Assembly: GCA_947475715.1 (NCBI GenBank)
Contig: CANJNY010000027.1
Coordinates: 1 to 45,363 of the forward strand
Direction: 5' to 3'
DNA length: 45,363 nucleotides
Source: Prolixibacteraceae bacterium
GTDB lineage: Bacteria > Bacteroidota > Bacteroidia > Bacteroidales > Prolixibacteraceae
Part shown: positions 1 to 45,363 of the stretch, piece after piece
Position numbering within the stretch: the first letter of the stretch is position 1
How the letters are laid out: every line of letters starts with the position of its first letter
The notes under the pieces: generated by a model
The model's database searches: none
Told to the model about the DNA's origin: nothing
The model's input: only the letters and a program-made list of their open reading frames with translations
Made by a program: the position numbers and the translations under genes

Positions 1-3000
1 CGCCTGCGGTAATCGCGTAGTCGGTGTTTAACACTCCGGGAATACTCCAGATATAATTCGTTTGCCCCGCCTGGGTCGTATAAGTGACAGCCGAAGCTGC
101 ACAGACAGTCACTCCCGGCTGACTGGTAAAGGAGGGAACGGGAAGAGGATTGGTTGTCACTGTTTTTTCGCGACTGATGGCACTGCATCCATTCTCATCG
201 GTTATACTTAACGCATATTTGCCGCTTGTAGTAACATTAATTGATGAAGTAGTCTGTCCTCCGGGGCTCCATAGATACGAGGAATAATTCAACAGAGGTG
301 CTTTTGACGAAATATCCCAACCCATGCCACCATTAAAGGTTCCGTTTGTTCCATTTGTAGAGTAGTCTGTTACCATTGTGCCGTTTGCATTATCTGCTTT
401 GAGGTATAGCTGAAGATTGGCACTATTCGCCTGAACCTCTTTATTCATTGTGGACTGAATTTGTTCCTGTGTGCGTGCTGTATTCCATAATCGGATCTCA
501 TCCATTTTACCATTAAAGAAGTTGCAGAAGCAGGTACCTTGTGTCCCGATGTATAATGGCCCATTTCCACCATTGTTTATGGTTATATCGGACGAATTGG
601 AACTGCCTGATAGAACTCCGTTAATATAGAAAGAAAGAGTCTTGGCCGGTGATGTCGTAACTACCACGGCAATATGAGTCCAGATATTACTTGGAATTGT
701 TCCCGATGATAATAAGGTGGTTCCGCATTGACTGGTTACCCAGTATCCTAGTTTGTTTCCCGAACTGCAGCCGTCAGCACCTATGTGAATTCCATATCCA
801 TAATTCCCCTTCATTAAAATATTACCACCCCCACTGGAAGTGCCAGCAAGATAGATCCACCCCTCGATTGTCATTTGAGTAGCTACCTGACCACTATTAT
901 GAGGAACGCTTACATATCCTGATGATCCATTAAAAGTAAGTGATGATATATTGCTGGCAGGCGCAAGATTCACCGAATTTCCTGTGCAAAAAGTTGTATC
1001 TGCTGATGCACTTATCGATACAACGGGTGAAGAATTGATTTTTAAGGTAAATGAACTACCCCTGCTAACACAATTATTTGCATTTTTAACCGTCAGGGTC
1101 CCTCTGTAGGTCCCTGCCAATGCCGCTGCCGGGAGCGTGATATTTATCGGACTCGCAGGCAAGGGCGAATCAGTTACCGCTGAAAAGTTATTGAGAGGTG
1201 TTGAATCCCAGACTATGCTGTAACTGGTTGGTGTTTCAGTCGTTGCGCTATAAGCCAGGGTAGTGGTCTGACTTCCCTGACTTGCACATACTCCTGTTGC
1301 TGCAACAGCTGCAGTGATTGTTGGTAGCGGATTCACAATCACTGTGGCAGTTGTGCTGTAAGCTGCATCGCAAGTACCACTGGTAACCATTATCCGGTAA
1401 TAAGTTGTAGCCGAAAGATTTGGAGTTGTGTAGGATGCTGAAGTGAATCCTGAACCATCGGTAACATCAGTCCAATTGTTAATTCCGTCAACCGATTTCT
1501 GCCATTTCAGTGTTGATCCGGTATATCCACTTGCTGATAGCGTTGTCGAAGTAGCATAAGGGATCGATATTGAAGGTGCGGAGGATGTCAAAGCAGTAAA
1601 ATATCGTGCGGCACGCACATGGAGAGGAGCAGTTTTCCATTGTCCCCCCAGTTGGCCCGTTTGATCGAAATGCTGTGACCAAGGGTCACTTTGATCATAT
1701 TCCGTCGAGGTCCAATACCATTCCGGTGCAAAATTACCAATATTCATATTTGCCCCTAAACCTCCGGGTCCTATGTTTAAATACATTAGATTAAGTTCAT
1801 CATACGAGGGTAAAAACCAATCGGTATATCCCCCTCCACCGTATGACCTGGCTAAACCGGCTGCATAATTGATTTGAGGTTGTCCTTGTACTGAAATAAT
1901 TTTTTCGGTATTTATCATCCCCGTTCCGATAGTGGATCCGGAAGAGTTGGTCAGACTATTCATATCCAAATTCCACCATATCGATGAACTCTGATCTGCA
2001 GATGCAGCTATTAGCCCTTTAGTTTGCCCTGAAGAATAATCAGGATCACCCGATTGCAGAATATAGGCAATAATGCCACCCTGATAACTCATCCCAACGG
2101 CAAGTGGACCTGAGGTTAAGGCTGTTCCTCCTGATGAGAGGCTGATTGTGGTTGGTGTTGAAGATGTAGCATTTGCGGCGCTACATCCATTAAGGGTATA
2201 ATTCACTGTAACTATTTTGCTTCCTTCTGTTAACCATTTAAGGATAAGCGAATTGTCAGAGGTTGTTCCACCGGAGGTGATCGTATAATCACTATTTAAA
2301 GTACCCGGAATTACCCAGGTGTAATTTGCTTTACCTGCCTCTGTCGTATAGGTGACGTTCGTTCCGACACAGGCCGAATAACCCGGCTGTGTGGTAAATG
2401 TTGGTAGCATCGAAGTAATAGTTACTACTACTACTGATCGTGTTTGGCTTGATACACAAATACTATCCTGCACATAATAAGTAGTTGTACTATTTAATAC
2501 CGGGGTGGTAAAACTGCTTCCACCATGTAGCCAGTTTCCACCTGAGGGTGCATCGTACCATCCTTGCGTTCCCATTCCGGTTGATGTTAAATTTGCCGTG
2601 TTCCCGCTGCAAATTGTTGTACCGATGGCTGTCGGTGCAGGTGGTGCAGCACATGATTCATAGGCCCCCATTTTGGGTGTAGCTCCACGCGTTGCCCCGG
2701 CGTAGTCGGTTGTAATGCCCGTACCTCCAACTCCGGAGGCTGTTAATGCGGGTATGTAATTAGTTGGCAAGGTACCCACCGGAGTTGGAAAAACCGGATT
2801 TTGCGATAGGCTGTTGAGATCCTGATCCGTCACAATCGTTTTGTCGGTTTTGTCGGTTCCGTTATAATGGCCTGTGGTTCCTCCTGTACCCGACACGTAA
2901 TAATTATTGTAATTCATTGTAAGATTGGTGGCGACATCGTAATTCAAATAGGCTGCGTAATGAAGATTTGTTCCACCTGTAGTCGATCGGAGATTGGCTA

Positions 3001-5083
3001 AAATATTATTTCTGAAATTCCGCGTATTCGTCGATGCGTCACTCCAAAGCGCGTAGGAAGGGTTTGTGCCAGAAGCCGGACTACCTTCGATATTTACTGT
3101 ATTGAAATATAGTTTGTTGTCATTTCCGATGGCCCCCGACTCAAATATTCCATAGAGGTTAGCTAATGAGTTGCCTCCTATACTGACAATATTATTGGTG
3201 TAGGTACTGTTTCCTGAAAGAATTTTTATTCCATACAATGATGGGGATGAGACGGTATTACCGGACACTGATAAGCCTGAGAGGAAATTACCCGAAATAT
3301 CACTTGCCGTTGTACCACCCCCAAAGAGTAATCCGATCACACCTCCGCTAAAGGAGGCAAATGAATTTGAGAGGTTGTAAATCCTGTTTCCGGTGATTGC
3401 CTGTGCGACAGACGATAAATTGTTTAACAATATCCCAGCCACAGATGGTGTTATCGTAACATTACTGTTTCCATTCGCATTGGAGAGATTATTTATGATG
3501 TTGTTGCGAAGCGTATTGGTGCCATTCAAAACGGAGATGCCGTAAGTGGCACCAAGAGCATTAACATCGGTATTTGTAGTTCCGTTCGTCAGATTGGCTA
3601 TCGTATTTCCTGAAATAGTTACTGATCCCGTGCCTGAACTACTGATTCCAAAGACTTTCTGAACATTTGCTGTTGAATTTGAAGAGGCGTTTATACTATT
3701 GGCAGTGGTGGTGCTTCCAATTATATTATTGCTCATGGTTGTCGTCCCGGCACTACTTGATTTATAAATTCCATAGAAGTTGGTAGCCAAAGTGGCGCTA
3801 TTGGATACGGTAATCCCGGCAATTGTATCATTTTGAATGGATACCAATCCGGTACTCGAAGAATTTATACCATAAAAATTGGCTCCGGTTGTTGCTGCAG
3901 TCAACGTGATTGAACCTGTTCCAGTTGCTGAACCTATTGTGTTGCCATTTGTTGTTCCAATATTGACATCTCCTCCTGTAATATTTATACCGTACCAATC
4001 AGCATTCCCACTGTTTGCGTAAGTGAAATTTTGAATTCTGTTATTCTGCACATTTGTGGCGGTAGTTGTGCCAACATTGAGATTAATGGCAGTGAATTTG
4101 TTATTGCTCGTATTTTTATTCCAGGCATTGCCTCCGCAATGGGCTGCACTCCCTCCAATAAAATTTCCGGATATTGTAAAGTTATTCCCGGAAGTGTTGG
4201 TAATGGATATTACAGTCAAATCCCCAGAACCGCTTGTCGCAAAAGGGTTGTTGGTTTCATAAAAACTGTTCCCAATGATCGACCAGGCTGTTGTATTCGA
4301 AGATAGAGATATTGCAGTGCTTCCAATCCTTTTGAAAAAATTATATATATTGTTGTTAGTGATCGTATTGCTGCTATTTTCATGCGATGCTGTACCTAAA
4401 GAATAGATGACATTGTATGCTCGGGATCCATCATTGGATGTGGTCAAATCATTGTGCTCAATCGTATTATTACTATTCCCTGTTGTAGTGTTTGTCGTAT
4501 TAAATTTTAAAATTGCGTTTCCGGAATTAGTAACCATCGCTTTGAGCGTGCAATATTTTATGGTATTCGAACTGGCTCCGTTGATAAATTCTATCACTGA
4601 AGTCGTTCCGGTTGAAGGATTTGTAATCGTTAAGTCGGTTAAGCTTCCGGTCGCATTTACCCGCCCGTCAATGGTGATATTTGAGGCTCCATTAAGTTGA
4701 ATAAGCGACGAGGCCGCCGAACTCGTAATAGAGAGTCCCGTTGCCGTGGGATACATATTTATTGAAGAATAAATTGCCGATCCGGTTCCGCTTCCATTCA
4801 ATACCGCCGATGCAGTCTCAGAAGTTGTCGAATTAATATTAATTACAATTACACCCTGATGAGTTCCTGCATTAATCGCATCAAACGCATCTTTTATAGT
4901 ACTAAAATTGCCTGAAGTTGTCCCTGTGGTAGCTGTTAACGTAACATTAGCAGGAGGTGGAGGTGCCGAAAGTGCTAAAGTAGGTTTTATAAGAATCAAA
5001 AGCGAACCTATCAGTATCGTTTTTGAGATATATTTCAATAGGATAAGAGATGATATATTACAATGAAGACTCCTTCTTTTCAT
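1..5083 (-). CDS. Giant secreted beta-helix / Ig-like / LamG surface protein (3' end beyond window)
   Basis: The frame stays open from an ATG at 5083 to the window edge, at least 1694 residues; the C-terminus is outside. I confirmed one continuous frame at three well-separated motifs (2671, 1819 and 505 share the phase of the ATG). Residues 1-34 are a long signal peptide ending near LALSAPPPP. Residues about 35-810 are Ser/Thr/Asn-rich repeats with recurrent NTI, NNI and FYGI motifs, typical of a right-handed parallel beta-helix, closing with the usual MGAYE end motif. Next come an Ig/PKD-like stretch, a DUF1566-like domain (about 990-1157, with GGIIAYIL, GYTDWFLPSYDEL, YWTSTEY and VRAAR), further Ig-like modules, and a LamG/concanavalin-like domain (about 1374-1561, WIYLAG to MDEIRLWNTARTQEQI). 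A PKD-like module reaches the edge. Probably a cell-surface or secreted adhesin or glycan-binding protein. A sorting signal may lie in the missing C-terminus. Substrate unknown. Confidence 0.85.
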   Translation of the reverse strand, partial: MKRRSLHCNISSLILLKYISKTILIGSLLILIKPTLALSAPPPPANVTLTATTGTTSGNFSTIKDAFDAINAGTHQGVIVININSTTSETASAVLNGSGTGSAIYSSINMYPTATGLSITSSAASSLIQLNGASNITIDGRVNATGSLTDLTITNPSTGTTSVIEFINGASSNTIKYCTLKAMVTNSGNAILKFNTTNTTTGNSNNTIEHNDLTTSNDGSRAYNVIYSLGTASHENSSNTITNNNIYNFFKRIGSTAISLSSNTTAWSIIGNSFYETNNPFATSGSGDLTVISITNTSGNNFTISGNFIGGSAAHCGGNAWNKNTSNNKFTAINLNVGTTTATNVQNNRIQNFTYANSGNADWYGINITGGDVNIGTTNGNTIGSATGTGSITLTAATTGANFYGINSSSTGLVSIQNDTIAGITVSNSATLATNFYGIYKSSSAGTTTMSNNIIGSTTTANSINASSNSTANVQKVFGISSSGTGSVTISGNTIANLTNGTTNTDVNALGATYGISVLNGTNTLRNNIINNLSNANGNSNVTITPSVAGILLNNLSSVAQAITGNRIYNLSNSFASFSGGVIGLLFGGGTTASDISGNFLSGLSVSGNTVSSPSLYGIKILSGNSTYTNNIVSIGGNSLANLYGIFESGAIGNDNKLYFNTVNIEGSPASGTNPSYALWSDASTNTRNFRNNILANLRSTTGGTNLHYAAYLNYDVATNLTMNYNNYYVSGTGGTTGHYNGTDKTDKTIVTDQDLNSLSQNPVFPTPVGTLPTNYIPALTASGVGGTGITTDYAGATRGATPKMGAYESCAAPPAPTAIGTTICSGNTANLTSTGMGTQGWYDAPSGGNWLHGGSSFTTPVLNSTTTYYVQDSICVSSQTRSVVVVTITSMLPTFTTQPGYSACVGTNVTYTTEAGKANYTWVIPGTLNSDYTITSGGTTSDNSLILKWLTEGSKIVTVNYTLNGCSAANATSSTPTTISLSSGGTALTSGPLAVGMSYQGGIIAYILQSGDPDYSSGQTKGLIAASADQSSSIWWNLDMNSLTNSSGSTIGTGMINTEKIISVQGQPQINYAAGLARSYGGGGYTDWFLPSYDELNLMYLNIGPGGLGANMNIGNFAPEWYWTSTEYDQSDPWSQHFDQTGQLGGQWKTAPLHVRAARYFTALTSSAPSISIPYATSTTLSASGYTGSTLKWQKSVDGINNWTDVTDGSGFTSASYTTPNLSATTYYRIMVTSGTCDAAYSTTATVIVNPLPTITAAVAATGVCASQGSQTTTLAYSATTETPTSYSIVWDSTPLNNFSAVTDSPLPASPINITLPAAALAGTYRGTLTVKNANNCVSRGSSFTLKINSSPVVSISASADTTFCTGNSVNLAPASNISSLTFNGSSGYVSVPHNSGQVATQMTIEGWIYLAGTSSGGGNILMKGNYGYGIHIGADGCSSGNKLGYWVTSQCGTTLLSSGTIPSNIWTHIAVVVTTSPAKTLSFYINGVLSGSSNSSDITINNGGNGPLYIGTQGTCFCNFFNGKMDEIRLWNTARTQEQIQSTMNKEVQANSANLQLYLKADNANGTMVTDYSTNGTNGTFNGGMGWDISSKAPLLNYSSYLWSPGGQTTSSINVTTSGKYALSITDENGCSAISREKTVTTNPLPVPSFTSQPGVTVCAASAVTYTTQAGQTNYIWSIPGVLNTDYAITAG

Positions 5084-5563
5084 TTGTTTAGTTTGTTAGT
5101 TGCGCCCGTAAAATCCGATTTAGTTTCGAATATATATATTTATTTGAATTTGGATTTAATCTAAATAAAAATAATTAGCGGCCAAGGGTCAACACAGGGA
5201 AAGGCAAGTTTATATTACATTGACTACTAATATTATATTGAAATATTTACGTTTGTTATAAATAAGCTTTATTGGCAAATAAAATTTTACTGTTTGTTGA
5301 TTTTATCTGAGTTCTAAATTTCTAGCCACAACTTTTTAACTGATCTTTTCTTGCCCTGCCAAAAAACCAAAAGACGATCCCTTTTTGAGACATCCTCTTT
5401 TTTGTTTTATTCTTATTCTTCGATCCCTGAATTTCGCAGCAGGTATAGTAACTAGTTATATTTATTTCCTATACAAAATCATCTAAAATTCCGCTCCATG
5501 TCGAGCCATCGTGCCCTCGTGCCCACGTGCAGTCGTACCCTCGTGCCCTCGCAATTTTCTGAA
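5084..5563. other. 480-bp spacer between the two giant genes
   Basis: AT-rich non-coding DNA carrying the promoter region of the beta-helix gene near 5083 and the 3' flank of the VCBS gene near 5563. I see no gene. The only clear structure is a short GC-rich tandem repeat at 5509-5548, listed separately. No strong terminator hairpin was recognised. Confidence 0.6.
5509..5548. repeat. Degenerate 8-bp tandem repeat (unit TCGTGCCC)
   Basis: Five consecutive 8-bp units: 5509-5516 and 5517-5524 match TCGTGCCC, 5525-5532 is degenerate, 5533-5540 is TCGTACCC, and 5541-5548 matches again. It is GC-rich inside an AT-rich spacer and lies just 3' of the giant VCBS gene. Function unknown. Confidence 0.7.
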
Positions 5564-8500
5564 TTAGGGTTTACTGAGCGTAGCCGAAGCAGGAACCTGG
5601 CTCCTGTATTTCTTCACTAAATTATTTCCGGCCCCTTGAATTATTGCACTTTTCAACGGTGCGACATTCTCCATTCCAAAATTGCATGCCCATTTCGAGA
5701 AATCTAATACCGATACTTCGCCGTCACCGTCGATATCCGATGAGAGGTAGATATGCAGCTTTCCGAAATCGGTGGCCCAGGCCGAAAAGTCGAGGACCGA
5801 AATATTCCCGTCACGGTCGGCATCAGCCGCCACCATCCCAAAAACTCCCGGATTAATTTGCCGGTATCCTGCACCACCTCCGTACGCCTTGTCAATTGCA
5901 GCGGTGAAATCATATACGTAATTATTTCCGGTGCCAGCCATTTCCGTGGCGCTCATAATGGCAATATGGTTACGGTGCGAGATGATCAAATAGAGATTAT
6001 TGGTAATTGTCGGATTGCCGATAGCTGGAAGTGCCGTTCCATCAAGATCGGCCAGTGTTCCGTCCGATTTTAGGAAGCATGCTTTTGGCCAGCCCGCAAG
6101 CTTTGTTGCCGGTAGCGCCTCTGCCGGTGTTGCAGCTTCGCGAAGTTCAAGCAGTACCCAGTCGACCATATCTGCCGGAATGGACACAACACTTTCTGTT
6201 CCGGCGTAGTTCCAGGGTGCAATGTTGTAAGGTTGTGTCAATGGGATCAGCCCGGCTGAATTCAGGGTTGTTGTCATCACGCTGTTGGTTCGGTCGTAGA
6301 AACCGTCGAGCATTACCTTCACCTGAAGACGATGCGGGGCAATTACCGTAACTGTTGCAGTTCCACTCAAATCACCCGAAGTCGCCGTAGCCTGACCATC
6401 ACTCAAAGCAACAAGGGTATAAGTGGTGGTTGTTGCTGGACTAACCGGGAACGCATAAGGGCTTGAAACAATATTATTTACCGTAACAGGCGTGGTCCCA
6501 TCAGTGTAGGTTACACTCCAGGGAGCAACTCCAGTTAACGCAATACTCAATGGCGTAGCCGTTCCGGCAAAAACCGTGGCGCTGCCACTGATAGCTCCCG
6601 TTGGAGTTATAACAGAACCACTACCCTGCACTGCAAAAGTATAGGTTCCTTCATCACAATCATCATTAGTGATGGTAACGGCAGCTGTTTTCGTGCCTGA
6701 TGAAGTTCGTGTAAACGTAAGCGTAAATGTGGTTGAGGCATCAGCTGCTATCGTAGCCGGCAGTGTTGTGCCTCCCACAACAAAATCTGCCGCATTTGCT
6801 CCACTACTTACAATACTACTTATCGAAAGTGCTGCAGCACCTGTATTTTGTATCGTATAGGTTTTAATAACCGGGGTATTTAATGCCACATTACCAAAGT
6901 CAGTAGCATCTGCAGTCGCAGGAGTTGTATCTCCGGAAACAATATTTATTCCATTGCCTTTTACATTGATTTCATTACCCGTATTTCCACGAAAAACATA
7001 AAACCCACCATCACTTCCAATAGCATCCTGAACTCCATCGTTATTAAAATCATTAACAATGACATCCGTAAGAAAAATATCTCCTATATAATACGTAAGA
7101 GGGGTGCTAAAAGTACCCGTGCCATCTCCTTTAAAAACTGAAATCGAATTGTAATCCGTACAAATAAGGTCTAAATTTCCATCACCGTTAAGATCACCAT
7201 TTTTAATTGCTCGTGGGGTGTTTTCCGAATAAATTGTGGTATCAAAAACAAAATTACCGAGCCCGTTTCCCTTGAATAAATCAATCCCATCTGAGGTAGG
7301 ATTTACTACAGCTAAATCTAAATTTGCATCTTTGTCGAAATCTCCGGAAACAATATCAAGACCACCTAAATCAGCAATAGCAACTTTTGGCTGAAAGGTA
7401 CCATCACTTTTACCTTTTAGAAAATAACTGGGAATTCCTGACCAGGCAACAGTAACCATATCTTTAATACCATCTTTATCAAAATCTTCAATTAATACGT
7501 TATCGGCTTTTATACCGGTATCTGTAATTGTATAAGCCCCCAAGCCATCACTTAATAGCATTAATGAACTAGTACAATCAACAGTCCCATAAGGATAACA
7601 TACAACTATAAAGTCAGCTATTCCATCTCCATTTAATTCAGTTACAATTACAGATCTGGATTCGTAATAGGAATGGTTTGAATTTGTAAGTGGTATATTT
7701 GTAGTATGAGTGAATGCCCCTGAACCATCACCATACAATAATACGATATTATTATTATTCGTAGGAACAGCAAGATCCAAATGGCCGTCACCGTTAAAAT
7801 CAGAAACTCCAATGTTGATCTTGGTAGGACGACTACCAAAATCGATTGACGATGCTGCCAAATCCGGAACGGCTACTACCAGCGTACCACTAAAACCCCC
7901 ATTTCCATCTCCTAAACGAATTGCAATTCCACCAATTGCATTTAATGCTGCCACATCCTGATAGCCATCTTCGTTAAAATCGCCATTGACTAAGGAAACT
8001 GTAGTCCCTTCAGTAGAAACCTGGGTTGGACCAGCGAAGGTTCCCGGGCTGCACTTAAGCGCGTTTCCCTGAACCCAAAAGGATTGACTTAAACAAGAAG
8101 TTGTAGATACTGTAACCAATGCACTCTTTAATCCAACATCAGGCAAGGCTGGGTTAAAGTTCACGTTAAAAGTTAATCTTTCATTTGCAGCAAGAACAAT
8201 AGACGATGTTACATCGATACCACTTATACTGAAAGATGATGCATCCAGCCCACCTAACCCAATAGACACAATCGATATTGGTCCTGTAGCTGATTTATTT
8301 GCAATGGTATATTGCAGTGTTTTTGTAGTTCCGTTAACAACCCCTTCAAAATCAGTTCCGTTTGCTTTAGTTGTTTTAGACCCCATCTTAAGGGCAATTC
8401 CTTTTCCTAGAACCTCCATTTTAGCGTAGTCTGGAATTAAAACGGCTCCGTTGACTAAAAAATCTATTCGTCCATCTTCGTTAAAGTCTGCAAGGCGAAG

Positions 8501-11500
8501 GGTATAAACCTGGCCAGATACAGCGATGGAAACGCCTGACTGAAAAGTGCCATCTCCATTACAATAATGAAAGGTTATTGCATTAAGACTTCCGCTTACT
8601 ATATCTTGAAACCCATCGCCATTGACATCGCCTACCGCAAAGGCAAGCGTTGTAGGATCTACGACTATTTCATTGACACTCCCAAATTTAGCATCATTGG
8701 GAATATTTGTTCCCAAAGTACAATAAAGTTTTCCTGTCATATCAAGATAAACAAGATCCTGATCCTGATCACCATTAAAATCGCCGATTGCTGATTCTCG
8801 GATCCATTCGCCTGGAATATAGCTGTCAGAACTTAATGAAAAATCATTGTTTCCAATAAGAATTTCTCCTGTAGAAAAAATATCTGATTTAAAATCCTGG
8901 TTAAAATCCCCTGTTTGCGGATTTCCTCTGAAATATTGACTATTTATAACACTAAAAGTTCCATCCCCATTTCCTTCCAATAAAACTGTACCATAATAAT
9001 TATCTGAACCTAAATAAAGATCTATTCTGCCATCATTATTTAAATCACATTTTATAAGCTTAGGAAAAAAACTAGTTTGATAATCATTCTCTACACTTAC
9101 ATTTAGTGTTCTAGGATCAGGCTGTAATGTAAGCCCCCCTAAACCATCACCCAAATAAATTTTTAAAATCCTTGTTGTATAACTCCCAGTTAATGTATTT
9201 GTAGCTACATCTAAGTTACCATCACCATTTAAATCAGCAAGGACTAAATTAGCCAGAGATGGATTATCGAAACCAGTACCAGATCCAAAAGCAGTAAAAC
9301 CGCCTTGTCCATCGCCCAAAAAGATCTGCAAACTGTTATTAACGAATTTTATATAATCCTGATGACCATCATTATTAAAGTCACCAACATCCTGAGCAAA
9401 AATATGATTATTAGCAAGAGTTAATCCGGCAATGGGCAACCCTGGCCCTGCCAGACAGACAGCATTCCCTACATGCAGACTAAATGTTTTTAGCACGCCA
9501 ACCCCGGCATTTACAGTGACAACATAGTTACCTGCGGGATAGGCATTGGTGATAGTCACCACTCCTGTAACAGGATTTACTGTCAATGTTCCCTGGAAAT
9601 TGGTATTCGCGTATGCCGTAATGCGCTGAGAATAGGTTGGCACTGCAGCAGGTGTTACTATACTATTGCCTCCGGCATTTGCAATAGTGACATCGCTATA
9701 ATTCCCAAGTATTGGTAATAATATTGTTGCCTGAATGTTGAAATTATAAGCACTTTCATCACAGTCGTCGCTTCTGATCGTTACGATTGCTGTTTTTGCA
9801 GGAATAGTAGCAGCATTAACAGTTACCGTAAAAGTGGTTGAAGCACCAGCCCCTATTGTTGCCGGAAGCGTAATCCCACCTATTGCAAACGATGACGCAT
9901 CAGCACCAGAAAGCGCAATAGCTACAACTGATAAATTACCTGTGCCTGTGTTTTGTATGGTATAGGTCTTTGCTTTTGGTGTATTCAAGGCCACCGATCC
10001 AAAATCAGTATCATCTGCTACATCTGGTGAGCTATCTCCCGAAACAATGTCTGCTGCATTACCTTTAAGGTTAATTTCAGCACCATTGGGTGCACCCGGA
10101 AAAATAGAAAAATTATCCGTTGTAATGCCACCACTAGATGTTCCGATATCCTGAATGCCATCAGTATTAAAATCACCCACAATCAACCTCAAACTATTAG
10201 CTAATGAATTGCTTTGCAATTCGGTAGCGCCATAAAAAGTGCCGTCTCCGTTACCATATCGCACCGATACCGTCTTCAAAGAATTATTTCCGGTGGCAAA
10301 ATCCATTTTGCCATCACCATTAAAATCGCCGCTTACTATTTGCTGAGGACTATCGCCTACCGCTATATAGGTTGGAGCAGCAAAAGTACCATCACCATTA
10401 TTTCTTAAGAAGGCAACCGTTCCCGGTGTATTGTCCAAAGCTGAAAGGATGTCGCTTTTGCCATCGCCATCAAAATCACCTACAGTACTAAATCGAATGA
10501 CAGCGCCAAGATGATAAATAGTAGGATCACCAAAACCACCATTGCCATTGCCGAAATAAATATAATTATTACCTAAAACGGTGCTACCCATAGAAAGATC
10601 GGTAAACCCATCGCCATTAAAATCCCCTTTTTCTATATAGTTTAAGGCTATTTCATTTGAATAGGTATTTAAATTACTAAAACCACCCTTCCCATTGCCT
10701 TTAAAAACGGCAAATCCCAGTGTTCCACTTACTACAATGTCAATTATCCCATCCTGGTCCAAATCTTCACTTAAAACGGATGTTGTAGAACCAATTGAAC
10801 TAATATAAAAGTATGGAAGAGAAGTAAACCCTCCGGAACCATTACCAAGATAAACACTTAAGGATTGACCTGATTTAACTAAAATATCAGCATTTCCATC
10901 GCCATTAAAATCATTGATGGTAAAAGTTACGGCTCCGCTAACGGATAAATTAGTTGAAGTGGTAAAGCCCCCCAAACCATTTCCTAATTGTATAGATATA
11001 AGTTTAGAGGGGCCACTTTGATTTAGGAACACTGCAAAATCCTGGTAACCATCATTATTAAAATCGGCTACTTCTGTATAAACTGGATTTACTCCTACAC
11101 TCAAAGAGTTAGGAGGTAAAAACTGCCCTTGGCTGCAAAGGGGGTTCCCTACTGTGAGTGCAAAGGTGTGGATTAACCCAAAACCCGCATTTACAGTAAT
11201 TTGATACGTACCTGCGGGATAAGCATTGGTAATTCGTACAGCACCTGTAGTACGATCTACACTTAATTTTCCTTTAAAATTAGCCGTTGTAGTGACGGTA
11301 AGGTTAAAAGCAATATTAGTAGGGGCAGCTGAAGGTGTAATTATGGTATTTCCTCCTGCAGTGGGCAGGGTTGTAGCCGCATAATTGCCAAGGGTAGATG
11401 TTGATATGCTCGTTGCCTGAACGTTAAAAGTAAAAGTATAGTTTCCTGTGTCGCAGTTAGGGATATTGATCGTTACCGCAGCTGTTTTTGTTCCTAAAGT

Positions 11501-14500
11501 GGTAGAATTATAGATTAGGTTAAAGGTAGCCTCGCTGCCAGCAGCTATAGTTGCCGGTAATGTGATCCCGCTTATTGAAAATAAAGAGGCATCAGTTCCG
11601 CTTATTCCTATGCTACTGATGGGAAGAGCACCAGTTCCTGTGTTTTGAATCGTATATGATTTTGTGATTGTAAATCCATTTCCAAAATCAGTATTATCGG
11701 CTGTAGCAACACTTGTATTGCCATTTGGTATGGTAACACCATTTCCTTTGAGGTTTATATCTACTCCATCTTCGCTACCCAAACGGATGGAAACATTACC
11801 TGAATCACTATTCGCTGTAGCAAAATCCTGCTTACCATCGCCGTTAAAATCGCCTATAGCTAATGAATTAGGATTTGTTCCAACAGTAACCTCGGTGTTG
11901 ACACTAAAGCCACCGAACCCATCGCCAAAACGAATAGAAACTGTTCCCATAGTATTTGCCGTAGCAATATCTTGTTTGCCATCGCCATTAAAATCGCCTG
12001 CAGCTACTGAACAAGGACCTGCTCCAACTCTAACCTCGGTATTGCCACTAAAGCCTCCAAGCCCATCACCCAAGCGAATGGAAACAGAACCTGAAGTATA
12101 ATTTGCCGTAGCAAAATCTTGTTTTCCATCGTTATTAAAATCACCGATAGTTACTGATAGACCCTCGTCTCCTATAGGAATAATGGATGTGTTACTAAAG
12201 CCTCCGTCTCCATGTCCCAAATAAATCATAGCGCGATTACTAACCAGCGCAACAAAATCTTGTATACCATCGGTGTTAAAATCACCGATAGCTATTGAAA
12301 TTGAATAAGTTGCAGTACCGTAGGTCTGACGTGCTCCACTAAATCCACCCAGCCCATCACCCAGGCAAATGGAAACCATTCCTCTAGTAGCAATTGCCAC
12401 AGCAAAATCCTGCTTCCCATCGTTATTAAAATCACCTATAGCTAAGGATCTTGGATTCGATTCAACGGTGACCTCAGTTGTGCCACTAAAACCACCGAGC
12501 CCATCGCCCAAGCGAATGGAAACGTTGCCTGAAGCTTCCCAAATGGAAACGGAGCCTGAAGCATTCGAATTTGCAGAAGCAATATCTTGTTTACCATCCC
12601 CGTTAAAATCCCCGATAGCCACTGATCGTGGATTTGATCCGACAGCGACATCAGTGGTTCCACTAAATCCTCCCAGCCCATCGCCCAAGCGGATAGAAAC
12701 GGAACTTGAACCAGAATTTGCCGTAGCAATATCTTGATTGCCATCCCCATTAAAATCGAATATTGCAACTGATTTTGGAGACCCTCCGACTGCGATTTCG
12801 GGAGTTGGAGGCGCATAGAACTGCCCCTGGCTGCAAACGGTATTGCCAACGGTAAGGGTAAAAGTTTTAGTAATACCATAACCTGCATTAACGGTTACAG
12901 CATAGGTTCCTGCCGGGTGGGCATCGGTGATACACACCACACCAGTACCTGGATTAACAGTAAGTGTTCCTTTGAAATCGGTTGTTGCATTCGCCGTTAC
13001 ACTTGTGCCAACTGTTTGTGCTGCATCTGGTGAAACCGTGGCATTGCCTCCGGCTGTGGCAATTGAGGTATTTGCGTAATTACCCAATGTTGGTATAAAT
13101 GAACCTGCTAGAATCGTAAAAGTATAAGCTCCTTCACCGCAAATGTTATTATTTATGGTAATGGTTGCTGTTTTTAATACTGCACTATTATCTGTATTTA
13201 AAATATTGAAGGTCGCTTCAGTACCTGTAGCTAAGGTTATAGGAAACACAATTCCAATTATTAAAAATTTTGATGCATCTGCGCCGCTTATTCCTATATT
13301 ATTGATGGTAATTGGGGCTGAACCGGTACTTTGAATAGTGAAAGTTCTGGAATTACTATTTCCTCCGCTTCCAAAATCAGTATTATCTGTTACGGAAGGC
13401 GAAGTATCACCTGATGCAATGTCTACGGAATTTCCTTTTAGATTAATGGCTGAAATTCCTCCCAGGCGGATGGAAACTTTACTATCATTGTTTGCAGTAG
13501 CGATATCTTGTTTGCCATCGCCATTAAAATCGCCTATTGCTATTGAACTTGGAGCTGATCCAATAGCGACCTCGGTGATACCACTAAAGCCACCGAACCC
13601 ATCTCCCAAGCGAATGGAAACGGTTCCTGGAGTAGTATCAGAATAATCATAAAGATTATACCTGGGATAAACACTATTATTAGCCGTAGCAATATCTGGC
13701 GCACCATCGCCATTAAAATCGTCGATAACTATTTTAAATGGATTTGCTCCGACAGAAACATTGGTGGTGCCACTAAAGCCACCGAGACCATCTCCCAGGC
13801 GAATGGAAGCGGTTCCTTGAAAAGCATAATTATTTGCTGTTGCAATATCTTGCTTGCCATCGCCGTTAAAATCGCCTATTGCTACTGAATATGGATATCT
13901 TTCGACAGCGACTTCGGTTGTGCCACTAAAGCCACCCAGACCATCGCCCAGGCGGATGGAAACGGTTCCTAAAGAAGCATAATCAGCAGTAGCAATATCT
14001 GGCGCTCCATCGCCGTTAAAATCACCGATAACTACTGTTTTTGGACTTTCCCCTACAGCGATTTCGGTGTTACCACTAAAGCCGCCTAGTCCATCGCCCA
14101 AACGAATGGAAACTGTTCCTGAATAATTATTATTGGCCGTAGCAAAATCTTGCTTGCCGTCGCCGTTAAAATCACCGATAGCTAATGATCCTGGATTAGA
14201 CCCTACAGCGACCTCGGTGTTACCACTAAAGCCACCGAGCCCATCTCCCAGGCGAATGGAAACGTTATTTAAGTAGGTACTTCCTATAGCAAAATCTTGG
14301 TTGCCATCACCGTTAAAATCACCGATAGCTATTGAACTTGGGTACCATCCGGTAGCGACGGTGGTTGTCCCACTAAAGCCACCGAGCCCATCTCCCAGGC
14401 GAATGGAAACTCCAGGTAAATAATAAGTTCCATAAGTGGTAGCAATATCTTGTTTGCCATCGCCATTAAAATCGCCAATAGCAACTGATTGTGGAAATGA

Positions 14501-15055
14501 TCCGACAGCGAACTCAGGTATTGCAGGCGCATAAAACTGCCCCTGGCTGCAAACGGTATTGCCAACGGTAAGGGTAAAGGTTTTAGTAATGCCAGAGCCT
14601 GCATCAACTGTTATTACATAGGTTCCTGCGGGGTGGGCATCTGTGATACGCACCACACCAGTGGCTGGATTAACAGTAAGTATGCCTTTGAAATTACTGG
14701 TTGTATGTGCCGTTACACTTGCGCCACCCGTTGGTGCTGCATCAGGTGTAACCGTAGCATTGCCTCCCGCAGTGATTGGGGTATTGGGGTAATTACCCAG
14801 GGTATAATCTGCGGTCCCCTGCGCAAAAAACGTAGCACTGGCTGTTGTGCCTGAATTAGACACCCCAATAGCTGATACTGAACCAATACCAAAGGCAGAT
14901 GGGCTGGTTAATTTGGTTCCCGTAATGGCGGCCAAAGTTCCCTGGTTTCCACTTGCAGGGATAAATGAGGTTATGCTTGGAGCCTGAGCCAGAAGTTTTG
15001 TTTCTCCAAAAAATAAGATTGAAACAAACAGGAACAAGCAGGATATTTTTGTCAT
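5564..15055 (-). CDS. Giant secreted protein with 35 FG-GAP/VCBS repeats (five seven-bladed propellers) and dockerin-like C-terminus
   Basis: 3163 residues. It starts with a signal peptide (residues 1-24, ending LLAQA) and a short IPT/TIG-like segment. Then come five large units. Each has seven copies of an integrin-alpha-like blade built on a DFNGDG(K/N)QD calcium loop and an SIRLGDGLGGF strand, followed by a choice-of-anchor-D/Hydin-like Ig module (INLKGN, TDFG, YTIQNTG). Units 1-4 are preceded by a roughly 90-residue module beginning LGNY and ending TLTVGN. An Ig-like module follows the fifth unit, then a C-terminal module common in Bacteroidota (VDWVLLELREA, HRNHIAIMSA) and two EF-hand loops at about 3075-3128 (DADRDGNIS and DIDGDGEVS), as in dockerins. 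I do not recognise a type IX sorting domain in the last 100 residues. Probably an extracellular calcium-stabilised adhesin or ligand-binding protein. Ligand and export route are unknown. A shared regulatory palindrome lies about 55 bp upstream. Confidence 0.93.
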   Translation of the reverse strand: MTKISCLFLFVSILFFGETKLLAQAPSITSFIPASGNQGTLAAITGTKLTSPSAFGIGSVSAIGVSNSGTTASATFFAQGTADYTLGNYPNTPITAGGNATVTPDAAPTGGASVTAHTTSNFKGILTVNPATGVVRITDAHPAGTYVITVDAGSGITKTFTLTVGNTVCSQGQFYAPAIPEFAVGSFPQSVAIGDFNGDGKQDIATTYGTYYLPGVSIRLGDGLGGFSGTTTVATGWYPSSIAIGDFNGDGNQDFAIGSTYLNNVSIRLGDGLGGFSGNTEVAVGSNPGSLAIGDFNGDGKQDFATANNNYSGTVSIRLGDGLGGFSGNTEIAVGESPKTVVIGDFNGDGAPDIATADYASLGTVSIRLGDGLGGFSGTTEVAVERYPYSVAIGDFNGDGKQDIATANNYAFQGTASIRLGDGLGGFSGTTNVSVGANPFKIVIDDFNGDGAPDIATANNSVYPRYNLYDYSDTTPGTVSIRLGDGFGGFSGITEVAIGSAPSSIAIGDFNGDGKQDIATANNDSKVSIRLGGISAINLKGNSVDIASGDTSPSVTDNTDFGSGGNSNSRTFTIQSTGSAPITINNIGISGADASKFLIIGIVFPITLATGTEATFNILNTDNSAVLKTATITINNNICGEGAYTFTILAGSFIPTLGNYANTSIATAGGNATVSPDAAQTVGTSVTANATTDFKGTLTVNPGTGVVCITDAHPAGTYAVTVNAGYGITKTFTLTVGNTVCSQGQFYAPPTPEIAVGGSPKSVAIFDFNGDGNQDIATANSGSSSVSIRLGDGLGGFSGTTDVAVGSNPRSVAIGDFNGDGKQDIASANSNASGSVSIWEASGNVSIRLGDGLGGFSGTTEVTVESNPRSLAIGDFNNDGKQDFAVAIATRGMVSICLGDGLGGFSGARQTYGTATYSISIAIGDFNTDGIQDFVALVSNRAMIYLGHGDGGFSNTSIIPIGDEGLSVTIGDFNNDGKQDFATANYTSGSVSIRLGDGLGGFSGNTEVRVGAGPCSVAAGDFNGDGKQDIATANTMGTVSIRFGDGFGGFSVNTEVTVGTNPNSLAIGDFNGDGKQDFATANSDSGNVSIRLGSEDGVDINLKGNGVTIPNGNTSVATADNTDFGNGFTITKSYTIQNTGTGALPISSIGISGTDASLFSISGITLPATIAAGSEATFNLIYNSTTLGTKTAAVTINIPNCDTGNYTFTFNVQATSISTSTLGNYAATTLPTAGGNTIITPSAAPTNIAFNLTVTTTANFKGKLSVDRTTGAVRITNAYPAGTYQITVNAGFGLIHTFALTVGNPLCSQGQFLPPNSLSVGVNPVYTEVADFNNDGYQDFAVFLNQSGPSKLISIQLGNGLGGFTTSTNLSVSGAVTFTINDFNGDGNADILVKSGQSLSVYLGNGSGGFTSLPYFYISSIGSTTSVLSEDLDQDGIIDIVVSGTLGFAVFKGNGKGGFSNLNTYSNEIALNYIEKGDFNGDGFTDLSMGSTVLGNNYIYFGNGNGGFGDPTIYHLGAVIRFSTVGDFDGDGKSDILSALDNTPGTVAFLRNNGDGTFAAPTYIAVGDSPQQIVSGDFNGDGKMDFATGNNSLKTVSVRYGNGDGTFYGATELQSNSLANSLRLIVGDFNTDGIQDIGTSSGGITTDNFSIFPGAPNGAEINLKGNAADIVSGDSSPDVADDTDFGSVALNTPKAKTYTIQNTGTGNLSVVAIALSGADASSFAIGGITLPATIGAGASTTFTVTVNAATIPAKTAIVTIRSDDCDESAYNFNIQATILLPILGNYSDVTIANAGGNSIVTPAAVPTYSQRITAYANTNFQGTLTVNPVTGVVTITNAYPAGNYVVTVNAGVGVLKTFSLHVGNAVCLAGPGLPIAGLTLANNHIFAQDVGDFNNDGHQDYIKFVNNSLQIFLGDGQGGFTAFGSGTGFDNPSLANLVLADLNGDGNLDVATNTLTGSYTTRILKIYLGDGLGGLTLQPDPRTLNVSVENDYQTSFFPKLIKCDLNNDGRIDLYLGSDNYYGTVLLEGNGDGTFSVINSQYFRGNPQTGDFNQDFKSDIFSTGEILIGNNDFSLSSDSYIPGEWIRESAIGDFNGDQDQDLVYLDMTGKLYCTLGTNIPNDAKFGSVNEIVVDPTTLAFAVGDVNGDGFQDIVSGSLNAITFHYCNGDGTFQSGVSIAVSGQVYTLRLADFNEDGRIDFLVNGAVLIPDYAKMEVLGKGIALKMGSKTTKANGTDFEGVVNGTTKTLQYTIANKSATGPISIVSIGLGGLDASSFSISGIDVTSSIVLAANERLTFNVNFNPALPDVGLKSALVTVSTTSCLSQSFWVQGNALKCSPGTFAGPTQVSTEGTTVSLVNGDFNEDGYQDVAALNAIGGIAIRLGDGNGGFSGTLVVAVPDLAASSIDFGSRPTKINIGVSDFNGDGHLDLAVPTNNNNIVLLYGDGSGAFTHTTNIPLTNSNHSYYESRSVIVTELNGDGIADFIVVCYPYGTVDCTSSLMLLSDGLGAYTITDTGIKADNVLIEDFDKDGIKDMVTVAWSGIPSYFLKGKSDGTFQPKVAIADLGGLDIVSGDFDKDANLDLAVVNPTSDGIDLFKGNGLGNFVFDTTIYSENTPRAIKNGDLNGDGNLDLICTDYNSISVFKGDGTGTFSTPLTYYIGDIFLTDVIVNDFNNDGVQDAIGSDGGFYVFRGNTGNEINVKGNGINIVSGDTTPATADATDFGNVALNTPVIKTYTIQNTGAAALSISSIVSSGANAADFVVGGTTLPATIAADASTTFTLTFTRTSSGTKTAAVTITNDDCDEGTYTFAVQGSGSVITPTGAISGSATVFAGTATPLSIALTGVAPWSVTYTDGTTPVTVNNIVSSPYAFPVSPATTTTYTLVALSDGQATATSGDLSGTATVTVIAPHRLQVKVMLDGFYDRTNSVMTTTLNSAGLIPLTQPYNIAPWNYAGTESVVSIPADMVDWVLLELREAATPAEALPATKLAGWPKACFLKSDGTLADLDGTALPAIGNPTITNNLYLIISHRNHIAIMSATEMAGTGNNYVYDFTAAIDKAYGGGAGYRQINPGVFGMVAADADRDGNISVLDFSAWATDFGKLHIYLSSDIDGDGEVSVLDFSKWACNFGMENVAPLKSAIIQGAGNNLVKKYRSQVPASATLSKP
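6980..14535 (-). repeat. Coding repeat array: 5 x 7 VCBS blades with ~1.7-kb super-repeat
   Basis: Blade DNA recurs every 150-200 bp. The larger unit of linker, seven blades and anchor-D module recurs about every 1.7 kb. A 44-bp stretch at 14535-14578 is repeated identically at 12819-12862, 1716 bp away. Diverged copies lie near 11121 and 9450. The N-terminal units (near 14.5-11.8 kb) are highly alike, while those nearer the C-terminus are diverged. Confidence 0.85.
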
Positions 15056-15398
15056 ATTTAAGTGTAAAAATCAAATGGTAAGATTAATTGATTACATTTT
15101 GTTCCGCAACCCCTAATATTAGGGGGTAGGCAGACGATTCATATTGGAATAGCTAGTGTCTGGCGTAGACAGATGATTTTTACGTTTCATTTGAAATAAG
15201 GTTTTTATAAATTGAATAAGGGCCGGGGTTTTTGGCAGAGTTAAAACTTTTATCGCAATGGCCATTACTGTAACTCCCTTTGCAATAACGAAAACATACA
15301 AGATTTTAACTCAATTCAAACATTATCTTCACAAGTTTGTTCCTTAATAAATTGATTGTTAAAAATTTAACAGGACTTTCTTTTCCTCGAAAACAAAG
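15056..15398. other. Divergent intergenic region between the VCBS gene and the sensor kinase
   Basis: 343 bp with no gene. It contains the palindrome at 15110-15125 and, between this and the VCBS start, TACCATTTG on the minus strand (15080 to 15072), one base longer than a TAnnTTTG -7 box. A small inverted repeat (TGTCT/AGACA, 15157-15171) lies just beyond the palindrome. No exact -7 box was found for the kinase gene. Confidence 0.6.
15110..15125. promoter_or_regulatory. 16-bp perfect palindrome, copy 1 (candidate response-regulator operator)
   Basis: CCCCTAATATTAGGGG is a perfect inverted repeat centred 15117/15118, about 62 bp from the start codon of the giant VCBS gene and about 280 bp from the kinase start. 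The same core recurs at 18647-18664 before the response regulator. Dyad symmetry and position fit a dimeric NarL/LuxR-type regulator site. This role is inferred. Confidence 0.6.
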
Positions 15399-18300
15399 AT
15401 GAATATAAGAGCGTGTATTATAAGTTTAATGACTGGAATGATGCTCTTATTGCTGACTCCTTCCATTGCTCAGCAGGCCAGAAACCTCAGGTTTGAAACC
15501 ATTACAATCAACGATGGACTTTCGCAGGGGATGGTCAATGGCATCATTCAGGATCATCACGGTTTTATGTGGTTCGCAACCAATGACGGTCTGAACCAAT
15601 ACGATGGTTATAACTTTACAATATTTAAAAATGATGTTGACAACCAGAATACACTCGCTGCGAATTTTCTTCGGTACCTGTTCGAAGATTCCAAAGGGCG
15701 TATCTGGATCGGAACTGCCAACAACGGCTTGGATTTATTTGACCGCGAATCCGAATCGTTTATCCACTTTAAGCATAACCCGGACAACAATAATTCACTT
15801 AGCGATAACAGCATAACCTCGATAAGTGAAGATAAGGCAGGTGATCTCTGGGTGGGTACCCTTAATGGGCTCAACCGTATTCATATCCAACCTCAAAACG
15901 GGATAGATGAAAATGAGACTAAATCAAAATCAGTTTCTGAGGAGTATTTTAAACGTAATGAGGTTAAGTTTACCAAAATTATTTTCGACCGGTCGCAACC
16001 CGAATTTGAGTTCTTCAGGCAAAAAACTGATTTTCCACTGGGCGACTGGCGCTCTTCCAATTTCTTCATCGATCAAACAGGCGCAGTATGGGTCTCGGCT
16101 TACGAATTTTTGTTCCGGGTGCATCTGTCTGAAAACGGCGGCTATTCGGTTGAAAGACTTAATGTTTCAGATTACATCCAACCCAAAGAGAGAGACAAAC
16201 GGGATAGAGGATTGGAGAATTTCGTCCAGGTATTTATTGCAAAACCCTCCTCCGATGGATTCTATATGCTTTGCGAATATGGCATTACGGAGGTAGATGC
16301 AAAAACCAACAAAATCCGCTTTCTATCACAGCAGAGGTATAAAAGTGGAGTCTTTAATTTCCTCTCCGTAATGGATGAGAATGGCGTTATTTGGACCAGT
16401 GAGGATAGTAAACTTAATTATTGGGACACCAAAGAGCAGAAGTTTACAATTCCTTACACCTATAATAATTCCATCGCCAACTCCCTGAACTATGTCTGTT
16501 GCAGCTATTGCGATCAAAGCGGAAATATCTGGATAGGCACCAAAGGGTATGGACTACTGAAATACAATCCACGTTCGGAACGCTTTCATTCAACAGGTAA
16601 TCAGAATATTAATCAGATGGCTGCAGGAATTGACAATAAAATTCTTGTCCTGCGCCAGCCCTGGGATGAACTGTTCTATGCATATGATCCGGTATCACGA
16701 TCAGAACATTCCCCGGTTTCAAAGGCAGGATTTGCTCATCTGGGAATTACCGATCATTATGGCTACCAGACCCGATCGGTGCTTCAGGATGCAGACAGCA
16801 GTTACTGGATTGGACGTGTCGGATTATACCATTATATCCCTAAAAGCAGGAAAATAAGTTGTTACTGGAATAACTTTGATGATGTTTTTCCGCTGTATGA
16901 TGATCACAAAGGTAACTTATGGTTCGGAAATACAAACGGCATTGTCTGTTACAATAAGCAGAGAAACAACTCTGAAGAATACCCCTTCCCGGTTAAAAGT
17001 ACGATTGGGCCTTATGATTTTTGTCAGGCCATCAGCAGAGGCGAAAACGGAATAGTCTGGCTAGGGACACTCATTGGGCTCTTTAGTTTCGATCCTTCGA
17101 CCAAGGTGTGGCACCACTACCTGAATATGCCAGGTGAACCCAACTCGCTAAGTAATGACCTGATATTTTGCATTGAACCCGATCCGGTTCATCCTGCAGA
17201 TTTCCTTTGGATCGGAACAAAGGGGGGTGGACTCAACAAATTTGATTTAACGACCAAAAAATTTAAACGATATTCACTATCGGATGGATTGCCAAATGAT
17301 GTAATTTATGGAATTCTAAGTGATGAAGATGGCAATTTATGGATGAGTACCAATAAGGGAATTTCGATGTTTAATATAGGGCAAAATCGTTTTACCAACT
17401 ATGAGGAAAAGGATGGTTTGCAGGGAAACGAGTTTAACCGGAATGCCTATTGCAAAATCGGAAAAAACACCCTATGTTTTGGAGGGCTTAATGGCTTTAA
17501 TTACTTTAATCCAAAAGAATTAACCGGCAATCAGATAATTCCCAATACCGTAATAACTAAAATAGGAATTAATAACCAGCCTGCTGAACCGTCAGATAAG
17601 CGTGCTGTCCTAAAAAAACCGGTCTATCTCACCGAAAAAATAGAGCTCTCATACAGTCAGAATATCTTTAATCTGGAATTTAGCTCCCTTGATTTTAATT
17701 CTTTAAAAAATAAGCGCTACCAATATAAATTGGATGGGTATGATAAGGATTGGATTTATTCCGGCAGTCGTAATACCGCAAGTTATACCAATATGGATCC
17801 AGGATCTTATACGTTTTATGTTAAAGGATCAAACGATGACGGAGAATGGAATAAGAAACCAACTATTTTGGCTATCGAAGTTTTAGCGCCATGGTATATG
17901 ACCTGGTGGTTTCGGTTATTTTCATTTTTAGTTGTTACATCAGGATTGTATGGACTTTATCGTTACCGGGTCAACACTATTCTGGCAATGCAGGAAGTTC
18001 GGAATAATATAGCCAGCGACCTGCATGATAATATTGGATCGAATCTGAGTGCAATCTCGATATTTACCGATATTGCAGGAAATCCAAATAAATCGAAAAC
18101 TGAAGTCTCCGGGTTATTGAAAAAAATTGCCAATTACACGCTGGTATCCCAGGAGGCCATGAGCGAAATTGTCTGGATGATTAACTCCAGACATGACCGG
18201 CTTGACCAGCTGGTCACCAGAATGCAGGGCTTTTCTGGCGAATTACTCGAGTCCAAAGGCATTGAACTGCAATTTTATATCAATGAAAATGCCGATTCTG

Positions 18301-18605
18301 TAATTTTGAATATGAAACAGCGGAAATCGGTTTACCTTCTCTTTAAGGAAGCAATTAATAATATTTCAAAATATGCAGATGCTTCTCTTGTTAAAGTTCA
18401 AATCTACCGGATTAAAAAGATGCTGATTTTAGAAATTGCCGACAATGGAATAGGATTTGATTTGGATAAGGTTTCAAATAAAATTACCATGGGTGGTAAT
18501 GGATTGCCGAATATGCGAAGAAGAGCAAAGGAATTGCGTGGCACGTTAACCATCGATACGAGCAAGGGGAAGGGTACACGCATTTATCTTCAATTTTCAA
18601 TATAA
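15399..18605 (+). CDS. Two-component regulator propeller (Reg_prop/Y_Y_Y) sensor histidine kinase
   Basis: 1068 residues. A signal peptide (1-24, ending PSIAQQ) leads into a large periplasmic region with about eleven Reg_prop-type blades (GFMWFATNDGL, GRIWIGTANNGL, GDLWVGTLNGL, GNIWIGTKGYGL and others), expected to fold as one or two beta-propellers. A Y_Y_Y domain follows at about 758-825 (YQYKLDGYDKDW, YTFYVKGSNDDG), then one membrane helix (about 836-858). The cytoplasmic part is a HisKA_3-type dimerisation domain with phospho-acceptor His876 in DLHDNIGS, and an HATPase_c domain with N-box FKEAINNISKYA (about 982-993) and DNGIGF near 1015. It is a NarX/DesK-like kinase, not a hybrid: no receiver or AraC domain is attached, unlike many polysaccharide-locus regulators. 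Its partner is the response regulator 93 bp downstream. The ligand is unknown; the propeller suggests an extracytoplasmic signal such as a glycan fragment (inference). Confidence 0.93.
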   Translation: MNIRACIISLMTGMMLLLLTPSIAQQARNLRFETITINDGLSQGMVNGIIQDHHGFMWFATNDGLNQYDGYNFTIFKNDVDNQNTLAANFLRYLFEDSKGRIWIGTANNGLDLFDRESESFIHFKHNPDNNNSLSDNSITSISEDKAGDLWVGTLNGLNRIHIQPQNGIDENETKSKSVSEEYFKRNEVKFTKIIFDRSQPEFEFFRQKTDFPLGDWRSSNFFIDQTGAVWVSAYEFLFRVHLSENGGYSVERLNVSDYIQPKERDKRDRGLENFVQVFIAKPSSDGFYMLCEYGITEVDAKTNKIRFLSQQRYKSGVFNFLSVMDENGVIWTSEDSKLNYWDTKEQKFTIPYTYNNSIANSLNYVCCSYCDQSGNIWIGTKGYGLLKYNPRSERFHSTGNQNINQMAAGIDNKILVLRQPWDELFYAYDPVSRSEHSPVSKAGFAHLGITDHYGYQTRSVLQDADSSYWIGRVGLYHYIPKSRKISCYWNNFDDVFPLYDDHKGNLWFGNTNGIVCYNKQRNNSEEYPFPVKSTIGPYDFCQAISRGENGIVWLGTLIGLFSFDPSTKVWHHYLNMPGEPNSLSNDLIFCIEPDPVHPADFLWIGTKGGGLNKFDLTTKKFKRYSLSDGLPNDVIYGILSDEDGNLWMSTNKGISMFNIGQNRFTNYEEKDGLQGNEFNRNAYCKIGKNTLCFGGLNGFNYFNPKELTGNQIIPNTVITKIGINNQPAEPSDKRAVLKKPVYLTEKIELSYSQNIFNLEFSSLDFNSLKNKRYQYKLDGYDKDWIYSGSRNTASYTNMDPGSYTFYVKGSNDDGEWNKKPTILAIEVLAPWYMTWWFRLFSFLVVTSGLYGLYRYRVNTILAMQEVRNNIASDLHDNIGSNLSAISIFTDIAGNPNKSKTEVSGLLKKIANYTLVSQEAMSEIVWMINSRHDRLDQLVTRMQGFSGELLESKGIELQFYINENADSVILNMKQRKSVYLLFKEAINNISKYADASLVKVQIYRIKKMLILEIADNGIGFDLDKVSNKITMGGNGLPNMRRRAKELRGTLTIDTSKGKGTRIYLQFSI

Positions 18606-18646
18606 TTTTATTGGTTCTTTCCGATAACTTATTCTCTTGTATCTCA

Positions 18647-18664
18647 CCCCCTAATATTAGGGGG
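18647..18664. promoter_or_regulatory. 18-bp perfect palindrome, copy 2 (candidate autoregulatory operator)
   Basis: CCCCCTAATATTAGGGGG lies in the 93-bp gap between kinase and response regulator, centred 18655/18656. It is about 31 bp upstream of the -7-like TAACTTTG at 18687, so the centre would sit around -44, a usual place for an activator site. It contains the same 16-bp core as 15110-15125. It could fold as a hairpin after the kinase gene but has no T-run, so a terminator is less likely. Confidence 0.6.
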
Positions 18665-18686
18665 GTCTTAATCAATGAAGTTTATC

Positions 18687-18694
18687 TAACTTTG
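18687..18694 (+). promoter_or_regulatory. Bacteroidota -7 box (TAACTTTG) before the response regulator
   Basis: TAACTTTG matches TAnnTTTG exactly. No TTG is found at the -33 spacing, which fits an activator-dependent promoter served by the palindrome upstream. The GTG start is only 5 bp downstream, so any transcript would be leaderless or nearly so. Confidence 0.4.
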
Positions 18695-18698
18695 TGAT

Positions 18699-19334
18699 GT
18701 GATAAAAATACTCATATACGAAGATAACTTAGCGAGGCAGGAAGCCTTAAAATTTCTTATCCAGGATCAACCGGATATGGAATTAACAGGAATTTTTGAG
18801 AACTGCAGCAATGTTGTCAGCCAGGTAAAAATGCTAAGTCCTGATTTAGTATTAATGGATATTCAGATGCCAATTGTCAACGGGATTACAGGGGCCAGAT
18901 TGATCCATGAAAATTTTCCCGGTGTAACCATACTTATGCAAACCGTTTTTGAAGATGAGGATTCCATTTTCAATGCCTTACAAGCCGGAGCACATGGTTA
19001 TATTCTTAAAAGTACCCCTCCGGCAAAACTGATTGAGGCAATCAAAGATTCACTCGAAGGGGGAATACCCATGACACCTGTAATCGCCCGTAAAGTGGTC
19101 GAAGTTTTCCGTCACCGGCCTGTGCAATCACTACACGAAGTGTCGGAACTCACAGAAAAAGAGATGAGTGTATTGGAATTGCTTTCAAAGGGGATGAGCT
19201 ATAAGATGATTGCAAATCAATATGGCATCAGCTGGCATACCGTAAACGGACATGTCAAAAAGATCTACGAAAAACTGCATGTTAATTCTGCTACCGAAGC
19301 GGTTGCCAAATTAAAGGAAAAGCATTTCCGTTGA
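18699..19334 (+). CDS. NarL/LuxR-family response regulator
   Basis: 211 residues from a GTG start. This start is needed because it supplies beta-strand 1 and the acidic pair Glu8/Asp9 of the receiver. Phospho-acceptor Asp54 lies in DLVLMDIQMP, with Thr82 and Lys104 as the conserved switch and catalytic residues. Residues about 148-207 are a GerE/LuxR helix-turn-helix (LTEKEMSVLELLSKGMSYKM, then GISWHTVNGHVKKIYEKLHV). It follows the sensor kinase in the same direction and is almost certainly its partner. The palindrome and -7-like box directly upstream suggest autoregulation. The likely second target is the giant VCBS gene, whose upstream region carries the same palindrome (inference). Confidence 0.93.
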   Translation: MIKILIYEDNLARQEALKFLIQDQPDMELTGIFENCSNVVSQVKMLSPDLVLMDIQMPIVNGITGARLIHENFPGVTILMQTVFEDEDSIFNALQAGAHGYILKSTPPAKLIEAIKDSLEGGIPMTPVIARKVVEVFRHRPVQSLHEVSELTEKEMSVLELLSKGMSYKMIANQYGISWHTVNGHVKKIYEKLHVNSATEAVAKLKEKHFR

Positions 19335-19357
19335 TCGTAAGCATAATCAGTTAAAAA

Positions 19358-20041
19358 TCATGCGCATGCCAATGTTGCAATGCTAACCCTCACCCCGGGA
19401 ATCTGCAGTAAAGGGATACAACATGCCTCGAGGGTCGCACCTGTTGTCACCACATCATCAACCAAAAGCAAATGTTTACCTGCAAGTTCTGGTGCGTTTT
19501 TAACACTGAAAATTCCGCTTACATTTTCCCATCGTTCAAACCGTCCTTTGCGGGTCTGCGAGGCGGTATGGACAACCCTGATCAGGTTCCCACAGATCAG
19601 GGGCCTCTCCATAGCTTCTGATAATCCGTTACAGATCTCCCGGCTTTGGTTAAATCCCCGCTTCCGCTCCTTTTTAGGATGAAGTGGCACAGGAAGTATG
19701 GCATCAATAGATTGGTATAAAGGACTTTGAATTAAATCATAACCAAAGAGCATCCCTAACTTTTGCCCAACTTCGCGGTTTCCTTTATATTTTAGCTCAT
19801 GCAAAAGATGCTGTAAACGACCCCCTTTATCGAAGCGACAAAATGCAGTCGCTAATTCAAGTGGTACCCGTCCGATAAATTGCTGAAATACCGGGTTCTC
19901 CCCCTGCTCGTGATAGTTGGTCCGCGGAAGGTCGGCCAGACAATTCAAACATAACACCTCCTCACCCCTTAAAAGCGAGGTGTTACATCCTGCACATAGC
20001 CGGGGATAGAAGAGCGAGATAAGATCATCAAGCAAGACCAT
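19358..20041 (-). CDS. comF: ComF-family amidophosphoribosyltransferase-like protein
   Basis: 227 residues. An N-terminal zinc-ribbon-like cluster (Cys16, Cys19, Cys31, Cys34) is followed by a type I phosphoribosyltransferase fold with the PRPP-binding motif LLVDDVVTTGAT near the C-terminus and PVPLHPKKERKRGFNQS in the middle. This architecture is that of ComF/GntX proteins, linked to DNA uptake in competent bacteria; the true substrate is not established. It is divergent from rnr with a 248-bp gap and convergent with the response regulator. The length is normal for the family. Confidence 0.9.
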   Translation of the reverse strand: MVLLDDLISLFYPRLCAGCNTSLLRGEEVLCLNCLADLPRTNYHEQGENPVFQQFIGRVPLELATAFCRFDKGGRLQHLLHELKYKGNREVGQKLGMLFGYDLIQSPLYQSIDAILPVPLHPKKERKRGFNQSREICNGLSEAMERPLICGNLIRVVHTASQTRKGRFERWENVSGIFSVKNAPELAGKHLLLVDDVVTTGATLEACCIPLLQIPGVRVSIATLACA

Positions 20042-20289
20042 TTTCCCGAATTTGATTCGTAACCTTATTTGTAAATTTACAAAAACATAGGATGGTTTAC
20101 CCTAATTAGTACACATTATAAGGTTAAAACCTTATTTTTCTTTTCAAACCTTAGTAGCCAAAATTTCAAACAATCAACCTACCTTATTTATTACCTGATT
20201 ATCAATGAAAAATTCTCTTATTCTCAATTTCATGGAGATTCTTAATTATGGAAAATAAAAACTACCTTTATTAGCAAAATTTGGTCATA

Positions 20290-22497
20290 ATGTCAAAAGA
20301 TAAAAAGAAAAAGAAGGCGCTCAGTTTCAACAAGCATGGTTTGAAACGGGCAATCCTCGAAGTATATTACGAGAACAGCAATCAGTCATTTAATTATAAA
20401 CAGATTGGCGCAGCCGTTGGGGCTAAGGACGTGGGGCAGTTGCAGCTGGTTAATGTCGTGTTGCAGGAGCTGCGCGACGCCGATACACTCGTCGAAAAAG
20501 AACGGGGTAAGTTTCAGCTTAAATCTCAGGGAGGTACTGTTACCGGTACCATGGAGATGAATTCGAAAGGATTTGGTAAAGTGACCAGTGAAGAGTTGGA
20601 GGAGCCAGTACTGGTCTCCCCCGAAAATATGCACCATGCCCTGGACGGGGATAAGGTGCGCGTTCGCCTCTATGCACGACGCAAAAAGAGTGATCCCGAA
20701 GCGGAGGTGCTGGAGATCCTCGAGCGGGCAAAGACCACCTTTGTAGGAACTGTCGAAATCTCGGAGTTTAGTGCATTCCTGATCCCCAATAAAAAGACCC
20801 CTTTCGATCTGTTTATTCCCAAAGATAAACTTATGGGGGCAAAACATGGTCAGAAGGCAATTGCCCGGATCATGGACTGGCCCGAGCGCGCCCGAAACCC
20901 TTTTGCCGAGATCATCGATGTTCTGGGCGATGCCGGAAATAATAATACGGAGATGCACGCAATTCTGGCGGAGTTCGGTCTTCCCTATGCATACCCCAAA
21001 GCGGTCAATGATGCTGCCGAAAAAATTGCTGTTGAGATCTCAGCCGAAGAGATCAAAAACAGACGTGACTTCCGTAAAGTACCGACCTTCACAATCGATC
21101 CCGCCGATGCAAAAGATTTTGATGATGCCCTTTCGGTTCAAAAACTCGAAAACGGTTTGTGGGAAGTTGGGGTTCATATTGCAGATGTGACTCATTATGT
21201 GAAACCTGAGTCATTACTCGAAGATGAGGCCTATAATCGTGCCACCTCAGTTTATCTTGTCGATCGGGTGGTTCCTATGCTTCCTGAAAAATTATCAAAC
21301 GGCGTTTGTTCGCTGCGGCCTCATGAGGATAAACTTTGTTTTTCGGCTGTATTTCAGTTAGATGATCAGAGTGTGGTTCATAATGAATGGTTTGGAAGGA
21401 CCATTATCTGGTCCGATCGCCGTTTTGCCTATGAGGAGGCGCAGGTGGTCATTGAAACCGGCGAGGGGGATCTTAAGGAAGAGATTCTGACACTGGACCG
21501 TCTGGCTAAAAAACTCCGGGAGATCCGTTTTGCCGAAGGATCGATTGGATTTGACCGCGTTGAGGTGAAATTTGATATCGATAAGGATGGCAAACCACTG
21601 AGCGTATTTTTTAAAGAGTCGAAAGATTCCAATAAGCTGATTGAGGAGTTTATGCTCCTTGCCAACAAAAGGGTAGCCGAATTTGTAGGTAAACCCGGTG
21701 CGAAGAAGAAGGAGCGCACTTTTGTTTACCGGATTCACGATAAACCCGATCCCGATAAACTCGACTCATTCAATCACTTTATCAAACGGTTTGGATATGG
21801 CATTCAAACCAATAATCCCAGGACGGTGATGGAGTCTATGAATAAACTGATTGAAAATGTAGCCGGAAAAAAAGAGCAGAACGTGATTGAAACCCTCGCC
21901 ATCCGGACTATGGCCAAAGCCGAATACTCAACCCGGAATATTGGCCATTACGGTTTAGGATTTGAGTTCTATACCCATTTCACCTCCCCAATCAGACGCT
22001 ACCCCGATATGATGGTGCATCGTTTATTGGCACGTTATCTTGAAGATGGTCGATCGGTGCAGGGGCATCAATATGAAGAGATGTGTAAACACTCCTCCGA
22101 GATGGAGAACAGGGCAGCAAACGCCGAGCGTGCATCGATCAAATATAAGCAGGTTGAATTTATGGCCGATAAGATTGGTCAGCAATTCAAAGGGGTGATT
22201 TCCGGGGTTAAAGAATGGGGCATTTATGTCGAACTTGACGAGAACAAGTGTGAAGGGATGGTTCCGATGTTTGAACTTACCGATGATTTTTACGAGTTTG
22301 ACGAAAAAAACTATTGCATAATCGGACGGCGCACCCATAAGAAATACCAACTCGGCGATCCTATTGATATTGAGATCGCACGGGCAAATCTTGAACGTAA
22401 ACAACTTGATTTCCGAATCGTCGGGGAGGAGTTGCCGCCGGGAAGGGTGAACAACAAACGACTTAAAAGTCCGGTTCGCGGAAAACGGTGGAAGTAG
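20290..22497 (+). CDS. rnr: Ribonuclease R
   Basis: 735 residues from the ATG at 20290. An in-frame TTG at 20281 would add three residues but is less likely. It is a 3'-5' exoribonuclease that degrades structured RNA. Domains in order: a lysine-rich start, an N-terminal winged-helix region (about 10-75), cold-shock OB domains, the RNB catalytic domain with DPADAKDFDDALS at 270-282 (metal-binding Asp residues 270, 276, 278, 279), and a C-terminal S1 domain (about 630-715, FKGVISGVKEWGIYVEL). It ends in a basic tail. TACCTTTA at 20263-20270 is a near match to the -7 box. Length and order match the VacB/RNase II family. Confidence 0.95.
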   Translation: MSKDKKKKKALSFNKHGLKRAILEVYYENSNQSFNYKQIGAAVGAKDVGQLQLVNVVLQELRDADTLVEKERGKFQLKSQGGTVTGTMEMNSKGFGKVTSEELEEPVLVSPENMHHALDGDKVRVRLYARRKKSDPEAEVLEILERAKTTFVGTVEISEFSAFLIPNKKTPFDLFIPKDKLMGAKHGQKAIARIMDWPERARNPFAEIIDVLGDAGNNNTEMHAILAEFGLPYAYPKAVNDAAEKIAVEISAEEIKNRRDFRKVPTFTIDPADAKDFDDALSVQKLENGLWEVGVHIADVTHYVKPESLLEDEAYNRATSVYLVDRVVPMLPEKLSNGVCSLRPHEDKLCFSAVFQLDDQSVVHNEWFGRTIIWSDRRFAYEEAQVVIETGEGDLKEEILTLDRLAKKLREIRFAEGSIGFDRVEVKFDIDKDGKPLSVFFKESKDSNKLIEEFMLLANKRVAEFVGKPGAKKKERTFVYRIHDKPDPDKLDSFNHFIKRFGYGIQTNNPRTVMESMNKLIENVAGKKEQNVIETLAIRTMAKAEYSTRNIGHYGLGFEFYTHFTSPIRRYPDMMVHRLLARYLEDGRSVQGHQYEEMCKHSSEMENRAANAERASIKYKQVEFMADKIGQQFKGVISGVKEWGIYVELDENKCEGMVPMFELTDDFYEFDEKNYCIIGRRTHKKYQLGDPIDIEIARANLERKQLDFRIVGEELPPGRVNNKRLKSPVRGKRWK

Positions 22498-22614
22498 GTG
22501 TTAAAAAATAATGTTTGTTAGTCTCTGTTTATTTCTATTCTTTTGCGGTAGCCTACCGGGAAATTTTCCGAACTCCCGAAAAAGAGGATTTATGGCAATT
22601 TCAATCGTTAAGTA

Positions 22615-23106
22615 ATGGATCTGTCTAATTTTGAATTAATATTGATGAAGAGTGTCCTGGTTTTAGTGGTACTGGTGATTGGGTTCTATATTTTTAACCG
22701 TTCACACACTTTTGCAAAAGGGCCCTCAGGAAAAAAGTTGTCCTTTAATAAAAAGACCAAACCGTTTTCTGCTGAAATCAATCTGTATAAAAGCAGCCGG
22801 ATTAATCCCACTAATATTGAAATGGTCGTAACCAATACCGGGTCCCGGGAGATTGATTTGCATGCTCCCATATTAATTTTTAAGCGTTGGTTTACCAGTC
22901 GAAAATTTAAGGTACTTAAGGTTGAACATTCGGAGATCTATCCCATCCTTCTGGAGAAAGATAAGACCTATATCCTGGACATTTCATTAGAACAGTTTTA
23001 TGAGACAGTTCCTGAATTACAGCTTGCCTGTCGAATGAGTGTAGAGATGAAAGATCTCGGCGGCAAGAGATTCAAGAGTAAGACAATCAGGTTGAAATGG
23101 TTTTAA
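22615..23106 (+). CDS. Small single-pass membrane protein of unknown function
   Basis: 163 residues. One hydrophobic helix (about residues 9-28, ending FYIFNRS) is followed by a soluble, strand-rich domain of about 130 residues without any motif I recognise (NPTNIEMVVTNTGSREIDL, reminiscent of an Ig-like fold). It stops 4 bp before the pullulanase start codon, so the two genes are probably translated together. A link to glucan metabolism is only suggested by that position. Confidence 0.8.
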   Translation: MDLSNFELILMKSVLVLVVLVIGFYIFNRSHTFAKGPSGKKLSFNKKTKPFSAEINLYKSSRINPTNIEMVVTNTGSREIDLHAPILIFKRWFTSRKFKVLKVEHSEIYPILLEKDKTYILDISLEQFYETVPELQLACRMSVEMKDLGGKRFKSKTIRLKWF

Positions 23107-23110
23107 TTGA

Positions 23111-25057
23111 ATGAGAAACTGGAAATTTAAGGAGCGAGATTTTAACGACTTTCCGGTCTATGTAGGGAATGATCTTGGAATCAACCGGACCGCAGAGCGG
23201 ACAAAGATAAAGATATGGTCCCCATCGGCTGAGCGGATTTTTTTCAGGCTTTATACCTCGGCACAAGGGGGAAAACCCATTAGGGAGGTACAACTTTTGC
23301 CTGATGAAGATGGGACATGGATTTATGAGATCAGGGAAGATCTTGAGGGGCTTTTTTATACCCTTCAGGTAAGAGATGCCATTGGATGGTTAAAGGAGGG
23401 GCCTGATATTTATGCAAAGGCAACGGGGGTAAACGGAACACGCGGAATGATCATTGATCCTCGAAAGAGTGATCCCATAAATTGGGAATCGGATCTTCGG
23501 CATACCCTGGCAAATCCAACAGATATGGTAATCTACGAGGTGCATATCCGCGACTTCTCCATGTCTCCCTCTTCGGGAATCAAAAATAAAGGAAAATATC
23601 TGGGATTTACCGAATTGGGAACAAAACTCCCAACCGGTGAAACAACAGGGGTGGATCATTTAAAGGAGTTGGGAATAACTCATGTGCATTTGCTCCCTGT
23701 GGCCGACTTTTATACTGTTGACGAATTAAATCCTGCAGCCCATTATAACTGGGGCTATGATCCCTTAAATTACAATACCCCCGAGGGATGGTATTCCACT
23801 GAGCCAAGCGATGGAACAACCCGCATCAAAGAGCTTAAACAACTCGTTCAGTCGATGCATTCCAACGGCATGGGGGTAATTCTTGACGTCGTTTATAACC
23901 ATACCGGACTAATTTTTGAATCCTATTTTAATCAGACTATTCCCGGATATTTCTATCGGTTTAATCAGGATGGTACCTTTTCCGATGGGAGCGGTTGTGG
24001 ATCAGAATTGGCTACTGAGCGCGAAATGGTGAGACGTTATATTATCGATTCGGTTGTTTACTGGGCTGAGGAATATCATATTGATGGGTTTCGGTTTGAC
24101 CTGATGGGGCTTATCGATATTGAAACGATGAATCAGATCAGGGTCGCTCTCGATGGTGTCGATCCTAAAATATTTCTCTACGGCGAGGGTTGGAGCGCCG
24201 GGCATAGCCCCCTTTCTGAGCAGTTACGTGCAGTGAAAGCAAATACCAGACAGCTTGACCGTATCGCAACATTTTGTGATGATATGCGAAACGGACTTAA
24301 AGGCTCTCCGTTTGACCGGAATAATGCAGGTTTTATTAGCGGAATAACACTTCGTGAGGAGCAACTTAAATTTGCAATTACCGGCGCGGTGGAACATGAT
24401 CAGATCATTTATCACTATGTTGATACTTCAGAGCATCCTTGGGCAAATAATCCGGCACAATGTATCAATTATGTCTCGTGCCATGATAATCTGACCCTCT
24501 TTGATAAACTTCAGTACTCCTGTCCGGAGGCAAATCCTGAGACCGTTGAGCGAATGGCCCGGCTTGCTTTCGGAGTGATTCTCACCTCGCAGGGAGTCCC
24601 TTTTATCCATGCCGGTGATGAGATGCTCCGCTCCAAAGGGGGGCATCCCGATTCATACCGCTCTCCCGATTATATCAATCAAATCGACTGGACCCGTAAG
24701 GCTGAATATCCGACATTGGTTAAATTCATGAGAAAATGTCTTGAACTTCGCCGCCAGCATCCAGCCTTCCGGATCTCCGATGCTGAAACGGTGCGGCAAA
24801 AACTGCGATTCTTTGGCCATTATATCCCCGGGGTTATTGCCTATGAGCTTTGCGATCATGCCAATGGCGATCGCTGGAGACGGATTCTGGTTCTACTAAA
24901 TGGGAATAATTACTCGGTCGAATATGAAGTTCCACTTGAGAATTGGCTAATCGTGGCTCAAAACGGAGAAATTAACCCCACCGGTTTGGGACATACCAAA
25001 ACAGGATTAGTCCGCCTTCATCATATCTCAATGATGATCCTTGCAGCGGAAGATTGA
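23111..25057 (+). CDS. pulA: Type I pullulanase (GH13 alpha-1,6 debranching enzyme)
   Basis: 648 residues. An N-terminal CBM48-like domain (about 10-110) is followed by a GH13 barrel with the pullulanase hallmark YNWGYDP at 212-218 and GVILDVVYNHTG. The catalytic triad is Asp330 (GFRFDLMG), Glu359 (LYGEGW) and Asp459 (SCHDNLTLFDKL). A short beta-sandwich closes the protein. It hydrolyses alpha-1,6 branch points in glycogen, pullulan or branched maltodextrin. There is no signal peptide, so it should act in the cytoplasm on stored or imported glucans. It lies 4 bp after a small membrane protein and is not in an obvious sus-like cluster. Confidence 0.95.
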   Translation: MRNWKFKERDFNDFPVYVGNDLGINRTAERTKIKIWSPSAERIFFRLYTSAQGGKPIREVQLLPDEDGTWIYEIREDLEGLFYTLQVRDAIGWLKEGPDIYAKATGVNGTRGMIIDPRKSDPINWESDLRHTLANPTDMVIYEVHIRDFSMSPSSGIKNKGKYLGFTELGTKLPTGETTGVDHLKELGITHVHLLPVADFYTVDELNPAAHYNWGYDPLNYNTPEGWYSTEPSDGTTRIKELKQLVQSMHSNGMGVILDVVYNHTGLIFESYFNQTIPGYFYRFNQDGTFSDGSGCGSELATEREMVRRYIIDSVVYWAEEYHIDGFRFDLMGLIDIETMNQIRVALDGVDPKIFLYGEGWSAGHSPLSEQLRAVKANTRQLDRIATFCDDMRNGLKGSPFDRNNAGFISGITLREEQLKFAITGAVEHDQIIYHYVDTSEHPWANNPAQCINYVSCHDNLTLFDKLQYSCPEANPETVERMARLAFGVILTSQGVPFIHAGDEMLRSKGGHPDSYRSPDYINQIDWTRKAEYPTLVKFMRKCLELRRQHPAFRISDAETVRQKLRFFGHYIPGVIAYELCDHANGDRWRRILVLLNGNNYSVEYEVPLENWLIVAQNGEINPTGLGHTKTGLVRLHHISMMILAAED

Positions 25058-25446
25058 TTATAAAATACCCGATTTTTATTTACCGGCAATCCGAATTGTC
25101 AATGATTTTATTTCGCAGACCCGCTTAAGCGCTCAATTGCCTTTGCGTAATTTACAATTCAACGGTTTCAGGTTATTTCTTCTCTGCGTAAGCTGCGCCA
25201 ACCTCCCCGAAGTTTAATTTGCCATTGCGCTGCTGTTTCAAGGTTGCGCGAAATCCATCTGTTCGTAACAAATTTTGTGTCAATAAAGCTTTTGGTGCCC
25301 TTAACGATCTTTCAAAAAGCCTGTGCTGCTCTAAATATCAAATAATTTCTTTTAAATATTTTTTGTGAAATTGATTAATGACATTAAAATTTTCTTTAAC
25401 TTTCTTCAAAATATGATCGCCTTCAATTACTTAACCTTTTGTTATT
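25058..25446. other. 389-bp non-coding spacer
   Basis: No gene with coding character, tRNA or convincing hairpin. Near its right end TTG (25371) and TAACTTTC (25397-25404) form a weak promoter-like pair for the DUF6261 gene, with a spacer longer than usual and one mismatch. Confidence 0.5.
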
Positions 25447-26193
25447 ATGAAAACAATTATTCACAGATTACCATTAGGCCACCTTTGGAACAGCGAATAC
25501 TCGATTTTCGTGACACAGCTAATTGCAATTTTTGCAAAGTACCAGCCAGATTTACTCCATTTAAAAAAGGGGTATGAACGGCTCACAGCCTTGAAGCCCC
25601 AACTGGCTAAAATCAAGGCTCAGGAGGCGGGTAATTCACTCACATCCTCTTTGGAACAACTCGATCATGAGCGTAATATTCTGGTAAAAGGGATCATAAA
25701 CCAGATAAAAATGATGGGAAAACTCTCCCTCCCTGACCTCTTACCTTATGTGTTGTTAATGAAGGATTTTATGGACACTTACGGGAAGGATATTACTACG
25801 GGTAATTACAATGTAGCAACAGAACGTACGAATAAGCTGCTCGGTGAATACGAGGCTAAAGCCGATCTTCAGACTGCTGTTGATGCATTATTCCTGAGTA
25901 TCCTGTTTGACCAGTTAAGCGCTGTAAATACCTTGTTTGCAAAGTTGTTCATTAAGCGCACCGAACAAGAGGCTTCTCATGAACGAATCGATATTCGGGC
26001 GATTCGGATGGAAACGGATCAAGCCCTCACTGCCCTCTTCGATGCTTTTGAATTTTGCAGCCTGGAATATGAAAACCTTGATTTTGAAACTCCTGCCAAA
26101 GAGTTGAATGTATTGATTGATTATTACAATATACAGATCAAAGGACGCCATACACGACGTAATACCGGGAAAGAGATTAGCAAAGGGGCATAA
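25447..26193 (+). CDS. DUF6261 family protein
   Basis: 248 residues, strongly alpha-helical, without signal peptide or membrane segment. It matches from memory the Bacteroidota-restricted DUF6261 family, which starts with a conserved short strand and L(R/W)N(S/E)E(Y/F) (here GHLWNSEYSIFVTQL). No biochemical role is known to me. It is followed 33 bp later by a decayed nuclease gene and a REP-like palindrome. Confidence 0.75.
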   Translation: MKTIIHRLPLGHLWNSEYSIFVTQLIAIFAKYQPDLLHLKKGYERLTALKPQLAKIKAQEAGNSLTSSLEQLDHERNILVKGIINQIKMMGKLSLPDLLPYVLLMKDFMDTYGKDITTGNYNVATERTNKLLGEYEAKADLQTAVDALFLSILFDQLSAVNTLFAKLFIKRTEQEASHERIDIRAIRMETDQALTALFDAFEFCSLEYENLDFETPAKELNVLIDYYNIQIKGRHTRRNTGKEISKGA

Positions 26194-26226
26194 GTCTAAT
26201 CAATTAATAATCAATATTTAACGTGT

Positions 26227-26627
26227 ATGAATCTTCCGTCATTCAATCAGAATAAAGTTCTTGGGGCGAATTCCCCTCCGTTGGAGGGGTGCCCGAATGG
26301 CGGGATAGAATTTAGAGTTCCCAAATCCCAACAAGCTAAACCGAGAATAATCTCCATTAATAATATTCCAATAATTCGGTATTTTGTTGAGAACCTTCCG
26401 TATAATCCTTCATTAAGTAAACTTGCCAGAGACAAACGAAAAGCCGGGATATTATCCGAAGTATTATTCTGGCAGCAGGTTCATAAACGTTTATTTCATG
26501 AAATCGACTTTGACAGGCAAAGGTTATTGGAAATTACATAGTTGATTTTTATGTCAAAAACAATTTGGATATCGTGATGGATGATTTGGAGGGTTATATT
26601 ATTAGGGAGTATGGAATAGTGGAATAA
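26227..26627 (+). pseudogene. Decayed DUF559 (Vsr-like endonuclease domain) gene
   Basis: The first frame (26227-26541) ends after DFDRQR. It carries the typical N-terminal half of DUF559 proteins (YNPSLSKLARDKRKAG, LSEVLFWQQV). Shifting one base after that Arg codon (near 26522) restores the expected continuation (I)GNYIVDFYVKN. This then jumps to LDIVMDDLEGYI, the usual C-terminus, stopping at 26627. The middle part bearing the EIDG catalytic motif is missing. There is thus one frameshift and one internal deletion, so the product should be inactive. The first codons read through a REP-like hairpin (26273-26289), giving the odd peptide NSPPLEGCPNGG. The real start may therefore lie downstream. 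Confidence 0.8.
26273..26289. repeat. REP-like hairpin A (CCCCTCC GTT GGAGGGG)
   Basis: Perfect 7-bp arms with a 3-bp loop, followed by a second small stem (CCCG/CGGG, about 26292-26304). It resembles short palindromic repeats scattered in Bacteroidota genomes. It shares AATTCCCCTC with the outer edge of the palindrome at 26655-26705, in inverted orientation. Confidence 0.65.
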
Positions 26628-26654
26628 CCTCGACTATCACTGAGGGGAATTGCC

Positions 26655-26705
26655 ACCCCGGCTTTTAGCCACCCCTCCTGAGGAGGGGTGGCTAAAAGCC
26701 GGGGT
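26655..26705. repeat. 51-bp perfect palindrome (25-bp arms, 1-bp centre)
   Basis: Arms 26655-26679 and 26681-26705 pair perfectly around G26680. The right end overlaps the first base of the TTA that forms the stop codon of the alanine-dehydrogenase-like gene. There is no T-run on either side, so it is not a classical terminator, though such a stem could stop or stabilise transcripts. It looks like a REP-type element closing the DUF559 remnant. Confidence 0.85.
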
Positions 26706-27922
26706 TAAAATGCTGCCATTAAAAGGTTGATATCGGTAACGGGAATATTCAGCACTGCACCGATATCGTGATTTGTTAAAACGCCATTAAAGACATAGAT
26801 CCCCTCGCAGAAGCCGCGGTTGGTTTTGACATATTGATTTACTCCGCCGGACTGACCGATCTCAAGTAACATCGGAGCGAGAATATTGCTTACTGCGATG
26901 GATGTTGTCCGAGCCACACGCGAGGTGATATTGGGTACGCAATAGTGAATTACTCCGTGTTCTACAAATACAGGCTTTTTATGGTTTGTGATTCTGGAGG
27001 TCGCAATACAACCTCCTTGAATTATATTAAGGTCAATAATCACTGAATTATCCTTCATTCCCTCAACCATCTCTTCGGGCACGATCATTTTGGGTACTTC
27101 ATTCAGTGATAGGGCGCCGATAACAACTTCTGCGGTTTTCATGGCCTTTCTAAGTGCTTTGGGGTGAAAGACCGAAGTAAAAACCCGTGCGCCTAATCGG
27201 GATTGAAAATCGACTAATTTTGAAATTGAATCGTCAAATACTTTGACCGTAGCTCCGAGAGCCAGTGCAGTGCGGGCGGCAAATTCAGCAGCCGTTCCTG
27301 ATCCCAGAATGACCACCTCTGTGGGTGAGATTCCGGTTACAGATCCCAAAATCACCCCTTTCCCATTTCGGGCTGTACTGAGGTATTCGCTGGCAACAAT
27401 TATGGCGGTATTTCCCATAATCTCGCTGAAAATTCGTTCTACCGGAAACATCCCCTCTTCATCCTTCATATATTCAAAACCCACAGCGGTAACTTTTTTA
27501 CGCATCAGACGGCGCACCGATTCCTGGGTCTGCAAGGTGAGGTAAAGCGGAGAGAGTATTAACTGGTTCCCTTTCATCATCTCGGTCTCCTCCTGTGTGA
27601 AAGGTGACATCTTTAAGATAATATCGCATTGAAAGATTTCAGCGGCTGAGCGGCAGATTACAGCTCCGCAGTCTGAATAGGCCTGATCTGAGTAGTTGGC
27701 CTCCTTTCCTGCCCCTGTTTCGATAAATACATCATGACCATTATTGACAAGAACCTCTACCGATTGAGGGGTAAGGGGGACACTATACTCGATTGAGGCT
27801 GAATTATCGGGAATCCCAATATTGAGTTTTATATTACGCGGAGTTCGTTTGTAAAGCTCTTCCCGCGGCAAAAGCTGGTCATTGGCCAGTGTTGAGAGTT
27901 TACCACCTTTCCTTTGATTCAT
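26705..27922 (-). CDS. Alanine dehydrogenase-like protein (catalytic residues altered)
   Basis: 405 residues of the alanine dehydrogenase/transhydrogenase-alpha fold, with a Rossmann motif ILGSGTAAEFAA (205-216) and a conserved Lys104 in ILKMSPFT. Authentic enzymes convert L-alanine to pyruvate with NAD and use a His in a YLHLA motif and an Asp in DQGGC. Here the aligned positions appear to be Tyr127 (SPLYLT) and Ile301 (NIIQGGC). Bacteroidota commonly encode such divergent copies, so activity or substrate may differ. The N-terminus is about 30 residues longer than classical enzymes. It lies 22 bp downstream of tsaE on the same strand, probably one operon. A 51-bp palindrome abuts its stop. 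Confidence 0.85.
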   Translation of the reverse strand: MNQRKGGKLSTLANDQLLPREELYKRTPRNIKLNIGIPDNSASIEYSVPLTPQSVEVLVNNGHDVFIETGAGKEANYSDQAYSDCGAVICRSAAEIFQCDIILKMSPFTQEETEMMKGNQLILSPLYLTLQTQESVRRLMRKKVTAVGFEYMKDEEGMFPVERIFSEIMGNTAIIVASEYLSTARNGKGVILGSVTGISPTEVVILGSGTAAEFAARTALALGATVKVFDDSISKLVDFQSRLGARVFTSVFHPKALRKAMKTAEVVIGALSLNEVPKMIVPEEMVEGMKDNSVIIDLNIIQGGCIATSRITNHKKPVFVEHGVIHYCVPNITSRVARTTSIAVSNILAPMLLEIGQSGGVNQYVKTNRGFCEGIYVFNGVLTNHDIGAVLNIPVTDINLLMAAF

Positions 27923-27944
27923 AATTTAGTTTTTAACAAAATTC

Positions 27945-28361
27945 TCATCGTGATTCTATGATCCGTGAACCCTTTCCGGTTTCGGTAATATAAACTTTAA
28001 CTGTAATTGGAGGTAACAGGGATTCGATCAGTTCAGGCCATTCAATAAAGCAATAACTGTTGCTGTAAAAATACTCCTCATAGCCGAAATCATAAGCTTC
28101 ACTCTGGTCTTTAATCCGGTAAAAGTCGAAGTGGAAAATTGTCCCTTTATTTTCAGTTTCATATTCATTGATCAGTGAAAATGTAGGGGAGGTGACATAG
28201 TCCAGAACCTGCATCTCTTCGCAGAGCGCTTTAATAAAAGTTGTCTTACCGGCACCCATTGAGCCGTAAAATGCAAATATCCGGTCAGCAGGGTGGGCCT
28301 GTAAAAACAAAGCTGCGATATGATTGATCTCTGAAAGTGACTTTATTTCTGCTTTAAACAT
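27945..28361 (-). CDS. tsaE: tRNA threonylcarbamoyladenosine biosynthesis ATPase TsaE
   Basis: 138 residues with Walker A GSMGAGKTT (33-41), TSPTFSLINEYE and FDFYRIKD, the standard motifs of the TsaE/YjeE family. It assists TsaB/TsaD in making the t6A modification at position 37 of ANN-decoding tRNAs. It is the first gene of a likely two-gene operon with the alanine-dehydrogenase-like gene and is divergent from gcvH. Confidence 0.95.
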   Translation of the reverse strand: MFKAEIKSLSEINHIAALFLQAHPADRIFAFYGSMGAGKTTFIKALCEEMQVLDYVTSPTFSLINEYETENKGTIFHFDFYRIKDQSEAYDFGYEEYFYSNSYCFIEWPELIESLLPPITVKVYITETGKGSRIIESR

Positions 28362-28566
28362 CGCTCATTAGAATTGATACCCCAATTATAACAAAAATTC
28401 GGGTTTAATGAAAGGGGTTGGGGAAAAATAATATTCCCAATATTTCCTTTAATAGTTAAAGATTTAAGAAATCGAAAGCCAACGTAAAGAAATTAATAAT
28501 TGGGACAATATATTATTCGTACGACTTTATTTCTGTAAATTTATATTTTCAGATCCTTATTTAATG

Positions 28567-28574
28567 TATTTTTG
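28567..28574 (+). promoter_or_regulatory. -7 box (TATTTTTG) of gcvH
   Basis: TATTTTTG matches TAnnTTTG, 35 bp before the gcvH ATG, giving a leader of about 30 nt. No clear TTG at -33. Confidence 0.5.
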
Positions 28575-28609
28575 CCCCATAGAATCGGAAACTTTTTAAA
28601 ACTTATTCA

Positions 28610-28990
28610 ATGAATATTCCATCAGATTTAAAATACACGAAGGACCATGAATGGATTCGCGTAGTGGGTGATTTGGCGTTTATCGGGATTACAGATTTTG
28701 CGCAAGGCGAATTGGGCGATATCGTCTATCTTGAAATCGAAACAGTGGGTGAGACTTTAAACAGAGAGGATATTTTTGGAACTATCGAGGCCGTTAAAAC
28801 AGTATCCGATTTATTTATGCCGGTATCGGGCGAAATCCTTGAGATGAATGAGGCTCTGGCTGATGCTGCTGAACTTGTAAATAAAGATCCTTATGATAAA
28901 GGGTGGCTGGTAAAAATAAAAATGACTGACACTGCTGAACTGGATGAATTATTGACTCCTGAGCAGTATTCAGCAATGATTTCAGAATAG
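28610..28990 (+). CDS. gcvH: Glycine cleavage system H protein
   Basis: 126 residues, the usual length. The lipoylation site is Lys63 in [15 protein letters not shown], preceded by the family's HEW(I)RV start and GDIVYLE. It shuttles the aminomethyl group between the P, T and L proteins of glycine decarboxylase. The other gcv genes are not in the window, as is common in Bacteroidota. It is followed by a terminator-like hairpin at 29068-29110. Confidence 0.97.
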
Positions 28991-29067
28991 ACTTCGGTTA
29001 CAGCCCAAAATGTTTAACGCAATAAACATTGCAAACTGAATTAGAGGCTTTGATTGGCTAAGATAAA

Positions 29068-29110
29068 CCAAAAGGGATCGCTCCGGTAAATAAGGAGTGA
29101 TCCCTTTTGG
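29068..29110 (+). terminator. Strong stem-loop after gcvH
   Basis: Arms of 17 bp (29068-29084 and 29094-29110) with one G-U pair and a 9-nt loop, followed by AGTTTTGG. The T-run is short but the stem is very stable. It lies between gcvH and the PorP/SprF gene and is the likely transcription end of gcvH. Confidence 0.7.
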
Positions 29111-29242
29111 AGTTTTGGGAAGGTAACAATTAACTCCCGAACAATATAAATAATACGGTAGACTAACTTACCTTTCCGTGGATATATTAGCCATTACATG
29201 AAGCAAAATGTGAACGCTGATTCATTCGAACAATTTATTCAC

Positions 29243-29250
29243 TATATTTG
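29243..29250 (+). promoter_or_regulatory. -7 box (TATATTTG) of the PorP/SprF gene
   Basis: Exact TAnnTTTG match. It overlaps an in-frame TTG at 29248, so transcription would start downstream of that codon. This favours the TTG at 29269 as the translation start. Confidence 0.5.
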
Positions 29251-29268
29251 ATTTATAAAGGGTCTGAT

Positions 29269-30219
29269 TTGAGAAAAATTAAAGACATATTATTTGTCAG
29301 GATAGTAGGTTTAGCACTTTGTCTTGTGATAGAGATTCCATTTTCCGGTTTTTCACAGCAGGATCCTGTGTTTACGCAATACATGAATAATCTGCTCACG
29401 ATCCAGCCCGCTTATGCCGGTATTTCAGGAAAATTAAATTTCACAGGAATTTCCCGCGCACAATGGATTGGATTCGATGGGGCACCCAACACTAATTCAC
29501 TCACTATTAGCGGGCCAATAAACCGATATAATATATCACTTGGCTTATCAATTGTAAATGACAAATGGGGTCCGCTAAGGCAAAATGGCATCAATCTTGA
29601 CTATGCCTTCAGGATTCAAATGCGCGAAAATCAATTTATTTCGTTCGGATTAAAGGCAGAGATCAACACGTTCCAGGCTAATTTTACCGATCTTCGGATT
29701 TGGGATTCCCCCGACATGGTCTTCATGAACGATGTCAAACTTAAGTTTATTCCTAATATGGGTTTAGGAATCCTGTGGCATAGTGACCGGTTTTTTCTGG
29801 GGGTATCTTCTCCTAAAATATTGAAAGACAGTATAAAATCGGATGAGGGTAAAAATGCCTACAGTGAGGTTACCCATGTTTATGGCATGGCCGGGTACGT
29901 ATTTTTTATTAATGATGTACTTAAGTTTAAACCAACCATATTATACCGATGGGCTGAGAGAACCCCAAACTATGTTGACTTTACCGGAAGTTTCCTCCTC
30001 TACGATCAGGTATGGATTGGCGCCACCTACCGTATGAAAAACTCGGTGGGTTTCATTTTTCAATATAATGTAAATCCTCAGTTAAAGTTCGGATATGCCT
30101 ATGATTTAACAACGTTCCATCCGACGCAGGTAAATTCCGGAACACATGAGTTCATGATCAGCTATGATTTCATTACCTTATACAGAGGACGCAGGCATAC
30201 CTCCCCAAAATACTTCTAG
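29269..30219 (+). CDS. PorP/SprF family type IX secretion membrane protein
   Basis: About 316 residues. The hallmark FSQQDPVFTQYMNN, followed by QPAYAG, directly after a signal peptide identifies the PorP/SprF family of outer-membrane beta-barrel proteins. They attach to the type IX secretion or gliding apparatus and often anchor one exported protein. I chose TTG at 29269, which gives a compact signal peptide (MRKIKDILFVRIVG), over an in-frame TTG at 29248 that lies inside a -7 box. No ATG precedes the signal peptide. It stands alone here: no porK/L/M/N or CTD-bearing partner gene is adjacent. The last strands (HEFMISYDF) match the family's usual end. Confidence 0.92.
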   Translation: MRKIKDILFVRIVGLALCLVIEIPFSGFSQQDPVFTQYMNNLLTIQPAYAGISGKLNFTGISRAQWIGFDGAPNTNSLTISGPINRYNISLGLSIVNDKWGPLRQNGINLDYAFRIQMRENQFISFGLKAEINTFQANFTDLRIWDSPDMVFMNDVKLKFIPNMGLGILWHSDRFFLGVSSPKILKDSIKSDEGKNAYSEVTHVYGMAGYVFFINDVLKFKPTILYRWAERTPNYVDFTGSFLLYDQVWIGATYRMKNSVGFIFQYNVNPQLKFGYAYDLTTFHPTQVNSGTHEFMISYDFITLYRGRRHTSPKYF

Positions 30220-30392
30220 GCTCTATAACGAATCGTTTGGGCTGTGTCTTCTAATTCTGCTAATCGATAAGTAAATCGCTTTCGGCTCCTGGTTCCTCCC
30301 TAAGCGTTTGGTGCGGCTGGTTTGAATGGATGTACCCAATTTATACTTATTTAAGTCTCATTTTAAAGGCCACTCTGTCCCGGCAAAAATCT

Positions 30393-30420
30393 GCCAGTTG
30401 CCAGCCGCCAGTTGCCAGCC
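30393..30420. repeat. Tandem duplication of a 14-bp unit (GCCAGTTGCCAGCC x2)
   Basis: Two identical 14-bp copies, each made of two related 7-mers (GCCAGTT and GCCAGCC), in the 270-bp gap between the PorP/SprF gene and the convergent TPR gene. Unknown role. Confidence 0.75.
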
Positions 30421-30489
30421 GCAATGAGATTAAAATTTATGCTAACCCACATCAAACGTCATAGTGCCAGAGAAGTTTTAATCCGGAAT

Positions 30490-32721
30490 TTAATCCTCCA
30501 AAAAATACCTCAGCTGATCAAGCATAATTGGGACATCATCGGGATCGACACCTTGATTTAAAAGATTCTGAAGATCCTCCTCAAACGCCTCCATAAAGTC
30601 TTTTTCCGAACTGTCCGAATCGTTGATACTTCGCTTGTAAAAATCAAGAGCAGTCTTCCGGTTTCCCAGGCACCACTGAACATGCCCCATATTGAGTAAA
30701 TCATATTTGTTGGGGTGATCGCTGATCAGACGTGCAAAATACTTTTCGGCGTCGCCAATTTTCCCCAGCAGAAAAGAGCACCACCCTATCGGACGCCAGA
30801 TTCTTTTATTTCCGGGTGACAGATATTCAACTTTATAATACGACTTAAGTGCCTCTTCATAAAGCCGAAGTTCAATCTGGCACTGTCCGATTGAGATCTG
30901 AAGTGACAAATTATCGGATTCGAGAATCTCGGCAAGCTGATAATATTCAAGTGCTTTTGCCGGCTTCTTTAAATTGCGGTAACAAAGTGCAATCTTCTTA
31001 TAGTTCCAGAGTTTGTTCTGATCAAATAAATCAGCCTTAAGGTAGAAACTGAGTGCCTTTTTATAGTCCCCGGTCTTCTGATAGCAGAAGGCTAATTTTT
31101 GAACCATCTCGGCATCATCATTTCCCTGAAGCAATAGTTCGAAAAGTTCAGCCGCTTCACTGAAATAATTCTTGGCAAAATTAAACTCGGCAATATTTCG
31201 CTGCATCTTCAGATCCTCTCCCAGCAATTTTGAGAAGGCAAATTTGTGATGAAAATCAAATTTCCAGGCAAAGATATCTTCGAAATTATCATGCAGAGGA
31301 TGAATCTTAAAAAAGCGGTAGAGATCTCTGATGTATTGACTGATAATTATTTCCGATTTTTTATCCGGCGAAATAAATGATCCGTCTTTAGTGATTTCTT
31401 CAATCTGTTCTGTTTCAGCTTTAAGTGAATCTGACACCATTTTTTTATAATCGGGTGGAATATTCATGATACTGAAATAAAACGAATATTTATCCGAATT
31501 ACAAAGCATCGGAGATTTCATAATTAACTGGTTAAATGCCAGATCATCAGTAGTTTCCTTGTTGATTGGATTTTTTATTATTTCGGGATGATCAGGAGTG
31601 AACGGGTAAAACCAGTTGGCCAGTTCGCTAAAGAAGGGGAAATGCTTAAGCATTGCAAATGAGCTTAAGAAGACGTCAGCCCCTTCCTGTTGCATTTCAG
31701 TCAGCTCCTCCATTTTTCCCATTAATCCTGGAGCATCTTTAAGAATTTCCTGCCATTCAGGATTTTTATCTTCTGTTAACCCTTCGCCAAGCATACTCTC
31801 GATGCTTAACTTATTCCTGAGATTGGGACTTAATTTGATCATCTCGGGGAATATCTCATCCTGAAGTTTTCGTTGGATCTTCTCCGTCTCTTTACTTCGG
31901 ATAAACTGAAGTATCGATTTTTCAAAATCGGATCTGAACCGGCGATCCTCAATATAAATTTGAAGTCTTCCTGTAATTGCATGGAACAGGGGCATGCGCT
32001 GATCGTAATTATAAATTGCGATGATCAGCCCGATTAATGCTCTTTTGCTTACCTCCTCATTTTGATCCTCATAAGCATTGAAAAGAAGGATGATTTTATG
32101 TTCGTCAAAATGGCGCATCAAACTAAGGGTCAGCGCTGTAACCATGAGTGATTTCTCGTAGTACGGCGACCCTTCACTTTTCATGAATGATCCGAAAAAT
32201 TGAATCTCATCTCCGGTTAAACGGTTTGTAAACCAAAAATGATAAAAAGAGGTAAGGATCTTTTGAAGATGTATTTCAGCCTCTACCCTGATATCCCCAT
32301 TCCCGGGTGTCTCGGAGGGGACCAGTGTCCGGAGTTCCTTTTGAATAGAATACTTTTCCAAATCGTGAGTAAAACCTTCAAAATTGGTGATAAAGTGTTT
32401 TGTGAATCCTCGCTTCTTTTGATATTCAATAGATTGAGAATGTTTCATACGCAAATTCTCCCACGTATTGTCTGCAAGTTCAAAGGTTGAGATCAGGAGG
32501 TGTTCATAGATCTTCTGTCTTTCGGGATCATTAATCCCTTCGACAGTATATTTGAGCATAAATTTGTAATTTTGCTCCAGACCGGTATATTGATCATTTA
32601 ATTCAGCAAATCCTGTTGTTAATATCAACTGCTCAAGAAGGTCAAAAGCAGGCTTTAGTTTTCTTGCAGACAGCAAATTGCAAATTAGATTATATTTCTC
32701 TTTAATCTCTTTTTCGGTCAT
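30490..32721 (-). CDS. Large tetratricopeptide repeat protein
   Basis: 743 residues without signal peptide or membrane helix. The N-terminal 500 residues are helical, with no domain I recognise. Residues about 520-695 hold several TPR units (AFCYQKTGDYKKALSFYLKA, IALCYRNLKKPAKALEYYQL, GWCSFLLGKIGDAEKYFARL, GHVQWCLGNRKTALDFYKRS). It is probably a cytoplasmic scaffold. Divergent from ppk1 with a 130-bp gap. Function unknown. Confidence 0.88.
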   Translation of the reverse strand: MTEKEIKEKYNLICNLLSARKLKPAFDLLEQLILTTGFAELNDQYTGLEQNYKFMLKYTVEGINDPERQKIYEHLLISTFELADNTWENLRMKHSQSIEYQKKRGFTKHFITNFEGFTHDLEKYSIQKELRTLVPSETPGNGDIRVEAEIHLQKILTSFYHFWFTNRLTGDEIQFFGSFMKSEGSPYYEKSLMVTALTLSLMRHFDEHKIILLFNAYEDQNEEVSKRALIGLIIAIYNYDQRMPLFHAITGRLQIYIEDRRFRSDFEKSILQFIRSKETEKIQRKLQDEIFPEMIKLSPNLRNKLSIESMLGEGLTEDKNPEWQEILKDAPGLMGKMEELTEMQQEGADVFLSSFAMLKHFPFFSELANWFYPFTPDHPEIIKNPINKETTDDLAFNQLIMKSPMLCNSDKYSFYFSIMNIPPDYKKMVSDSLKAETEQIEEITKDGSFISPDKKSEIIISQYIRDLYRFFKIHPLHDNFEDIFAWKFDFHHKFAFSKLLGEDLKMQRNIAEFNFAKNYFSEAAELFELLLQGNDDAEMVQKLAFCYQKTGDYKKALSFYLKADLFDQNKLWNYKKIALCYRNLKKPAKALEYYQLAEILESDNLSLQISIGQCQIELRLYEEALKSYYKVEYLSPGNKRIWRPIGWCSFLLGKIGDAEKYFARLISDHPNKYDLLNMGHVQWCLGNRKTALDFYKRSINDSDSSEKDFMEAFEEDLQNLLNQGVDPDDVPIMLDQLRYFLED

Positions 32722-32793
32722 CTTACCTTTGATGTTACTTACAGATCAAATTTACATGAAAAAACGGTTCTAAACAACATTTCCAGTGTGTGT

Positions 32794-32825
32794 TTGTTTT
32801 CTTTACAGATGAATATTTATCTTTA
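32794..32825 (+). promoter_or_regulatory. Promoter of ppk1 (TTG - 21 bp - TATCTTTA)
   Basis: TTG at 32794-32796 and TATCTTTA at 32818-32825 (one mismatch to TAnnTTTG) are separated by 21 bp, close to the Bacteroidota -33/-7 spacing. The ppk1 ATG follows 26 bp later. Confidence 0.5.
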
Positions 32826-32851
32826 GAAAATTATTAGCGGTAACCTATATT

Positions 32852-34900
32852 ATGAGTACAACATTTAGAAGTAAGGAGATTAGTTGGTTATCTTTTAATG
32901 AACGGGTTCTTCAGGAGGCTTCGCGTCATGAGGTTCCACTTATTGAGAGGCTGAAATTTCTGGGAATCTATTCCAATAATCTGGATGAGTTTTTCAGGGT
33001 TCGGGTGGCGATCCTTCGACGTCTGGCCATGGTGGGGCAATTGACCCTGGCCGAGGGTGGAAATCCACGCGAAGTCCTTTCACAGATTGAAGAGATTGTA
33101 ATTCAACATAGCGAGCGTTTTGAGCAAATCTATAATGAGATATTAAAGGAACTTGCGCACGAGAATATCTTTATTGTTAATGAAAATCAGCTTACCCCGG
33201 AACAAGGCGATTTTGTAACCCACTATTTTAAAAGGGAGGTGCGCCCAAGGATTATGCCGATAATTCTTAAAAAAGGTTCTAAGTTGCCACTTCTGAGTGA
33301 TGATGCAATCTATCTCGCAGTCGATATGACAAAGAACAAGAAATCAGAATATGCCCTGATCGAAGTCCCGACTGATTTACTTCCAAGATTTGTAATTATA
33401 CCATCCACCGACGATAAAACATATATTATCCTACTTGAAGATGTAATCCGCTATGAGCTGGACGATACCTTTTATATGTTTAGTTATCATAAGATTACCT
33501 CTTATATTTTCAAACTGACCCGTGACGCAGAACTCGATCTGGACGATGATGTGGCAGAAAGCTATGTTAAACTGGTTGCAAAAAGTATTGTAAAGCGTGG
33601 CAATAGTGCCCTTGTTCGATTCGTCCATGAAAAGGAGATGCCGGACACTTTTCTCACTTTTCTCCTCACTAAACTGGGATTTAAAAAAGATGACGTAGTG
33701 ATAGGGGGAAGCAGGATCCATAATTTTAAGGATTTTATGGGTTTTCCTATGGTCGGGGGTGACCATCTTTACTATACTCCGATTAGCCCGGTCCGGCATA
33801 AAAAAATTGTGCACGGGCAAACCTACCTGAAAAGCATAAGCAAAAGTGATATTTTATTTCATTTTCCATACCATTCATTTTTCCATTTTATCGATCTGTT
33901 GCGGGAAGTCTCAATCGATCCCAAGGTAACTGAGATAAAAATGACAGGTTACAGAATGGCCCGTAACTCACATGTTATTAATTCATTGATTAATGCTGCG
34001 CGAAATGGGAAGAAAGTCACAGTGGTCCTGGAACTTCGCGCACGGTTTAACGAGCAGGATAATATCGAATATGGCAATATGCTCGATAAGGAGAATGTGA
34101 AGGTAATTTTAGGGGTTCCGGGATTGAAAGTCCATTCTAAGTTATGCCTGATCACCCGCAAGGAGGATAAGGAGACAAAGAAGTATGCACTTGTGGGAAC
34201 GGGGAATTTTAATGAAATGACTTCAAAGGTATTCTCCGATCAGCTGCTCTGTACCGCAGATCCCAATATTACGCGTGAAGTGACCCGTGTGTTTGATTTT
34301 TTTGACCGTAATTATAAAATTACCAGGTTTCAGCATCTGTTGGTTTCTCCTTTTACGATGCGTAAGAAAATAGTTGCAATGATCAAACAGGAGATCACAA
34401 ATGCAAAGGCAGGGGAGGAGGCCAGGATCTATCTGAAGTGTAATAATATGGTTGACGTTGAGATTATCAACAAAATTGAAGAGGCAGCCAGATGCGGGGT
34501 GGATGTGAGACTTAATATAAGAGGGATGTTTTCGATGTTTACCTCCACCCCTGACGGGAAGGTTGATATCCCCGCAATCGGATTAATTGACCGGTTTCTT
34601 GAGCACTCCCGTTTATTTATCTTTCATAATGGAGGTGACGAAAAGGTCTATATTTCATCTTCAGATTTCATGACCCGAAACCTGGATCGCAGGGTTGAGG
34701 TTGCTGCGCCGATTTATGATCCGGAAATCAAGAAAGAACTCATTGATTTCTTTAATCTTCAGTGGCAGGATAACACTGCTGCCCGGATTCTGGATAACGA
34801 TTTAAGTAATGTGATCAGGAATCAGGATCTGAGACCGCAAGTGAAATCACAATTGGTATTTTATGACTATCTCAGGGATAGAGATGCAAAACAAGATTGA
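32852..34900 (+). CDS. ppk1: Polyphosphate kinase 1
   Basis: 682 residues. It starts with the PPK N-terminal helical domain (EISWLSFNERVLQEA, LGIYSNNLDEFFRVRVA). The two PLD-like C-terminal domains follow, with autophosphorylated His428 in LKVHSKLCLI, GTGNFNE, and the second-domain motif DFMTRNLDRRVEV. It reversibly makes polyphosphate from ATP. The length matches the family. The next gene starts inside its last codons. Confidence 0.96.
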   Translation: MSTTFRSKEISWLSFNERVLQEASRHEVPLIERLKFLGIYSNNLDEFFRVRVAILRRLAMVGQLTLAEGGNPREVLSQIEEIVIQHSERFEQIYNEILKELAHENIFIVNENQLTPEQGDFVTHYFKREVRPRIMPIILKKGSKLPLLSDDAIYLAVDMTKNKKSEYALIEVPTDLLPRFVIIPSTDDKTYIILLEDVIRYELDDTFYMFSYHKITSYIFKLTRDAELDLDDDVAESYVKLVAKSIVKRGNSALVRFVHEKEMPDTFLTFLLTKLGFKKDDVVIGGSRIHNFKDFMGFPMVGGDHLYYTPISPVRHKKIVHGQTYLKSISKSDILFHFPYHSFFHFIDLLREVSIDPKVTEIKMTGYRMARNSHVINSLINAARNGKKVTVVLELRARFNEQDNIEYGNMLDKENVKVILGVPGLKVHSKLCLITRKEDKETKKYALVGTGNFNEMTSKVFSDQLLCTADPNITREVTRVFDFFDRNYKITRFQHLLVSPFTMRKKIVAMIKQEITNAKAGEEARIYLKCNNMVDVEIINKIEEAARCGVDVRLNIRGMFSMFTSTPDGKVDIPAIGLIDRFLEHSRLFIFHNGGDEKVYISSSDFMTRNLDRRVEVAAPIYDPEIKKELIDFFNLQWQDNTAARILDNDLSNVIRNQDLRPQVKSQLVFYDYLRDRDAKQD

Positions 34901-35414
34901 TAATAAGGTATTAAGGGAAGAGATTTATTCCATTGGCGTTGGTGAACTTGAGCTATGGAAGCGGGCTGTAAATGCGGACAAAGAATTATTTAACCAACTC
35001 TATGAGCTTATTTTCTCGGATGATCACCGGTTATCATGGCGTGCTGCCTGGATTATTGACAGCGCCTCAGAAGATTATCCTGAATTAATTTCGGATAAAA
35101 TTCCGGAGATTATTCAGGCCCTAATATCCACAAAAAACGGGTCGTTAAAGAGACATTTTACGCGGATTCTAAGCCGCTATTTAATTCCCGGGCAATATCT
35201 GGTGGTTTGTGTAAACCGATGTTTTGAATTACTTACCCCCTCAGAACCCCCGGCAGTACGGGTAAATGCCATGCAGGTGTTATACAATATTTCACAGCAA
35301 ATACCTGATCTGAAGGGAGAATTAATTTCTGTGATTGCGAATTTGATGGATGAAGGTGGCTCAGCCGGTTTTCGAAACCGGGCGGAAAAACTTTTACGAA
35401 AATTGCACCTTTAA
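34884..35414 (+). CDS. HEAT-like helical repeat protein overlapping ppk1
   Basis: 176 residues from the ATG at 34884; an in-frame ATG at 34863 would add seven residues. It overlaps the ppk1 end by 17 bp, implying translational coupling. It is all-helical with HEAT/armadillo-like pairs (LSWRAAWIIDSASEDYPELI, PPAVRVNAMQVLYNISQQIP, GFRNRAEKLLRKL) and without signal peptide. I do not know its function. Overlap with ppk1 suggests a role with polyphosphate or PPK, but that is inference. Its stop overlaps that of the convergent next gene. Confidence 0.8.
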   Translation: MQNKIDNKVLREEIYSIGVGELELWKRAVNADKELFNQLYELIFSDDHRLSWRAAWIIDSASEDYPELISDKIPEIIQALISTKNGSLKRHFTRILSRYLIPGQYLVVCVNRCFELLTPSEPPAVRVNAMQVLYNISQQIPDLKGELISVIANLMDEGGSAGFRNRAEKLLRKLHL

Positions 35415-35917
35415 TGGTGCATAAAAGTGCTGAAAAAGCCGACTGATATCACACCCCATAGAGCAATCGAGAGAATCATGTAGGGAATAAAGTGGTGATT
35501 ATGCTTGAAATACTTACTTCCAAGTAATGCCCCAACCGGTATGGAAAGAACCACAGGAGATAAAATTACGAGCCCCCAAATACCAAAACGACGGCGCATA
35601 TTGACAATTATTTTATTTCTATGTGTGAACTTTCTTGCATTCACCCTTTTGAACCTATGGCGGACTAACCACATCTCAAACCTCACTTTGAATAATACAG
35701 GGGTAAAATTATAGACAACCGGCCAAAGCAATTTGAGCTCTTTAAATAGAAATCCAAAGAAATAGTAGTAAAACAGAAATCCAATAATCCCTCCGGCTTC
35801 CATAAAAAACAACGTCTCCCATTCGTTTAGCTTAAGTCCGAATGAATAGGGTGATGCCCAGAAATATTTCAAACTGGCAACAAGAAAAACACTTGCTATT
35901 TTGAGGATATACTCCAT
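35411..35917 (-). CDS. Small multi-pass inner-membrane protein
   Basis: 168 residues with about four hydrophobic segments (near 5-20, 38-60, 113-135 and 146-165) and a basic loop between them (VRHRFKRVNARKFTHRNK). The late part ILSPVVLSIPVGALLGSKYF recalls small-multidrug-export/DedA-like membrane proteins, but I cannot assign a family with confidence. The stop codons of this and the plus-strand neighbour share the sequence TTAA (35411-35414). Confidence 0.75.
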   Translation of the reverse strand: MEYILKIASVFLVASLKYFWASPYSFGLKLNEWETLFFMEAGGIIGFLFYYYFFGFLFKELKLLWPVVYNFTPVLFKVRFEMWLVRHRFKRVNARKFTHRNKIIVNMRRRFGIWGLVILSPVVLSIPVGALLGSKYFKHNHHFIPYMILSIALWGVISVGFFSTFMHH

Positions 35918-36049
35918 AAACGCAAATGTAACAACAATGTAGACTAAACAATAATTTGATTTGTTAAAAGATACTAACTTAACTTCTGCGAAAACTTATA
36001 TTATCAACGATAATTAAACAAAAACAGCTTTTCTTTGTTGGGGTATAGT

Positions 36050-36688
36050 ATGGAAGTGAATAATACATATCTAAGTTTATTTTATGGTTTTATAGCCTTG
36101 GTTCTGCTTTTAGGGAATCTGTGGTTTAAGCCATCCCTGAAAGGGTGGCCCAATTATATTCTGGTTATCGCTGGTTTTGTAATTGGAGGCTTAATCGTAA
36201 AATCAATTTTGCTTACCGGAGCGGCTCTTGTAGCTGTTATTATTAACATCTACAGGTTTCGCCAGGAAATTGAAAAGAACAGATCAATCGAGGTAATTCT
36301 AATTCCCGACCGCGATGATCACTTCCTGAACTATTTTCTTAATTATTACCGGAAAGATATCACCAGGTATTTTCCAGGGTTTGATTTTGCGATTGAAGAG
36401 GAGTTTCTCGTAGCCCTGCTATTTTCGAACATGGAAACTGTAGGCTTAATTATTGCCGAGATCCGCGATGAGCAGACTCTGAAGATTTGTATCGATTATA
36501 TGGTTCCCAAACACCGAAATTCACAGCTGGCCAAAACATTCTACCAATGCGAACTGCGCTGTATCGATTTCTTAGGTTTTAGCAAGATTTACATTGAACC
36601 TCAAAGTAAGGAACATAATACCTACCTCGAAAAAATAGGATTTAAGATGGTTGACGGGAAGTACTTCTGTCATACTCCGCAGAGTTAA
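36050..36688 (+). CDS. Membrane-anchored GNAT-like acyltransferase domain protein
   Basis: 212 residues from the ATG at 36050; an in-frame TTG at 36035 is less likely. Three N-terminal membrane helices (about 8-26, 34-50, 53-70) are followed by a cytoplasmic domain. Its end has the GNAT pattern: CIDYMVPKHRNSQLAKTFYQ in the acetyl-CoA loop region, then YLEKIGFKMVDGKYFCH, the usual closing strands. The loop lacks the classical Q/RxxGxG/A motif, so acetyl-CoA binding is uncertain. Unknown substrate. Confidence 0.75.
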   Translation: MEVNNTYLSLFYGFIALVLLLGNLWFKPSLKGWPNYILVIAGFVIGGLIVKSILLTGAALVAVIINIYRFRQEIEKNRSIEVILIPDRDDHFLNYFLNYYRKDITRYFPGFDFAIEEEFLVALLFSNMETVGLIIAEIRDEQTLKICIDYMVPKHRNSQLAKTFYQCELRCIDFLGFSKIYIEPQSKEHNTYLEKIGFKMVDGKYFCHTPQS

Positions 36689-36713
36689 ATGAGGTTTTAA
36701 TTTACATAATCGA

Positions 36714-36800
36714 TTCTGAAAATAAATTCTTGGAATGCAAAAATATTCTGTGTAAATTCAAACATTTATTTTTACATAAAATAATGTTTTATTTTCAGAA
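36714..36800. repeat. 13-bp perfect inverted repeat upstream of the IS200-type transposase
   Basis: TTCTGAAAATAAA (36714-36726) and its exact complement (36788-36800) enclose 61 bp and end about 42 bp before the transposase ATG. TTTACATAA also occurs directly repeated at 36701 and 36771. Could be the left-end hairpin region of the element. Confidence 0.6.
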
Positions 36801-36842
36801 GTATTTGAATTTCTTCCAGTCAATTATTTATTCTAAGACCTT

Positions 36843-37298
36843 ATGTCAAAGGAGTTTATTAGTTGCCTTATGCATGTTGTAGTTGGAACATACCGGCAAA
36901 AACTTTTTCTTACTGCAGAGATCCGAAGCCAGCTCCATGTCTACCTTGCTGCAGTTGCAAAATCAAAGGGATCAACCCTGGTTACACTTGGGGGAACGGA
37001 TAATCATATCCATTTTCTGATTGCAATTCCTGCTAAATTATCGGTCGAATCGGCCATAATCCCCCTAAAACAGAGCTCGACAACCTGGCTCCGGCAAAAT
37101 TTTGAACCCCTTCGTTCATTTAGCTGGGCAAACGGATTTGCTGCTTTTTCAATCAGCAGATCACAGCTTGACAGTGCGTTACTCTATATTCAGAATCAGG
37201 AGCAGTTCCACTGGAAGAAAACCTTTGAGGAGGAGTACATCGAGTTCCTCAATTTTCATCACCTCCCCTTCAAAGAGTCATCACTTTTCGATGATTAA
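36843..37298 (+). mobile_element. tnpA: IS200/IS605-type (Y1) transposase, single-gene element
   Basis: 151 residues, the normal size for Y1 HUH transposases. The metal-binding pair is His55/His57 in DNHIHFLI. The catalytic Tyr is probably Tyr115 in ALLYIQNQEQFHWKKTF, with the family end motif EEEYIEFL. It appears intact. No tnpB is present. Such lone enzymes can be REP-associated (RAYT), and REP-like palindromes occur at 26.3 and 26.7 kb. Element ends are not certain; an inverted repeat at 36714-36800 may belong to the left end. Confidence 0.9.
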
Positions 37299-37336
37299 CT
37301 ATCAGTAACCCTATCTTCTTCTTTTGATTGAACTGC

Positions 37337-38392
37337 TTACCTGTTCACGTACTGCTTTTCGTAATATTTTTCGTAAGCGCCCGAAGAGACATTCTCCAGC
37401 CAGTCAGGATTGGCAAGATACCAATCCACTGTTTTTTCAATTCCTTCCTCAAACTGAAGGGAAGGAGCCCAACCCAACTCTTTCTGAATTTTAGTCGAAT
37501 CAATTGCATAACGCAAATCATGGCCGGCCCGGTCTTTTACGTAAGTGATCAGCTTTTCACTGGTCCCTTCTGCACGACCTAGCTTCTTATCCATGGTTTT
37601 GCACAACTGCAGAATCAACGCAATATTGGTCCATTCGTTATGACCACCAATGTTGTAGGTCTGGCCATCTTTCCCTTCATGAAAAACCAGATCGATCGCG
37701 GCAGCATGATCTTCAACATATAACCAGTCACGTATATTTTCCCCTTTTCCATAGATTGGAATAGGCTTATTTTGACTGATATTATGAATTGATAATGGAA
37801 TAAGTTTCTCGGGAAATTGATTTGGCCCGTAGTTATTCGAACAATTGGTAATCACGATGGGTAATTTATAGGTATCATGATAGGCTCTTACCAAATGATC
37901 CGAACTGGCTTTCGATGCTGAATAGGGACTGTGAGGATCATAGGAGGTTGTTTCAAGGAAAAGCCCTGTCTCACCCAAAGATCCGTAAACTTCATCGGTT
38001 GAAATGTGATAAAAACGATGACCTTCACTACTTTTCCATATTTTTCTGGCACCGTTAAGCAGATTTACGGTACCCACGATGTTTGTCATAATAAAGGCCA
38101 TAGGATCGGCTATCGAACGGTCGACATGCGATTCGGCGGCAAGATGTAACACCCCGTCAAACTGGTATTTTTCAAATAGTTCAAGGATAAAGGGGCCATC
38201 ATTGATATCCCCCTTTACAAATTCGTAATTTGGGAGGGTATCTATATCCTTTAGGTTTTCAAGATTTCCTGCATAGGTCAGTACATCTAGATTAACAATA
38301 TGATAGTCAGGATATTTGTTAACAAATAGTCGTACAACATGTGATCCGATAAACCCGGCACCACCGGTTATTAGAATTGTTTTCATATTCAA
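37337..38392 (-). CDS. rfbB: dTDP-glucose 4,6-dehydratase
   Basis: 351 residues, an extended short-chain dehydrogenase with GGAGFIGSH (10-18), the dehydratase signature ISTDEVYGSLGE containing Thr132/Asp133/Glu134, and catalytic Tyr157/Lys161 in PYSASK. It converts dTDP-glucose to dTDP-4-keto-6-deoxyglucose on the way to rhamnose and other deoxysugars. A second in-frame ATG lies two codons in. It follows galE by 37 bp on the same strand. Other rml genes are absent from the window. Confidence 0.95.
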   Translation of the reverse strand: MNMKTILITGGAGFIGSHVVRLFVNKYPDYHIVNLDVLTYAGNLENLKDIDTLPNYEFVKGDINDGPFILELFEKYQFDGVLHLAAESHVDRSIADPMAFIMTNIVGTVNLLNGARKIWKSSEGHRFYHISTDEVYGSLGETGLFLETTSYDPHSPYSASKASSDHLVRAYHDTYKLPIVITNCSNNYGPNQFPEKLIPLSIHNISQNKPIPIYGKGENIRDWLYVEDHAAAIDLVFHEGKDGQTYNIGGHNEWTNIALILQLCKTMDKKLGRAEGTSEKLITYVKDRAGHDLRYAIDSTKIQKELGWAPSLQFEEGIEKTVDWYLANPDWLENVSSGAYEKYYEKQYVNR

Positions 38393-38429
38393 TATTTAAT
38401 GTCAGATTATTAAGGTGAAATTGGTCTCT

Positions 38430-39470
38430 TTATGGGTTTATTCCCCTGATTCTCTTTTCCCAATTCCAGGCAGAGAGCAGGGTATCATATAATGAAGTTT
38501 CAGCCTTCCATCCAAGTACACTATTTGCGATTGTGGTATCGGCATAAATTTTTTCAATATCCCCCGGTCGGCGGGCAACAATTTTATAATTCACCTTTAC
38601 ACCCGTCGATTCTTCAAAGGTTTTAACAACTTCCAGTACCGAGGCTCCGGTTCCGGTTCCGATATTAAAGAATTCAAAACGATCGGAATTCGTATTGTTG
38701 ATCAGTCGGTTAATGGAAACTACATGAGCCTTTGCCAGATCTACAACATTAATATAATCGCGTATGCAGCTTCCGTCGGGAGTTTCATAGTCATCCCCAA
38801 AAACGCTCAGCTGCTGGCGAATCCCTGCGGCAGTCTGAGTAATAAATGGAACAAGATTATTGGGAACACCACGCGGAAGTTCACCAATCAAGGCGGAGGG
38901 GTGTGCTCCGATCGGGTTGAAATATCTCAACGCAATTATATTGAATTCCGGGGTCACTTTGACAACATCGCGAAGAACCTCTTCGCTTATCGCCTTTGTG
39001 TTACCGTAAGGTGATTCGGCATCCTTTTTCGGAGTGTTTTCAGTAACAGGTAATTGATCAGGTTGTCCATAAACTGTGCATGATGACGAAAATACAAGAT
39101 TTGGAACTTGGTATTTTGACATGCAATCCAAAATATTCATTAAAGATACCAGGTTATTGCGATAGTACAAAAGTGGTTTTTCTACCGATTCACCAACTGC
39201 CTTAAATGCTGCGAAATGGATAATCGCCTCAATACTAGTATGTTTATTAAAAAAGGTCTCAAGCTTTTCTAAATCAACCAGGTTAAACTCCTCGAAGGCA
39301 GGCCTGATTCCACTGATTTTTTCGATTTGATCGACAACTTCAGCCGATGAGTTGGAGAGATCGTCAATAATTACTACATCGAATCCTTCCGCTTGAAGTT
39401 CCACAACGGTATGCGAACCAATATACCCTGTGCCACCTGTAACCAATATTTGTCGTCCCATATTATCCAT
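38430..39470 (-). CDS. galE: UDP-glucose 4-epimerase
   Basis: 346 residues with the NAD motif GGTGYIGSH (12-20), FSSSCTVYG, catalytic Tyr155/Lys159 in SPYGNTK, and the late family motifs NIGTGTGASVLEV and RRPGDIEKIYAD. It interconverts UDP-glucose and UDP-galactose. Two starts are possible, ATG at 39470 or 39461. TAATTTTG on the minus strand (39491-39484) places the transcript start within about 7 bp of the first, slightly favouring the second. Likely co-transcribed with rfbB. Confidence 0.95.
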   Translation of the reverse strand: MDNMGRQILVTGGTGYIGSHTVVELQAEGFDVVIIDDLSNSSAEVVDQIEKISGIRPAFEEFNLVDLEKLETFFNKHTSIEAIIHFAAFKAVGESVEKPLLYYRNNLVSLMNILDCMSKYQVPNLVFSSSCTVYGQPDQLPVTENTPKKDAESPYGNTKAISEEVLRDVVKVTPEFNIIALRYFNPIGAHPSALIGELPRGVPNNLVPFITQTAAGIRQQLSVFGDDYETPDGSCIRDYINVVDLAKAHVVSINRLINNTNSDRFEFFNIGTGTGASVLEVVKTFEESTGVKVNYKIVARRPGDIEKIYADTTIANSVLGWKAETSLYDTLLSAWNWEKRIRGINP

Positions 39471-39483
39471 GTTTATGAGATTT

Positions 39484-39511
39484 CAAAATTACAATTATTT
39501 TCTTATTTTTG
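39484..39511. promoter_or_regulatory. Back-to-back -7 boxes for galE (-) and the HU/SPOR gene (+)
   Basis: TAATTTTG reads on the minus strand from 39491 to 39484. TATTTTTG reads on the plus strand at 39504-39511. Both match TAnnTTTG and only 12 bp separate them, so the two promoters should overlap. No TTG at -33 for either. Confidence 0.5.
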
Positions 39512-39531
39512 ATTCGACGAAAAATCAGGTT

Positions 39532-40512
39532 ATGGATATTACTTTTTATTTAATAGAATTATTGCGGTTGCATGATTGTGTGATAGTTCCGGATCTTGGA
39601 GGGTTCGTTACCAATTATCGCCCGGCTGAGATGGATCTTGCCAGCAATAGTTTTAACCCTCCGGTTAAAGAGATTATCTTTACCGGTAAGTTGAGCAAGA
39701 ACGACGGTTTGCTGGTAAACTACATTTCTGAAATTGAAGGTGTGGGATACATGGAAGCCCGGCAGATCATTGCTGAATTTGTTGACGAAATATGGTCAAA
39801 ACTTGAAAATGGGGATAAAATAGTATTTCATAATATAGGTTCGCTTCATTATGATCGGAATGAAAAATTAATTTTCGAGCCTGAAGTACATGAGAATCTG
39901 CTGCTTGAAGCCTATGGAATGGAGGGTTTTCAATTTCCGCAACTTGAATGGAAGGAGATTGTCCCTTCTAAAAGGACCTTTAAGGATAAAGAGACAGCCC
40001 GCAGCATGTCGCGCTCTGTTAAGGTAAAGAGATTAGCCTTCGGAATTCCAATTTTACTGGCATTGGTTCTGATCCCGGTTTCTAAATATTCGTGGAATAG
40101 TCTTCCTATGGTTCAAACCTCAAGTACCGCATCACTGCCAATTAATGAGTCATTAGTTTCTGATTCGAATATTAAAATTGGGTCTGACCACGATAATAAA
40201 CCGGTGGCGATCGCGGAAGAGGTAAAAAAACCGGTAACAATAATTGCTTCTCAAACTAAGACTGAACCTGATATTATTAGGCAAGATACCAGATATCGTG
40301 TGATCGGAGGGTGTTTTAAACTTCGTGAGAATGCCGATAAATTTCTTTCCCGGCTGCAGTCGGATGGCTATAAACCGGAACTTAAAGTAATGCCGAATGA
40401 AACTTTTTTAGTTATTGTTCAGTCCTACTCGGATAAAAACGAAGCTATTACTGTCCTTAGGACTTTGCGCCAGAGTGATCCTAAGGCAGGATATTGGATG
40501 TCGGCCAATTAA
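39532..40512 (+). CDS. HU-like (CCDC81-type) / SPOR domain membrane protein
   Basis: 327 residues from the ATG at 39532, the first start with a plausible leader after the -7 box at 39504. Residues 1 to about 120 carry the N-terminal HU-like module often seen in Bacteroidota (LLRLHDCVIVPDLGGFVTNY, then NDGLLVNYISEIEG, and FHNIGSL). One membrane helix lies at about 168-187. A linker of about 65 residues and a C-terminal SPOR domain (about 255-325, YRVIGGCFKLRENADKFLSR) follow. SPOR domains bind denuded peptidoglycan glycans at division sites, so this may link a DNA-binding-like domain in the cytoplasm to the septal wall (inference from topology). Confidence 0.88.
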   Translation: MDITFYLIELLRLHDCVIVPDLGGFVTNYRPAEMDLASNSFNPPVKEIIFTGKLSKNDGLLVNYISEIEGVGYMEARQIIAEFVDEIWSKLENGDKIVFHNIGSLHYDRNEKLIFEPEVHENLLLEAYGMEGFQFPQLEWKEIVPSKRTFKDKETARSMSRSVKVKRLAFGIPILLALVLIPVSKYSWNSLPMVQTSSTASLPINESLVSDSNIKIGSDHDNKPVAIAEEVKKPVTIIASQTKTEPDIIRQDTRYRVIGGCFKLRENADKFLSRLQSDGYKPELKVMPNETFLVIVQSYSDKNEAITVLRTLRQSDPKAGYWMSAN

Positions 40513-40640
40513 AAAAAATAGAGAACAGGTTTCTAATCTGCAATTTTCATAATCTGATTGTGTTCATATACCAATTGGGACTCACACGGGATATCTAATA
40601 AGCAAAGCAAAAACAGGAAGTGGAATATCCGAGTTAAAAG

Positions 40641-40693
40641 TCTCCATTTCTCTGTTTCTCCCCCTCTCATCTTCACCTCTTCTCCACCCCTCT
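40641..40693. repeat. Polypyrimidine tract between the HU/SPOR and ribE genes
   Basis: 53 bp with only five purines on the plus strand, in a 184-bp gap between convergent genes. Low-complexity sequence, no known role. Confidence 0.5.
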
Positions 40694-40696
40694 AAT

Positions 40697-41299
40697 CTAT
40701 TTATAGCTTGCCAGCCTGCTGAGGTACTTTCCGATAATGTCAAACTCAAGGTTAACTACGGTGCCCACTTTAAAGGTATGAAAATTAGTATTCTCATAAG
40801 TATAGGGGATTATCGCCACCTGAAATGAATCGTTTTTTGAATTTACCACAGTCAGGCTAACACCGTTTACAGTAGCTGACCCTTTTTCAACGGTCATATA
40901 ACCCTGACGGGCTTTCTCAATATCGAAGTCATAGCTAAAGGTAAAATACCAGCTCCCATCAGATTCCTCGATTTTAGAACAGATGGCCGTTTGGTCAACA
41001 TGTCCCTGGACAATATGACCGTCAAGCCGGCCGTTAATCATCATACTCCGTTCGAGATTCACCTTGTCACCTACATTAAGCAGTCCAAGATTAGATTTTA
41101 GCAACGTCTCCATGATAGCAGTCACGGTGTATGAAGAGTGGCTCTTCTTAACCACGGTGAGGCAAACACCATTGTGCGAGAGGCTTTGATCGATTTTTAA
41201 CTCATCTACAAAGCCACAGTTTAAGGTTAAATGAACATTCTCACGCTCTTTTTCAATAGCCACTACGGTACCCATTCCTTCAACAATTCCTGAAAACAT
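40697..41299 (-). CDS. ribE: Riboflavin synthase, alpha subunit
   Basis: 200 residues in two homologous lumazine-binding halves: MFSGIVEGMG and HNGVCLTV in the first, GHIVQGHVD and VNGVSLTV in the second. It dismutates two 6,7-dimethyl-8-ribityllumazine molecules to riboflavin. Size and motifs are complete. No FMN riboswitch was recognised in the 74-bp leader, and no other rib gene is nearby. Confidence 0.96.
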   Translation of the reverse strand: MFSGIVEGMGTVVAIEKERENVHLTLNCGFVDELKIDQSLSHNGVCLTVVKKSHSSYTVTAIMETLLKSNLGLLNVGDKVNLERSMMINGRLDGHIVQGHVDQTAICSKIEESDGSWYFTFSYDFDIEKARQGYMTVEKGSATVNGVSLTVVNSKNDSFQVAIIPYTYENTNFHTFKVGTVVNLEFDIIGKYLSRLASYK

Positions 41300-41394
41300 G
41301 ATGTAATAGTTTTAATTCGCCACGAAGTTAACTCTTTTCTAAAGGCAATAAAGAGTAAACGGTTTTTATTATCTTGCACCCAAAATTTATTCCT

Positions 41395-41799
41395 ATGGCA
41401 ACTTCAAATACAATTTATCTGGGCGAACTGCGGACAGAAAATATTCATATTTATTCAGGTCAAAAACTGATTACGGATGCTCCGGTTGATAATCAGGGGA
41501 AGGCAGAGGCATTTTCTCCTACAGATTTAGTGGCTACTGCGCTTGCTGATTGCATGATGACCATTATGGGTATTAAGGCTCGCGATAAGGGGCTCGATTT
41601 AATAGGAACAACCATTGAAACAACTAAAATCATGGCCTCTGATCCCCGAAGAATTGGGGAGATTATCGTAGAGATTACCTTTCCAAAGAATGATTTCTCA
41701 GACAAGGATAAGGCGATTTTGACGGCTATAACAAAATCATGCCCGGTAGCTTTAAGCCTCCATCCGGATCTTAAGCAGACGATCAGGTTAAACTGGTGA
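41395..41799 (+). CDS. OsmC/Ohr family protein
   Basis: 134 residues from the ATG at 41395; an in-frame TTG at 41374 would overlap a promoter-like TATCTTGC. The two redox cysteines of the family are present: Cys53 (ALADCMMT) and Cys116 (KSCPVALSL). Members reduce organic hydroperoxides. The short type without long N-terminal strands fits general OsmC-like proteins rather than Ohr proper. Cytoplasmic. Confidence 0.92.
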   Translation: MATSNTIYLGELRTENIHIYSGQKLITDAPVDNQGKAEAFSPTDLVATALADCMMTIMGIKARDKGLDLIGTTIETTKIMASDPRRIGEIIVEITFPKNDFSDKDKAILTAITKSCPVALSLHPDLKQTIRLNW

Positions 41800-42096
41800 T
41801 TTTAGGTTCGGGGAGGGTGCGACTTCATAACGTGTTAAGTAATTATGTCAGTGCTTTGTTGATGTGTGGCGCCTGTCCGTTCTATTGGGGTGCAGCACCT
41901 TTCCGTGGCTTCGATCGCGCACGGTCTATGCCGGAGATTTGTCTACCCGAGGTTGTGTAATGCCATTGATGTTTAATGATATGTCGGATTGGTGCCGGGC
42001 ATTGCTTAACCCGGTTTATTCATACGCCAATACGCGGAAATCCCTTCAGGATTGTTGAAAATGTGATCTTGTACCCTATCCGTCTCTTCCTCCAAA
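41800..42096. other. 297-bp GC-richer spacer, possible decayed repeat
   Basis: It looks unlike the AT-rich spacers elsewhere. It contains one small hairpin (CCGGG/CCCGG, 41995-42014). A 64-residue frame (41864-42058) has no recognisable protein character. It may be the remnant of a dispersed Bacteroidota repeat, but I cannot confirm this. Confidence 0.4.
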
Positions 42097-42591
42097 TTAC
42101 CTGAACATATCAGGGATAAACATAAAGGCCATTTCCCCTCCCTGTTCCCTTAATTGACCCCAGCTATTAACGTCAAAATCGATTCCGACAGTGGCGCAAG
42201 TGGGAACATCGCGGTTAAAATCCCGGATCAAATGGTGCATATAATAATATACTGTAGGGTTATGCCCGAAAACTATCACGGTTTCTTTCTCCTCTTCGAG
42301 CTCCTGAAGCGTTGAAAGAAAATTCTCTGCGGTGGTTCCACTGTACAGTTTTTTCTTAAAAAGGATCGAAGTGAATGGATAATCGAGCGTTTCGGCAAAT
42401 ATTTTGGCAGTTTGAGTGGTACGTACAGCAGGACTGGCGATGATCAGATCAGGATGAATTTTCAACTTCTGAAGTTCACGGCTGATCGTTAAGGCATCCT
42501 CCTCACCCCTTTCGGTTAACGTGCGGTCGTAATCCTGATCGTAACCATGGGATATGCTTTTGGCATGACGCACAAGAATTACTTTTTTCAT
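42097..42591 (-). CDS. sixA: SixA-type phosphohistidine phosphatase
   Basis: 164 residues of the histidine phosphatase superfamily. The RHG motif is VRHAKS with nucleophile His9, followed by DRTLTERGEEDA, ASPAVRTTQTA and the second His in VFGHNP. It lacks the inserted lid of phosphoglycerate mutases, as SixA does. It probably removes phosphate from histidine phosphotransfer proteins; the partner is unknown. Confidence 0.9.
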   Translation of the reverse strand: MKKVILVRHAKSISHGYDQDYDRTLTERGEEDALTISRELQKLKIHPDLIIASPAVRTTQTAKIFAETLDYPFTSILFKKKLYSGTTAENFLSTLQELEEEKETVIVFGHNPTVYYYMHHLIRDFNRDVPTCATVGIDFDVNSWGQLREQGGEMAFMFIPDMFR

Positions 42592-42741
42592 CTGAGTGAT
42601 GTTTTATTTGACCAATAAAGTTACTAATAAATAACGTGAGTTTATTGATTTCAGTCGTTTTGCGTGATCTTTGAATCTTATCGTGATTCTCTTTATAAAC
42701 TAACCCCCAACCAAGTAGTATTGATTGAGGGTTGATTTAAT

Positions 42742-42763
42742 AAAATTCTCCCTTGCAGGAGAA
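42742..42763 (-). terminator. Terminator of the glucokinase gene
   Basis: On the minus strand, just after the glucokinase stop, TTCTCC-TGCAAG-GGAGAA forms a 6-bp stem followed by TTTTA. Short stem, but placed correctly. Confidence 0.5.
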
Positions 42764-42769
42764 AATTAT

Positions 42770-43792
42770 TTAGTTTTTTTCGATCTCTTTCCAGACCAGT
42801 GCGCTTGCACCTACAATTGCAGCTGAACCCTCTTTAAGTTTTGAAGGGAGGATCTTCACCTTATTGCGGAAAGTTGGAAGAACATATTTCTCAAGGCTCT
42901 CCTTTGTTGGTTTGAATATATAGTCTCCCGCAGCAGCAGCACCGCCAAACAGAAAAATAGCTTCCGGGCTGAGGTAGTGAACGGTATCAGCTAGTGACCG
43001 ACCGAGTAATTCTCCTGCATTTTGAAATACCGCTTTGGCGATAGGGTCGCCATTTTCAGCAGCATCGTAAACAATCTTAGCGTTCATATCAGCATATGGG
43101 ACTTTAGCCAGTTCGCTTTCAGTTGCATTATTTTGGGCAAGAAGCTCATATACTGTTCTTTTTATCCCCGTGGCAGAGCAATAAGCTTCAAGGTGACCGT
43201 AGCCGCCACAACCACAGAGTCTTCCGTCTGGAACAAGGGTTGTATGTCCAACCTCGCCGGCAAAACCGTCTGCCCCATAAACAAGGTCCCCATTGACGAT
43301 GATTCCGCTTCCAAGACCGGTACCCAGGGTGATCATCACAAAATTTTTCATCCCTTTGCCACCGCCATAGATCATCTCTCCAAGAGCCGCTGCATTAGCG
43401 TCATTGGTAAGTTTTACATGTTTGATCTCCGGAAAATTCTTCTGAATCAAATCTGTAAAATGGACAACACCGACAAAAGGAAGGTTGGCTGCATTTTCGA
43501 TTGTTCCGCTATAGTAATTACCATTCGGAGCACCAATGCCAATTCCTGCGACCTCAATTTCAGGATTTATCTGCTTAACAGTTTCAATGGCAGTTTTTAT
43601 CTCAGATGTAAGACTAGTGATATATTTTTCGATTAGCTCATCCGAAACAGCCAAAGTCATGTTGGGATTTTCCCTTTTCTGCGGCGTTGGCAGCTGAGGT
43701 TTCTTTTCGTATAACACGTTCCCTTCGTAATCAACTACTCCAATCGCTGTATTTGTGCCACCGATATCAATTCCAATTGCAACTTGTCTCAT
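42770..43792 (-). CDS. glk: ROK-family glucokinase
   Basis: 340 residues. An N-terminal ATP-binding motif GIDIGGTNTAIGVVD is followed by LTNDANAAALGE with the catalytic Asp. The ROK zinc site follows: GEVGHTTL and the Cys cluster in RLCGCGGYGHLEAYCSATGI. It phosphorylates glucose, possibly also other hexoses. It fits with the cytoplasmic pullulanase in glucan breakdown. ROK repressors have an extra DNA-binding domain, absent here. A good -7 box lies at 43824-43831. Confidence 0.94.
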   Translation of the reverse strand: MRQVAIGIDIGGTNTAIGVVDYEGNVLYEKKPQLPTPQKRENPNMTLAVSDELIEKYITSLTSEIKTAIETVKQINPEIEVAGIGIGAPNGNYYSGTIENAANLPFVGVVHFTDLIQKNFPEIKHVKLTNDANAAALGEMIYGGGKGMKNFVMITLGTGLGSGIIVNGDLVYGADGFAGEVGHTTLVPDGRLCGCGGYGHLEAYCSATGIKRTVYELLAQNNATESELAKVPYADMNAKIVYDAAENGDPIAKAVFQNAGELLGRSLADTVHYLSPEAIFLFGGAAAAGDYIFKPTKESLEKYVLPTFRNKVKILPSKLKEGSAAIVGASALVWKEIEKN

Positions 43793-43823
43793 TTTTTAAT
43801 ATTTGATTTTATTTTTGGATGAG

Positions 43824-43831
43824 CAAATATA
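43824..43831 (-). promoter_or_regulatory. -7 box (TATATTTG) of glk
   Basis: On the minus strand TATATTTG matches TAnnTTTG exactly, 31 bp before the glucokinase ATG. No -33 TTG seen. Confidence 0.55.
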
Positions 43832-44093
43832 GAAATTATTGTTACGAAAATTTTTAAATCGGACATTTCTGCATCAGTTTTATATCAGAAAACAAATCTT
43901 TTGTATCTTGCCTCAATTTTGCAGGGGAAAAAAATACAATTTGTCGTTGTTTGTGATGGTTTTGAGCAGAGAACAAGGTAATCTAAAAAAGTATTTAGGT
44001 GCCATTTTAACATGTAAACAGATTATCGAAACAAACCAGATATACCGTTTTTACGTTGTTTGACCAGAATTTACAATAATTTACATTATTATC
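43832..44093. other. Divergent spacer between glk and the aldo/keto reductase
   Basis: With the glk leader this makes 301 bp without a gene. A 74-residue frame (43839-44063) has no family resemblance and I leave it out. A small inverted repeat (AATAAT/ATTATT, 44075-44090) sits just before the reductase start. Confidence 0.45.
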
Positions 44094-45086
44094 ATGAATT
44101 ATATACCTTCAGAAGAAAGATACGAACAGGGGACGAACTACAGGCGCTGCGGACGCAGTGGTATAAAACTTCCTGAAATCTCCCTTGGTCTGTGGCATAA
44201 TTTCGGCGGAGTTGATGTGCTGGAGAATGGCCGTGATATGCTTCGGTATGCATTTGATCAGGGGATAACCCATTTTGATCTCGCCAATAACTACGGACCA
44301 CCTCCCGGTTCGGCAGAGGAGAACTTCGGAGTGATTTATAAAAAAGATTTTCTCCCTTTCAGAGACGAATTAATCATCTCTACAAAGGCGGGTTATCTGA
44401 TGTGGCCAGGCCCTTATGGAGAATGGGGCTCACGGAAATACCTGATCTCCAGCCTGGATCAAAGTTTAAAACGGATGGGACTTGAATATGTCGATATTTT
44501 CTATTCGCATCGTCCCGATCCCGATACTCCGCTTGAAGAGACGATGATGGCACTCGATTATGCCGTTCGTTCAGGGAAAGCACTTTATGCCGGGATATCC
44601 AATTATCCTGCCGAATTAACCAAAAAAGCTGCAGCAATATTAAAACAACTGGGCACTCCATGCCTGATTCATCAACCCAAATATTCGATGTTTGAACGAT
44701 GGGTTGAAAATGGCCTCCTGGATGTTGCTGAGGAAGAGGGGATCGGTGTTATAGCCTTTTCACCACTCGCTCAGGGGCTTTTGACAAATCGTTACCTTGA
44801 TGGGATTCCTGACGGATCACGGGCGGCAAAATCATGGGGCTATTTACGCGAAGATCAGGTGGAACCTGCTTTAGTAAAAGTTAAAAAGCTCAATGAGGTA
44901 GCAAAACTGCGAGATCAATCATTGGCTCAAATGGCAATTGCCTGGTTGCTCAAGGATCAGCGTGTGACCTCTGTCCTGATTGGTGCCAGTTCTGTTGTAC
45001 AGTTGAAAGATAATCTGGCCGCTGCAACTAATCTTATTTTCACCAACGACGAATTGAGCCTTGTTGAGCAAATTCTTAAGTCCTGA
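44094..45086 (+). CDS. Aldo/keto reductase (YghZ/Gpr type)
   Basis: 330 residues. The catalytic tetrad is Asp62, Tyr67 (FDLANNYG), Lys98 (STKAGY) and His139 (YSHRPD). The start RYEQGTNYRRCGRSGIKLPEISLGLW and PPPGSAEENFG match the L-glyceraldehyde-3-phosphate reductase (YghZ/Gpr, AKR14) group. They use NADPH to reduce glyceraldehyde-3-phosphate enantiomer or methylglyoxal. Cytoplasmic. It is divergent from glk. Confidence 0.93.
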   Translation: MNYIPSEERYEQGTNYRRCGRSGIKLPEISLGLWHNFGGVDVLENGRDMLRYAFDQGITHFDLANNYGPPPGSAEENFGVIYKKDFLPFRDELIISTKAGYLMWPGPYGEWGSRKYLISSLDQSLKRMGLEYVDIFYSHRPDPDTPLEETMMALDYAVRSGKALYAGISNYPAELTKKAAAILKQLGTPCLIHQPKYSMFERWVENGLLDVAEEEGIGVIAFSPLAQGLLTNRYLDGIPDGSRAAKSWGYLREDQVEPALVKVKKLNEVAKLRDQSLAQMAIAWLLKDQRVTSVLIGASSVVQLKDNLAAATNLIFTNDELSLVEQILKS

Positions 45087-45180
45087 TCGGTAGGAATATT
45101 AGTAAATTACCAAAACGCACACGCAAAATGCTAAAATCAAATTTTACAATTTTTATTTTCAAATAACTTACACTGTCTGC

Positions 45181-45363
45181 ATGAGCCTGTTTTTCCTTGC
45201 TGCCAATTCCATTTTGCCATTATTTCTGATAATTCTTTTAGGATTTATTACGATGCGAACCGAGGTTGTACGACCTGGCTGGGTTGATATTCTGAATAAA
45301 TATGCACTCTGGATTGGATTGCCTTCATTAATCTTTGTAGCGTTGATAAGGCTTGATTTTAGA
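45181..45363 (+). CDS. AEC-family transporter (N-terminal part)
   Basis: The frame is open for 61 codons from ATG 45181 to the window end. Residues 1-21 form a first membrane helix (ILPLFLIILLGF). The pattern DILNKYALWIGLPSLIFVAL is typical of the second region of auxin-efflux-carrier (AEC) family permeases. The rest lies outside the window, so substrate cannot be guessed. Confidence 0.75.
   Translation, partial: MSLFFLAANSILPLFLIILLGFITMRTEVVRPGWVDILNKYALWIGLPSLIFVALIRLDFR

Follow-up and report, generated by a model that had tools for sequence, protein, structure and literature searches.

Why should one and the same palindrome stand before the gene of a giant exported-looking protein and before the gene of a neighbouring response regulator? 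We addressed this question in a window of 45,363 nucleotides (the whole stretch of DNA that was analysed), which is an entire contig of an assembly of 5,768,687 bases in 315 contigs, 98.94% complete. On its minus strand, the locus encodes a protein of 3163 aa (5564–15055) with a signal-like N-terminus, FG-GAP/VCBS repeats and five choice-of-anchor D stretches, which is the predicted target. The plus strand carries a sensor kinase of 1068 aa (15399–18605), composed of a Reg_prop propeller, Y_Y_Y, HisKA_3 and HATPase_c, followed by a NarL/LuxR-type response regulator of 211 aa (18699–19334; GTG start, recognition helix HTVNGHVKKIY), the predicted binder. Behind the regulator lies a phosphoribosyltransferase-like gene (19358–20041, minus strand), outside the switch proposed here; because it is convergent, there is no target on that side. 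Many relatives have a second copy of their palindrome behind the regulator, and none was found in this downstream region of the window (z −0.3).

The regulator has both parts expected of the NarL/FixJ type, a receiver (Pfam Response_reg, 4.6e-21) and a GerE (LuxR-type) HTH (9.3e-16), and it matches NarL (1a04) over residues 4–204 with an E value of 1.5e-25. It is not a NarL orthologue, as NCBIfam PRK10651 gives 125.7 bits against a cut-off of 250 bits. The kinase has the HisKA_3 and HATPase_c domains of a partner for such regulators: HATPase_c scores 2.7e-10, and HisKA_3 has an E value of 0.00042 at 21.2 bits, slightly below the 24-bit cut-off. Matches of the kinase part to UhpB, NarQ and NarX all fall below their cut-offs. 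We also considered a hybrid two-component system (HTCS), which unites sensor, kinase, receiver and output domain (of the AraC type) in a single polypeptide, and rejected it: the kinase protein shows no receiver or HTH match, and the regulator is a separate gene.

The 16-bp core of the palindrome, CCCCTAATATTAGGGG, occurs exactly at 15110–15125 (operator 1, in the promoter of the VCBS gene, minus-strand sense) and at 18648–18663, where it extends to CCCCCTAATATTAGGGGG (operator 2, 18647–18664, plus strand, in the promoter of the regulator gene). Compared in promoter sense, the two copies have 18 bases in common, ACCCCCTAATATTAGGGG, and form a 100% inverted repeat. The original prediction had named this pair and had seen no other copy in 45 kb; both statements hold, with no further place in the window at up to three mismatches. 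At the same tolerance, shuffled windows gave a mean of 0.20 places, and two places were reached in 2 of 100 shuffles. Random copies scattered over the genome, which would have spoken against an operator, did not appear: the 5.77-Mb assembly contains two exact copies, none at one or two mismatches and 12 at three mismatches. The reversed pattern, our control, has no exact copy in this assembly and 39 places at up to three mismatches. Scaling from the three-mismatch counts (12 to 39 seen for 15,120 such words), we would expect about 0.001–0.003 exact copies genome-wide. Judged by exact or near copies, the regulon would comprise these two promoters only, and the reading as a whole-genome repeat or uptake word was dropped on the same count of two.

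Both copies sit in the same promoter layout, a 16-bp 7-2-7 dyad followed by three bases, a 20-nt spacer and a −7-like box, which places the dyad upstream of the predicted core promoter with its centre at −43.5. In the VCBS promoter, a TTG at the −33 position (15107–15109, minus strand) directly follows operator 1, and 20 nt later comes the −7-like box TAATCTTA (15079–15086, minus strand), with four of the six consensus letters of TAnnTTTG. By the position rule for −7 boxes in PMC9723704, transcription is predicted to start at 15074, giving a 19-nt leader; 54 nt lie between operator 1 and the ATG at 15055. In the regulator promoter, the −7 box TAACTTTG (18687–18694, plus strand; 6/6) is separated by 23 nt from the 16-bp core of operator 2, so that the predicted start at 18699 falls on the GTG codon itself and the regulator mRNA would be leaderless. 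The centres of the dyads are 62.5 nt from the VCBS ATG and 43.5 nt upstream of the predicted regulator start, in agreement with the distances of about 62 and 44 bp first proposed. Two features count against the explanation we favour below: the weak match of the VCBS box, and GGT instead of TTG after the dyad in the regulator promoter.

Outside this genome, the exact palindrome was found in 24 stretches among the contigs of 84,980 species. In one of these (locus L015), the 16-mer stands 53 nt before the gene start of a regulator homologue that is 48.6% identical to the window's regulator over 208 aa (tblastn); within the available stretch, no kinase adjoins it. The genome of L015 has four further sites at two mismatches (control, one place). 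Two of these lie inside genes and one in a convergent intergenic stretch; the fourth lies 147 nt upstream of a secreted subtilase and overlaps the end of a HisKA_3 kinase gene, without a −7 box at the fixed spacing. None of the four is counted as evidence here. Three other stretches are suggestive and are likewise not counted: in a Verrucomicrobia locus (L034) the palindrome has a kinase-regulator pair on one side (regulator 31.6% identical) and a divergent secreted-like gene on the other, in L025 a GerE protein is encoded about 0.7 kb away, and in L027 a regulator-like gene (seen by eye; no tblastn hit) is near a longer inverted repeat. A further idea, that the 16-mer marks kinase/LuxR pairs in general, failed, as none of 139 other genomes of the family contains it exactly; it is no such mark because the palindrome sequence differs between regulator clades.

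We next turn to the layout rather than the sequence, at 102 other regulator loci chosen among the matches listed (40 from the family and the own genome, 33 from the order and 29 from the phylum; with the window and L015, 208 regions). A dyad scan at perfect TAnnTTTG boxes, with no operator assumed, found that 7-2-7 symmetry peaks 22–23 nt before the box in three of four sets of other regulator loci, and TTG peaks at exactly 23 nt in all four. In the family and order loci without the window, dyad z (relative to other gaps, and not a probability) reached 4.4 (gap 22) and 3.7 (gap 23) upstream of regulators (22 boxes), and 7.3 (gap 23) behind them (27 boxes). Upstream in the phylum set it was 4.1 at gap 23 (7 boxes); behind the regulators of that set the peak was not replicated (8 boxes; z 1.5 at gap 22 and 0.4 at gap 23, with the highest value at gap 26). 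The full layout fitted 69 of the 208 regions versus a shuffle mean of 10.2 (maximum 15 in 20 shuffles), and 139 scored under the threshold, which was chosen after most loci had been seen. One locus (L256) repeats the whole divergent layout with its own, different palindrome.

The two regions of a locus, upstream and downstream of the regulator, also resemble each other more than they resemble foreign regions: the own pair ranked in the top 5% at 17 of 73 loci (expected 3.7; binomial p 9e-8, treating loci as independent; L170 was left out for its short flank), and the window's own pair was surpassed by none of the foreign regions. Compared with shuffles, 52 of 75 upstream/downstream comparisons were without significance, among them the own-genome paralogue L104 (p 0.82), where an asymmetric TAAC...GGGG element can be seen by eye in both places. 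Strict copies of the private motif numbered 1, 2, 3, 1 and 1 in the genomes of five relatives; in the genome with three, one copy is on a different contig. At up to two mismatches, two genomes gave four places (two at the regulator locus) and five places (three on the regulator's contig), each with a control of 0. Copy number in relatives is thus small and not always two. By a crude hydrophobicity rule, a signal peptide was predicted in 30 of 31 loci hand-picked for a visible downstream site, versus 141 of 305 control ORFs.

Do the regulators differ where their dyads do? The window's recognition helix reads TVNGHVKKI and that of L015 reads TVNSHIKKI. Among 93 readable helices (11 of 104 were unreadable by pattern), the third position is R in 74 and N in 7. 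In the specificity code proposed below, helices of the form TVNxH[VI]KKI would, among other pairings, go with CTAATATTAG, TVRSHIKKI with TCACAT and TVRKHIENI with TACGnA; TCACATATTCATGTGA is likewise a clade motif. Two loci with more similar regulators do not have more similar operators unless regulator identity exceeds 70%, and sequence code and phylogeny are therefore only loosely tied.

Taken together, the two-copy rarity, the equal promoter position and the other palindromes of relatives at the same place make the palindrome very probably the docking site of the regulator. The original prediction of an operator for the neighbouring NarL-type regulator gains from the dyad symmetry and from the recurrence at L015 as well. 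Our best explanation, held with good confidence on this sequence evidence, is that the palindrome is a private operator through which the regulator switches on its own gene and the giant VCBS gene. The Reg_prop kinase would sense an extracytoplasmic ligand and phosphorylate the regulator, whose dimer would bind each 7-2-7 dyad, centred at about −43.5 and abutting the −33 element. Bound there, the dimer would recruit RNA polymerase, thereby switching on the secreted protein and, in positive feedback, the regulator's own gene, and hardly any other gene in the genome.

That the bound regulator activates is our inference, and the sign could be reversed, with the regulator repressing both its own gene and the VCBS gene until phosphorylation, or its loss, relieves them. 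In both promoters the dyad lies directly against the −33 position, from which a site can also repress, yet the regulator promoter combines a perfect −7 box with the lack of a TTG, as is often seen in activator-dependent promoters. NarL, too, acts as a repressor at some 7-2-7 sites (PMC4549865); its repressing 7-2-7 site at frdA, however, lies at the transcript start, whereas −43.5 is near the activating sites of yeaR and ogt, and we regard repression as unlikely.

A different transcription factor might bind the palindrome, its closeness to the kinase/regulator pair being incidental; binding by the regulator is, after all, predicted, and the L015 regulator has no adjoining kinase in the available stretch. 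We consider this quite improbable, since the 16-mer occurs at homologous regulators in two genomes and clade-specific dyads occupy the same promoter position at other regulator loci. Hardly any credence is left for terminators or attenuators, or for a mobile cassette that has the two copies as its ends and the kinase as its cargo. Among the 24 exact copies elsewhere, 13 do continue for at least three more pairs, and roughly half of the 13 look terminator-like, a T run then following. Here, no T run follows either copy, neither is among the five intrinsic terminators (GC stem plus T run) of our scan, which led us to reject this reading, and copy 1 stands between divergent genes. Placed as an inverted repeat on either side of the kinase gene, the copies could be cassette ends, but the kinase is the only long ORF between them and outside the dyad they have little in common (the best direct alignment gains 11 bases there, 7 of them matching).

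If the palindrome is indeed a private operator, the wider point would be one such operator per kinase/regulator/secreted-protein module. We lean towards, without being sure of, a Bacteroidota-wide rule: these modules would be insulated by private operators, each regulator clade reading its own 7-2-7 dyad, which would occur only a few times per genome and at the same promoter position (dyad, then TTG, 20 nt and TAnnTTTG) before the regulator gene and the secreted gene. Under this rule the dyad can be read from DNA, and the helix residues would encode specificity for many orthogonal switches. Homologues of the regulator occur in at least 150 of 395 sampled genomes of the phylum (E up to 1e-38), and we know of no targets for most such regulators. 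Were each regulator to have its operator both in the promoter of its own gene and in the promoter of the secreted product's gene, sequence alone could suffice to predict targets and sites, natural variation could reveal the specificity determinants of NarL-type regulators, and the modules could be used as orthogonal switches in Bacteroidota. We came across no account of paired operators of this kind in the open-access literature searched, which leaves out most subscription papers.

How does this putative switch compare with known systems? P. gingivalis PorY/PorX/SigP is likewise a Bacteroidota two-component control of secretion (PMC4800418); it acts on secretion-machine (type IX) genes via a sigma factor, with no local operator pair, unlike here. 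Bacteroides HTCS have a periplasmic Reg_prop and Y_Y_Y sensor of the same kind, with kinase and receiver in one polypeptide (PMC3243724), whereas the kinase and the LuxR-type regulator are separate here. Another likeness is to NarX/NarL, which also pairs a HisKA_3 kinase with a REC-GerE regulator and a 7-2-7 inverted repeat. According to PMC7419079, E. coli NarL activates yeaR and ogt from such sites centred at about −44 (−44.5 at ogt), abutting the −35 element, just as the dyads here abut the −33 element; 26 gene regulatory regions are listed for NarL, compared with two sites genome-wide in our case. By analogy, the switch may work like NarL at yeaR and ogt, unlike NarX/NarL in its Bacteroidota −33/−7 promoter, its Reg_prop sensor and an exported protein as its target.

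The palindrome CCCCTAATATTAGGGG occurs as two exact matches, copy 1 at 15110-15125 and copy 2 at 18648-18663, the latter inside an 18-bp perfect dyad (18647-18664). This confirms the original prediction of two sites, the second extended by 1 bp on each side. Copy 1 lies between the VCBS gene (5564-15055, minus strand; FG-GAP repeats, choice-of-anchor D domains) and the divergent sensor kinase gene (15399-18605; Reg_prop, Y_Y_Y, HisKA_3, HATPase_c), and copy 2 between the kinase and the response regulator (18699-19334, GTG start; receiver and GerE domains), residues 4-204 of which align with NarL structure 1a04. A phosphoribosyltransferase-like gene follows the regulator in convergent orientation. 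After the VCBS gene and on its strand, a second very large exported-looking protein with Laminin_G_3 and Ig-like domains (2-5083; at least 1694 aa) runs off the contig.

The prediction had seen no further copy in 45 kb and proposed searching the genome and its relatives. Its claim holds for the whole assembly (5,768,687 bases, 315 contigs, the window being all of one): we found the two exact copies, none at 1-2 mismatches and 12 places at 3 mismatches, and a reversed control pattern gave 39 places within 3 mismatches and 0 exact. A chance origin of the two copies is excluded for practical purposes. Of 140 family genomes searched, only the window's own contains the exact 16-mer. It also precedes a homologous regulator in another Bacteroidia MAG (L015, JAIBAH010000056.1).

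Read towards the gene, both copies share one layout: a 16-bp core (7-2-7), 3 nt, 20 nt and a -7 box. At the VCBS promoter the order is core, TTG, 20 nt, TAATCTTA, and at the regulator promoter core, GGT, 20 nt, TAACTTTG. Since the TAnnTTTG box of a flavobacterium occupies -12 to -5 (PMC9723704), the predicted transcript starts are 15074 and 18699, which would centre both dyads at -43.5. At 18687-18699, from the -7 box to the GTG start codon, the transcript start predicted for the regulator falls on that codon, so the message would be leaderless. In E. coli, 7-2-7 sites that abut the -35 element serve NarL for activation, the one at ogt being centred at -44.5 (PMC7419079). We consider it very probable that the palindrome is the operator of the window regulator and serves activation; repression from the palindrome instead seems unlikely. 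Sites, rarity, geometry and recurrence are established from sequence. In the mechanism we propose, a ligand would act on the switch, and the NarL-type regulator, depending on phosphorylation, would bind the palindrome and activate the promoters from the dyads.

A single scan of 84,980 species found the exact 16-mer in 24 stretches. In 13 of these it is extended by at least 3 further pairs, about half of them followed by a T run and terminator-like in our reading. In L015 it lies 53 nt before the start of a regulator gene whose product, over 208 aa, shares 48.6% identity with the window regulator (tblastn); next comes an alpha-amylase-like protein that carries a type IX sorting tail. At a recognition-helix position occupied by R in 74 of the 93 readable helices, both regulators carry N. 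In the same genome, TCCCTAATATTAGGGA (L221, 6273-6288) stands before a secreted subtilase, at a site that overlaps the end of a gene for a 7TMR-DISM/HisKA_3 kinase; the lone L015 regulator could have its missing partner in this kinase. The tblastn search also matched a short part of L025 and the Verrucomicrobia stretch L034 (31.6%; CAMPAA010000184.1). In L034 the exact palindrome (3587-3602), then TTGTTG-16 nt-TAAAAT, is flanked by a kinase/NarL-type regulator pair on one side and by a divergently encoded, secreted-like protein of 879 aa on the other, possibly the same regulatory logic in another phylum. In L027, from a Siphonobacter MAG, the palindrome is part of a perfect inverted repeat of 44 bp (~1381-1424), located ~100 nt upstream of a gene that by eye is response-regulator-like.

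We examined 73 further loci (own genome, family, order) and 29 from a phylum sample. At many, a single clade-specific dyad stands before the regulator and recurs ahead of the next gene behind it: two copies of ATGACCCCAAAGGGCTAT in L114, TCCCATAATGATGGGA and TCCCATCATCATGGGA in L238/L259, TGACACATGTGTGTCA and TGACACACGTGTGTCA in L261, and, in L260, CTACATGATCATGTAG and CTACATGATAATGTAG plus a third copy, 2 mismatches away, that precedes a further secreted-like gene. Other loci had no dyad pair visible by eye or by score. In L068 a 52-bp perfect palindrome (~1382-1433) lies near the 3' end of a gene for a LuxR-type regulator. L256, a longer stretch around L225 from a genome of the window's class (G656), is a full replica of the window layout with another palindrome. 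Between its Reg_prop kinase (10546-13650) and regulator (9716-10357) lies TCATTGGATTCAATGA, with TTG next towards the regulator. Beyond the kinase come one exact copy and one 2-mismatch copy followed by TTG, 20 nt and AATCTTTG, ahead of a secreted-like protein that is encoded divergently and starts at 13902.

Upstream/downstream likeness at each locus, compared with 60 shuffles per test, reached p < 0.05 in 23 of 75 tests, the strongest being window regulator promoter versus VCBS promoter (z 9.1); the window regulator promoter against the region behind that regulator did not reach this level (z -0.3, 60 shuffles). When each locus's own downstream region was ranked among foreign ones, it fell in the top 5% at 17 of 73 loci. 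When dyad symmetry was plotted by distance to perfect TAnnTTTG boxes, presupposing no operator, the family and order regions peaked at 22-23 upstream of regulators (z 4.5 and 4.3, 23 boxes; 4.4 and 3.7 minus the window, 22 boxes) and at 23 behind them (z 7.3, 27 boxes). The separate phylum set replicated the upstream peak (z 4.1 at 23, 7 boxes) but not the one behind regulators (z 1.5 at 22, 0.4 at 23, maximum at 26; 8 boxes). TTG was maximal at exactly 23 before boxes in all four sets. A joint score was passed by 69 of 208 regions (104 loci, including the window and L015); since shuffled regions also pass (mean 10.2, maximum 15; 20 shuffles), part of the 69 is chance.

In a FastTree phylogeny of 104 regulators, the window's groups with all six other TVN regulators and L164 (support 0.92). 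Its nearest by branch length, L226, has the upstream dyad TCGCTAATATTAGTGA, which shares the core CTAATATTAG with the window, differs in the outer bases and keeps 6 of 7 pairs; it is absent from the 69 passing regions. The same clade also includes L225, whose dyad is different; helix residue and half-site are thus not tied one to one. Operator likeness between loci increases only above 70% regulator identity.

As far as our searches of open papers tell, both the linkage of a Reg_prop/LuxR pair with a single exported protein through a private operator pair and the spread of such operator pairs in the phylum are new. By domain content the system is not an HTCS as described in PMC3243724. It belongs to the NarL/FixJ type, although its regulator is not NarL proper (125.7 of 250 bits), and its mode of working would resemble that of NarL at simple E. 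coli promoters.
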